In this document: positions 1 to 64,000 of the stretch, in pieces
Layout of the letters: the number at the start of each line of letters is the position of its first letter
Position numbering within the stretch: position 1 is the first letter of the stretch
Translations under genes and position numbers: made by a program
Source: Kappaphycus alvarezii
Lineage: Eukaryota; Rhodophyta; Florideophyceae; Gigartinales; Solieriaceae
Assembly: GCA_002205965.3 (NCBI GenBank)
Contig: NADL03000691.1
Location: forward strand, 248,001-312,000
DNA length: 64,000 nucleotides
Direction of reading: 5' to 3'
Notes under the pieces: model-generated
Database searches by the model: none
Told to the model about the DNA's origin: nothing
The model's input: only the letters and a program-made list of their open reading frames with translations

Positions 1-740
1 GACATAAATTTATTGAATATGCCAATGGTATAGCAATTTAAAAATAAATATGTCGATGTGATTAAGACTAAAATGTTTAGACATTTGCAGATGTAGAAGA
101 AGTTAGAAGTTTGAAACGGTTTGAAGCGGTAGCTGAAAGCTCAAGATTTAAACGAACCCCGATGCGTTTTCCACGACTAAGAGGGTAGCACGATAGATTT
201 CGCCAGCCAATCCCTTCACGTTACCGTAGGATACAGTTCAATATTTTCAATGGCATGGGGCGATAATAGTCACTTCCAACAATGCCTTCATGTTGAATTA
301 ACTATCAGCTTTGCTTACGTTCTGAAAATTGATTGATTGAATACAAGTAAAAAATATGAGTTGGTGCCCTCCGCAAATTCCTTTTCCTTGTATCTTGAAA
401 TTCTTCCTTGACATATTTTCTCTAAACCAGTCACTCTAGCTTTTAATTCAGAAAAATGGAACTACTGTCTTTTTATTATACGAATCTAAATTCAATTTAT
501 GACTCTATTTAATATTTCATATTTAAATATTTGGATATTCTTTTTCTAATAGAAACATTTCGGATCTTAATCTGCGTCGTCCTACTGATTCAGTTCCGCT
601 GTTTTATACACCATATTTTCTAGTAATGGCACGAGTGCATGCAAATGCAAGGCTGGATTTTCGCGTTGCTTTTTCCGTTTCACCTAAGGCTTAAGAGTTC
701 TCGAGTATATTCTCATAATTAAAGTTTGATAGCGAGCTCT
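1..740. other. No gene seen; AT-rich flank
   Basis: I find no open frame with recognisable protein features, no RNA gene and no repeat shared with the rest of the window in this stretch. It appears to be single-copy within the window. Confidence 0.4.
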
Positions 741-744
741 TTAT

Positions 745-1760
745 GCAGTACCAACGTCGTCAACCACCCCATCGGCTCACTCAGTTTGTACTCATTTTGA
801 CCAAAATCTTCCCTTTTCCACTATCGCCAAACTATCCAAATCCCACTGGCACGTCAGTGGTCAGGTTTTTGTGGTCAGTGAGCCAAATGAATAAGAGGAT
901 TGCCTCAGAACTACGGACCTGGAACGCTTTCGGGAGTATATTATAGTCAAAATTTGAGAAAATTCAAGGAAAAAGAAGAGTAACAATAGGACGATTTGGA
1001 TATGATGGGATCCAAAAATGTGGAGAGATCACAAGATAAGGACTGTTGTGTGGAGTGCTGACAATCACTGATATGCAACTGTGGAAGAGTTACTGTAAAG
1101 GACTAAGGAGAGTGTGAGTGTATAATCTTAATAGTGCACTCCTCTTTTGGAGATGGAGTGGATGTTGACGGCTATAAGGAGAAGTTGGAGGGTTTTGGTA
1201 TGACCGAGGAAGCTCTAGATAATTCTGGGTAGTTCAACTGAATTTTAAAGGACTATATTGTTATACAAATATTTTGTAGTAAGTATTTGGCCTTTATCTC
1301 CAGGATAAAGATTGGAAGGATTAGATGTGGATATTAATCCGCTAGTATCTACATTTAGTCTTACGAGTCCATAATATCCCTGTTAATGCTTTTATGGTAT
1401 TTAGAAGGGTTTTTTCAGAATTTAGGGTTGGCAGGAATTTTTTTATGAGCCGAATAAAGAACTTCCTTTATTAGAGGTCAAACAAGTTGGGAGGCAACTT
1501 GCAGTGAAGCCCTGAAAAGTTCGGAAGTTGAGAATCAAGTTCTGACCTCAGAATCATTTCCTTTTTTTGTAGTCACTGAGCGAAGTATGCAGATTTTGTT
1601 TCTTCTATACTCATTTCTAGCCCCTTCAACTATCTTCCTTGTCCATCTCTTCGTGTTTCCACAATTATACTTCGGCACCACTGTTTTCGTTTTAAATACC
1701 CCTTTTTAAGATAATCGGTTCTGATAACCTTGTTGCCGACGCTTTATTCCTAAAAGCAAG
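745..1760 (+). repeat. Old divergent copy of the TGAT...ATCA element
   Basis: The part at 1440-1760 aligns by eye with 14145-14464 and 60050-60366, including the AAGTTGGCAGACAACTT-like inverted motif and the CGACGGTTTACCCC-like end. The part near 745-780 resembles the 5' part of the same element at 48.76-49.53 kb and 58.74-60.37 kb (the run coding for a Pro-rich stretch before ACCCCATCGGCTCAC). The middle is too diverged to align by eye. It is probably an old, decayed insertion. No coding function is claimed for it. Confidence 0.4.
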
Positions 1761-1882
1761 TCAATTCGATTCGCAAAATTCGTTCCGCTACCAGTAGACC
1801 ACCCTATGACCCCACACAGACTACAAAAAGCATCACTTTAGTAGAAGAAGGGGAAAGTTGGGGTTCAGTAACTGCACAAAAA

Positions 1883-1907
1883 AAGCTGACTGTTACCCAG
1901 TCAGCTT
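1883..1907. repeat. Perfect hairpin, 10-bp stem
   Basis: AAGCTGACTG, loop TTACC, then CAGTCAGCTT. Related imperfect hairpins lie in the duplicated segments near 5020, 26170 and 62235, next to similar flanks (TACAGTAAC before, TATGGTA after). The hairpin therefore belongs to a dispersed repeat rather than being a terminator. Confidence 0.6.
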
Positions 1908-2139
1908 ATATGGTAGTTTGCAAGTACCTGAAATGCATGGGAGCTAAAGATAACTATATAAAGCCGGGTTTCTCCTTAGTAGCATTACGTGATTTTTCTT
2001 CCAACTATGCAATTCTTCTCATTAATGGAAGAAGAAGAGGAATTTTAATTGGGGTAATATTGAAGTATGGGTTTAATCCTAAGAACACTTGCAAAAGCAG
2101 TTCTCAATCACAGTAGTCCCATACAATAGTCTGCGAAAA

Positions 2140-2830
2140 GGCGGAAAATGTTTGGGTGCTGTATTGTTTGAAACATGTGGTCTGCTGGGGCCAGGAGTAT
2201 CTTAGAGGGTTACTTGTGATGGAAAGTCCTATTTGCTAGCAAAATTACCTGATACCTTGTATGAAGCAAAGTGCTTTGAGCATACCAGGAGATATCCCCG
2301 CCCATTACTCATCCTTCTCTCGATCAGTTTCTAACCCCTCCGGATAGGCAACGACATCACCGACGTCGCCTGAAGAGTTGAGATCAGACCAGTCCGTCCA
2401 GCAAGCAGGCACCCACAAATGCTCCGTGCTGTAGGGTCCCATCACAGGCAGGTTAGTATACTTCTCTGGGTCGTAATAACCCAACTCTCGCACCATGACG
2501 TCTGCCCATGGACGCTTTCGGTTGTTGTTTGGTAATCGACGGCTTCCACCAAGGTGGAGGACTGGATTTTCCCGCCACTAGGTAGCGGGCGCGGGGTGTT
2601 CGATACCACAGTGTAGTTCACTATGGGCCTGTTTTATTGGGTAACAGAGGAAGTCGAGTGAGAATCCGACCTTAATCCATCAAGTATTGGGAACAAAAGG
2701 TCCCTCAGGGAGCGGTTCTTTGACAGATCCTCCGGGATGTCCAAATGCCAGTCTCCTTCCCCCTAGCACTTCTCTCCGCAATCATCTGACAATTTGAACT
2801 TTGGGACGGTATGTGAAAATCTCCTACGAT
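2140..2830 (-). mobile_element. Internally deleted copy of the 1-kb ORF-bearing retroposon
   Basis: This is the shortened relative of the unit at 54483-55483. It keeps the C-terminal reading frame (2305-2496 minus, with the TEHLWVPACWTDWSDLN motif), the segment near 2540-2770, and the 3' tail near 2140-2170. The internal part equivalent to 54605-54930 is missing. The same deletion is seen in arm B at 28.4-28.9 kb, so it predates the A/B duplication. Confidence 0.6.
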
Positions 2831-3655
2831 AATCATTTTGGAAATGCGCCTGATTGAGTGAAAATTTATGATTGCCTCGACCAACTAGCTGTGAGAGCTA
2901 TAAAGAGATGACAGAACGTTTTTCTATAAGAAATTATACCGCTTACTACTGTAGTTAGGAGATAGAAGATTCTTTGACAACCCACAGATGTCGAAAAGAG
3001 AGCAGGCAGAGAGGCAAGAGGTAGATGGATGATATCGTTAATTGGATAAGCTACAGAAGAAATTTGATAACAGCGGGAGAGGTATTCGAAAGCAGACTGG
3101 ATGCGATAATCCTTTTAGAAACGTAAAACGGGTTTCAGAACAAAGGAAGAACAATTGAAAGAAGTCCTTTGTAATGTTTTTCAATTGAGCGCCAAACATA
3201 AGCAAATATTGCAATCCAAACAGTGGTGATTTCAGAATCAGGAGGGGATATTGCATAGAGAGGGAGCTGCACTCCTGGAACCTGTGTTTTGTATAATTCT
3301 GTTCCGAAAATCAAGCAACTTCTAGCCAATATCCCCCACCTATCCACTTTAAATCGCCACGGTTTCAGCGCTCCAAGGTCCTCCAGTAAGGATGCATGCT
3401 AATTTCCGCTAACTAGCATATGCTAGGTGGTAGCAGAAAGAACAACATAAATTGCAAAGTAAACTCAAATTCCGGGTTTTCGCCAGATCATTTAAAACAT
3501 TTAAAGGAAGAGGAGGAAGGAAAGCCATCAAAAACCAAGCCATGCAATTCTGTGTGTCCCCCAATCTGTCGTACTCCACGCAACAGGTAGAAGGAAATGT
3601 TTTCCATGCCGTTGATGCACCTACTTGGGCACAGCTTCAAAGGTCGGTGAGCCTC

Positions 3656-3910
3656 TTACATCACAGGACGGCATGTGCAACGGAAGCTGCGACGACGAGT
3701 TCCGCGTTGACAGCCAACAACTTGGCAGCTGAAAGTAGGGGTTCCCATCTCGCGACACATCCTGGAGGCGCGACCGGCGCCTCCACATGGGCCACGAAAG
3801 ATCCTAGTCTGACGGTCAGCCTCGTCAAGGTTTTCTTCTGGAATGAGGGCGACAGCGAAGGTGGCGAAAACGAAAAGGGTGAGGGCAAAGATGAAGGTTG
3901 ACTTAACCAT
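3656..3910 (-). CDS. Secreted cationic six-cysteine peptide, copy A (defensin-like)
   Basis: An 84-codon single-exon gene. Residues 1-21 are a typical signal peptide (MVKSTFIFALTLFVFATFAVA). An acidic pro-segment follows (PEENLDEAD), ending in Arg residues that could serve as a processing site. The C-terminal 48 or so residues are rich in Arg and hold six cysteines spaced C-x9-C-x9-C-x4-C-x10-C-x-C, ending CTCRPVM. Secreted precursors built this way are usually antimicrobial peptides, but this spacing lacks the C-x3-C helix signature of CS-alpha-beta defensins, so the fold is unknown. The internal Met is chosen as start because upstream in-frame Mets are absent in copy B and the 5' flank then carries the TATA box at a constant distance. 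It differs from copy B at two codons (Asp/Tyr in the pro-segment, Thr/Asn near the fifth cysteine), and neither change is silent. Confidence 0.8.
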   Translation of the reverse strand: MVKSTFIFALTLFVFATFAVALIPEENLDEADRQTRIFRGPCGGAGRASRMCREMGTPTFSCQVVGCQRGTRRRSFRCTCRPVM

Positions 3911-4024
3911 TTTTGCGGTTTCGATGGCTTTGGAAGGCGTAGCAGCTCTTAAGTTGTTGGTAAGTTGTCTGGAAGTAGTGGTTAGGTATTGCAAAGACAG
4001 TAAGGAAGGAGCTCCTCTGTTGAA

Positions 4025-4032
4025 TTTATATA
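4025..4032 (-). promoter_or_regulatory. TATA box of peptide gene A
   Basis: TATATAAA on the minus strand, 115 bp upstream of the ATG. The position is matched in the three paralogues. Confidence 0.65.
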
Positions 4033-4280
4033 CATGAGGTTGGGTCCATCCGAGTCTCCTGTAGCGGCGGCTGAGTAGTCTTGATTGGGAAACCTGGGCG
4101 TGGTGAGGTTTGCAAGTTTCGGAATGTTTTGGGACCTAGTTTGGTGGAGGTAATGAGGTTTCTAGAATTATAGAAATGTGGTCGAGAAATGAGCGGAAAG
4201 GTGGAGTGATTCTTTAGACTTTTAGTACAACCATGAAAGCATAGCTGTTATTGTAAATGGTTTAGGTTGCGTGGGGAAGA

Positions 4281-4730
4281 ATGGGGCCCCTGTTGAATCG
4301 GGACGAAACGGTGAACACAATTTCCTTTCTTCAATGTATCTGCGCATGTCCCTTAGTTTTTTGTCTATACCTTCATTTGTTATCGAGAATCACAATTGTT
4401 AACGTTGCAATGAGAATCTATCTTGGCGCTCGAGAAGTTTATACTTGGCGACAATGCATAGAACAAAGCCGAACCTTACGACAGTATACACCTTGTACAG
4501 CAGCCAAAGACTACGAGTTTCTGCAGACTCCGAAGTGTTCTTTGATCGACAGAGCGAAAAACCACAGATATGCTCGTATCTCCAAGCTGCGGACTGCGTT
4601 TCGAACACGCAATGATCTGTTCTTCGATTTCTACTCCAACATACAGCAAATTCAGTTAATAATTTGGAATCATGCCGCAGTTGGTATTGTCGAAAAGTAT
4701 GTACTAGGAATGAAATTTCACTGCTTATAA
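4281..4730 (+). other. 149-codon open frame upstream of peptide gene A, probably non-coding
   Basis: The frame is open here and in arm B (26471-26920, minus), but the arms are nearly identical by descent, so this is weak support. In the more diverged copy C (about 62.5-62.95 kb) the frame is not maintained. The hypothetical product has a hydrophobic stretch (residues 20-45) and no recognised domain. The DNA lies 370-820 bp upstream of the peptide gene and may simply be promoter-proximal flank. Confidence 0.15.
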
Positions 4731-5642
4731 GGTGTATCTCAAGTGGCGACGTAGAGACCGCGAATAAGTACACCAAACTAACGAGGAGGAGGACAAATAT
4801 CGATTAGGGTTCGTCATAAGATTTATTCTAAACAGGAGTGTTCTTGACCTCTCACAGAATGCATATGCAAGTGAGCGAGAAGAGGAAACTGATTCCAGTA
4901 CAAGCGTAACTACCAGAGCTCATGCGATTCGTACATGCAACGAAAATGCATACCAGGCTTGGTTACATGTAGCTCCCTTTAATAATGTAAATAAAAGAGT
5001 TCACTACCATACAAGCTGATTGGGTATCAGCCAGCTTAATTGTTACTGTAAAAGACCTCTCCTTGTTACTTCTAAGAAATGGGGCTCACTGCACAAAACT
5101 ATGCTGCATATTTCAGATTGTCAGTCTCAATATGATATAAATCCATGTTTCTAGTCGGGTACAATGTCATATGTACAGTACAGGATGTGTGCGATATTCA
5201 GTGAAACTTTTCTGCATTAATATCGATGGTCCAGTGCAGGAACCTATCTCTCGAGGTAGTATCCCAAAATGCCAGCGTGAAGTTACGGTGGGCTTTTTCG
5301 AAACCTCAATCATTTATCCTGAATACGGGTCTTGAATACGTGTAGCATACACTGGGGGATAGCCCAACCGTACCTTTCAAAATATTAAAGAACCAAATCG
5401 ACCCCTTCTATTTATATGTGTAACGATGGCAGAGCGGAAATCACCGGTTTGCTGTGATAGAGGTGGTAGATTTTTTACGAAGATGACACAAGGCATAGTA
5501 ATTTTATCGAGTATATCTTCCAACATCAAAAACAACCAAGACTTTCCCAGTAATTTAATCGCGAGGAATGAGCAGAAAATAATTAACCAGAGGTCATTGG
5601 CGAGAATCGGCTCACCTATGTATATCTGTCATAGGCAGAAAA

Positions 5643-5684
5643 GTGGAAATTTTGGGTGTTCTTACTGTTGGAAGATATATTCGA
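5643..5684 (-). mobile_element. 42-bp LINE-tail micro-insertion (arm A)
   Basis: This is the arm A counterpart of 25508-25549. Imperfect direct repeats of about 14 bp related to TTTTCTGCCTATGA flank it (minus-strand sense), so the insertion predates the segmental duplications. Confidence 0.6.
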
Positions 5685-6471
5685 TCATAGGATGAAACCG
5701 AGTGTATAGGATAAGGACGGCAAAATGTCAATGCAGGGAGAGATAGGTCGAATTTATCCTTCAACAGTAAAAAAACCGAAAACTTCCTCGGGTGAATATC
5801 TGCAACTGACAGCAACAAAAATAGCGTGATTGGAAGAATACCGAGGCTTTCTCACTAAGAGCACTGAAGACTTCATTACAGATAGGACAAAGTGCAATGT
5901 CATCTTTGATTTATTTAGGGTCGCATGACTATCGAGATGGGAATCAATCCAAAGCATTAAGATTGGCAGCATTTCAGATAAGGAAATTCATGATGTGAAC
6001 AAGAATATAGTGGGGCAGAATTAAGGTGCGTAGAAAGAGTGGTGAAAGGAGATTTTCAAGCATTTGGGGCTTGGTTATTGTCGGGCTTGGGGAAGATGAT
6101 GATCGATAGTACCTCTCATTCGGGTTGTCGGTTTCTGCACCACAGGAGATATTCCGGGTCACAACTGAGCAGATCTCTCAAATATTAAAGCAGCCCATAT
6201 TTCCCCCGCTGGACATGCAATTAACTACAAACAATAAACAGAAATATTAGTGAAAAGATTTTCTTCTTTACTCAATATACGCGATTATTGTATGTGAGTC
6301 CAGTTGTATGTAGTGGTACTGCCAATCTTGACACGCAGTTAGCAAGGTGGAAAGTTTAGGTAGTATAATATTTAGAAAGTATGCCATTTCTAGTTGCAAG
6401 TGATTTATAAGTACACTAATCGCGGTACTTCGGCAATTGTAACTATGAAAGGTGTCAGAAAGATACATGTG

Positions 6472-7235
6472 TTACAGCTAGCGAAAAATCAGCTCAGCAA
6501 GATCTCACAATCTCGTAATGTCAGAATTGCGGGCTCTTAGACGTACAAGCGTTTGCCCACAACAATAGTCAGCACTGAGAACACACAGTCCCACCGATCC
6601 AGTAACAGGGTGGACGACACCCACAGTCAGCAGCCCTCGATGATAAACAGAACAAATAGTCAAAACCGCACCGATTTACAAGCTAACGCGCACACACTGG
6701 GCGTTAACTCTCGACGCAGACATCTTCACACAGAAACACAGTCAGTACAACTTCACTCACCAAATTAAAGAGTAACAAATCCGCACACACAGGCAGAGTT
6801 CAGCAAGATAAAGATGCCTGGACAGCCATACACACAGACGGCCTGCCCCAAGGCTTCCCTGGCATTGTCCCAACCCTCCTCCTTTAAACTACCCCGATGT
6901 CGTCAATTGAAACCTCTATCATCCTGCTATAGATCCAAACGTCATTAACTTCAATCAGTCGCGGGTTGCGCTTCAAGTTCGTCTGCCATGGTTCAATTGA
7001 AAGAGTTGGAATTGGGCTGGACGGAAAGAGCGCTTCAGACAATCAGGGGGCACACATCTGAAGTTACTTACACCGGCCATTTCTTACAGTGCAGCCGACC
7101 CTTTGAAAGTTCCTTCGCTCCGAATACGTGGATGACTTGGCAGTTATTCCCAAAGGCCATCATGACTGTTCTAGCAATGCATATTGTTCCAGGACACCAC
7201 GTCTACTCACCCCAACTTCCAGATTCAGAACAAAT
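6472..7235. mobile_element. Insertion of about 0.76 kb unique to arm A
   Basis: Arms B (near 24720) and C (near 58600) run straight through this point, while arm A carries about 760 extra bases between GTCAGAAAGATACATG and ATGTATGAATGATTGTCAG. Short ATGT repeats at the junctions suggest a target duplication of 4-5 bp. The insert contains CA-rich sequence (6560-6770) and a short open frame (6988-7245) that I do not recognise. The family is unknown. Confidence 0.5.
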
Positions 7236-7560
7236 GTATGAATGATTGTCAGAAGGATTGTTGTATGACTAAAACATTTCAGGGAGAAAAGGATTGCGAA
7301 GTTTAATATTGGGAAAGACGTGTCATTTCCTAACGGGGGGAAAATTTGGGAGGTTTAATGATTGAAAAATAGGTTAACCTATGATTCAAAACACATCAAA
7401 TAATTGGTACGAGTTGTCGGCATTTCCTAAAGTGACGACGCTGTTCCCTTAGGGATTAGGCGTAGTGGATGCTGGTTAATACCAAGTTTAAATGAGTTTG
7501 GTTTTCTGCAGATGGTGCAAAGGTTATAAGTCCCATGAACTTGGCATTCCCACGACTTAG

Positions 7561-7718
7561 GGGGGAACGTTTGGGTGTTTTACTCTTGGAAGATATATCC
7601 GATCTTTCCCATGGTTTTCCAGACAACCACAATTGACTCGAAAAGGGTATACCGCCACAGTAATGGGGAAGGAACTACGCTCCCTAAAATGCTACCTTCA
7701 GACCAGCCATCAAGCAGG
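7561..7718 (-). mobile_element. 5'-truncated LINE-A tail, 158 bp
   Basis: It carries the last codons and the 3' UTR of the LINE at 55.5-55.9 kb, reversed, ending in GGGGG at 7561. It is flanked by a perfect 10-bp duplication, CACGACTTAG, at 7551-7560 and 7719-7728. Arms B (near 24465) and C (near 58350) have the empty site, so it inserted after the A/B duplication. Confidence 0.85.
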
Positions 7719-8149
7719 CACGACTTAGTAAAGTAACTCTGTTGTAGTTTGGGGGGTAGATGATGGGGTAATTTACTTCGTCGTCTGACACTTCTAGAGA
7801 GGGGATCTAAACGGAGTTTGGATTTTCATTTAGCTTTATAACCTGCAATACGTTTTCTTCACTTGATGGCCTCCCATCTGAGTGATTTTAAAAAGGGAGC
7901 TCGTGTGCCATAAAATTCCAAGTATATGCAAGTTGCCGTATACTGTAAGTTGTTCGGGCTTTAGACAGCATATCAGTTACAGTGAATGAAACTTTAGAGA
8001 TTCTTATTTTTTAGAAAAGTTTGCTTGAATGGAAATGCGCCCACAAAATAAAACCGACGCGAAATATCCGCGCACTCAACAGCCTTTTTCGTATTCTAAA
8101 TCCGCGTGTGACTTTGACCTAAAACTGCTTAGTAAGGAATGTTATTTAG

Positions 8150-8331
8150 TGTTACCCATCAGTTACGAATTACCCCACACAACACACTAGCGGCGTGGAT
8201 ACAACCAATCACATCTCCCATACATGGTGTGTGATTCGATTCGGATATTTAATTTTGAAACGTGCGGTTCGGCTATCCCCCGTTGCGTGCTAAACGCTTC
8301 CATACATTAACATAACCCAATAATTCTTCCC
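8150..8331 (+). mobile_element. LINE-B 3' tail with a nested 74-bp tail
   Basis: It matches the 3' UTR that follows the LINE ORF at 52525-52650 (TAGTGTTACCCATCAG, then GCGGCGTGGATA). It is interrupted at 8226-8299 by a different tail flanked by the 8-bp duplication CCATACAT (8218-8225 and 8300-8307). The same nesting occurs near 23.9-24.0 kb and 57.6-57.7 kb, so both events are older than the segmental duplications. Confidence 0.75.
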
Positions 8332-9230
8332 TTAGTAGGATTACCAAACGGCCTAGCAAATAGCTACAGGACAAAAGAAACCAACCACTTTCCTAGCAAC
8401 AAACAACTTAGCAGTTTCCAACATCCCCCAGTTCTCAGGTCGCTAAAATCTCGCAGTAGCTACATAATATATGTTTCCACTTGATACTCTCCTTTGTTTG
8501 AAAACACCTGCTGCGAAACATATTTATAATTCAAATATTCAAATTTTCCTATTTTCCTTCCACTTGTTGCCCGTCATGAATTTCATATTCTTTTCTTCAG
8601 GTTTACTTTTCCTATCGACCCAAGTGCTGATTTCCCGGAGTCTGACTGTCATTCCACCCTCACTGGAGTCTGCCTGCATTCTTACCTGTACATATCAAAG
8701 AATCTGTAAGCAGCGATCTCAATGTGTAGTTCGTTCTCAGGGACCTCCTGTTCTGCCTTTATCTAACGATATAATGTCCCCATATGAATTCTTGATTGTT
8801 TCAATGATGTTTCTATTCTGCCAGAAAACAAGGTTTCAGACAACATCCAAAATGTTCATTCATGTTTGCCTCTACTCCGGGGTTTTCAAGAATAACCTTC
8901 TTGATGAAAAACCTGCTATATTTATAACCAAATAGTTTTTACTCTAAAGCATCACCTAGTCAGCCGAGAAGCACAAATAAGTAAACTGTTGGCGCTATCG
9001 ATTTAGTTTGATTGCAGTCCCTCAACGACCAGTTACTGCATCAGTGGTCTTCAAAAAATTTCCGTTGCTTCCTGTTAGATCTAAGCTTCTTGGGTGACTT
9101 GAAGAATTTCTCTCTATGCTTTAAACGTTACTTCTCCATAGATCGAATACATCTTCCAACAGTAAAGACACCTAAAACTATTCCCTTCTCCAAAACGAAC
9201 ACAATCAAAAAATTATTACCTTCAAAATAG

Positions 9231-9325
9231 GGGGAAAGGTTTTTGTGTTTTACTTTTTAAAGATATATCCGATCGATCTCATAGTTTTCCAGACAACCAC
9301 AATCGACTCAAAAAGGTATGCAGAC
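9231..9325 (-). mobile_element. LINE-A tail shared by all three segments
   Basis: A truncated copy of the LINE-A 3' UTR. Counterparts lie at 22800-22890 in B and 56110-56215 in C, so it was present before the duplications. Confidence 0.7.
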
Positions 9326-9335
9326 ACTCAAAATA

Positions 9336-9411
9336 AGGGGAAACGTTTGAGTGTTTTACTCTTGGAAGGTATATCCGATCTATCCCATGGTTTTCCAGAC
9401 GACCATAATCG
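9336..9411 (-). mobile_element. 76-bp LINE-A tail, arm A only
   Basis: It is flanked by the 10-bp duplication ACTCAAAATA (9326-9335 and 9412-9421). The empty site is intact in arms B and C (GGTTCATTATTTTGAGTG). It is a recent 5'-truncated insertion beside an older one of the same family. Confidence 0.85.
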
Positions 9412-9489
9412 ACTCAAAATAATGAACCGCAAAATAGGAAAGGGGAAAATGGGGAAATGTTCACTGTGTCCGCTCGGTGGCCTGGGAAA

Positions 9490-9690
9490 TAAGCGAGTTT
9501 TTGAGGAAAGTGTCGTGTAACAAAGAAGATAGCGTGGTGGTAAATTTTTGCCAGTTGTACAGTATGGCACAGAAGCGTGCGGAGGGTATTAAGAAATTAA
9601 CTACGAATGCGGGCGGCGGGTGTAAAACTGTCGCGCCTGCATCACTTGGAGACTAAACGCAAAACCGATACCGAAGCTACGTCTTTACGC
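9490..9690 (+). repeat. Dispersed repeat with an AQKRAE reading frame
   Basis: A repeat of about 180 bp whose open phase reads roughly S-V-A-Q-K-R-A-E-D-I-Q-K-L followed by a Gly-rich stretch. Other copies lie at 13030-13090, 13200-13380 (inverted), 18600-18730, 22560-22690 (inverted), 41900-41960, 42415-42560 (inverted) and 55895-56040 (inverted). I do not recognise the family. Confidence 0.6.
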
Positions 9691-9999
9691 TATATAGAAC
9701 GATAAAACAGGGCGCCGTGCTATTGCAAAAGAAATGATATTGCCCTGGAAAAATGCTCCATGACTATATTCGCGACGGCTCCAGTCAACCCCGTGACCGC
9801 GAAAAAAGCTTCCAATGCTATCAGCTCAGAGTGGATATTGGAACGAGTAGGAATCTGGCCCTCTCGAGCAATGCGGAAATGAAACCTTGATACCTTCTGT
9901 GCTTATCTGGCAAGGAGGCTTCAAGACTAGTGAGGGGGTTGAAGTTTCAAATCCTGCAGTGGAAGGGGGCTAGAAGGTTGACGAACGGGGAAATTTTTG

Positions 10000-10160
10000 G
10001 GTGATTTTAATGTATGGAAGATGTGGTCGATTGTATCCATGCCGCTAGTGCGTTGACGAACGTGACGTCGAAATAGTCCGTACCACCTGTCGCTCCTGTT
10101 GCTTTTATGTTGGATATAACTTCCAAGAGTAAACACCAAAACCTTCCCCCGTTAGTGTCG
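10000..10160. mobile_element. LINE-B-type tails, older copies
   Basis: Two tail ends face each other here: GGGTGATTTTAATGTATGG near 10011 and the reverse form near 10118-10148. The arrangement is shared with arm B near 22025-22195, so both are older than the A/B duplication. Confidence 0.5.
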
Positions 10161-10768
10161 GGCCTTGTCCTGTGAAAATGAATATATATATATAAATATT
10201 ACATGAAAATATAAGAGTGACTTTTAGGACAAATTCTTGCGCATGGAGCGTAAAGAGCTTACAGTGTACTACACTTTTTTGTGAAGCTATACTCGCCATA
10301 CGAAAGTATCACCTTTAATGATCAATACTCAGGAGACCGCTAGCGCCATACAGCGCAGGGACTGGGACTACACAACAGGGGCAAAATCGGTGGTCTGGTC
10401 AAGACGCCGCCGATTAACGGACATAGCCATACCAAATCCTCCGGAAAATAGCGGACCACAATTTTCAAGCAGTAAAAGTAAAGCACTAGCTAGAAGCTTC
10501 TATGTACTTAACTGCACTATTCCCCTAGTCTTTAGAAAATAGCCATCCTGCATACTTAATTAGTAAATCACCCCAATCTTCCCCGCTATTCTAAAAAGTG
10601 GGTGAAAATGGGTGTTTTAATGATTGCAAAAATAAGCTTTGCGTATGTTTCAAAGGGGGGAATTGGGGTGCCTTACTGAATAGAGATGTAGGACGACAAT
10701 TTTCCGAAGAGTAGGTGGGACGGTCTGTGTATGTTCCAAAGTGCATCAAATAATGAACTACTTTCAAA

Positions 10769-10916
10769 GGTAGCATTTTAGGGACCGTAGTTCCTTCCCC
10801 ATTACGGTTTCGGCATACCCTTTTTGAGTCGATTGTGGTTGTCTGGAAAACCATGGGATAGATCGGATATACCTTCCAAGAGTAAAACACCCAAACGTTT
10901 CCCCCAAACGTTTCCC
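10769..10916 (+). mobile_element. LINE-A tail, 148 bp, arm A
   Basis: A plus-strand tail ending in two partial repeats of CCCAAACGTTTCCCC. It is flanked by the 8-bp duplication CTTTCAAA (10761-10768 and 10917-10924). Arm B near 21480 shows the corresponding empty site in inverted orientation. Confidence 0.8.
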
Positions 10917-11984
10917 CTTTCAAAATAAAAAAAAATCTGCTCGGGTATACAGTCGACTTTTGGTGTCTAAATGTTTCAATCTCACTTGTGCAGTGTTTTC
11001 TTCATTCTGCAACTTCTGTCGGGGGTATGGTATCTAGGGTAAAGGGGGAAGTTGGGGTGTTTTAATGATTGAAAAATAGGTTAGTCTAAGTTCCAAAGGG
11101 CATCAAATAATTGGTACAAGTGGTCGGCATGGGGGAACCAAGAAACGGTGGGGGATGATGGGGTAGTTTACTTTGTTGTCTAAAACTTCTAGCGGGGGAT
11201 CTAAACGGAGAACCAAGAAACAGAATTAATCCAGTTCAAGGTCCCTAGCTAGAAGGCTGGCTCGAGGCCAGTCTGGAGTAAATGGCAGTTCACACTGCGC
11301 GATCAAGGGAAACGTTTTTGTAAATACTTATTTTGCCGTCATAATACGACACTGTATTCCTTCCCAAAACGTACGGTATTCCTCCACGTCCGAAATTGTA
11401 CAGGAGGGAACACTTATGTAGGTTGCTTTACAGCTTACAGGCACTGACGGTTGCATCCCAAGAGGAAAGGGACACATACAGTACTGTACAGCAAAATACA
11501 ATATGTACGCATCTCTAATGAAGGGGAAAAAAGGGGGTTTCTTTATCGAGATGTATGGATTGGCTGGAACCCATTTTGAGTTGCAAATCTGCATGTCTCT
11601 AATGAGTAAAGCACCCAAAATTCCCTACTTTTTTCATCATGGTTACAATTAGGCGTTACTACCTGTTACCAACAAGGTCCTCATTCAGTACTTGTGACCG
11701 CCTGGGTGAGCATGAAGGGTTTGATAATTCAGTTGGTGGCCATCGCTAGGAAAAATTGCGAAACGTGCAGATTTTTTTGATAGCGTAGACAGTAGCCCTA
11801 AGTTTATCCGGAAGGCATCAGCTCCAAAAATGAGCCATAATTTTTAGTTTCGTACAGCGGAAACTGGCGAAAGCCAAAGCAATTATTGTGACAGATCACA
11901 TTGAGGCGCATAGAATTTATTTTATGGGTTCCTTATTGTATGGTTCAAGTTTTTGAACACCTTATAAGATTCTCCCCCATTGTA

Positions 11985-12105
11985 TTAAGTACAGTAAATG
12001 GGGGGTTAATTTACTGTGGTGGATAAGTGAGTTGGTATCCAGTAAATTTGTACCGGAGCGTAGATATCGTATCACGGCCAAGCCAATTCCGAAACCGTAC
12101 AATAA
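11985..12105. mobile_element. Tail of a further retroposon family
   Basis: Contains GGGGGGTTAATTTACTGTGG and ACCGGAGCGTAGATATCG. Related copies lie at 21300-21412 and 56461-56574. Arm B near 20325 lacks this copy. The target repeat is not clean by eye. Confidence 0.55.
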
Positions 12106-12255
12106 GTAAGTTGTTGATATTAATTTAATTTATAATCGGTCAAGAGATCACAGGAAAGAAAATAAGGGGGGATTCTCTCGGAGAATTCTGGGCTGAAAGT
12201 AGAGGAAGCTCTCGTTCATGATGAAAGAAATTAAAATATTCCCAGTTGTTGATAC

Positions 12256-12977
12256 TGATATGGGTAAATCGGCGGGGGAAGAGATCCTCAGAACCAATTA
12301 CCCTGAGAAGGAGGTGTTGCGAGCGACAAAAGTGCTACCGTGGTATTGTTGAACGAACAAAAGGGAGTATATATAGAAGAGAGTTGAGAAAGCTACAAGC
12401 AAGTATAACAGGGGCAGGGTCTACCACCGACGCTCTGCGACTAGCGTAAGAAAAAGTTTTCTTGGGTCTGAAGTTGACTCTCAACTTCCTACTACTCGGG
12501 ACTTGGCTTGAAGTTGTCTGCCAACTTGCTTGACCTCTCCATGAGGAAGCAGTTTACTCAGCTTATATAGACGTTTGGCTACCCCAAAAGTCTCAAACAA
12601 ACGTACTAATAACCATAAAATGTATTCACGGTAATCGTGTGAACCAGAGAGACTATTAAGAGATATTTCCTCAAGGTAAATATCTAGGTGCCATACCCAT
12701 GCTAGCCACCCATCGGCCAGGGGTGGGAATTGATGTGGCCATTATATAGACTTTTCAGAGTCACTCGTAGTATCACGCACAACCTGGAACTGTACTGACA
12801 TCTACTATGACAGCGTGTCCTAAAATGAAAAAAATCAACCGATGAATTTGCCACACTCACCCAAATTAAAAATATCTTGCAAATTCAAAAACTGTAAAAA
12901 TATCTTCCCAATTCTGATACTGTATACAATCATGGTCCTCATCTAGATTTTTTTCGTGTGCGAATTTGCGCACATCA
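12256..12977 (-). mobile_element. TGAT...ATCA element, internally deleted copy (722 bp)
   Basis: The ends are TGATATGGGTAAATC at the left and TTTGCGCACATCA at the right, flanked by the perfect 5-bp duplication GATAC (12251-12255 and 12978-12982). Terminal parts match the longer copy at 58739-60366 in opposite orientation, and the middle is missing. TG...CA ends with a 5-bp target duplication resemble those of LTR-type sequences, but I see no partner elements, so the class is left open. Confidence 0.75.
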
Positions 12978-13616
12978 GATACATTGCTAGATACCACGCT
13001 TTCTTTACATCTAGTGGTAAATCTTTAAGAGTTGTACAGTACTGTATATGTACAGTATGACACAGAAGCGTGCGGAAGATATTCAGAAAGTAACTGCTTA
13101 CATAGTATATACAGTTTGTACAAGAGGACTGTCAGAAAGGCTCATAAATAAGGTCAAGAATATTTTCCACCAACGTAGTACTCCTTTCGGTTGAATGGCT
13201 CCAACAATTCAAAAGGAGCTCCGTGACTTCGTTAGCCGTTTTGGTTTTTAGTCCCAAGTAATGCAGGCGCGACAGGTTTCCACCCGCCGCGGGCATCCGT
13301 AGTTAATTTATGAATACCCTCCGCACGCTTCTTTGCAACACTGCACAACCCATAAAGATTTACCACCAACAGTTGTTGAGCTTAACTTCAGGTGGATCCG
13401 AAAGCATGATCCTGCGTCCACTATGGCATCATGATTGGCTCCTCGCTACTAGCTCAATGGATCTGTATTCCTCAGTGACATGAAATCTTGTGCGTGCGCT
13501 TCGTTACGGCTATGGTCAACCTGTCCGAAAGAACCCAAGTGGCGCTTTACCAACCTGCGGACGAAAGCAGCTTTAAATCTGTTCGATGTGATATAATAAA
13601 ATTGTAGATATTATTT

Positions 13617-13705
13617 GGCATGCTGCGCTGGCTGTGATGGCATGCTGCGCTGGCTGTGATGGCATGCTGCGCTGGCTCCACCGGCATGCTGCGCTGGCTG
13701 CGCTG
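13617..13705. repeat. 22-bp tandem repeat, about four units
   Basis: GGCATGCTGCGCTGGCTGTGAT occurs twice exactly, a third unit ends CTCCACC, and a fourth is shortened. The last unit and the flank to about 13850 are related to 32590-32760. Confidence 0.85.
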
Positions 13706-13850
13706 TCACTGTAGTTACAGTTTTATTTTCAATTATTTTTAGAGGGGCTTTTCGCCGTACTGTAGCGGTGCCAATAGGGCACACAGGTACTGTAACGGTG
13801 CTACGAATTGTGAGGGTTGAAAAATCTATATAAGGGGCCGGGACATATGG
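13683..13850 (+). repeat. Dispersed repeat with CTATATAAGG, copy 1
   Basis: It matches 32590-32760 in order: CTGCGCTGTCA, then GCCGTACTGTA, CGGTGCCAA, GGTACTGTA, and TTGTGAGGGTTGAAA before a CTATATAAGG or CTATATTAGG box. The TATA-like box at the end of the repeat may be a promoter. Its target is unknown. Confidence 0.5.
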
Positions 13851-14464
13851 ACCAGGTGATCCCGAATCTGGAACCGGATGGGGGCGTCCTCAGTGATCTA
13901 CATATTTCGCAGGAGGCAATGGAGAATTCTAGGCCGTTCGCGGATAGTTGTGTGGACTGCCTGGGTGGGAAAGATATTTTGGGGGAACTGTTTGGCTCTG
14001 ATATAGAGGAGTGAGATATTAAGGAAATAATCTAGATATTTATCCTGATAGTATCTGCTGTTAATATTTCTCGTTCACACGATTCCATTTGGTGCATTTA
14101 ATAATTTCTTTGTATGTTTCTGTGAGACTTTAGGGTTAGCCAAAAAAAGTCTATACAAGCTGAGTAAACTGCTTCCTCACGGAGACGTCAAGCAAGTTGG
14201 CAGACAACTTCAAGTCAAGTCCCGAGTAATAGGAAGTTGGGAGTCAACTTCAGACCCAAGAAAAGTTTTTCCTACGCTGGTCACAGAGCATCAGTGGTAG
14301 ACTCTGCTCCTTTCATACTTGCTTGTAGCCCGCTCAACTCTCTTCCATATACATTCTTTTTGTTCGTTCAACCATACCACGGTAGCACTTTTGTCGCTTG
14401 CAACACCTCCTTCTTGGCATAGTTGGTTCTGAGTATCTCTTCTCCCGACGGTTTACCCCTATCA
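13840..14464 (+). mobile_element. TGAT...ATCA element, 5'-truncated copy
   Basis: It contains a 65-codon open frame ending in GELFGSDIEE (13817-14014; 59637-59918 holds the related end) and the shared 3' part, ending ACCCCTATCA at 14464. It lacks the 5' end. It faces the inverted copy at 12256-12977, so the two 3' parts form an inverted pair around 12.25-14.46 kb. Confidence 0.65.
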
Positions 14465-15557
14465 GTCATACCAAAATCATCCTACGTAGCACAAAGTCTG
14501 ATAAGTTGAGTAGTGACACATCCATCAGTAATTGATCGCCTGATATAAATATCGAGACTACGGAAAGAGATAGTGTCACAGATCGCTATATTACTCTTGC
14601 TCCGCTGATCTCTGATCCGCATATTTAGCGGCAGTTCTTGCTTTTATGCTCTGTCAATCTTCTTACCGATCCCGATCTGGGTTGTACCTGCCTTACCGAC
14701 TGCCTCGAACTGCTTTGCCGTTCCAATTATTCCTATTTTAGGAATAGCAATTGATCTCCACTCAAAGCCTGGCTGGATGCTGCCATATATTCCATGTATC
14801 AACTGTGCCCTACATTGGCTGAAATAAGGGCCCGCATCAGCGGGAGTTGATTCACAACTTCGTTATGCTGTCGACTATCCGATAACATCTCCACCCGGGA
14901 TAGCATTGTTCCCATGGACAAGGTACCTTGTTGGCTCAAATTTTCTAAGACTTAGCTAGAATCGAAAGAGACATTTTCACAATATTTAGGACGAGTTACA
15001 CGACTATTCTAGAAAGAATTGAGCGACAACACAGAATAACAACGAACAACTTTGGCAAACAGTACAAAACACAAAACGCACTTTTTGTTGCAACCGAGGC
15101 CTTACCGCTGACACTGGACGACCTTGTCCCGGTGAGCGCTGACGACTGTTTTGGTCTACGCAGTCGATTACCCGGGGGATTGAAGTCCCCTGAATTAGCG
15201 CTACGGAGATACTGGCGCTATTGCTGACTACACCTAGGCATCCTGCGTCTGAAGTAACAAATAATGCCGACCATTTCACTCTTCTTAGTTCTGCAACAGA
15301 TAGGGTCGCACAAAGTGATTACTTCAACGCGTAGGGGGTACTTTTGATTGCTTTACTCTATTGTTTATTCAATTTTATCCCAAAGTACTCGAGATCACCG
15401 CAATCGACTCCAAAGTGCATTCTACTACAGTGATACGACAGAAGGCTCTCTAACGCTTTCTATTCAACAGAAATGAAAGTAGCATCAGAAACGATAGGGT
15501 TGACCTATATTTCGGATGGAATCAATATGTCTCCATTGCGGTATATTTGGCAAAGCC

Positions 15558-15599
15558 CAGTGTCAAATCCAAATACATATGTATTTGGATTTGACACTG
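15558..15599. repeat. Perfect 42-bp palindrome
   Basis: Each half is 21 nt, beginning CAGTGTCAAATCCAAATAC, with the centre at CAT|ATG (15578/15579). Symmetry stops at both edges. It lies within a few hundred bases of the symmetry centre of arms A and B. Confidence 0.95.
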
Positions 15600-15964
15600 A
15601 CATTGCGTACTGAGGGTAATATTTGGATTACTTTAATGTATGGCAGATGCGGTCGATTGCATCTATACCGCTAGCGCGTGGATATATCACCGATGGGTAC
15701 GTTTGAGTGTTTCACTCTTGGAAGATTGCATACTTCCTCATTACTGTGTCGGAATGCCCTTTTGAGTCGATTACGGTTGTCTGGGCACATTGGGATGGAG
15801 TCGAATATATGTTCCCCGACAGGGTTCGGGGTGATTTACTGCGAATGGTGCAAATGTTATGAGTCCTAGGAAATTGCATTCGACCTTGTGGCAGGATCTG
15901 CAATACAAATAATGGAGCGTTTCCATTAACTGGAAAGCAGCTGATAGCTCAATCAACAAGCTGG

Positions 15965-16000
15965 CTGCGTTGGAGGTGAATATCTTCCAAGAGTAAAACA
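15965..16000 (+). mobile_element. Short LINE tail
   Basis: ATATCTTCCAAGAGTAAAA followed by CACCCAAACCTCCC is the shared tail end. I cannot see a clean target duplication. Confidence 0.5.
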
Positions 16001-16435
16001 CCCAAACCTCCCAACTTTATTGGACTAGTCTAGGTTTAACCTTAAATGTCTATAAGGAACATTCTCTCCGCGACGGAGAACGGTTATACATGCCAATAAA
16101 GATGTCCTCCCGTATGCAAACAAATTTCAATACGGAATACACCCCTCCTGGTTGCCTCTGGGAACGGAGAGTAAAACACCGAAAGTTCTTTCCTTTGATT
16201 AAAATCGTACGGATGTTAGTAGGACTAGCGAATTCGTAGAATACATGAGCTATCCGATTTACTCGGGAAATAAGTAGATAGTACGGAAGTGAAGATGGAT
16301 GCTACATTGTCCTCCGCGGGCGCGGCACTGACCACGGGTAGGACCGTGCGTGCTGCACGCCTTGGACTCCTTATGGATTCTTACTGACATACTTCCTTTC
16401 CCGCGATTTTCTTTCACCTTTAGAGTGGACCCTTG

Positions 16436-16606
16436 GGGTAGATCGGATATATCTTTCAAGAGTAAAGCACCCAAACCTTCCCCTTAGGGAGCGCAATTCC
16501 CCATATCACTGTACCGGAATTTACTTTGGGCAGTTTGCGGTTGTCTAGAAAACTTTAGGATAGATCGAACATATCTCTCAAGAGTAAAACACGCAAAACT
16601 TTCCGC
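16436..16606 (+). mobile_element. Two LINE-A tails in tandem
   Basis: A short tail (about 16436-16483) is followed by a longer one starting at AGGGAGCGCAATTCC (about 16486-16606). Both end in the shared tail motif. The second is diverged from the consensus. Confidence 0.65.
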
Positions 16607-17105
16607 TTGATAATAGTAACCACTTATTTTCAGTCGTTTTTCCTCAAAGCTGTGGAACTTTTTCGCTTTGTTTGGCTTTGGACCATTCTGAGTGTCTCTG
16701 GACCTCTCAATAAGGCTTGAATTTTCATTTATGCCTTTCTGTTCTAATAGCACTCAGTTCACGGGCCCATTTCATATTTTTCGATGAATTGCAATCAAAG
16801 CCCTAATCGAGATACGTCCGATTTCGAGCGAGGTTGTTAGTTTTCTGTATGCGCGAGCAGATAAAATAAAAAGGGGAACGAAGTTACTGCGGCTCCCATG
16901 AGGCCTCAATTTATTACGATCATCCGCAATACAAGGAGAGAACAGAAAAGTATGCTGTGCTATTTCATTGCCCCAATGGTATTCCCTTATCGTCCATCAA
17001 AAAACACGATAAAGTACTAGACCTTGCATCTTACTTTGTCAATCAGTGGTCCCTTGAAGCCAAGACTTTCACAGCAGCAAAACAGTACCATCAGGAGCAC
17101 ATTAA

Positions 17106-17360
17106 CTACATGGTAATAGGACGGCAAGTGCACCGGAATCCACGGCGAGTTCCACGCTGGCACCCAACCACACGGCAATCGAGATCATCAGTAGCCATAT
17201 CACGGCACAACATGGATGCCCGGCCACGACCAGCGCAGGGCCCGCGGGTGATTTGGTGGTCCATGTCTTCGATATCAAGTACATCTTCATCCTGGATAGC
17301 TGCGGCGATAGTGGCGAAGAGCACCATGAAAATGGCGAACATGAAGGTAGACTTGATCAT
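17106..17360 (-). CDS. Secreted cationic six-cysteine peptide, divergent paralogue
   Basis: 84 codons in one exon, with the same plan as the other three genes. The signal peptide is about residues 1-21 (MIKSTFMFAIFMVLFATIAAA), followed by a strongly acidic pro-segment (QDEDVLDIEDMDHQ) and an Arg-rich mature part. The six cysteines are spaced C-x9-C-x9-C-x4-C-x9-C-x-C. The CRVVGCQRGTRRGFRCTCRP block aligns closely with the paralogues, while the pro-segment and the first loops differ. The gene lies alone in the spacer between arms A and B; its flanks do not match the duplicated segment apart from the promoter position. A secreted antimicrobial role is inferred from layout and charge only. Confidence 0.8.
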   Translation of the reverse strand: MIKSTFMFAIFMVLFATIAAAIQDEDVLDIEDMDHQITRGPCAGRGRASMLCRDMATDDLDCRVVGCQRGTRRGFRCTCRPITM

Positions 17361-17479
17361 TTTGTTTGTTCGGGTTGAGAGTGAAAATAAAGATAGGTTC
17401 TGGTTGAGTTGGCGAGGTCAGCTGGTGTTGAGTGGATAGCGAACGATGGGCTGGGGTGAGAACCAGATGGAAAATTGAG

Positions 17480-17487
17480 TTTATATA
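17480..17487 (-). promoter_or_regulatory. TATA box of the divergent peptide gene
   Basis: TATATAAA on the minus strand, 120 bp upstream of the ATG. The distance is the same as in the paralogues although the surrounding flank is different. Confidence 0.65.
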
Positions 17488-17719
17488 CCAATGGCATGTA
17501 CGAATTTACGCTCCTCTTTCCGTTGTAAACAAAGTTCTCCGCAGACGTGGGTTGATTGGTTTGGTTATGTTGTGCGTTTTCTGCCGGCTATGCAAGTCCT
17601 CCAGATCTCGTCAAACCGTAGAAATTGAAGCGAACAGGATTGAAGGAGCAGTCTCACGAGCAACGACGAGAAGATTTCCATCCTTCCTCCACATTTCTTT
17701 CTAAGATTCAAATATACTG

Positions 17720-18590
17720 CATGGATTGAGAAATATTTTATATAAACTGAGATTCAGTTTGTACACCATCAATCTCCCGGGAAACGGCAATACAAGACTG
17801 CAACAGGTTCTTTTCTTACTGTAAGATGAAATGCGGTCTTAAAGTTGAAAGACGATCTGTCTCTTTGATTGTTCTGTGGCGAGATATGGAATGCATTTGT
17901 ATCCTGCCGTGTTGATGAATTGTGGAAACTCTGACAAAGCTCTAAGGTCTGAGCTTTCCATAGCATGCAAGAAGTCTATCCTTTCATACGCCTCCTTTTT
18001 GGGAGAATGTATAGAAATAATCATGCCAATTTTGCCAGCAATATCAATACGTATCGTTAATCGTTGTTTGTGGTCCCATGAAACATAAAATCTAGTTTCC
18101 GGGTGAAGAAAAGCCGCACTGAAGTTGGAGATTGTAAGAACGTTTACCCCTAAGGATCTTTCAGAAATGTTCCAATTTTAGGTGCCATGATATGGCAGGG
18201 GAGAAACAGTGACTCGCAGTAAATATTCAGTGGATCTGTGAATTGAACCCAGTGAGAAGTAGAGAACATACATGGATGAATTCAGGACGGCAGATCGACT
18301 ATAGTTTATAGAATGAGCAATTAAAGAGGTAAATTTGTCCAACCTTTCAAGATAAAATGGTGCTCTCAGGGTACCCGGCGTTACAACATGGTGTGACACC
18401 TGATAGACAGTAGATTATAGCGGGAAAAGAGACATTTTTTATAAGGTTTCGGGAGGAGGCTAAACAATGAGCCCCGTCTAGCTAGAGGTCAGGTAGTGGT
18501 GCATTGCACAATTTTCGATCCGATGGTTTACAAAACTGTACGTTCATTTGTCGCAAATAGAGAGACACGTGGGGTGATTTAATATCTGGC
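17720..18590. other. No gene seen
   Basis: This is single-copy within the window. Only short open frames without domains are present on both strands. Confidence 0.4.
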
Positions 18591-18599
18591 CCGGGATAT

Positions 18600-18730
18600 T
18601 GTACACTACTGTACAATGTGTGCGGTGGTAAATCTTTATGGGTAATACAAAATCGCACAGAGGCGTGCGGAGGGTATTCATAAATTAATTACGGATGCAG
18701 GCGGCGGGTGGAAACCTGCAATGTGTAAAG
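18600..18730 (+). repeat. AQKRAE-type dispersed repeat
   Basis: It matches 9490-9690 and, inverted, 13200-13380 (GGCGTGCGGAGGGTATTCAT and the GCAGGCGGCGGGTGG run). Confidence 0.6.
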
Positions 18731-19530
18731 ACTTCGCACACACCGCGTGACCTGTAGTTACTACAGTACCTCTTAATTTTCTCTAAACAGCCGTTTCAAG
18801 GCCTGCATTGCAAATAGTACTTGGAATTTAGAAACTCTTTTACGCTATTCTGTCCAATACTTGAACGTAGTATGCATCGTAAGTACGGTTCCTTCATTTA
18901 AAAACTTACAAAACTTACACTAAGCGTAATGTACGAGCTGATTGTTTTACCTTTCAATACAACACAGAGTACACTATATTATAGCAAAAACTGTCTTGAA
19001 ATTTGAAGCAATTTAATGTATTTTGACATTCTACTGTACTGTACAACGGTTTTAAACGCAAGGTTGATTGTGTTTGCTTTCTACAGCAATGAATTTTTGA
19101 TCGTCTTGACAGCCAGTCAGCGGGCTTAAGCCAACAGAACCGTTTCTCTATATTTTTCAGTTGCCTAGACAGAATTTTTCAGTGGTTTGGGTCGCGGAGC
19201 AGACTTGACTCCCTACACTGAACACTGCATAATGTCGTTGGAGCAAGTACAGCAATTTGCAATGTTCGGACATTACCTTCCGTATGATGCTCTTTCCTGT
19301 ATACCCTACAGTATATGGGAGAGCGAGCTATTTATGAATACATGTCTTTTCAAAAATGTGCCATAGACTTTACGAAACTTCTCTGTCCTGTCCCGGAAAC
19401 GCCATTGTCGAAGACAATAATAGCATTGGCAGATGCCTGCGGTGACTACTACAAACCAGCCAGGCCTCCATGTTATGCTCGTGCAGGATGACTTTTGATA
19501 AACTGAATCGGCCCTTGCATTTTCTTAGAA

Positions 19531-19572
19531 AAGGGGGAGAGGTTTGAGTGTTTTACTCTTGGAAGATATATC
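19531..19572 (-). mobile_element. 42-bp LINE-tail micro-insertion
   Basis: It consists of little more than the shared tail (GGTTTGAGTGTTTTACTCTT, then GGAAGATATATC), flanked by the 7-bp duplication CTTAGAA at 19524-19530 and 19573-19579. Confidence 0.7.
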
Positions 19573-22500
19573 CTTAGAATAGTTATTGGTGTACTTTGAC
19601 TTTGTAAGGCTTAATGCGTTACCTAAATTTTCTACGCTGTCCTAAACAACGCTGCTTTGAAATGCCGGCAAAGTGGATGCATTATTTAGTTGTCCTTACT
19701 GCTCACAGTGCTATTCATTGTATGACCCATATTCATTGGCCAGTGACGACTAATTTGCTTTAAGAGTTCATGCTCGTAAGGATATAGACTCATCTACAGT
19801 GCAGATTCCATATAGACGTCTGGAACTATGTTATCAGAATGAATCTCTGGTTTAGTACCTTCTTGCTGTGGATTACATGTGCAGTTTACCGCACACCTGT
19901 AACAATGGTAAGCGTTTACAGTGCACTAGCTTTGAGCAAACACTTTCTGAAAAGCCCTGCATTGTCATAGAACTGGAATAGCTCTCAGCCAGCATACCTC
20001 TTACAGTTAATGAACCTCTCCTTTTCCCCATATGAAAATGCATGAACTTGGATATTCGCTGTAATATACTGGTGTGATGGAGTCTCACAAATCCTGCAAA
20101 CTCAAAAACACTTCAACTTGTTTGGCCTCCCTTCCACCTTCTGGTAGATTGGAGTGCCATCCACAGTTTTCGACGCATTAGGGTTTTTTTCAATTTCTCT
20201 CATCATGAGCGAGAGCTTCCTCTACTTTCAGCCCAGAAGTCTCCGAGTGAATCCCCCCCTATTTTCCCTCCTGCTTCCTGTGATCTCTTGACCGATTATA
20301 AATTAAATTAATATCAACAACTTAATCAATACAATGGGGGAGAATCTTATAATGTGTTCAAAACTTGAACCAAACAATAAGGACCTAAGAAGATAAATTC
20401 TCTATGCCGCCATGTGATCTGTCGCGACAATAGCTTTGGCTTTCGCCAGTTTCCGCTGTACGAATCTAAAAAGTATGGCTCAATGTTGGACCTGATGCCT
20501 TCCAGATAGACTTAGGGCTACTGTCTGCGCGATCAAAAAAATCTGTGCGTTCCGCAATTTTTCCTAGCGATGGCCACAACTGAATTGTCAAACCCTACAT
20601 GCTCACCCAGGCGGTCACAAGTACTGAATGAGGACCTTGTTGGTAACAGCTAGTAACGCCTAATTGTAACCATGATGAAAAAAGTAGGAATTTTGGGTGC
20701 TTTATTCATTAGAGATGCGTACATGTTGTATTTTACTGTACTGTACAGTACTGTATATCTCTTTCCTCTTGGGATGCAACTGTCAGTGCTGTAAGCTGTA
20801 AAGCAACCTACATAAGTGTTCCCTCCTTACAATTTCGGACGTGGAGGAATACCGTACATTTTGGGAAGAATACAGTGCGGTATTGTGACGGCAAAATAAG
20901 TATTTACAAAAACGTTTCCCTTGATCGCGCAGTGTGAACTGCGCGATGGATTAATTCTGTTTCTTGGTTCCCCGTTTAGATCCCCACGCTAGAAGTGGTA
21001 GACAACAAAGTAAACTACCCCATCATTCCCTCCTCCGTTTCTTGGTTCCCCACGCCGACCACATCTTCCATGCATTAAAATAACCCAAACCCCCCCCCGT
21101 GTACCAATTATTTGATGCACTTTGGAACATAGACTAACCTATTTTTCAATCATTAGAACACCCAATTTTCCCCCTTTACCGCAGATACCATACCCCGAAA
21201 GAAGTTGCAGAACGAGCAAAGCACTGTACAAGTGAGATTGAAACATGTAGACACGAAAAGTCGACTGTGTACCGAGCAGTATTTTTATTTTGAAAAGTGT
21301 AAATGGGGGTTAATTTACTGTAGTAGATATGTGGGTTGGTATCCAGCAAATTTGCACCGGAGCGTAGATATCGTATCATTGTCAAGCCAATTGTGAAACA
21401 CTACAATGTGTCGAAAACTGTGGATGGCACTCCAATCTACCAGAAGGTGGAAGGGAGGCCAGCCATTTGAAAGTGGTTCACTATTTAATGCATTGTGGAA
21501 CATACACAGACTTTCCAACCTACTCTTCGGAAAATAGCCGTCCGACATCTCTATTCAGTAAGGTACCCCAATTCCCCCTTTGAAACATACGCAAAGCTGA
21601 TTTTTGAAATCATTAAAACACCCATTTTCACCCCCTTTTTAGAATAGGGGGGAAGATTGGGGTGATTTACTAATTAAGTATGCAGGATGGCTACTTTCCG
21701 AAGAATAGGGGGATAGAGCAGTGTAGTACATAGAAGCTTCTAGCTAGTGTTTTACTTTTACTGCTTGAAAATTGTGGCGCAGCAATTTTCCGGAGGATTT
21801 GGTACGGGGGAAGTTTGGGGAGTTTTTAATGCATGAAAAATATGGTCAGCTGTTCCTGAGGGATGTCGTGATGGCATGGCGAATACAGCTTTATACACAA
21901 TTGTAGTACACTGTAAGCTCTTTACGTTCCATTCGCAAGAATTTGTTCTAAAAATCACTCTTATATTTGCATATTTATATTCATAATATGAATATTATTC
22001 AAATGACAAGGCCCGACACTAACGGGGGGAAGGTTTTGGTGTTACTCTTGGAAGTTATTTCCGACATAATAGCAACAAGAACAACAGGTGGCATGGACTA
22101 TTTAGACGTCACGTTCGTCAACGCACTAGCGGCATGAATACAACCGACCACATCTTCCACGCATTAAAATCACCCAAAAATTTCCCCGTTCGTCAACCTG
22201 CTAGTCCCTTTCCACAGCAGGATTTGAAACTTCAACCATTTCACTAGTCTTGAAGCCTCCATGCCAGATAAGCACAGAAGGTATCAAGGTTTCATTTTCG
22301 CATCGCTCGAGAGGGCCAGACTCCTACTCGTTGCAATATCCAATCCGAGCTGATGACATTAGAAGCTTTTCGCGGTCACGGGGCTGACTGGAGCTGTCGC
22401 GAATAGAGTCATGGAGCATTTCTCGAGGGTAAGATCATTTCTTTTGCAATAGCACGGCGCTCTGGTCTCCTCTAACACGCCCTGTTCCTTTCCATGTCTC

Positions 22501-22937
22501 CAATCATCGTTCTGTATAGCATAAAGACATAAATTTTTTACCCGTTTTGCGTTTAGTCTCCAAGTGATGCAGGCGCCACACTTTTACACCCGCCGCCCGC
22601 ATTCGTAGTTAATTTCTAAATAACATCCGCACGCCTCTGTGCCACACTGTACAACTCGCAATGATTTACCATCAAGCTATCTTCTTTGTTACAAGACACC
22701 TGCCTCAAAACTCACTTATTTCTCAGGCCTCCGAGCTCCCACAGTAAACATTCCCCCATTTCCCCTTTACTATTTTGCGGTTCATTATTTTGAGTGCCTG
22801 CATAACTTTTTGAGTCGATTGTGGTTGTCTGGAAAAATATGGGATCGATCGGATATATCTTCCCAAAGTAAAACATCCAAACCTTCCCCCTTATTTTGAA
22901 GTTATTAATTGTTTGGTTGTGTTCGTTTTGGAGAAGG

Positions 22938-22988
22938 TGGGGAAACGTTTGGGTGTTTTACTCTTGGAAGATATATCCGATCTATACA
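22938..22988 (-). mobile_element. 51-bp LINE-tail micro-insertion with 12-bp duplication
   Basis: It is flanked by TTTTGGAGAAGG at 22926-22937 and 22989-23000. Arm A (near 9190) and segment C (near 56250) both keep the empty site with a single TTTTGGAGAAGG. It contains GGGGAAACGTTTGGGTGTTT and the GATATATCC motif. Confidence 0.9.
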
Positions 22989-25507
22989 TTTTGGAGAAGG
23001 GGTAGTTTTGGGTGTCTTTACTGTTGGAACATATATTTGATCTATAGAGAAGTAGCTTTTAAAGCATAGAGAGAAATTCTTTAAGTTCCCCAAGTAGCTT
23101 AGATCTAACAGGAAGCAACGCAAAATTTTTGAAGACCACTGATGCAGTAACTGGCCGTTTGGGGACTACAATCCTACTAAATCCACAAGGCTAATAATTT
23201 ACTTATTTACGCTTCTTGGCTGACTAGGTAATCCTTTAGAGTAAAAACAGCCTGGATATAAATACAGTAGGTTCTTCATCAAGAAGATTATTTTGAAAAC
23301 CCCAGAGTAGAGGCAAACATGAATGAACATTTTTGGATGTTGTCTGAAACCTTGTTTTCTGGCAGAATAGAAACATCATTGAAACAATCAAGAATTCATA
23401 TGGGTACATTACGTCTTTAGATAAAGGCAGAACAGGAGGTCCCTGAAAACGAACTAAACATTGAGATCGCTGCTTAGAGATTCTTTGATACGTACAGGTA
23501 AAAAATTCAGGCAGACTCCAATGAGGGTGGAATGACAGTCAGACTCCGGGGAATCATCACTTGGGATGATAGGAAAAGTAAACCTGAATAAAAGAATATG
23601 AAATCCATGACGGGCAGCAGCTGGAAGGAAAATAGCAATATTTGAATATTTAAATTAAATATGTTTCGCAGCAGGTATTTTCAAAACAAAGGAGAGTATC
23701 AAATGGAGACATATATTATGTAGCTACTGTGAGATTTTAGCGGACTGAAAACTGGGGATGTCGTAAACTGGTAAGTTGTATGTTGTTACGAAAGTTGTTG
23801 GTTTCTTTTGTCCTATAGCTAATTACTAGGCGGTTTGGCAGTCCTACTAAGGGAGGAATTATTAGGTTATTTTAATGTATGGAAGCGTTTAGTATGCAAC
23901 AGGGGATAGCCGAACCGAACCTTTCAAATATTAAATAACCGAATCGAGTCACACACCATGTATGGAAGATGTGGTCGGTTGTCTCCACGCCGCTAGTGCG
24001 TTGTGCGGGGAAAGTCGAAACTGAGGGGTAACACTAAATAAAATTCCTTACTAAGCAGTTTTAGGTCAAGGTCACACACGAATTTAGAATACGAGAAAGG
24101 CTGTTGAGCGGGCGGATATTTCGCGACGGTTTTATTTAGTGGGCGAATTTCCATTCAAGCAAACTTTTCTAAAAGCTGAGAAACTCTAGCGTTTCACTGT
24201 AACTGATATGCTGTTTAAAACCCAAACAACTTATAATACACGGCTACTTGTATATACTTGGAATTTTATGACAGAATAGCTCCCTTTTTAAAATAACTCA
24301 GAGGGGAGACCATCAAGTGAAGAAAACGTATTGCAGGTCAAAAAGCTAAATTAAAATCCAAACTCCGTTTAGATTACCGCCGCTAGAAGTGTCAGACGAC
24401 AAAGTAACTACCCCATAAATTTACTCTCATGGACGATCATCCCCCGCCCCCAAATTACAACAGAGATACTTTATTAAGTCGTTTGAATGCACGTTAATGG
24501 GACTTACAATCTTTGGAACATTTGCAGCAAAGCAAACTCATTTAAACTCGGTATTAAACGGCATCCACTACGCCTAATTCCTAAGGGAACAGTTGCTGTC
24601 ACTTTAGGAAATGACACATCTTTCTATATTAAACTACGCAATTATTTTCTCCCTGAAATGTTCTAGTCATACAGCCCTCCTTTTGACACTCACTCATACA
24701 CTTACCTTTCTGACGCCTTTCATACGTACAATTGCCGAAGTACCGCAATTAGTGTACTTGTAAATCACTTGCAACTAGAAATGACCTACTTCCTAAATAT
24801 TACATTACCTAAACTGTCCCCCTTGCAAACTGCGTGTCAAGTTTGCCAGTACAACCACATACAACTAGACTCATGTGCAATAATCGCCTATATTGAGTAA
24901 AGAACTTTTTTCACTAATATTTCTGTTTATTGTTTGTAGTTAATTGCATATCTAGCGGGGGAATGTGGGCTGCTTTAATAATTGAGAGATATGGTCAGTT
25001 GTGGCTCGAAATATCTTCAGCGGTGCAGAAACCGACACCCGGAATGAGAGGTACTATCGATCATCATCTTCCCCAGGCCCCACAATAACCAGGCCCCAAA
25101 TGCTTGATAATTTCCTTTCATCACTCTTTCTGCGCACCTCAATTCTGCCCCACTATATTATTGTTCACATCAAGAATATCCTTATCTGAACTGCTGCCAA
25201 TCTTAATGCTTTGGATTGATTCCCATCTCGATAGTCATGCGACCCTAAATAAATCAAAGATGACATTGCACTTTGTCCTATCTGTGGTGGTGGTGGTAGA
25301 TCTTTATTTGTAATGAAGTCTTCAGTGCTCTTAGTGAGAAAGCCTCGGTATTCTTCCAATCACGCTATTTTCGTTGCTGTCAGTTGCAGATATTCACCCG
25401 GGGGAAGTTTTGGGTGTTTTTACTGTTGCAAGATAAATTCGATCTATCCCTCCCTGCATTGAAGTTTTTGCCGCCCTTATCCTATACACTAGGTTTTCTG
25501 CCTATGA

Positions 25508-25549
25508 TCGAATATATCTTCCAACAGTAAAAACACCCAAAAATTCCAC
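25508..25549 (+). mobile_element. 42-bp LINE-tail micro-insertion (arm B)
   Basis: It is flanked by the perfect 14-bp repeat TTTTCTGCCTATGA at 25494-25507 and 25550-25563. Counterparts in A (5643-5684) and C (near 60990-61030) have decayed repeats. Confidence 0.8.
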
Positions 25550-25655
25550 TTTTCTGCCTATGACAGGTATACAAAGGTGAGCCGGTTCTCGCCAGTGACC
25601 TCTGGTTTACTTTAATTTAACTATTTTCTGCTCATTCCTCGCGATTAAATTACTG

Positions 25656-25694
25656 GGAAAGTCTTGGGTGTTTTTACTGTTGGAAGATATATTC
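25656..25694 (-). mobile_element. 39-bp LINE-tail micro-insertion (arm B)
   Basis: It is flanked by the perfect 13-bp repeat GATTAAATTACTG at 25643-25655 and 25695-25707. It also occurs in A (near 5500-5550, inverted) and in C (near 61130-61180), where the repeats have diverged. Confidence 0.8.
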
Positions 25695-26470
25695 GATTAA
25701 ATTACTGTGTCTTGTGTCAGCTTCGTGAAACATCTACCACGATTATCAAAGCAAACCTGTGAATTCCGCTCTGCCAACGTTACACATATAAATAGAAGGG
25801 GTCGATTTGGTTCTTTAATATTTTGAAAGGTACGGTTGGGCTATCCCCCAGTGTATGCTACACGTATTCAAGACCCGTATTCAGGATAAATGATTGAGGT
25901 TTCGAAAAAGCCCACCGTAACTTCACGCTGGCATTTTGGGATACTACCTCGAGAGATAGGTTCCTGCACTGGACCATCGATATTAATGCAAAAAGTTTCA
26001 CTGAATATCGCACACATCCTGTACTGTACATATGACATTGTACCCGACTAGAAACATGGATTTATATCATATTGAGACTGACAGTCTGAAATATGCAGCA
26101 TAGTTTTGTGCAGTGAGCCCCATTTCTTAGAAGTAACAACGGGAGGTCTTTTACAGTAACAATGAAGCTGGCTGATGCCCAATCAGCTTGTATGGTATTG
26201 AACTCTTTTATTTGGGTTATTAAAGGGAGCTGCATGTAACGAAGCTTGGCATGTATTTCCGTTGCATGTACGAATCGCATGAGCTCTGGTAGTTACGCTT
26301 GTACTGGAATTAAGTTCCTCTTCTCGCTCACTTGCATATGCATTCTGTGAGAGGTCAAGAACACTCCTGTTTAGAATAAATCTTATGAAAACCCTAATCG
26401 ATATTTGTCCTCCTCCTCGTTAGTTTGGTGTACTTATTCGCGGTCTCTACGTCGCCACTTGAGATACACC

Positions 26471-26920
26471 TTATAAGCAGTGAAATTTCATTCCTAGTAC
26501 ATACTTTTCGACAATACCAATTGCGGCATGATTCCAAATTATTAACTGAATTTGCTGTATGTTGGAGTAGAAATCGAAGAACAGATCATTGCGTGTTCGA
26601 AACGAAGTCCGCAGCTTGGAGATACGAGCATATCTGTGGTTTTTCGCTCTGTCGATCAAAGAACACTTCGGAGTCTGCAGAAACTCGTAGTCTTTGGCTG
26701 CTGTACGAGGTGTATACTGTCGCAAGGTTCGGCTTTGTTCTATGCGTTGCCGCCAAGTACAAACTTCTCTAGCGCCAAGATAGATTCTCATTGCAACGTT
26801 AACAATTGTGATTCTCGATAACAAATGAAGGTATAGACAAAAAACTAAGGGACATGCGCAGATACATTGAAGAAAGGAAATTGTGTTCACCGTTTCGTCC
26901 CGATTCAACAGGGGCCCCAT
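26471..26920 (-). other. 149-codon open frame upstream of peptide gene B, probably non-coding
   Basis: This is the arm B counterpart of 4281-4730. It has no recognised domain, and the frame is not kept in segment C. Confidence 0.15.
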
Positions 26921-27169
26921 TCTTCCCCACGCAACCTAAACCATTTTACAATAACAGCTATGCTTTCATGGTTGTACTAAAAGTCTAAAGAATCACTCCA
27001 CCTTTCCGGTCATTTCTCGACCACATTTCTATAATTCTAGAAACCTCATTACCTCCACCAAACTAGGTCTCAAAACATTCCGAAACTTTCAAACCTCACC
27101 ACGCCCGGGTTTCCCAATCAAGACTACTCAGCCGCCGCTACAGGAGACTCGGATAGACCCAACCTCATG

Positions 27170-27178
27170 TATATAAAT
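27170..27178 (+). promoter_or_regulatory. TATA box of peptide gene B
   Basis: TATATAAAT, 122 bp upstream of the ATG. A GGGTTTCCC motif lies at 27107-27115, with a related motif at the matching place in C and, with one change, in A. It resembles a Rel-type site only loosely. Confidence 0.65.
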
Positions 27179-27291
27179 CCAACCGAGGCGCTCCTTCCGT
27201 ACTGTCTTTGCAATAACTACCCAATACTTCCAAACAACTTACCAACAACTTAAGAGCTGCTACACCTTCCAAAGCCATCGAAACCGCAAAA

Positions 27292-27546
27292 ATGGTTAAG
27301 TCAACCTTCATCTTTGCCCTCACCCTTTTCGTTTTCGCCACCTTCGCTGTCGCCCTCATTCCAGAAGAAAACCTTGACGAGGCTTACCGTCAGACTAGGA
27401 TCTTTCGTGGCCCATGTGGAGGCGCCGGTCGCGCCTCCAGGATGTGTCGCGAGATGGGAACCCCTACTTTCAGCTGCCAAGTTGTTGGCTGTCAACGCGG
27501 AAATCGTCGTCGCAGCTTCCGTTGCACATGCCGTCCTGTGATGTAA
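27292..27546 (+). CDS. Secreted cationic six-cysteine peptide, copy B
   Basis: 84 codons in one exon. The signal peptide is identical to copy A. The pro-segment reads PEENLDEAYRQTR and is followed by IFRGPCGGAGRASRMC and the rest of the six-cysteine, Arg-rich domain ending RCTCRPVM. The stop is followed at once by a 3' flank shared with A and C. There is no upstream in-frame Met here, which supports the MVKS start in all copies. Relative to copy C there are 16 amino-acid differences, nearly all after the signal peptide, against only about five silent differences by hand count. Function (antimicrobial) is inferred. Confidence 0.85.
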   Translation: MVKSTFIFALTLFVFATFAVALIPEENLDEAYRQTRIFRGPCGGAGRASRMCREMGTPTFSCQVVGCQRGNRRRSFRCTCRPVM

Positions 27547-28404
27547 GAGGCTCACCGACCTTTGAAGCTGTACCCAAGTAGGTGCATCAACGGCATGGAA
27601 AACATTTTCTTCTACCTGTTGCGTGGAGTAGGACAGAATTAGAGACACACAAAATTGCCTGGCGTGGTCTTTTGATGACTTTCCTTCCTCCTCTTCCACT
27701 AGATGTCGTAAATGATCTCGCGAAAGCTCAGAATTTGAGTTTACTTTGCACTTTATGTTGTTCTTTCTGCTACCACCTAGCATACGCTAGTTAGCGGAAA
27801 TTAGCATGCATCCTTACTGGAGGACCTTGGAGCGCTGAAACCGTGGCGATTTAAAGTGGATAGGTGGGGGATATTGGCTAGAAGTTGCTTGACTTTCGGA
27901 ACAGAATTATACAAAACACAGGTTCCAGGAGTGCAGCTCCCTCTCTATGCAATATCCCCTCCTGATACTGAAATCGCCACTGTTTGGATTGCAATATTTG
28001 CTTATGTTTGGCGCTCAATTGAAAAACATTACAAAGGACTTCTTTCAATTGTTCTTCCCTTTGTTCTGAAACCCGTTTTACGTTTCTAAAAGGATTATCG
28101 CATCCAGTCTGCTTTCGAATACCTCTCCCGCTGTTATCAAATTTCTTCTGTAGCTTATCCAATTAACGATATCATCCATCTACCTCTTGCCTCTCTGCCT
28201 GCTCTCTTTTCGACATTTGTGGGTTGTCAAAGAATCTTCTATCTCCTAACTACAGTGCTAAGAGGTATAATTTCTTATAGAAAAACATTCGGTCATCTCT
28301 TTATAGCTCTCACAGCTAGTTGGTCGAGGAAATCATAAATTTTCACTCAATCAGGCGCATTTCCAAAATGATTATCGTTGGCGATTTTCACATACCGTCC
28401 CAAA

Positions 28405-28890
28405 ATTCAACTTTTCAGACGATTGCGGAGAGAAGGGCGAGGACGAAGGAGACTGGCCTTTAGAAATCTCAGAGGATCCGTCAAAGAACCGCTCCGTGAG
28501 GGACTTTTGTTCGCAATACTTGGTGGCTTAAGGTCGGATTCTCACTCGGCTCTGTCTGTTTCTCAAAGAGACAGGCCCATAGTGAACTTCCATACAGTAC
28601 CGGACACCCCGCGCCCGCCATCTAGTGGCGGTAAGCCCCAATCTTCCACCTGGTTGAGCTGCTTACTAAACAACACCCAAAGGGTCTATGGGCAGTCGCC
28701 TTTGCGCGAAAGTGCGGTTATTAAGGCCACAGAGAAGTACATTAACCTGTCTGTGGTGGATCCTACAGAGCGGAACATCTCCTGGTGCCTCCTCGATTGA
28801 CGGACTGATCTCATCTCAACTCTTTAGAAAGCGACGAGGTCGATGATGCCATTTCCGATCTGGAGGAGTTAGTGTCTATTAGACCATTGT
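28405..28890 (+). mobile_element. Internally deleted copy of the ORF-bearing retroposon (arm B)
   Basis: It begins at CAGACGATTGCGGAGAG, as 54547 does, and jumps after GAGGATCC to the CTCCGTGAGGGACTTTTGTT stretch, giving the same deletion as arm A. It keeps a frame of 140 codons (28378-28800) and breaks off near 28890 without its 3' tail. Confidence 0.6.
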
Positions 28891-29379
28891 ACTCACATGA
28901 GGAAAACTTTTACCTATTTTAAATACAAAAATTTTTAGTCGCCTTTCTTTAGTTCCTACGTACTCTTTTAAACATGTAGATAATCTATCAAAACAAACTT
29001 TTCGAGAGTTTCCACTCTGCTCAACGCAGGAACAACTTTCCTTGAAGCGATACTCATTGATATCCCCTCATTTTTCACAGAAATGGATCCACGAACAGTT
29101 TCAGGAAATCCAGTTCACTGTCATGCTTCCCTTGTTACGTCAGATGCAGAATGTAAGCGCTTGTATGTGTCAGCTTGGAGGACGAAATTGCTCGCTGGAA
29201 CCGTTATTGCCGTCCACATGGACATTGTAAGCGTTCGAAGGAGGAAGTCAGTGGAGGCAAGCTGGAGGAGACGTGACCGTCTCAAAACTGTCACGTTGAA
29301 GACTGTCAACATCAAAGCAGGATAACCTTTAACAGACGTCGTAGTGGAGAAAGGAACCGCTCAATTGCCAAACGAAGCG

Positions 29380-31190
29380 GTACTCGAAGGTTTGGGCGCT
29401 CCTTAACCGTCTTCGTCGGCATCGGATGAGAATTCCGATGATTCCACGGCGCATCAATCAGATGCACCTGTTTTTTCTCATGGACGATCACGGACCAATC
29501 AGGAGGTTTTCAAACCTATTCACGAAAATGTATCTGAGAAAAGCTGCAAAATAAATTGGCTACTCTGGTAATATTCCCTTGTATGGTTGTGATCCTCGAG
29601 ATTTATCGCCATTTGAATGCTTTATGAGCATGTTTCGTGTCTGTTACCTAACTTTTATGCGTGACGTTACAAATGGTCGATTGAATGCCATTGTAAATCA
29701 TCCCATCTCATCAGGAGGGATATTGAAGTTCTTTGGGATTCTCATGCTCATGAAAAGGTTTTCATTTTCAAACTGCCGCGATCTCTGGAGTGAATCTGGT
29801 TCGAAGTTTATTTCAGCACCGAGCTTTAGAAAGATCATGTCACGTATAAGGTTTGAGCTGATTCTCGTAAACATTTGCTTCAGTCACACTTCTGAACGGG
29901 AGGAAAGGTTTTTGGATAAATCGAAATGGTCTTTAGTAAGTGGGTTTTTGAAGGCTATCAATGACCACCGCAGGCAATAGGTCACGCCATTCTCTCATAT
30001 CTGCGTCTATGAAAGTATTAGCAGATGGCACGGTCTCGGGGGAGATTGGATCAAAAAGGACTTCCACATTACGGTGCCTACGATAAAATGCTCCAAATAA
30101 CTGCGAATTGAAGGCTTCTGCATGTGGCCAAAGTGGAAAAATGTTGAGAGTAGAGCTCGTGATAGTAAAAACAGGTGGCCTTCGGCGTGACTTCACAGAG
30201 CAATTCTGTCACACCACCGCACTTACCCTTCGTCTTGTTCAACCCTGGCTGTAGACATTTCGCTATTTATGTGGGGATTAATGTTTTGCATCGGTTTCAA
30301 CTGCGGAAGCCTTGATGAGATATGGAACGAGATTGATTGGTGTGGTCAAGAATGCGGTTCAGAAATTTCCAATGCAATGCATGTCACCACAGGAGCTCAC
30401 GGAGGGCGTATATCATATTCCGATGGTTTCGAAGAATCCTGACAACAATAAATCTCTAATGGCTGGGTTTTGGATGGATAGAGAACGGAAATATTTCGTC
30501 AGCAGTTGCCATAAAACCAATCAGGGACCCCGATGTTGTAGGGAAAGACGGAGAACTGTGAATGGCGAGACAAGGAAAGTGGAACTCGAGATTGCAGTTC
30601 CAGATGTTGTGGAGAGGTACTACGACACGTTTTCTTAAGTCTGCAGTCACAGCAGATGTAGGCAAGATACCCTTGGAACTGAGAAGAAATTGGAAGTAAA
30701 ATATTGCTCCAAAAGGGTCAATTCCTCTCTCTTGTAGATCATAACTTTTGATTCATTTTTACTATATAAGCATTCTTTTTGTCCAGGACTCTTCTTATCA
30801 TAATCCAAGTTTTATGAGATGCTTGCCGAAGAACCCATTGAGAACACGTTTGATTTGAGATCACGTAGGACATCTAAGTGATTACAAAATGAGGATGACA
30901 ACGATATGTTGGACCCTTTTCAGGGATTGGAACTCATCCTGCTGTAAGTAAGAAGAAGAGGAAATTGAGTAATGGTGAGTATACTAACGCATCTTACCAA
31001 GGTCGCTGTCGAGTTTTTAAGGTCTGCAAGTTAAAATTTCTTCTTGTAATTGCCGTGACAGCGGCCTTGATGATGTTTATATCTGTCACGCGAGCACAAA
31101 AAGGTGTCACTTCTTGGACTACGTGCCCGAGAGAAATCATATAGATCTAAAAAATGATTCCAAGTCGGTATAAAGTAGTGTGGCTTTTTG
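29380..31190 (+). pseudogene. piggyBac-type transposase, broken
   Basis: Two well-preserved pieces of a piggyBac transposase are visible. The first, 29579-29980, contains PFECFMSMF, YLTFMRDVTN, ILKFFGILMLMKRF and FRKIMSRIRFELI. The second, 30312-30638, contains TRLIGVVKNAVQKFPMQCMS, MAGFWMDRERKYFVSSC and the VELEIAVPDVVERYYD end. Between them a plus-strand stretch still shows the SISRWHGLGGDWIKKDF-like catalytic region, out of frame and with stops. A cysteine-rich C-terminal tail (ICHASTKRCHFLDYV) can be read near 31080-31150. At least three frame or stop lesions mean it is dead. I could not identify its TTAA-flanked terminal repeats. It truncates arm B at about 28.89 kb. Confidence 0.85.
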
Positions 31191-31420
31191 TTTTAAAAGA
31201 AGAAATTAATCAAGGAGTTCTATTTCTATAGCCCCGTAGTGGTTGTAGTTGCTTCATCTGACTTGCGAAGTTAGCTGCTGTCTATGTCGTACTGAATTAA
31301 AAATTTATGAGATGTCACCGTATTCCGTCTCATGTTCAAGTGGATGCCTACTGACACACTGAGACAGCAGTTTTCTCACAACAAGTCGAGTTCCCGTTGG
31401 AATTTTAGGGTTTTCTTACA

Positions 31421-31493
31421 GAACCCTAGCGAGAATCGAACTCACAATCTTTGAGTCAGCAACCTACGATTCGCACCATAGGCCACCGTACCA
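31421..31493 (-). repeat. tRNA-like sequence (tRNA pseudogene or SINE head)
   Basis: On the minus strand there is a box A-like TGGCCTATGGTG and a box B-like AGTTCGATTCT about 35 nt further on, bounded by GGTACGG and AGGGTTC. The anticodon arm (near GCTGACTCAAAG) does not pair well and the acceptor ends are not complementary, so a functional tRNA is unlikely. It is best read as a tRNA-derived SINE head or a decayed tRNA. Confidence 0.5.
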
Positions 31494-31540
31494 GTGATGA
31501 ATGTGAGGAAGGGACTGGAAGTATATGAAGTTGGAAACAA

Positions 31541-32296
31541 TTGCATCTTCAATACCCCACAACCGCTACGGTGGTGTCCTCGGCCCACTGGCAGACCATG
31601 CTCCGCCGGCACCTAGGCCTCCCCGTATACGACGACTCCCGCCCGCTCACTTGTGCCCGCTGCAATCAAACTTTGGACGCACTCGGGGACCACGCGGCTG
31701 ACCTCTGCCCTGCCGGCTTCGGTCGCTCGCACCGCCACAACTCGCTGCGCAACGTTTTCGCCTACCACGTTGCTCGCGCCTCGGGCCTAGACTGCCAATA
31801 CGAAGTCCCGCTCCTTGTCCCGGGAACGAATATCCGCCCTGTGGACATTCTCATACAACCCCCCCCCTGCCCACTTCCCAACAGGTCCACCCATAGCCTG
31901 CGACCTAACCATTGTCTCACCGTTCAAGGTGTGCGCACAAGGGCCACCCAAATGGCCGGCGGCGCCGCCGACATTGCCCACCGAGACAAAGTCACAGACC
32001 TGGAGCGCAAACTGGTACGCCGCATCCCGCCCCCTTCGCACAACACCCTCCAGGAACCGAATTTCAAGTTTCAGCCCTTGGCTTTCGAATCCTTGGGTGC
32101 CCCATCCCCCGCCTCTATCCTGTTCATCGAAGACTTCATCCCGCACATCGCAGAGAAGTTCAACACAACCACAGCAGTGATCCGCAGACGTATTTATCAG
32201 CGCATTAGTTGCACACTGTGGTCTTCTATTGCAATGGCGATTATATGGCGAGCCCCACTGCACGTGCCTGACGTGGAACATCCGGTTAGTTCTTAG
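31541..32296 (+). pseudogene. LINE fragment: restriction-like endonuclease domain
   Basis: The open frame shows the C-terminal domain typical of REL-endonuclease LINE proteins: C-x2-C (CARC), LGDHAADLC, then SHRHNSLRN, and the DIL that follows IRPV in place of the usual RPD. Near the middle the family-typical CDLTIVSPF lies in another frame, so the copy is broken there. It is GC-richer than its surroundings, suggesting a different source lineage from the LINE at 49.6 kb, with which it shares little beyond the motif skeleton. No reverse transcriptase part is seen upstream. Confidence 0.65.
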
Positions 32297-32589
32297 CCGT
32301 ATAGTCAGTCCTGCAGTGTACACGATAGATACTCGATGAAGTGAAGTTTCAGCAACGTCGGTCAGTCAGACACTACTGTGCGTATCTCCTTACAGAGCAG
32401 CTTTTTTAATAATAAATATTGGGATAAAAAATAATTTGACTACCTTAGTACAGTACTTCAAATTTTTTTTGTCCTCATATATGGGCAGTGCCATGACGGA
32501 TAGACACTATAAATTGGTAGAGAGAAGGATTGAGTAATGGGCGGGTATATCTCGTGGTATGTGTTTTAAATGAAAATTTATGCATGGTG

Positions 32590-32760
32590 CGCGGGATAGC
32601 CTGGCACGCTGTGCTGCCTGCGCTGTCAATTTAATTAAAATTTTAATTTCAATGATTTTTAGTGGGATGCTTTGCACCGTACTTTATCGGTGCCAACAGG
32701 GACTGCAGGTACTATATTGGAGGTACAATTTGTGAGGGTTGAAATTCTATATTAGGGACT
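32590..32760 (+). repeat. Dispersed repeat, copy 2 (matches 13683-13850)
   Basis: It has the same order of blocks as 13683-13850 with about one base in five changed. It runs directly into the minisatellite. Confidence 0.5.
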
Positions 32761-32794
32761 GTTTGCAAGAAATGATAGGAAAACTTTATGGGCC

Positions 32795-33194
32795 AGCAAG
32801 CCCTAGTGGGACGCTAACCAAACCAAGTCGCACACAGCACAGGCAGCAAGCCGTAGTGGAACGCTTATCAAACCATGCCACACACAACATAGGCAGCAAG
32901 CCGCAGTGGGACGCTCACATAACTAAATCACACACAGCACAGGCAGAAAGCCGTAGTGAGACACCCACCATAACAGGTCACACACAACATAAACATGAAG
33001 CCGTAGTGAGACGCTCACCAAACCAAATCACACACAACACAGGCAGCAAGCCGTAGTGGAACGCTTATCAAACCATGCCACACACAACATAGGCAGCAAG
33101 CCGTAGTGGGACGCTCACATAACTAAATCACACACAGCACAGGCAGAAAGCCGTAGTGGGACGGCCACTAAACTAATTCAAACTTCACACAGAG
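32795..33194. repeat. 50-bp minisatellite, eight units
   Basis: Units of exactly 50 bp start at 32795, 32845, 32895, 32945, 32995, 33045, 33095 and 33145, each with AAGCC-TAGTG-GACGC and a CACACA-CA core. Units 2-4 and 6-8 are nearly identical, giving a 200-bp higher-order period. The 105-codon open frame across it is a by-product of the repeat. Confidence 0.95.
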
Positions 33195-34099
33195 TTTAAT
33201 CACACAGAGTGTAAAGAAAGTTCACAGGCATTCCTATCTTAGTATTTTGCACCGCGATAGCGTCTACCGCAGCACTTTAGTAGCTCGCAAAGACTCTTAC
33301 TCCGGCTAGTTAGTAGTTTTCTCTTTCTTTGTGCCATTTTAACCCTATCAGTATGATCAAAGTACTTTGCTTCATACACGTTATCAAATAAATTTTGCTG
33401 GCGAAAATGAACTTCCATCACAGATGCCCCTGTAATATATCCGTGCCCCAACTGACCACATCTTTCAAACAATGAATTCAAACAATATGGAAACACAACC
33501 ACTTCATCAAAGCAAATAATAGCTAACAGCAGCAAAGGATAACTAAAATAAGTACACGTAGCAGTGTTTAGGGTTAACTTATGCATCTTACTTGCTCCAA
33601 TAAGTGAGACACATTTGAACCTGTGTGTTGGACGTTTGCTCGAGACAGAACTGGTAAGGATAGGGTCAAAACTGCTTGAAAATTCGAATCTCTGGATCCT
33701 GTTGTACAAAGACTATGGGCGCGGGCGCTTTCGCCAGGCATTATACCCCAATAAGGTGTAGTGCGGAAGCTTCCGTTTGTTGAAAACCTTAATTGTCTTG
33801 AGTGGAGGTACGGTGCCGGCAATAGCGGCCTGAGGGGGCACAAGAAGGGAAGAGGATGTTCCAGCGAAAAGGTGGGTGAGTTGCCAGGACTGAGGATAAT
33901 GGAACGAGAATAATGGAATGGTGGAACTGGATGAGGTGATCGGCGTGACTCCCCAGACGATGAAACCCTTGTCCGGTTTCATTATTTACATCATGCGTAC
34001 GCTCCGGTAAACTCTTTAGATATGGTGTGTTCGCGTCCGTAAGAGTTGTGAGGAGAGTAGCGCAATCATACGCCCATGACGGATATGCGCGTTGATCTT

Positions 34100-37000
34100 C
34101 TGACTAAAACCAAATCAATACTTACACCAGTCGCTGAGTTTGCATGACACTTGAATCATCAAAATATTCATAATAAATAGGGAATCAAAACATAAATCAA
34201 GAACAAATAACGGCTTGTGGCTGCCCATGGAGGATGCATGGAGGGTGGGAGGCAGGAGAACAAGCGACGACTTGAGGGACCAGGAGTTCTGGCTAATGTT
34301 TATAATTTGGGTTTTATAGCACTGTTCGACGGGTTCTGATCGCACATCAAGTCCTTGAGCAACATTGCGCTGCCAAAGTGGCCCTACATTAAATGTCTTA
34401 TAGCACAGCGGATGCAAATTCAACCGAATTGCAGACGTGACAGTGTGACTTGCTTCCAGTTGTGGATCATGTCCACTTCGAAGTCCCCTCATCATATTCA
34501 TCCGTAATTTTCCAAGCATTCCACCGAATTAAAAAAATGGAGAAAACCAAATGTGCCATAGAAACGTGAGAACGAGAGTGAGGTTTCAGCAAGTCACCGA
34601 AGAAGAAGTACGATCATCACATTGTCACACACGTGCATCCAATTATGACTGGCGAAAAGTGTGTCCAGCCGACCTGTCACCTCAAATGAAGATAAGATAT
34701 TCTTGAATTCCAATGTTCGCATATTCCGAAGCAACGCCCATCCTGAGCAAAGGAGAGGTCCATGCGACTTGCGGAGGCGGAGAAACGTGAATACGTGTCA
34801 GGCAAAACTTGAGCCATAATGTCATTATCTGTGCGCTAGCGGACAAGCACGTTCCTGGTAAGGCCCAATAAAATTTGCTACCAGATCTATTATTGTGACT
34901 AATATCATCATAAAGTTGCACTGGATCAATGACACCTGAGTCGAAATTGGAATTGCGTGTGTAGGAGAGGGTGTCAGCCACTCCTTGTTGGTTTTATCCG
35001 GAGTGCGATGGCAACGTTGATAGCATCCCAATCAACCGTAATAATGCGTAGTTGTAATCAAAAACCTGCCTCTCTACGGTCGAAGAAGACGTAGCGGACC
35101 AATACAGCGGAAGCATTACGAATACATTCCAAGTCCTAATCTGGAGAAATGATTGCAGGAGCGAATATCTTGCGAGCCACCGAGCTGTGTAGTGCTCTTC
35201 GTTCCATTGTACCTGAAGGATCCGTGGCCAACTTTTGATCACGGTCACTCTGTTTATACGCATCAATCGCTAGCTGGATAAGAAATGTAAGTACTAGAAA
35301 GCGACCAACTCGAGTGAGCTATTGTGACGGCCGATAGGAAGTTACGAAACGATGCAGTGCTAATGTCACCGTAGTTGTATAACCATCCCAGATAGCAAAG
35401 AACAGCACTTTAGTTTCCGGATAGCATATCAATATCATCCTTGGAGCAAAATAAAATCCATTTCTTCCATAAGATATCACTCGAAGGGCAAGTGTTTGGC
35501 GCCCTAGCCCTACGCATAAATTCCGCGATTCCTCTCTCCCATCATTTCCACCATACTCAGCCTTACAAAGAACAGATTTTTGCAGCTTTACAGCTAGCGG
35601 GAGAGTGTTTGCTTCTTTTGCAATATTTCACCAGACGGCGAGTTTACATGGAGGCCAAGGCATTGCTTCTCGAGCCCAGACCGGCGGTAGGTCGAATTCG
35701 TCTGCGTCGAAAGTATGCAGTCGAGCGAGACTGCGCAACTGCGTGTAATATTGTTATGGGTGCCAATGCGGCCTTATTAGTATCCCGCAGACTCGTTTTT
35801 GACAGATTTTTGTAACAAAGAGCGGTGTCAACTTGAGCGATAGGTTCTAAAGATTGATGTCCAAGCGCCAGTCTTGTCTCAAAGCATCTATTCCTAGGAA
35901 GCCAAGAGACGAGAACTGGCTGTTGGAACGAGGACAGTTCTTGTTCTGATTGTCAGCGAAGCGGTGTACTGTAGGCGAAAAATTCTTAAGGAGCGGCTAA
36001 ATGGTGGCCCTGTCGATTCTCCAGTCTTTCGTTGTGTGAAATCTCGAGAGTCGGTCTACGAAGCGATTGAACGCAAATGGTAAGTAACGTGACTCGATTG
36101 AGATTCCCAACTGAGTCATTAAGCGCTGTAACACTCGGTGTTCTTTCATCAACGGCCGAGATTTCGTAGTCATTGCGTTCAGAATGGACATAGCGTCTCG
36201 GTTGTTCTACCAGATCCGAAGTTGCGTGCTGGAGGTCAGCATCCTGGCGAACGACCGAATGTTGTCCGTTACTGCGCGAAGCTCGAGAAAGGTTATTGGC
36301 CCGACCCGGAGAGGGATCCTATAGGCGCCGTGCTTCCCAAACTCCCTGGATTCTTGATCGAAAGTCCGAACCCATTGTCTTTCCTTGGCCTGTTGACGTG
36401 GAGGTGTCTGAGTGTAGCCCTAGTGTTGTGGATGAGGCTGACATGTGTCTCTCTGGATTGGGGTTGCTCAGATCTTGCCAATGCTTGAGACCTCGAATCG
36501 CGGCGTGTAGAAGCAGGACGCGATTGGCAGAGTTGTTCATGTTCTTGAGTAATTCGTACAGGGAATGATTGTAGAACCGGGCGAGCGATATTGTGAGGGA
36601 GCATGAGATGGCCACTCCAGTGAAGTGGCGTAATAGTTGGACGTCGACCAGCCGGCGGCTCCGTCGGGCCTGGCTCAAAAATTGCTACGAGATGCCCCGT
36701 AGTTTTTCCATGCTACGAGTTCGGACTCCAAAAACCGCCTGAGTTGAGTCCAGAAAGAACCCCAAATGCTCCATGCATTGCGAACCCTCCCAATTCCCCT
36801 TTTAGTCCTTTTGCTGAAATACACATGCTTGTAGAAGGCGATAGATTTGTAAGCGGGCTTTTTGGAGTCGACACCAACGCTTTATGGCCACTATGAAGTC
36901 GTCCATGCACGAGTGAGTCCGAAGTCTTAGATGCAGCAGAGCGTACTAGAACAGCAGGCGCATAAACTTGGTAAATTAGACTGGAGAGAGATTCCATCCG

Positions 37001-38830
37001 AATGGTAATGCGATAACATATTATATATATATCGATACTATATAACGATAGTTCTCCTTAATCAAATAACAATTCCGAATATTCGGGTGCAACCTAAAGT
37101 GGTGATATCCTTTTCCAATGTCGAACGAAAATGTACAGTGGTTCCCCTTGCGTTCCAGAGCAAGTGCTCGTAGAGTCTCCACCTTTACAGGTTTTTCCCG
37201 GAATAGGGTTGACTGTCGAGAGAAGTTCATGTTCAGCCGCTGCTTTTCGCCCGACACTGCCACGAAGGCGTTCAAAATCGGGCAACCTCGCTCGAGAAGG
37301 ACGAGAGCGGTAACGACAGGTACCTCGTCGTGAGTATGACGGTGTAGGGCATCCTTGATTGCGGTTTCGAAGAATTACCTGTCGGTGGAGGCGACTAAAA
37401 TTTGAAGAAGAGGGAATTTAGTGCGGGAGTGGGAAGTAATGAGAGGAGTTTCGTACATTCCGAAGCGAATTGCACGTAAAATGAAGTTGGAGGACTGAAT
37501 TATTTTGCACCAGAAAGGAGCTGCGCGCTGAGTATTGCGCTATAAGAAGTGAGTCATTTCACAGAGAAAATACAGCGACAGCGGTCGCTTTATTTGCTAT
37601 TAGGCTTTTTTTCAGCGGCAGCGGGGCTCCTTTGAGCTCTCCGGGGTTTACGACGACGACCTTTAGAAGCAGCTCGCCTCTTATTGGATTCCTTAGTGTA
37701 TGTTGCAGAGGAGAGCTCTGGAAACTTTTGCTTCGTCGAGCGGTAGAGCTCCAACAGATACGGAAAGTATTCATCGGGCAAATACTTCTGAAGCAGAATT
37801 GCTTTAGGTCTACCAGATCCGAGAGAGTTGTCGAAGAAGTCGGAAAGTTCGAGGATACCATTTTATGAAGCCGAGAGTAAATGATGCAACACGGAGAAGG
37901 CTTTGTTGGTAGCGTCGGTTTTTTTTGCAACCAGGGCCTCTGTACCTTAATCAATAAAGGCGACTGCGTTCTTGCAGTTGTTCCTAATATTCCAAAAGAC
38001 TTCAGGTTCTCACTCTTTTCTCTCATCGGTAAAATTGATCCTTCCAAAGAGTCCCTCCGGTTCCGATATGTATCTATTTGCAGGAAACGGCGCGATGGTA
38101 GCCGGTTTCTCGAACTTTTTGAGCTTACTGGGGTGGCGTAAGCTCATCGGGCGGTAAACGCTTCGTAGACGTGTTCAGCAATAAGTAGTGGCAGTTTAAA
38201 CTGCATTTTTTTTCACTTTGAAAATATCAGCGACGGCTGGAGGCTTTTCAGGAAGATAAGAAGTAGGCTCTGCGGCACCAGAGTGCTAGGCGGCAGCGGT
38301 GACGGAAGCGGCGGCAGCGGTAGGAGCAGCGAATCAAGACCTAAGCGTGAGCAGATTAACGATTTCAAAGAGCTTGCCTTCGATACCGGCAACTTTGTTT
38401 TCCAGCGTAACAAGCCTGGAAGCGTTGGATGATGCAGAAGAGATAGAGTCAGCATGCGAAATTGTGGAGAATTTTGTATTATCTGTGAAAGTCTGCCTAG
38501 ACAGACATTCAACCGGAGCTGGTTCGAGGGATACGAGCATGCGACGACTTGAGGGACCAGAAATTGTGGCTAATATTTCCAAGTTGTCCGTTATATAGCC
38601 CTGTCCGACGGGTTCTGATCGCATATCAAGCCCTTGAGCAACGGTGCTCTGCCAAATTCGCCTTATCTTGAGTGGCTCAAAGCACAGTGGATGCAAATGC
38701 AGCCGAAATGCAGACGTAACAGAGTGAATTGCTTCCAGGTGTGGATCACAGCCAAATCGACGCCCAAGTATCATATTCACCCATAATGTTCCGATTATTC
38801 CACCAAAACACCCGAACATTTCCCCACCCT
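34100..38830 (-). mobile_element. Broken DIRS-like retroelement fossil
   Basis: Minus-strand parts lie in the order expected for a DIRS-type element: a gag-like open frame (37559-38047), a reverse transcriptase segment (37021-37275) with FDIGKGYHHFRLHPNIRNC, more reverse transcriptase below 37 kb, and an RNase H region (36.0-36.7 kb) with RYLPFAFNRFVDRLSR. No integrase of the DDE type is seen. A tyrosine recombinase is expected at 34.2-36 kb but I cannot identify it. Related sequences near 34235-34530 and 38515-38830 in the same orientation may be terminal repeats, although the latter ends in a LINE-like tail on the plus strand. It is broken, with several breaks, and looks old. Confidence 0.6.
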
Positions 38831-39139
38831 TGACATACTATTGTGTGGGGCTACCATGATTGAGAACTTTTTTGCAATAATTCTGCGGATTAAACTAATA
38901 CCTCATGATTAACCCAAATAAGATTCCTCTTCTTCCTCCAATACGTGAGAATTTATGAAGAATTAGAACAAACATTTACACATAATGCTACTAAGGACAA
39001 AAATGGCTTTATGTTTTTACCTTTAGCTCCCATGCATTTCTGGTACATGCATACTACCATATTAGCTGACTGGATAACAGAAAGATTTTTAATTAAATTT
39101 AATGAACCCCCAATATTTCCCCTCTTCTACTAGAGTGAC

Positions 39140-41890
39140 GCATATTATCCTCTGTTTGGGTTCAATGTACAGTTTAAACACACCGATCATAAGTTTCTTT
39201 TGCCTTGAGGGCAGCGAATTCTTGAGGTACTAGTCAATGCTTCCATTTTTTTTGAACATTGATGTTCACGGACATCAATTACTACCAACACTTCATAAAT
39301 AGATAAAATCATGATTTTAAAACGCTCTACCGCATCAGAATTTCGGAAAATCAGCTGCTGTCCTCATTTCGTTCTCTACTCTGATATGTGACTATGCCTG
39401 CACATATTATCCCACACGGCCAAACTATTTTCTTCGACATTTAGCAATGTGTGCGTAGCCAGGTGCTAATTTTCAAGAAAGGAGATTGGTGCAAGCACGA
39501 GTCTGCCTCTATTTTGTGTCTCAATAGAGTATTTTTATCTTCTCTGGTTTCATATTGAGACGGATTTAGAGAGTAAATCGGGTTGAAGGCCCTATTTCCC
39601 CTGGTGGAGCAATAAAGGGTATTGACGAAGGGTATATAACGAAAGGTCGGTCCTTGTGCTACATTCTATTGTTTGAATGTCCAATCTTGTGCTTTGGAGA
39701 CTATCTAGTATCACCTCGATAGGGCAAAGGAAAGTGTTTGTGGGAAGGGTGACTTGGCGATCGTAAAGGCTGATTTTTTGCTCACCACACAAGAAACGCA
39801 TAAGTTTGTCGCCGTGTAAATATGGCCTTTCTGGTAATATGCCTTTCTGATTTGGCGTACAACGGTGAAAAAGTGGGAACTGGCCGTTACATAAAAGACA
39901 AACCGAGAATTCCAAAGTTTCGATGCTTGCTTAGAGTCACTAATATCAGAGAATATATACTAGTTCTTTAGCACCTTGAAAGGTGTCTTTTAATCTCTAT
40001 GAGCTTTGAAAGAATAGCATTTGGTTTTAACATTCATTGATTTCGTGCAAACGCCTCCAAGGTCATCTTCTTGCTAAATATGCATCATTCTTTCAATCCA
40101 CGGTACTCGATGCCAACTTCAATCAGAATCAAAGAGAAGCCTACTATCAATTTCAATTTCCCGAGGCATATCGGACAAGTATCTAGGCCTTTTTTCCTTT
40201 TTCAAAGGGACGCAATTGGTCTTCTGCAAACCAAAATCTCCAGTTCTAAGTGTTTGGAAAACCAAACGGAGTTTTATTGAGGTTTTCTTTGACCTAAGGT
40301 CCTGTAAATGCGCCAATATCTCGTCCATTTTCTAAAATGAAAAGGTTTTTGGTAAATTTTCTGAACCTACGCTCAGGAGATGGTACTGCTCTCCATACAT
40401 CCAAGGCTAGTGTCTCTGAACATGAAAACGGGACAGATTCTAAACTATATAGTTGGTAAATGATCCGCAAGGTTTGAATGAAACAAATACTTTTGATAAA
40501 TGTCATTACTTTACAGTCCCATGGTGGTGGATTTATTATTTCTTACATCCAAGCAAAATGAATTACGAGACGTCGTTTAATTATTATTATCTGCAAAGTC
40601 GACTCTAAAACCTTCGATACTGTCGCAGCTAAAGCATTTACGCAAGAAAGGTATGTTAAGAACTTTTCAAACATATTTATTTTTGTAGCGCGGCGTTTCA
40701 ATTATCTACTAAGATAGAATCAGAAATAATACCTATTTATGGTTATTATTCCCTGTAAATAAATTATAAGATATATCAGATCGATATACTCCTCGAATAC
40801 TACACTTCTAATGACTAATTAGTCAACAATAATAATTTGCGGTGAGCTTATTGGCTTCACTGCGTACTTGTTGGCGTTTTACCGAATTGATAACAGTATT
40901 ATGGGCTTTGAAATCAACATATAAAGACTAAAAATCATCTGATATATAACATACACACTCGTTCATTTGATTCCCATAGAGGATTCTTTTTATGTGTTTG
41001 CGCATACATTTTTCTATTATTTGCACTGTTCAATTTACATTGCGTATTTTTGTAAAAACACTATTATCAATATCAACACTGATCAAAAAGCCAAAAAACA
41101 ATAAATCCGGCTCAAGTGAGACCATTGTGTTTCAGAAATCTGAATGTGATTAAATAGCCAGATCCATTCTCCTAAAAAAGAGCAGAGCTTATCTTCTAGC
41201 TCGCAATCATCATTATACTATTCTCTGATTGCGTCCACTTTCACGCGCTGAAGTATACCATCGCAAAACGCAATACCTTGCTAGATCTATTAATCTTATA
41301 CAAGTTCATGTCTTTTTATTTTCAAGAGATGTTTTCTACATGATTAAAAACAACTTCGAATGTAGGCTCCGCCATCTGTTTTCGCTCAAAATCAAATACT
41401 TTAAATAGATGATCATATCATCTTTCATGTCCAGCATAACACTGAAAAAGGTTTTTGGAAGATGTCTTCGCTGTCCCACACCTACAATAAGCTCGAAAAC
41501 TCAAGATCTTGACTTGGGGTATGTAACGCTAGTTTGGCCGAAGGTCTTATTAAACCAAAACTTTTAAAGCGCTTGTTTGATAATTTTCTTTTTGGAATCT
41601 ACAAAAATAATTTGATGAGCGGATAACCGGCAGAATTAAAGGCAAAACTGTCTCTCATTTTGAAAAGATCGAATTCCTGAGGAACAAAAGTTTGTTACAG
41701 ACAATTGATTCTCAAAACGCAGCAAACTTCGAGATGCTGTAACATCTCAGCACATAGCGCATCTCTTTAGTCATACTATAGATATAAGGTGGAAATCTTT
41801 TGTATTAAATCACGTCCTACATTTTCATTTGTACATAACTAGAAAAAATCACAATTCAAAAGGCACGGAAGAGATCGGAGGATATTGAGA
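39140..41890. other. AT-rich stretch without recognisable genes
   Basis: Only short open frames without domains on either strand, no tandem arrays and no match to the repeats seen elsewhere in the window. Confidence 0.4.
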
Positions 41891-41996
41891 GTTCAACTAA
41901 TCAGATAGGCGGCGGATGTAAACCTGTCGCAACTGTATCACTTTAGGGGCTACGTTCCAAGCTTATAAAGATATCGCGAGGCTCCTTCTGCAGGGA

Positions 41997-42100
41997 GAAA
42001 CATGGGAAATTTTTTGGTGTTTTACTCCGAGAAGATATATCCGATGTATCCCATCTTCTTCTAGACAACCACAATCGCCTCAAAACGTATGTACGGACAA
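41997..42100 (-). mobile_element. Diverged LINE-A tail
   Basis: GAAATTTTTTGGTGTTTTAC, then GATATATCCGATGTATCCC and AGACAACCACAATCG in the usual order. It lies between two copies of the AQKRAE-type repeat (41900-41960 and 42415-42560). Confidence 0.65.
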
Positions 42101-42414
42101 GGTAGAAGAAGCAGAGACGGGAAGAAGCGAAGGAAGCGAAGCTTCGGAAGAAGTTCTGACTTTCATCGCCTAATTCGCTAAGCACCAAAAAATATCTATG
42201 TAACGACCCCCGCTATGGAAATAATGTGAGTTTCTCTGAATGCAGTACATATTTTTTTGACGTCTCGTTTATAGACCAACCAATATATTGGGCTAATTAA
42301 TGCGATCGATAGTGCACTGTGGGCTTTATTGATATTTATGGCGTCTTGGGCGACTACAGGAAGGGTTTTATCGCCGCCTTGTTTCCTTCCCTGCTTGTGG
42401 TCTCAGTTTGTCCC

Positions 42415-42560
42415 TACAACAAGAGCTCCGCGACTTCATTACCCGTTTGAGTTTAGTGTCCAATAATGCAGGTGAAACAGGTTTCCATGCGCCGCCCGCA
42501 CCAGTAGTTAATTAATGAATACCCTCCGCACACTTCCGTGCAACGTTGTACAACCCCAAA
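42415..42560 (-). repeat. AQKRAE-type dispersed repeat
   Basis: It matches 13200-13380 closely (AATGAATACCCTCCGCAC, GTTGTACAACCCCAAAAGAT). Confidence 0.65.
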
Positions 42561-42569
42561 AGATTTACA

Positions 42570-43740
42570 ACCACGGGGTTGCACAGTGTTTTTTTAATGT
42601 TGCTATGTCTGAATGTCACTAAAATAATAGAAATATGGTCCCCTTGCTTTTCTTGTAGCCTTTTTGCTGCTCTAAACTTACTGAAGTTGCGGAAGCTCAA
42701 CAAAATTAGCAGGATGCGACTTGAAGTGAAATTTAATCAGTAAACAACGACTGCATTTGTTGTGGCAATACAAATATCGGTTATTCTAGCGCAAACTGCG
42801 TGCTTGCTCCACATGTCCTGTCTTTTTGACATCTGTATCTATTTGTAGGGCAATTTTTGACTAAAAATGAGACGCACTCATCATACAGAATAAGTTAAAA
42901 GTTGTTCTCTTCGCAACTAAGAAAAACCAATCAGCCGAACACAGTGTTCGGTAGTATAAAAAAACTATAAGCTCGCCTTGCAAAGGATACGATGGGAAAA
43001 CACCAACAGCCTTGCTTCATGCCTCATGTCTATTTCATTTTAATGGGTGGTACTACAGGAAGGCTTCATATTGATCAAAGTTTATATCAAATAGTCTCGA
43101 CGAAGTCTATTGTAGGATCTGAATATACAGATAAGTAATAACCGAGTCACATTACAATATTTTGGAAGTCCGAAACTCGCGGGCGTACAGTATCTCCCTA
43201 TGAATTCCCCAAGGAGCATGTGTGGAGAAATGAGTCTTTTTCCATAGTAAGCAACCCTTGCTCTCTACCAATCTACTGGATATTTTACGAGGGGACTAGG
43301 TATATCGCTTCTTTAACTGGGCTTGCTTCAAATTATGGGCAGCTCCTCAGCCAGAACCCCTGAGCCGAAATATTCAACAATTTTTCACAGCATGTTTGGT
43401 AGGGCCCACCTCTAGTAATAGAACTGACTTCTCACTGGAACAACTACACTAGAAAAGTCAACACTGAGTCTATAATATTGTAGCTGGGGCGACTTTTACT
43501 ATCTTTCCGACTCCTCAGTTTGAACTACTGCTCTCGGAAGGTCAAAATCTAACTCAATGTATTGTCGAGCTATGTTTTAGGACTTTAGGAATGTTTTTCT
43601 AAGATAGTCTCAAAGGAGGAATTCGCCGACTGAGAGGCACAAGATCAACCCCAAAACGTTCAGCCTTTTCAACAAAACCCACAAACTAATTCAATTCAAA
43701 ACCGGAATCGTCGACTTCTTGCAGCCCACACCTGCCAGTA
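42570..43740. other. No gene seen
   Basis: No domain, RNA gene or repeat recognised. The left boundary of the copia fossil must lie somewhere in or after this stretch. Confidence 0.35.
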
Positions 43741-43749
43741 CGGGCATAC

Positions 43750-46700
43750 GTGAAAACACCACTGTCTTTTTTCCCCAGTAATGGCCACCAGCTCCAACCA
43801 CGGGACCCACTTCGCCCTCAACTAAGAAATATCAACTGGGATCGATTCCCCGTCCGCAATGACCAACAGAATTTTTTAGTTGAATACTTTCGAACTTTCG
43901 ACAACTGCAATGGCGCAGCTCATGGTGAAGACCTACAATTTCTAGCTAAGGACGAACTATCCATATGGAAATTCTCTTGTATCGAAGTACTCGCTAATGC
44001 AAATATTTCTAAGATAATCAATTTCTTTCTAAAAGAACGAGTAATTGATCTTACTCATTTCTATCAGGGCACTAGGCTCATAAATAAACGCATCATAGCT
44101 TCCATCTGAAAAAAAGACCAATACCGTTAAGAATTTCAAGCAGAACTAACTCGTTACAACGCCTATCGCCATGGGCACCTTTCAACTAAATGTAGAGCTA
44201 CTACTCTTCACCAGCTGCATAATTCCGAGCTACATCCCAACCTTGAGAATCTTCACCCACCGGAAATGCGTCCCCTCCAACATGAAAATTGCTACAGCAA
44301 CTTTGCAACTGTCGATACGAAGATACATGCGTATTACAGAACGGAATACAGAAAGTTTGGGGGTACAATTGAGGAAAATCTTAACATTTCTTTCACTTAA
44401 TACAGCCACTACTGCGACATGAGCAACGTACATCCCACGGATAAGACCAGGTTTGTTCGATTTATGCTCCAAGGCAATGCATTCAGATTATATTACTGGG
44501 ATTTGACCGGTATCGAGGACTGGTGTACCTTGGTAAGTGTATTGCAACGAAGTTTCAACTTTTTTCCTTAGATTGCTCAGATAAAGACGAAGTTCAAGAA
44601 TTGAACATCAACTAATTCATACAAGGGGATGTCAATGATTGGTTTGCATTTAAACGACTCGCTTGTCGCATAGAAGACTTTGTCCCACAGTGTGCCGATG
44701 GCTGTATCGGCGAACGTGGCAAAATTCGAACTCTGTACCAAGCAATTCGTCTAAGGGACTGGGCCAATGCTCCAATTTCTAATATGAGTCAAAAACATAC
44801 GACATAAAACAGTTTTCTTGATGATCTTTTAATCGCGGAACAAGCAGACAGATCCAAGCATACGCTTTGAGGAAGCTACACAGTCAAGTCATCGCAACCA
44901 AGCAGAATCAAAGATATAACCAAACAGGGCACAGTAGCTTGTCCAAGGTTTTCAAAACGTGGGGTACATCCTTATGCTACAAATTGATTAAAAAACCAAG
45001 CAAGATACGGATGTGATCCCCGAGCTCTGCGAAGACGCGAATTCAACTCCAAGGAGAGCAACAATTGTTTTAGCTGCGGAAGCGATGATCATTTGGAACG
45101 TCGATGCAACAAACCCCATGATGAATATCGCATTATACAGAACAGAATCAAATTCTTATTGCAGGGGAGGTCATCTAATAAGCAAGTGGTCCTACTCAAA
45201 AGACTAATCTCCGAAGAATCCAAACACATCAATATCTCATCTGAAATCTTATGTAATATTATGGACACGCACTTATGCTATAGTAAAAACTTCGAAACCT
45301 CAATATTGATGATGACACTGCATCCTATCACAGTTCCAGATCTTTTGCAAAAGACACGCTTTCATATCAACCAACGGATCCGCAAGACATAATGTTTATA
45401 GACCCACACCCCTACCAATCTACCCAAGTCCACTATACAACGGATTCAAACAGCAGTAACTCCTGGTAATACCGCCACTCCTTTTAACAGTTTCATCATC
45501 CTCTTCCTTCTTTACAAAAAATGTCTCTATCTATAGCTCCTCCGTCAATCTTCTTCATGTCTTTCTCTAACAGTTTTTACGTACTACAGGACCTAAGCAT
45601 CACCAACTACCCATCTAATTCTCCATCAGGTACTGGGAAAAAGTCCTTTTCCTTTTTTAAAGGGCATTTTTTCCCACGCAATATATCTTTCGTGTCGAAA
45701 ACAGACAATGTACTACTTATTTACGTTTCATCGCTGATTGCAGAAATATTCAAACAAAAGAAACTCCCCGTCTCAATCACCGCATTTTCAAGACTGCTTA
45801 TTCCTGTGCAACACAATTTTACACGCCTAACCAAAACAGTTCTGATGGTGCATGCCTTGATAAAGGGGCACAAAGAACATGCATTGGAAGCAGCCAGGCG
45901 AGGGAACTCTGTCGCAAACCCAAAAGAAATTATTGTCTAAAAGATAGGACCACAATTTCAAGTTTGATGATAATATCTTTATGAGGTTTGGAAAATTCCC
46001 CATTTCTAATACCCACCTCTGATGGCACATTCATATAACTGGAGTTTGACCTGGTTAAGAAATATGTTCCTCTGCGCATTGGGCTGTATTTATTCTATGA
46101 ACACAAGTTGGTTGCAGAAAATGTCGAAAATATTCTCCTTAACCGTAGCTATGGCTAGAAGCTCCCACTTGTTCATCGAGATCGCCACATGTTCCTCCAG
46201 TGAGGTAACTCCACAGCATTTTATACGCGAACCGACATCAAGCGATTACAAAAGACTTTTTGGCACCCGTCTGCGGGAAAAATCAACAAACTAATTCAAA
46301 AAATTAAGCCGAAGGATATCTCAGCTGAAACAATCCGTACACTGAAAGAAAAATCAAATGGATGCCACAAATGTAACAAATACAGCCATGTAACTCATAT
46401 TTTTTGTGTCATTCTTCCTTCTAGAGACTTTATTTTAAACCACGGAGTACTGCTTGACCAATTCTAGCTCGATAGTCAACTCGCTCTTCATTTTATTGAC
46501 CTTGAACCAAAATATTCCGCATGTGGTTTTCCTACCAGACAAGTCTAAAACTACTATCTGCAAAAAAATTCTTGTGTGTTGGGCTGCAACCTATATTGGC
46601 TACCTTGACAAAGTCAAAATTGATCAAAATAGTGTTTCTACAAGCGCTGAAATCGCCAAATTAGCCCAGTCAATCGGGATCGGTGTACAACTATCGGGAG

Positions 46701-48749
46701 CTTACTCAACTAACGCACTCGGAGCTGTGGAGCGTTATCATGTCCTTCTAGGCCCCATCTTTCTAAGCACTATTGAGTATATTAAAGAATAGACTGGAAT
46801 ATTGCCTTACAACTCGCTGTTAAATCAATGAACGATACTGCCGGCCTACAAGTGTTCGTTCCATCTATGCATGCCTTCGGCGCAATTCCAAGATTCACTC
46901 CACACACAACACCACTGTTACTACATTCAGGATGGATGCGAGCCATGGTTATTGCACGCCTCGAAATGGCCGAAATACCTGCTTATTTGCGAATACAGCA
47001 TGACTTACGGAAACAGGTTCCGCCGGCAACACACTACCTCGTGAACCCCAGCGATTATGTTTACATTTGGTATGGGGATTCTAAACAGTGACGTGGACCA
47101 TTCACAGTATCTCGCTACATTTAGGAGGGCCGTGTAAGTTAAAAGAACAGACAAAGAAGCTCAATATTCAATTGACCATGTACTCCCCGTCACAAAGACA
47201 GATGTAACCGGATTTCTCTTTCCCAAACAATACTCTCTATCTGATCTGAATACCTTTTCATCTCCCTCTCGTTTATGTCTGAGGGTAGTTGTCACCAAAA
47301 GATCCACGCAAGAACGAACCCCGCTTTATGGATGCTCGAGCAAGAGAGATAAAGAGCCTACTGAACCGCAATACATTCAAAGTCGTCCTTGGTGAAGAGC
47401 TTTCCTCTGATGCCAACACACTTGGTTGCCGCTTCGTCCTCTCCATCAAGAATAAGGACACAGATAAGGAGCAATACAAGGAGCGAAATGTTTTTCAGGA
47501 CGTAAAGGACAAATACATGCGTAAGCATGTTTATCCAGCCACGATGCTTCGATTCAATTCCGTCCGGATAATTTATGGCCCTTGCTGCTACTTTTTTATT
47601 CCGGTTGTGATCCCAGGATGTGGCACAAGAAAAATTCCAGTTCGCAGGTCAACTACTACGAGCTTTTTATGACACGCCATCGAAAGAACTGACTTTTGCA
47701 CCTTAAGCCACTCTATGGCCTCACCGACGCAGGAGACTTCTTGGAGGCAACCATTACAAATCATTTTTTTCACGACTATGATCTGCAGCAATGCACTTTG
47801 GATATTCGCCTTTTCTTCAAAACGATTTATGGGAAACTAGCTAGCATATTCTGATACTACATTGACGAAAGCTTTCATGCCGGTAACTACGAGTTTTTTT
47901 AACATACTAAAAAGACAGAGGGGAAGTGTTTATGCAAGCCTCGCGACTTCGTTGCATTCAACTTCGCCGGAATGCAAATGGAAACAAGTCTGGACGGCAT
48001 TCTACTTCTTCAGACTGCATACTTGCACCGTATCAAGCCTCTCTCTACTGATGCGTCATTTCAAGTCTTCCGCTCTCTCCGACAGAGACTTCTGTGGCTG
48101 ATTCATACTCGCCTTGATATTGCTTGCGCTTTCAATAAGGCTTCGACAATAAATGCGGAAATATTTGGACCATCCTCCATGAAGTTCATCAACAAAAGTT
48201 GTTCGCCAAGGTCACAAGTACCCGGACAGAAGAATACTCGTACGCCAGCTAGAAGAGAACCCCTTTCACATTCGCGTGTATACTAATGGAAGCTTTGCAG
48301 ATAACGCCGACTTATCCACCCAAACAGGTTTCATCGTTCTTCTCTGCTACAAAAATGGCAGGTGTAACATTCTGCACTGCAATACCCACAATCCTTGCCG
48401 TGTGGAGCGTTCTGTTCTAGGAGGCGAAATATTCGCATTTTCTGATAGAATGGACTTCGCACTCAACGTGAAAAGCGATCTCGAGAGAATACTGGACTGC
48501 AAGCTTCAATTTAGTATGTTCACTGAATCCAAGTCGCTATTTGATTTGATTGCTAAGAATATGACTTCAACCGAAAAGCGACTCATGGTGGATGTTCACG
48601 CTGCACGTGAGGCTTATGCTCGCTTCCAAATCATCAGCAATGCTTGGATTCGGAGTCAATTCAACCCAGCGGATGCTTTGGCTAAGGTCAAAGAGAACTC
48701 CGTTCTCAACAAAATAATTGACAATGTCACTGTGGACCATCCCCTCTAG
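43750..48749 (+). mobile_element. Broken Ty1/copia retrotransposon fossil
   Basis: The parts follow the copia order: gag-like sequence (from 43750), an integrase segment (46454-46792 and on to about 47.1 kb), reverse transcriptase (47289-48.2 kb) and an RNase H-like end (48276-48749, with EIFAFSDRMDFA and the NPADALAK motif). I could not find matching LTRs on the two sides. The element is clearly broken, with many breaks, and looks moderately old. The sequence directly after it belongs to a different repeat. Confidence 0.85.
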
Positions 48750-48765
48750 CAACGAGTCATACTAA

Positions 48766-49533
48766 ATGGCGTCTCATCCGCTCGTTCATACCGTTCTCAG
48801 TCCATATTTTCAGGCTCCTTCCCCACTAATCCAGCACTTTCCATATTTCCCTCCCCTCATCCTCTTCATCATTTTCTTCACTCCTCTCTTCGTCTTCGTC
48901 AGAAGAGTCGGAAATCACAATTACTCCCTCAGTCTCCCCTTCATTCTCCATGGGAGCCCCCCCACCGTTGTACACTAGTGGCTCCCACGGATCCACGCAG
49001 TCCTCCTCTTCTTCCTCCTATTCCTTCTCTTCCTTCTCTTCATCTTCTGCCTGCTCGAAGCAGTTGCGACGGACCCACTCCCGAACTCTGTTCCCGGTCC
49101 AACCTTCTACAGTAATCATTGTAGTCAGTTGGACTATTTTCCCTCAGGGCCAAAGCGTTGATTGGACGACGGCCTCGGATGACTAGATGGTGGTGAGGGA
49201 AGGGCGGAGGTTGGTCATGTTAAGGGCCAAAAGAATGGGTGAGCTGATGGGGTAGTTGATGGCGGGGGTTGCCTCAACGACGTCGAACTCGAACTTTAAA
49301 TTCTGCGACGTCTTCGAAAAGTAAGACGACCTTGGACATGTACAGTAACCGCACCTATTAATGTCAAAGGGTCTTAAAATAAAAAATCAAGCCATGACTT
49401 TGCGACACTCATCCAAATTAAAAATATCTTGCAAATTCAGAAACTGAAAACGATACCTTCCAAATTCCGATACTGTATACAATTTTGGTCCTCTTCTAGA
49501 TTTATTTTTTCGTGTGCGAATTTGCGCACATCA
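48766..49533 (-). mobile_element. TGAT...ATCA element, 3'-truncated copy
   Basis: On the minus strand it starts TGATGTGCGCAAATTCGC at 49533 and carries an open phase beginning MITVEGWTGNRVREW at 49119. Downstream comes an acidic part with VIVISDSSDEDE, a SUMO-interaction-like motif. It stops near 48766, beside the copia fossil. The hairpin TGTGCG-AATTTG-CGCACA (49513-49530) marks the 5' end. Confidence 0.65.
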
Positions 49534-49559
49534 ACTCCCCTCCATAGCACGCAAGTGAA

Positions 49560-52500
49560 AGAAACCGCCCCAGTGCCAGTGCCAGATTCACCTCCACCAC
49601 AGCACCCCGCCCGGCGCTGTCCTCAAGCTCCCCCCCCCACCGCCCATCCTGTACCGCCAACGCAGCGCTCCGAAACCCACGCACAGCCCCTGCCGACCCC
49701 GGAGCAAATATTCCCGACGCACAAGCCAGTCATGGCACACATTCCCACCAAGTTCCGTGGTTGTCTGGCTTAGACCTATGCAACCGCCATGCAGGACGCT
49801 GCACAAGCCTGCCAGTGCGGCAGCCCGTCCGCAACTGCCGCCGTCATCAAGCTGTTCTTGTTTCCGGCCGTCATGTTGACCAACATCTCCTACACAGAGC
49901 GGGGCACTGAAGAACGACGACACCACTCCATCGCTGATACAATGAGGGAACGGATCGAGCTTGGGAACGCAGGGCTGTTGCAGACGTTGTGGGAACAGGC
50001 AGTGAAACCCAACACCCGCGCAACGCACGCTCCATCACGCACCGAGCAGAAAATGCTGAATGTGCGCCGAGCCACCAAGCTGGCCACGGAAGGGGCATAT
50101 GGCAAGCGGCACACGCCTTAAGCTCCCTAGGGGTCCTTCCTCCAACTCCTGACGTCGTTCAGGCACTCCTCAACAAACACCCCCAACAGCCAGAGACCGT
50201 CCCCAGTGGAACACGGGAACATACTTCATGTGCTAATGCGGCCTCAGTTCGGGACTTCAGTGAGGAGGAGGTTCTTGGAGCCGTCAGGGGTTTCAAACCG
50301 GAATCTTCTGGGGGAGGGCCCGGTCTTAGACCGAACCGTATCGCGGAACTGCTCAGGTGTCCGTCTTCATCGGGCCCATCAGGTTTCCTACCAGCGCTCA
50401 TGCGTATCGTTAACATTCTGGCCTCCGGACGTGCCCCAGTCGCTCTCTCCCCTTGAATATCTGGTGCGCCCCTCACCCCGTTGGCCAAGAAGGACGGGAC
50501 TCCCCGACCCATCGCCGTTGGCGAAACGCTTTGTAGATTGGTCGGCGGCTGCTTGATGAAACGAGCTACGAGAAAGGCTGCCAACTATCTCCAACCGCTG
50601 CAACTGGGCATCGACACAAGGGCCGGCACCGACACCATCGTCCACAGTGTCCGTAGGGTTGTCGACAAGTTTGGGACTAGCTCTGACTACGCTATGCTCA
50701 CAGTAGACCTCAAAAACGCTTTTAACTTGTGCAACAGAACCGCTTTTCTGGACGCCGTCAAACGCCTATTCCCCGAATTGCTGCCGTGGGTCTCGTACTG
50801 TTTCGCAAACAAGCCAGCGTACTTGTGGTCAGGCCCGCACATCATTCGCAGCATGAGAGGTACACAGCAAGGGGACAACCTCGGTGGACTTCTATTTGAC
50901 CTTGTCCTTCACCCCGTCGTACTTAAGATCCAGGAGCCACTACGATCAGGTAACCAGGAAGACGACACCGTGGGTAACTTGCTGCTCCAGCTATGGTACC
51001 ATGATGATGGGTACATCATCGCGCACCACGACCAAATCGCCCGCGCCGTCGAAATACTCTCATCCATCGACGCCACCAGCAAGGGACTACACCTATCCCT
51101 GCCTAAATGCAGGGTCTGGTGGCCTACAGCGCCGCCGGCGTCCGTTCAACGCTTATACCCGAAGGAGCTGAAGCAAGAATATAGCGAGGGTACACGTGTC
51201 CTAAACGCCCCCGTCGGTTCCCCGGACTGGACGAACAAATTCTTCACCACTCACGTCCAGTCCCTCGAACCGTTCCTCGAAGCTGTCATAGACATTAACA
51301 ATACGCAGGTGGCTTTTCAGCTTTTGCGCAATTGCTTTGGGGTATACAAGATAGGATACCTCCTTCGTGTGGTGCCACCCTCTTGCACGGCGGAGGGCGC
51401 CGTTATGTTTGACTCCATGATAAAGCGATGTCTCCGGACACTCGCCGGAGGAGTACTGGACTCGGATATATTCCGAGAACTCCAACTACCGGTGAAACCC
51501 AAGGACCCTAAGAAACCCACCCTCGGTTTAGGGTTCACATCGGCGAAAAGCATCGCGGGGGCCGCTTTCCTGGCCTCCTGCGCAGCTGCCAACAGGCTGG
51601 CCACTGGTGTCTTGCCGGCACCCATCACGGATCTCACGACGTACAATGATGCCGTCTGCGCCCACCGAATATGGTCGACCCTCTGCCTGCCCTCACGACT
51701 CCTACCCTTTATTGTATTTTGCTCAAGCAAAACACCTCCGCAAAAGACACTAACAGAAGCAGTCCATGCGGCAGTTCAAGAAGAGATCCCTCTCGGCGAC
51801 CAACGAAGGCAAGCTTTCCGGGCTTCTATGGGCCTTCCCGGCGCAAAGGAATGGTCTATTGTCCTCCGTGTCCCGGCCTCAAGGCCAACATTGACGCCCG
51901 TGAGTTCTCAGTGTGGCTCCAGTACTACCTCCAGGTCCCGATCTTCGCCCCAGACACGCCGTGCCCACGCCCAAACTGCCCTGAGGTCCTCGACTGCCAC
52001 GGGGATCACCTCATGCACAGCCTGCATGGTGGGCACCGCACCCGACGACACGACCGTCAAGTCGTCCTCCTCGCCCAAGACCTGCAGAAGGCAGCCCGTC
52101 ATCCGGCTATCGAGCGGCGACAGGGGCTTCACCGCACAAGGCCGGATATAGAGGCAATGGGTAGCAACGGAGGAACGGACTTTTTTGACGTCACGTTCGT
52201 CAATCCTCTTGCGCCCTCCAATAGGAGAGCGCGCACTTTCAACCCACTCACCTCCCTCAACGCAACCATCTCCGCCAAACGTAGAAGGTATGAACCACTG
52301 CTCGCGACTGCTACTAGAGGGAGGCTTGTGCCTATCTCAATATCCACCCTCGGAGGCTGGCACCCAGACGCGTACGCGGTGCTAACCAATGTCGCGCGGA
52401 ACGTGGCCGTTCGAGCGATGGAGACCTATGGGATGGTTAGAGCGGTGCTTACTCAAAGGCACGCTGCCGCGGCCGTCATGTCCAACGCGGCATGCCTGCT

Positions 52501-52651
52501 CGCCGGCATTGAGCCGGCCTTGTAAGCAAGGTCATTTACTGTAGTGTTACCCATCAGCGAGGACTTATCCCCCATAACGTATTAGCCTCGTGGATATAAC
52601 CGACCACATCTTCCATGCATTAAAAAAACCCAAAAATTCCCCCCGTTGTAG
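49560..52651 (+). mobile_element. LINE-B: non-LTR retrotransposon, near complete but broken
   Basis: It consists of a Pro-rich N-terminal part (about 49560-49770), a reverse transcriptase, a C-terminal restriction-like endonuclease domain ending at 52525, and a 3' UTR of about 125 bp. The UTR ends with GACCACATCTTCCATGCATT, an AACCC run and a C-rich terminus, with no poly(A). Endonuclease of this type and lack of poly(A) fit the early-branching REL-endonuclease LINEs (the R2, CRE, NeSL, HERO and Utopia groupings); I cannot choose a clade. The G+C content is clearly higher than in neighbouring DNA. The UTR recurs as truncated tails elsewhere in the window. Confidence 0.85.
49989..52525 (+). 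pseudogene. LINE-B reverse transcriptase / endonuclease ORF, broken
   Basis: The reverse transcriptase motifs in order are GGGPGLRPNRI, KKDGTPRPIAVGE, AMLTVDLKNAFNLCNR (motif A), MRGTQQGDNLGGLLFD (motif B), LWYHDDGYI (motif C, Y-H-D-D) and GLHLSLPKC (motif D). The endonuclease part (frame 51671-52525) has CPRPNC, CHGDHLMH, HDRQ, RTRPDIEAMG followed by FFDVTFVNPL, and STLGGWHPDA. Visible lesions are a stop near 49772, a frame change near 50110, a stop at 50454-50456 and a frame change near 51850, so this copy is inactive, though most of the protein is well preserved. The longest intact frame is 50481-52151. Confidence 0.85.
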
Positions 52652-52667
52652 AGGAGAGGGGTGATAT

Positions 52668-52708
52668 GGGGAATTTTTGGGTTATTTTAATGCATGGAAG
52701 ATGTGGTC
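52668..52708 (-). mobile_element. 41-bp LINE-tail micro-insertion beside the LINE-B end
   Basis: It consists only of the LINE-B type tail (GGGGAATTTTTGGGTTATTT, then AATGCATGGAAGATGTGGTC), flanked by the 8-bp duplication GGTGATAT at 52660-52667 and 52709-52716. With the adjacent LINE-B end it forms an inverted pair. Confidence 0.85.
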
Positions 52709-53029
52709 GGTGATATGTGCAGTGAACATGATCTTGGTCTTTGCTTAGCAAGAAACTGAAGCTATTCTGCTTACGCGCCAAAATTCACTCCCGTCACGTT
52801 TCCGTCTTCACGTTCTTTTTCTTTGCTTCTCCATCTACTTTCGTTTTATTTCACGTGACAAAAGTTACATTTCTTTATACTTTTTTCATTCCCTCGCTTT
52901 TTATGTGCGATTGTCTTCTCATTAGGCAGTAATTCTTTTAGTTTTCTTCCGTTATTTGATAATCCTCGGCACTTGATATTTTTTCATAACCAAAATTTCT
53001 ACACATAGCGCCGCATTCGACACACGTCA

Positions 53030-54337
53030 AGCTGCAGTCGATCGCATCTTTTCCTGTCTTCAGTCCTTCGATGACGCCCAGATGGCCTACCACTTGCACC
53101 GTTTCTGTGCGAGCGCTTGTAAGGTTATTTATCTGCTGCGGACTCTCTCCCCCACCAATCTACGGCTCTGGTCGTCAGCTTCGACCAGAAGCAGAAGGAG
53201 GCGTTCGCACAGATTCATGGTCCTTGCACCGACTCCGAATGGGAGCAAGCCTGCCTTCCTATTTCCTACGGTGGTCTCGGCATTCCTCCCGCTTCTTCAA
53301 TCCCTGAGTCCGCTTATGCGGCTTCGATGATTGATGTTTTCAGCCGTTTCTCAGATCTGCTCTCCTTCTCGGGAGACCTACACCTGGAGGAAGTGCCTCG
53401 GGCCGCGATCTCTTTATTATCTACACGTTATCCAGATTTTTCGGCTTCCCTGTCGCCCACTTCTCTGTTTCAGCGATGTCAAACGCCGGTCCCCGGCGAA
53501 CGGCTCCAGTCTTCTATCCCGTCTGAGCTTCACAGTTTGACGTTTAATCGGATCTTCCGTTCATCCTCTGACCACGACAGATGTCGCCTCATGTCCGTCC
53601 GCGAGTCGTCCTCCTGTTCCGCTTTCTCAACTTTACCGCACCCTCACCGCGGCACCTATCTGTCCTCGCAAGCCTGGATAGTGGCTGTCTCGCTACGCCT
53701 CGGCCGCGCGATTTTCTCTGGTCATGATCGATGTCGGGTATGTGCTCGCCGTTCCAACGACATCGCCCCGTTGCTCGACCCCCTGGGCAAACACGCCCTC
53801 ACCTGTAAGTACGACTATGGGCAGACTCGTCGCCACAATGTCCTGCGTAACGCTCTCCATCGTAACTGTAAGGAGCTTGGAATTTCTGCCTCTCTTGAAC
53901 ATCTGCTTCCTCCCCTTCCCCCTTCGTCCTCTCCCTCGTCCGCCCTCCGCATACATCTTTATATTCCTGGTGCATATGGCCTCGACCCGAAGGATATCGC
54001 TTTGGATGTCACAGTGGCCCATCCACAGGTCACTTCTCGCGTTTCCCAGTGTGCCCTATCTGGCGGCGCAGCTGCCTCAATGGCTGAACGTGCGAAACAC
54101 ACGCACTATGGTCTAGTCTGCCACACGAACGATATACGCCTTCTTCCTGTTGGTATTGATGTGTTCGGTGCCCTTGGGGCCGAGGGTGCGACTTTCTTCC
54201 GGCGCCTTTCTACGTTTGCTGCTGCCCGTCGAGGCACCACTCCCCAATGGGAGCTGCACCTCTTAATCACGCGCTTTGTGTTCTGCTTGGATGGTTTGCA
54301 AGCGCGTCAAGTTCTTACCAGATGCATTTCCGATTAG
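53030..54337 (+). pseudogene. C-terminal half of a third LINE lineage
   Basis: From about 53180 one frame reads FDQKQKEAFAQIHG, then LPISYGGLGIPPASS, the conserved region after the reverse transcriptase core, and continues through the ORF at 53327-54337. It then shows the endonuclease skeleton CRVCARR, PLGKHALTC, TRRHNVLRNALHR, KDIALDVTVAHP and PVGIDVFGALGAEG. The His in GKHALTC replaces the usual Asp-His pair of GDH. The upstream part (53030-53180) is in another frame. No reverse transcriptase core is present, so it is 5'-truncated and broken. It is distinct in sequence from LINE-A and LINE-B. Confidence 0.7.
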
Positions 54338-54433
54338 TTCCTCTCTCATCCCCCTTCGCATGTTAGTTTCTCTGTAATCCCCTTCAGCATGTTCTCCCAC
54401 CTGCTTTTTCCAAATTCCGTTAAGATTACACAC

Positions 54434-54482
54434 ACTCGTGAATCCCCTTGCTCCCTCCAACGGGAGATTGAGGGCCTTTAAC
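54434..54482 (+). mobile_element. LINE-A fragment, left of the nested retroposon
   Basis: It encodes VNPLAPSNGRLRAF, matching VNPLAPSNRRARTF of LINE-B. It continues at 55484 after the inserted unit. Confidence 0.75.
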
Positions 54483-55483
54483 GCGACACTCAACAACCGA
54501 TTCGCGTGTGCAGCTTTTAACACAATCCAGATGTTGTGCTTGTCAGACGATTGCGGAGAGGAAGGCGAAGACGAAGGAGACTGGCATTTGGACACCCCGG
54601 AGGATCCCGTAGCACCTTTTGCGAGGACGGAGGCCGCTTGGTCGGACGTCCCGCGGAAGCTTAACCCCCCCGGAGAATCTTTCCTCTATTTGCGACTGGT
54701 CTACTTCGCTCTAGAAAGTGACGTCCGTTCCCTGCTCCATGAACCGAAACAAGACCTCAACGGGCTACATGCACAGGTCAAGCACCTCGTGTCTGAACTC
54801 CAACGGTTCAACCGCCTGCACAGTGTAACTGTGTGGCGTGACTACGGGATCGGTCACGTGGTGGCGGCAATCATATGCAATCTGCTACTTCGTGTGCAAG
54901 CGTCCAAGACAGCAAAGCGTGGTTTGAATCGCTCCGGGAGGGACCTTTTGTTCGCAATATTTGATGGCTTAAGGTCGGATTCTCACTCGGCTCCGTCTGT
55001 TCCCCAAAGAAACAGGCCCATAGTGAACTACCCTGTGGTACCGAACACCCCGCGCCCGCTACCTAGTGGCGGGAAGCTCTACTCTTCCACCTTGGTGGAA
55101 GCCGCCGATTACCAAATAACACCCAAAGACGTCTATGGGCAGACGTCATGGCGCGAGAGTGGGATTATTACGGCCACGGAGAAAGAAACTAACCCGCCTC
55201 TGACGGGACCCTACGGCACGGAGCATTTATGGGTGCCTACTCGCTGGATGGACTGGTCTGATCTCAACTTTTCGGACGGCGACGACGTCGTTTATGTCGC
55301 TGCCGATCTGGAGGGGTTCGAAGCTGGTGGGGAGAAGGATGAGTAAGGTGCGGCCATATCTCGTGGTATGCCCCAGGTAGCTTTGCTGGCAAATACGATT
55401 TTCGATCATCAGTAACCCTCTAAGATACCTCGGGCCCCAACCCACCACATCTTTCAAAAAATTAAAGCACCCAAACATTCACC
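54483..55483 (+). mobile_element. 1.0-kb ORF-bearing non-autonomous retroposon nested in LINE-A
   Basis: It is flanked by the 8-bp duplication CCTTTAAC (54475-54482 and 55484-55491) and splits the endonuclease domain of LINE-A exactly. Inside, one frame runs open to the stop at 55346 (about 287 codons from the left junction). It has an acidic start (EEGEDEGDWH), a possibly helical stretch (HAQVKHLVSELQRF), and a C-terminal block TEHLWVPTRWMDWSDLNF that is conserved in the shorter copies at 2.1-2.8 kb and 28.4-28.9 kb. I do not recognise the protein. The 3' part carries a tail like those of the LINEs (CACATCTTTC, ATTAAAGCACCCAAACATTC). It looks like a unit mobilised by LINE machinery through its tail. 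Confidence 0.7.
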
Positions 55484-55892
55484 CCTTTAACCGGATGTCC
55501 TCTCTGAATGCAGCGCGAAATGCAAAGCAGAGAAGATATCAATCCTTTATCGCGACCTCCAGCAGAGGTAGGCTCGTGCCTGTGTCAATCTCCACTCTTG
55601 GAGGGTGGCACCCGGATGCATATGCAGTGCTAAATGACGTGGCAAGGAACGTGGCCGTGAGGGCACTGGAGACGTACGGAAAGGTTCGGGGGTTTTTGAT
55701 ACAAAGGCACGCCGCAGCACCCGTCATGTCCAATGCGGCCTGCTTGATGGCTGGCCTGAAGGTTGCATTCTAAGGAGCGTAGTTCCTTCCCCATTACTGT
55801 GGCGGTATAGCCTTTTTTTAGTCGATTGTGGTTGTCTGGAAAACCATGGGATAGATCGGATATATCTTTCAAGAGTAAAACACCCAAACCTT
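55484..55892 (+). mobile_element. LINE-A fragment: end of endonuclease domain and 3' UTR
   Basis: The frame 55495-55773 encodes RGRLVPVSISTLGGWHPDAY through VMSNAACLMAGLKVAF, closely matching LINE-B. The 3' UTR (GGAGCGTAGTTCCTTCCCC, then GAGTCGATTGTGGTTGTCTG, GATCGGATATATC, CACCCAAACC) is the parent sequence of the many short LINE-A tails. This copy links the tails to a protein-coding LINE. Confidence 0.85.
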
Positions 55893-56460
55893 TTCTCCTT
55901 TTACACCCGCCGCCCGCATTCGTAGTTAATTTCTGAATATCCTCCGCACGCTTCTGTGCCACACTATACAAGTCGCAATGATTTACCACCAAGCTATCTT
56001 CTTTGTTACAAGACACCTTCCTAAAAAAACTCACTTATTTCTCAGACCTCGGAGCTGCCACAGTAGACAATCCCCCATTTTCTCCGTTCCTATTTTGCGG
56101 TTCATTATTTTGAGTGTCTGCGTACCTTTTTGAGTCGATTGTGGTTGTCTGGAAAAATATGGTATCGATAGGATATATCTTCCTAAAGTAAAACACCCAA
56201 ACCTTTCCCTTATTTTGAAGCTATTAATTGTTTGGTTGTGTTAGTTTTGGAGAAGGGGATAGTTTTGGGCGTCTTTACTGTTGGGAGATATATTCGATCT
56301 ATAGAGAAGTAATGTTTAAAGCATAGAGAGAAATTCTTGAAGTCCTCCAAGAAGCTTAGATCTAACAGGAAATAACGGAAAGTTTTTGAAGGCCACTGAT
56401 GCAGTAAATGGCCGTTTAGGGACTACAATCCTACTAAATCCACAAGGCCAATAGTTTACT

Positions 56461-56574
56461 GTGTGTAAATGGGGGGTTAATTTACTGTGGTAGATATGTG
56501 GGTTGGTATCCAGTAAATTTGTACCGGAGCGTAGATATCGTATCATTGTCAAGCCAATTGCGAAAAAGTACGAT
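56461..56574. mobile_element. 114-bp retroposon tail of another family
   Basis: It is flanked by the 7-bp duplication GTTTACT (56454-56460 and 56575-56581). Arm B near 23190 shows the empty site. Related copies lie at 21300-21412 and 11985-12105. Confidence 0.75.
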
Positions 56575-56990
56575 GTTTACTTATTTGCGATTCTCGGCTG
56601 ACTAGGTTATCCTTTAGAGTAAAAACTGCTTGGTCATAAATACAGTAGATTTGTCATTACAAGTACAGAGGACTCCCAACCTTTCCATTACTCACAGTAA
56701 ACCAACCCAATTCCCCCCCATTTTTGAAAAACTCAGAGTAGAGGCAAACATGAATGAACATTTTTGGATGTTAGCTGAAACTTTGTTCTCTGGCAGAGTA
56801 GAAACATCAATTAAACAATCAAGAATTCACATGGGGACATTATATCGTTAGATAAAGGCAGAACAAGAGGACATTGCGATTGCTGCTTACAGATTCTTTG
56901 ATATGTGCAGGTAAAAAATGCAGGCAGACTCCAATGAGGGTGGAATGACAGTCAGACTCGGGGAATCATCATTTGGGGTGATAGAAAAAG

Positions 56991-57294
56991 GGGGAACGTT
57001 TGGGTGTTTTACTCTTGAAAGATATATCCGATCTATCCCATGGTTTTCCAGACAACCACAATCGACTAAAAAAGGGTATACCGTCACAGTAATGGGGAAG
57101 GAACTACGCTCCCTAAAGTGCAACCTTCAGGCCAGCCATCAAGCAGGTCGCATTGGACATGACGGCTGCTGCAGCATGCTTTTGCATCAAAACCCCCCGA
57201 ACCTTTCCGTACGTCTCCAGTGCCCTCACAGCCAAGTTCCTTGCCACGTCATTTAGCACTGCAAATGCATCCGGGTGCCAACCTCCAAGAGTGG
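56991..57294 (-). mobile_element. 304-bp LINE-A copy, 5'-truncated
   Basis: It contains the antisense of the last 55 or so codons of the LINE-A endonuclease domain plus the whole 3' UTR. It is flanked by the 8-bp duplication AGAAAAAG (56983-56990 and 57295-57302). Arm B near 23565 is empty. Confidence 0.9.
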
Positions 57295-58036
57295 AGAAAA
57301 AGTAAATCTGAATAAAAGAATATGAAATTCATGACGGGCAGCAGCTTGAAGGAAAAGAACAATGTTTGAACATTTGAATTATAAATACGTTTCGAAGCAG
57401 GTATTTTCAAAACAAAGAAGAGTATCAAGTGGAGACATATATTATGTAACTACTGCGAGATTTTAGCAGACTGAGGACTGTGGATGTCTTAAACTGCTAA
57501 GTTGTTTGTTGTTAGGAAAGTTGTAGTTTTCTTTTGTCCTGTAGCTAATTACTAGGCGGGTTGGCAGTCTTACTAAAGTAGGAATTATTGGATTATTTTT
57601 ATGTATGGAAGCGTTTAGCATGCAACGGGGGATAGCCGAACCGCACCTTTCAAATATTAAATAACCGAATCGAGTCACACACCATGTATGGAAGATGTGG
57701 TCGGTTGTATCCACGCCGCTAGTGCGTTGTGCGGGTTAAGTCGTAACTGATGTGTAACACTAAATAACATTCCTTACTAAGCAGTTTTAGGTCAAGGTCA
57801 CACACGACTTTAGAATATGAGAGAGGCTGCTGAGCGCGCGGATATTTCGCGACGGTTTTATTTAGTGGGCGAATTTCCATTCAAGCAAACTTTTCTAAAA
57901 GCTGAGAAACTCTAGGGTTTCCTTCACTGTAACTGATATGCTGTCTAAACCCCAAACAACTTACAGTATACGGCAACTTGCATGTACTTGGAATGTTATG
58001 GCACACGAGCTCCCTTTTTAAAATCACTCAGAGGGG

Positions 58037-58073
58037 ATATATCTTCCTAGAGTAAAACACCCAAATGTTCCCC
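58037..58073 (+). mobile_element. 37-bp LINE-tail micro-insertion
   Basis: It is flanked by CTCAGAGGGG (58027-58036 and 58074-58083). The empty site is in arm B near 24297. The insert holds nothing beyond the terminal tail. Confidence 0.9.
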
Positions 58074-58186
58074 CTCAGAGGGGAGGCCATCAAGTGAAGA
58101 AAACGTATGGCAGGTTAAAAAGCTAAATGAAAATCCGAACCCAGTTTAGATTACCCTCGCTAGAAGTGCCAGACGACGAAGTAAAC

Positions 58187-58304
58187 GGGGAAACGTTTGG
58201 GTGTTTTACTCTTGAAGATATATATGATCTATCCCATGGTTCTCCAGACAACCACAATCGATTCAAAAAGGATATCTCCACACAATAATGGGGAAGGAAC
58301 TACG
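58187..58304 (-). mobile_element. 118-bp LINE-A tail
   Basis: It is flanked by AAGTAAAC (58179-58186 and 58305-58312), possibly extending to 11 bp. The empty site is in arm B near 24400. Confidence 0.85.
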
Positions 58305-58738
58305 AAGTAAACTACCCCATCATCCCCCGCCCCCAAATTACAACAGAGTTACTTTATTAAGTCGTTTCAATACAAGTTCATGGGACTTACAACCTTTTTA
58401 CCACTTGCAGCAAACCAAACTCATTTAAACTCGGTATTAACCAGAATCAACTACACCTAATTCCTAAGAGAACAGCTGTCGTCACTTTAAGAAATGACCC
58501 GTCTTTCCGTATTAAACATGGCAATCCTTTTCTCTCTGAAATGTTTTAGTTATACAGCCCTGCTCTTGACACCCACTCATACACTTACCTTTCTGACGCA
58601 TTTTATACGTACAATTGCCGAAGTACCGCGAATAGTGTACTTTTAAATCATTTGCAACTAGAAGTCGCCTAAATTTCTAAGTATTATATTACCTAAACTT
58701 TCCCTTATGCAAACTGCGTGTCAAGTTTGCCAGTACAC

Positions 58739-60366
58739 TGATTTGCGCAAAATTTCCACACGAAAGAAATCTAGAAAAGGACCAAATTTGGATACAGTAT
58801 CGGAATTTAGAAGATATTTTTAACAGTTTCGGAATTTGCAAGATATTTTTAATTTGGATTAGTGTGGCAAAATCATAGGCTGATTTATTATTTTAAGACA
58901 GGATGTCAATAATAGATTACATTACTGTTTAAGATCGTCAGACTTCTCGAAGACGTCGCAGTATTTAAAGTCTGAAAAAGAAGTCGTTGAGGCAACCTCC
59001 CCCAATCAAGTACCCCATCGGCTCACCCCTTCTTTTGGCCCTTAACATGATCAACCTCCGCCCTTCTCTCATCATCAACAAGTAATCCCGAGGCAGTCGT
59101 CTACTGAACGCTTTGGCCCTGATGGCAAATTTTTCAACCGACTACGATGATTACTGTAGAAGGTTAGACCGGAAACGCGTTGGGAAGTGGGTCCGCCGTA
59201 ACTGCTTCGAGCAGGCAGAAGAACAGAGAAGGAAGAGGAGGAAGAGTAGGAGGACTGGGTGAAACCGTTTGAGCCTCTACTGTATAACGGTGGACGGGAG
59301 CTCCCATGGAGAAAATAGCTGAGAAGGAGGGAGTAATTGTGATCTCTGACTGTTCTGAAGAAGATGAAGAGTGGTGTGAAAAGAAGGATGAGGAGGATGA
59401 GGCGGGGACATGAAAAGTGCTAGAATAGTGGGGGTGAGGCCAGAAAATATGGACCAGGTGGTCTCGACTCTGCAATGGGTTTATATTCCCCACGCCCCGG
59501 ACTGCAGACAAGCATTGACTCTCGAGAATACTCGGTGTGGCTTCAATAATACTGTAAAGTCCCACTTTTACACCCTGGCACGCCATGCTCGAGAAGAAAT
59601 TGCCCGGCCACACTCTATGTACATGGTGATCATCTCATGCACTGCTTGCATGGAGCCCACAGAATAAACCGACTTGATCGCCAAGTAAAACTTCTCGCGA
59701 GAGACCTGGTAAGAGCTGCTTGTCATCCTTTCGTAGAGCCAAAGCATGGTCTCCACCGCACGAGACCAGACATCCAGACCGGATGGGAGCGTCCTCATTG
59801 GTTTAGAATTTCGCAGGAGGAAATGGAGAATTCTAAATCGTTCGCGGATATTTTTGTGGACTGCCTGGGTGGAATGGATATTTTGGGGGAACGGTTTTGC
59901 TCTGATATAGAGGAATAAGATATTAAGGAAAGAATCTACATATTTATCAAAATAGCATCTGCTGCTAGTCTTTCTCGTTCACACGATTCCATTTGATGCA
60001 TTTCATGGTTCTTAATATATATTTTTTGAGACTTTAATGTTAGAAAAAAAGTCTATTTAAGCTGAGTGAACTGCTTCCTTTTGGAGAGGTCAAAAAAGTT
60101 GGCGGAAAACTTTAAGTCAAGTTCCGGGTAGTAGGAAGTTGAGAATCAGCTTCAGACCCAAGAAAAATTTTCCGGCGTTGATTGCAGAGTATCAGTGGTA
60201 GACCCTGCCCCTTCCATACTTGCTTGTAGCCCTCTCAACTCTCTTCCATCTAAACTCCTTTTTGTACGTTCAGTTATACCACGGTAGCACTTTCGTCGCT
60301 TGCAACAACCACTTATTGGGGGAGTTGGCTCTTATTATCTCTTCTCCCGACGATTTAATCCTATCG
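58739..60366 (+). mobile_element. TGAT...ATCA element, longest copy (1.63 kb)
   Basis: It starts TGATTTGCGCAAAATTTCC and ends TTTAATCCTATCG, with the 5-bp duplication TACAC (58734-58738 and 60367-60371). Arm B near 24850 shows the empty site. The parts in order are a 5' region, an open phase with the MITVEG start (59147), an acidic VIVISDCSEEDEEW block near 59330, a nested LINE fragment at about 59475-59775, the ISQEEMENSKSF...GMDILGE frame ending at 59918, and a 3' part of about 430 bp. Other copies lie at 745-1760, 12256-12977, 13840-14464 and 48766-49533. The class is not recognised. Confidence 0.75.
59475..59775 (+). mobile_element. LINE fragment (endonuclease domain) nested in the TGAT element
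   Basis: It encodes, in shifting frames, pieces matching LINE-B residues around REFSVWLQYY, GDHLMHCLHGAHR and HGLHRTRPDI. It is absent from the sister copy at 13.84 kb, where GACCAGGTGATCCCGAATCT runs straight into CCGGATGGGGGCG. It lacks a 3' UTR tail, unlike the other LINE insertions, so it may have arrived by a different route. Confidence 0.65.
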
Positions 60367-63238
60367 TACACCACATAAAACTGGACTTGTGTGCAATAAT
60401 AGATTACATTAAGTAAAGAAAAACTTTTTAACTAATATTTCTGTTTATTGTTTTTATTTCATTGCATATCTAGCGGGGGAATGTGGGCTGCTTTAATATT
60501 TGAGAGATCTGGTCAGTTGTGGGCCAGAATATTTCCAGTTGGTTAGAAACCGACACTCCGATTGAAAGGTACTATCGATCATCATCTTCCCCAAGCCACA
60601 CAATAGTCAGGCCCCAAATGCTTGAACATCTCCTTTCACCACTCTTTCTACGGACCTAAATTCTGCCCCACTATATTCTTGTTCACATCAGTAATACTGT
60701 TGTCTGCACTGCTACCAATCTTAATGCTTTGGATTGATTCCCATCTCGATAGTCATGCGACCCTAAGTAAATCAAAGATTCCATCGCACTTTGTCTTATC
60801 TGTAATGAAGTCTTCAGTGCTCTTATTTAGAAAGCCTTGGTGTTTTTCTAGTCACGCTTTTTTCGTTGTTTTCTGTTGCAGTTATTCACTTGGGGTGAAG
60901 TTTTGAGTGTTTTTACTGTTGGAGGATAAATTCGACCTACCTATATTAGAGTTTCTGCCGCCCTTATCCTATACACTCGGTTTTCTGCCTCTGATCGAAT
61001 ACATCTTCATACAGTAAAAACACCGAAAACTTACACTTTACTTCCTATGAAAGAATACGTAGGTGACCTGGTCCTCAGCAGTGACCTCTGGTTTATTACT
61101 TTCTGCTCATTCCTCGAGATCGATTTATTGGGAAAATATTGGGTGTTTTTACTTTTTGAAGATATATTCTATTACATTACTGTGCCTTGTGTCATCTTCG
61201 TAAAAAACCTGCCACCACTATCACAGCAAAACGGTGATTTCTGTTGAAGACAATGACTGGAATGTGATTTTTACGTGTTTCTAGTACTATCTATGACGAT
61301 TGTTTAGGGTAAAGTACTGCACTCTCTATTTCTTACCTCGTAGTTTTTAATTATTTTTTATGGTCAAGTAGAGTAGTGTACAGTAAGAACACTACTGTAA
61401 CGACGACTCTCAGCCAGAGACCGCCCGGGTGTCGGATGTATAGGTAGCACCCGTGTCGGCTAGGCAGTTTGGAGGAAGTAGCGTCACCTAGTGGCCCCTC
61501 GCTACTCCGAAACCTACACCTATTGTCTTTTTCCCTGTTAATCCCTTTCGCTCCCATCAATTTCCGCTCTGACATCGTTACAAATATAAATAGAAGGGAT
61601 CGATTCGGTTCTTTAATATTTGAAAGGTGTGTTTGGGCTATCCCCAGTGTATGTTTCACGTATTCAGGATAAATGGTTGGGGTTTCGAAAAAACCCGCCG
61701 TAACTTCACGGTGGCAATGTGGGATACTACCTCGAGAGATAGGTTCTTGCACTGGACCATCGATATTAATGCAGAAACGTTTCTCTGAATATAGCACACA
61801 TATTGTACATAGGATTTTGTATTGTACCCGGCTAGAAACATGGATTTACATCATATTGAGACTGACAATCTGAGATATGCACTGTCGCGCGATTTTTTGT
61901 GTCGCGCTACGGTCAGAGTCGCTAGTGTATTGGCCCGGTGTGCTCGCACAGTATACAGTACTACTGTACACCGTACGAGCCGGAAGTACGAGCCTACTTC
62001 AGTAGTACTGTGCAATGTACTTGCACGTTCATGAGTAGAAACCCCGGACCGGCCGCCCCTATAAGATGACGCGAAGGCTGCCGGAGTCTGGGGAAGGAGG
62101 TAGGTTCCGCTTGGCCGCAAAAAAGAGAAAATGAAGAGTGAACAGAACCAAGCACTTTATCCAGCATAGTTTTGTGCAGTGAGCCCCATTTCTTAGAAGT
62201 AACAACGGGAGGTCTTTTACAGTAACAATGACGCTGGCTGATTCCCAATCAGCTTGTATGGTAGTGAGCTCTTTTATTTGGGTTACTAAACGGAGCTGCA
62301 TGTGACGAAGCTTGGCATGTATTTTCGTTGCATGTAAGAATCGCATGAGCTCTGGTAGTTACGCTTGTACTTTAATTAAGTTCCTCTTCTCGCTCACTTG
62401 CATATGCATTCCATGAGAGGTTAAGAAAACTCCTGCTTAGAATAAATCTTATGACAATCCCTAATCAATGCTTTTCTTCCCTCTCCTTAGTTTGGTTTAC
62501 TCATTCGCGGTCTCTATGTCGCGACTTGAGATACACCTTATCAGCATTGAAATTTCATTCCTAGTACATACTTTTCGACAATACCAATTGCGGCATGATT
62601 CCAAATTAATAACTGATTTTGCTGTATGTTGGAGTAGAAATCGAAGAACAGATCATTGCGTGTTCGAAAAGTATTCCTCAGCTTAGCGATACGAGAATAT
62701 ATGTGGTTTTAGCTCTGTTAATCAAATAACACTTCGGAGTCTGCAGAAACTAGTAGTCTTTGGCTGCTGTACGAAGTGTATACTGTCGTAAGGTTTGGCT
62801 TTGTTATATGCGTTGCCGCCAAGTATAAACTTCTATAGCGCCAAGATAGATTCTCATTGCAACGTTAATAATTTTGATTCCCGATAAAAAATGAAAGTAT
62901 GGACAAAAAACTAACGGGACATGCGCAGATACATTGAAAAAAGAAAATTGTCTTCACCGTTTCTTCCCGATTTAGCAGAGGCCCCACTCTTCCCCACGCA
63001 ACCTAAACCATTTTACATTAACAGCTATTCTTTCATGGCTGTACTAAAAGTTTAAAGACTCACTCCACCTTTACGCTCATTTCTCGATCACATTTTCATA
63101 ATTATAGAAATTTCAGAACCTCCACCAAACTAGGTCCCAAAGCATTCCGAAACTTCCAAACCTCAACACGCCAGGGTTTCCCCATCAAGACTACTCAGCC
63201 GCTGCTACTGGAGACTCGGATGGACCCAACCTCATACA

Positions 63239-63244
63239 TATAAA
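63239..63244 (+). promoter_or_regulatory. TATA box of peptide gene C
   Basis: TATAAA, 120 bp upstream of the ATG, in the same context as in A and B. Confidence 0.6.
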
Positions 63245-63358
63245 TCAAACCGATGCGCTTTTTCCTTGTTGTCTTTGCAGTACCTAGCCATTACTTCCAG
63301 ACAACTTACCAACAACTTAAGAGCTGCTACACCTTCCAAACCCATCGAAACCGCAAAA

Positions 63359-63613
63359 ATGGTCAAGTCAACCTTCATCTTCGCTCTCACTCTTTTCGCT
63401 TTCGCCACCTTCGCTGTCGCCCTCATTCCAGAAGACAACATTGGCGAGGCTTACCGTCACACTAGGATCTTTCGTGGCCTGTGTGGAGGCGCCGGTCGCG
63501 CCGTCAAGATGTGTCGCGAGATGGAAAAGCGTACTTTCAGCTGCCAAGTTGTTGGCTGCCAAGCCGAACCTCGTCGTCGCAGCCTCCGTTGCACATGCCG
63601 TCCTGTGATATAA
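63359..63613 (+). CDS. Secreted cationic six-cysteine peptide, copy C
   Basis: 84 codons in one exon. The signal peptide differs from copy B at a single residue, and the pro-segment reads PEDNIGEAYRHTR. The six-cysteine domain keeps every cysteine and the spacing C-x9-C-x9-C-x4-C-x10-C-x-C. The loops differ (GRAVKMC, REMEKRTFSC, QAEPRRRSLRC), and the end is CTCRPVI. The replacements cluster in the pro-segment and mature peptide. This is the pattern expected of a diversifying secreted defence peptide, although that role is inferred. Upstream in-frame Mets exist, but the start shared with all copies is preferred. Confidence 0.85.
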   Translation: MVKSTFIFALTLFAFATFAVALIPEDNIGEAYRHTRIFRGLCGGAGRAVKMCREMEKRTFSCQVVGCQAEPRRRSLRCTCRPVI

Positions 63614-63829
63614 GAGGCTCACCGATCATTGAATCTCTGCCCAAGTAGGTGCATGAACGGCACGGAAAACGTTTCCTTCTGCCTGTTGCATGGAGTAGGA
63701 CAGATTGAGGGACACGCAAAATTGCATGGCGTGGTTTTTGATGACTTTTCTTCCTTCTCTTCCATTGGATGTCCTAAATGATCTGGCAAAAGCTCAGAAT
63801 TTGAGTTTACTTTGCACTTTATGTTGTTC

Positions 63830-63939
63830 CTTCCCCATTACTGTGTCGGTATACCCTTTTTGAGTCGATTGTGGTTGTCTAGAAAACCATGGGATAGATC
63901 TGATATATCTTCCAACAGTAAAACACCCAAACGTTCCCC
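63830..63939 (+). mobile_element. 110-bp LINE-A tail downstream of peptide gene C
   Basis: It is flanked by the 8-bp duplication TGTTGTTC (63822-63829 and 63940-63947). Arm B (near 27755) and arm A (near 3445, inverted) have the empty site. Confidence 0.9.
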
Positions 63940-64000
63940 TGTTGTTCTTTCTGCTACCACCGCCCATACGCTATGTAATACAAAAAAAATGTTCCTCCCT

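Follow-up and report, generated by a model that had tools for sequence, protein, structure and literature searches.

Much of the 64,000-nucleotide stretch of DNA analysed here (the window) is occupied by three paralogous segments of about 9 kb each, one of them inverted, inside which many LINE tails are nested. Alignment between the segments places them at 2331-12000 (S1, about 2.3-12 kb, reversed), 20328-28872 (S2, about 20.3-28.9 kb) and 54926-63833 (S3, about 54.9-64 kb), and their mutual alignment rows show approximately 75-92% identity. A small cysteine-rich ORF with a hydrophobic, signal-like stretch is kept in two of the paralogous segments (3656-4135, minus strand, and 63134-63613, plus strand); the copy at 3656-4135 has no Pfam match at E 0.01. 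Fragments of DDE_Tnp_1_7, which we take to be a piggyBac-type transposase, lie at 29555-29980 (E 1.6e-14) and 30282-30638 (E 8e-4, below the curated cut-off), and a 50-bp unit is repeated in tandem, in 7.4 copies, at 32794-33163. Rfam at the gathering score and ARAGORN returned nothing across the window.

LINE tail families and their source elements

At 50481..52645, on the plus strand, lies a LINE that consists of a reverse transcriptase, a C-terminal ORF, a 3' UTR and a C-rich end, here called the C tail. The reverse transcriptase was recognized in the ORF 50481-52151 (RVT_1, E 1.1e-9); among solved structures in the PDB it comes closest to R2 proteins (E 3e-4). Within the C-terminal ORF a Cys/His-rich stretch is accompanied by an RPD...D pattern, and both are presumably marks of a restriction-like endonuclease (RLE); this region found no sequence match in the PDB and its structure model has a pLDDT of 34. 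This C LINE likely represents the class of source element. A second, different LINE-like C-terminal ORF, also with a Cys/His-rich stretch, is found at 53327-54337 and is weakly similar to 31541-32296 (E 5e-5). Neither the tail pattern nor the LINE protein detected relatives among viral contigs, and the LINE protein detected none among the genome contigs searched.

Three related tails, whose majority forms were read by eye, recur in the window: A is GATCGGATATATCTTCCAAGAGTAAAACACCCAAACGTTTCCCC, B is similar, with AACAGTAAAAACACCCAAAA, and C is GACCACATCTTCCATGCATTAAAATAACCCAAAAATTCCCC. Tails with the general end AGTAAA-CACCC-TTCCCC occur at 17 further places, against a shuffled expectation of 0.2; as judged by eye they fall into five or more families, and D to G are names coined for this analysis. 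The reverse transcriptase was found directly for C, and A is linked to it through its ORF end: the 304-bp A copy extends into an ORF end matching the C LINE, and two A-LINE ORF ends share 72 and 75% identity with that of the C LINE. A previous reading of the sequence alone had considered the tail to be a shared LINE 3' terminus. This stands for A and C, whose tails end reverse transcriptase-encoding LINEs or a LINE ORF; family B, of which no ORF-bearing copy was seen in the window, is a putative LINE.

Several tails adjoin other LINE sequence. At 16431-16605 a 49-nt A tail immediately precedes a truncated A copy of 123 nt, which could reflect template jumping by the reverse transcriptase. Tails of about 26-37 nt adjoin oppositely oriented LINE sequence at 22027-22064 with 22063-22485, and at 15694-15813; these may be 5' inversions (twin priming) or separate insertions. 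Three B tails with alternating orientations occur within 300 bp at 25400-25700, an arrangement common to S1, S2 and S3; for the B tail at 25402, no duplication was detected.

Bare tails between target duplications

Ultra-short LINE-tail insertions with target duplications are confirmed in this window. The sequence-only reading had named six of them, as bare LINE 3' tails between direct repeats of 7-14 bp, and on direct reading of the sequence both the positions and the exact repeats were recovered at all six. With the C-rich end placed at the right, every insert corresponds to the final 36-51 nt of tail A, B or C. The A tail is inserted at 19531..19572 (minus strand, 39-42 bp, duplication CTTAGAA, 7 bp exact or 10 bp with one mismatch), at 22938..22988 (minus strand, 51 bp, 12-bp duplication) and at 58037..58073 (plus strand, 36-37 bp, 10-11 bp duplication). 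The B tail is inserted at 25508..25549 (plus strand, 42 bp, 14-bp duplication) and at 25656..25694 (minus strand, 38-39 bp, 13-14 bp duplication), and the C tail at 52668..52708 (minus strand, 40-41 bp, 8-9 bp duplication), just beyond the 3' end of the C LINE. The promoter-bearing 5' body that is the hallmark of a SINE is missing, the six insertions holding the tail alone.

When 4 nt of slack is allowed at each end, the longest exact flanking repeats are 7 bp (19531), 12 bp (22938), 14 bp (25508), 14 bp (25656), 9 bp (52668) and 11 bp (58037). Length-matched controls, namely 6000 random intervals of 37-51 bp drawn from this window under identical slack, contain a repeat of at least 7 bp in 68 cases (1.1%), of at least 9 bp in 23 (0.38%) and of at least 11 bp in 13 (0.22%); within the window, exact repeats of 7-14 bp at six of six sites are thus set against at most 1.1% of the controls. 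A repeat score of at least 9 is likewise reached, within 160 bp upstream, by 10 of 27 unique tail loci, five of the six originally named insertions among them, compared with 2.7% of 1589 displaced controls; this set excludes sister copies of one insertion and the tail matches at 2143, 11044, 16165 and 23854. The duplication of 19531 is the weakest among the six, since its score of 7 in the looser scan is reached by 19% of 1500 random positions.

The repeat scans revealed further insertions beyond those named at the outset: one in the micro size range and several of 50-97 bp. The former is a B tail at 9139..9184 (plus strand, 46 bp, duplication CTTCTCCA), with sisters near 23000-23045 and 56256-56303. 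Tails of families D to G are found at 7334..7420 (D, minus strand, 87 bp, 10-bp duplication), 20974..21036 (E, plus strand, 63 bp, 15-bp duplication, sister at 11147-11209), 11522..11595 (F, minus strand, 74 bp, 10-bp duplication) and 21652..21701 (G, minus strand, 50 bp, 11-bp duplication). A 64-bp C tail at 22123..22186 (plus strand, duplication CGTTCGTCAAC, sister at 9988-10051) lies within a decayed LINE ORF. The A copies cover a wide range of lengths: 75 bp at 9337..9411 (minus strand, 11-bp duplication), 97 bp at 22794..22890 (plus strand, duplication TTATTTTGA, sisters in S1 and S3), 106 bp at 63834..63939 (plus strand, 12-bp duplication with one mismatch), 115 bp at 58187..58301 (minus strand, 11-bp duplication), 148 bp at 10769..10916 (plus strand, duplication CTTTCAAA), 158 bp at 7561..7718 (minus strand, 10-bp duplication) and 304 bp at 56991..57294 (minus strand, 8-bp duplication), the last including the end of the LINE ORF. 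Two tail insertions that are missing from sister segments, at 21062-21097 and 56667-56718, have no detected duplication; the former is a C tail (plus strand, 36 bp, missing from S1) whose 5'-edge 8 nt, CCGACCAC, are common to target and element.

The paralogous segments provide direct views of unoccupied targets. As claimed from the sequence alone, 22938-22988 faces empty sites in S1 and S3, as a 62-bp gap (the 51-bp insert plus the repeat), and 58037-58073 faces empty sites in S1 and S2, as a 47-bp gap. A manual count gave 15 distinct clean gaps between segments (15-400 bp, each of the two flanks exceeding 0.6 identity), and eight of these contain a LINE-like C-rich tail: A at 22938 (51 bp), 58037 (37 bp), 9337 (75 bp; S2 and S3 empty) and 56991 (304 bp; S1 and S2 empty), D at 7334 (87 bp; S2 and S3 empty), F at 11522 (74 bp; S2 empty), C at 21062 (36 bp) and another tail at 56667 (52 bp). 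A repeat of 8-12 bp accompanies six of these insertions and is lacking at 21062 and 56667. The other seven gaps (37, 26, 121, 323, 282, 47 and 18 bp) were given no such tail; the 121-bp gap has a 7-bp repeat and the 323-bp gap a 5-bp repeat. Poor alignment kept the A copies at 7561 and 58187 out of the count. The gap analysis therefore upholds the two empty-site proofs claimed originally and adds one for each of four more duplication-flanked insertions (7334, 9337, 11522 and 56991). Within the window no empty site is available for 25508 and 25656, which are occupied in S1, S2 and S3, nor for 19531 and 52668, which lie outside the segments.

These sites bear on whether the short copies might instead be terminal inverted repeats, or remnants of a cut-and-paste or MITE-like element, as the opposite orientation of some close tails (25402/25508/25656; 22837/22938) could suggest. 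Duplications and empty sites, however, bound single tails and not a pair of inverted termini, one end is fixed while the other varies, and the longer A copies continue into the LINE ORF rather than into a second tail. Since the same tail ends reverse transcriptase-encoding elements, and since the empty sites refute inverted termini outright for 22938 and 58037, we reject this explanation, to which we give almost no credence; repeats, empty sites and source elements all uphold retroposition. It is also very improbable that longer LINE copies were later shortened by internal deletion, or that old fragments were joined by deletion between short repeats. The divergence of the paralogous segments would have left time for deletions, but these would have had to recur and to end each time at the 5' duplication, and both sisters of 22938 and of 58037 show an empty target, not a longer copy.

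Junctions, lengths and a probable mechanism

The 5' junctions were compared for the 16 of 19 duplication-flanked insertions that have a reference copy (10769, F and G being left out). The target and the element overlap at the 5' junction by 2.4 nt on average, versus 0.68 (sd 0.24) in random pairings (n = 16), and by at least 3 nt at nine of 16 junctions, for which the null is 4.8% (binomial P about 1e-8). The overlaps per event are 1, 0, 3, 3, 3, 0, 8, 1, 3, 3, 3, 2, 4, 1, 3 and 0; three junctions thus have none, and the references for 22794, 22123 and 20974 fit at just 13 of 20 nt.

The target is T-rich: a T occupies position 2 in 13 of 19 targets, and position 4 in as many (P = 3e-4 each), as counted after removal of C's that could not be assigned, a step which biases position 1, and with four of the 19 rows being two nested pairs that share their targets and are not independent. 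Many members of the R2-like clade are specific for rDNA or another repeat. The 19 insertions described here are dispersed and show the T-rich preference only, with no target specificity for rDNA or any other repeat. In both nested pairs the later insertion starts at the same base as the older one, within the limits set by the C's: 22938 begins at the 3' duplication (CTTCTCCA) of an older B copy next to it and shares its start, and 9337 begins at, and lies inside, the 5' duplication (TTATTTTGA) of a pre-existing A copy of the 22794 type. In Drosophila, tandem arrays of R1 are thought to arise by insertion into the 5' TSD of an older R1 (PMC2718515).

Microhomology at the 5' junctions would also be expected if LINE RNA or cDNA had been captured at random breaks during end joining, with no part for the LINE endonuclease, and the two duplication-free insertions (21062 and 56667) could be such events. 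As a general account this is improbable, given that the duplications of 7-15 bp, the fixed 3' end, the common T-rich target and the re-used sites all point to a nick that chooses its site.

The 19 unique duplication-flanked insertions measure 36, 38, 39, 40, 42, 46, 50, 51, 63, 64, 74, 75, 87, 97, 106, 115, 148, 158 and 304 bp, with a median of 64 bp and eight at or below 51 bp. The list was put together by hand from repeat scans extending 160 or 330 bp upstream and a looser one extending 2500 bp, and long copies are under-counted because of this limited reach; the C LINE, for comparison, has a length of at least 2.1 kb. A small number of these 19 insertions may be false, since four duplications are only 7-8 bp long (19531, 9139, 10769 and 56991) and since, in the scan that yielded the duplications of the D to G tails, chance alone should produce about 17 repeats of 10 bp and 3.6 of 11 bp; the repeats of D (7334) and F (11522) coincide with the edges of sister gaps. 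A window-wide search with A-C-type patterns of 16-24 nt found no tail fragment below 35 bp with a convincing repeat: outside the known tails it gave 12 weak places (about one expected by shuffling), the best with a repeat score of 7, and seven of the 12 overlap other tail families.

Insertions of only 37-51 bp, as claimed earlier, do exist. They need not be a class apart: together with the longer copies they make up one continuous range of lengths, 36-304 bp, and occupy its lower end. The crowding of eight of the 19 lengths at 36-51 bp and the lack of any below about 35 bp nevertheless count against plain random stopping; the pile-up and the lower edge near 35 bp are suggestive, not proven. 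A tail of about 36-50 nt might then be a discrete product, either because the enzyme stops at a preferred place and commits after a fixed minimal tract, or because a short processed tail RNA serves as the template, the bare tail being a minimal element of its own. Six of the eight short insertions fall within 36-46 bp, three of the four unique B loci measure 38-46 bp, and the search for shorter fragments came back without a convincing duplication. We nonetheless consider a discrete product unlikely: the numbers are small, the A copies range over 36-304 bp, the 5' ends vary among loci and tend to track target microhomology, and the tail has no stable fold. Four tail sequences fold no better than their shuffles (z 0.1 to 1.5), so that pausing caused by RNA folding finds no support and was rejected.

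The micro-copies are best explained by target-primed reverse transcription (TPRT) of non-LTR retrotransposons (LINEs), with a 5' truncation so extreme that only the tail is left, a reading to which we assign a probability of about 0.87. Retroposition of LINE 3' ends, already proposed by the sequence-only reading, is supported by a C-rich 3' end that is fixed, 5' truncation that varies, target duplications that vary over 7-15 bp and exceed the controls, empty sites, 5' microhomology and the T-rich target. The enzyme would nick one strand at a T-rich site, and the nicked end would prime copying of the C-rich 3' end of the RNA; in micro-copies, synthesis would halt after about 36-51 nt. The second strand would then be cut 7-15 bp away, and the short cDNA would pair with the target by 0-8 nt and be joined, so that target duplications end up on both sides of a bare tail. 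The length would accordingly be set by the short cDNA and not by a later deletion or a short RNA. TPRT with an early stop and annealing-assisted 5' joining has been proposed for R2 (PMC2718515) and considered for L1 (PMC2912911) and ZfL2-2 (PMC2666801). The micro-copies have the features of such a process: a 3' end that is fixed, a duplication that is short and staggered, microhomology on the 5' side, a T-rich target and re-use of a site.

The truncation known from LINEs can extend to almost nothing. If micro-insertions are as common elsewhere as here (eight of 19 at or below 51 bp in 64 kb), LINE insertions far outnumber those counted, and each of them plants a tail of 36-51 bp together with a target duplication. 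Should the lower edge near 35 nt be real, it would gauge the cDNA needed before the second-strand steps succeed. If the tail were a discrete product after all, it would rank with the smallest conceivable retroposing units, as a 'tail-only' element common to several LINE families that could seed very many sites in a genome.

Comparison with known LINE systems

SINEs that borrow the 3' tail of a LINE comprise several different bodies with one LINE-like 3' end. Unlike these, the micro-copies described here have neither a body nor a fixed 5' end, and A is itself a LINE. L1 has a poly(A) tail and an APE-type endonuclease. In a survey of human and chimpanzee L1, 5'-truncated copies are described as the commonest form and microhomology-mediated joining is discussed (PMC2912911); TPRT, direct repeats, 5'-truncated copies and microhomology at the joining point are common to that system and the present one. 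The survey admitted only insertions of 50 bp to 10 kb, a floor that excludes most of the present micro-class (PMC2912911). A preprint comparing canine assemblies describes severely 5'-truncated LINE-1 insertions with TSDs, and dropped loci that were below 50 bp or had fewer than 30 bases of insert beyond the TSD (PMC12458276); these filters would lose part of the micro-class and keep part. Much of the short end of the LINE length distribution is thus omitted by design under cut-offs of 50 bp (PMC2912911, PMC12458276). No title or abstract opening among the matches listed from the open literature names LINE insertions of 37-51 bp, an absence that may be partly by design, since these surveys cut at 50 bp.

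In the experimental ZfL2-2 system in DT40 cells, host end-joining proteins act in 5' joining and favour truncated copies (PMC2666801). Its marker cassette sits in the 3' UTR, so ultra-short copies would probably be unrecoverable there. Parallels are also found in Drosophila R1 and R2, in which 5' truncation is accompanied by microhomologies of 1-5 nt; the TSDs of R1 are 14 bp in the 28S gene and 3-14 bp elsewhere, and a later R1 enters the 5' TSD of an older one (PMC2718515). Truncation with 5' microhomology, variable TSDs and insertion into an older 5' TSD are all found here too. In contrast to R1 and R2 as described there, no rDNA target is seen in the window, the tail ends in C's, and eight of the 19 duplication-flanked copies are no longer than 51 bp. 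The kind of event is therefore already known from the truncation of R1, R2 and L1; what is unusual here is the extent of the truncation and its local frequency.
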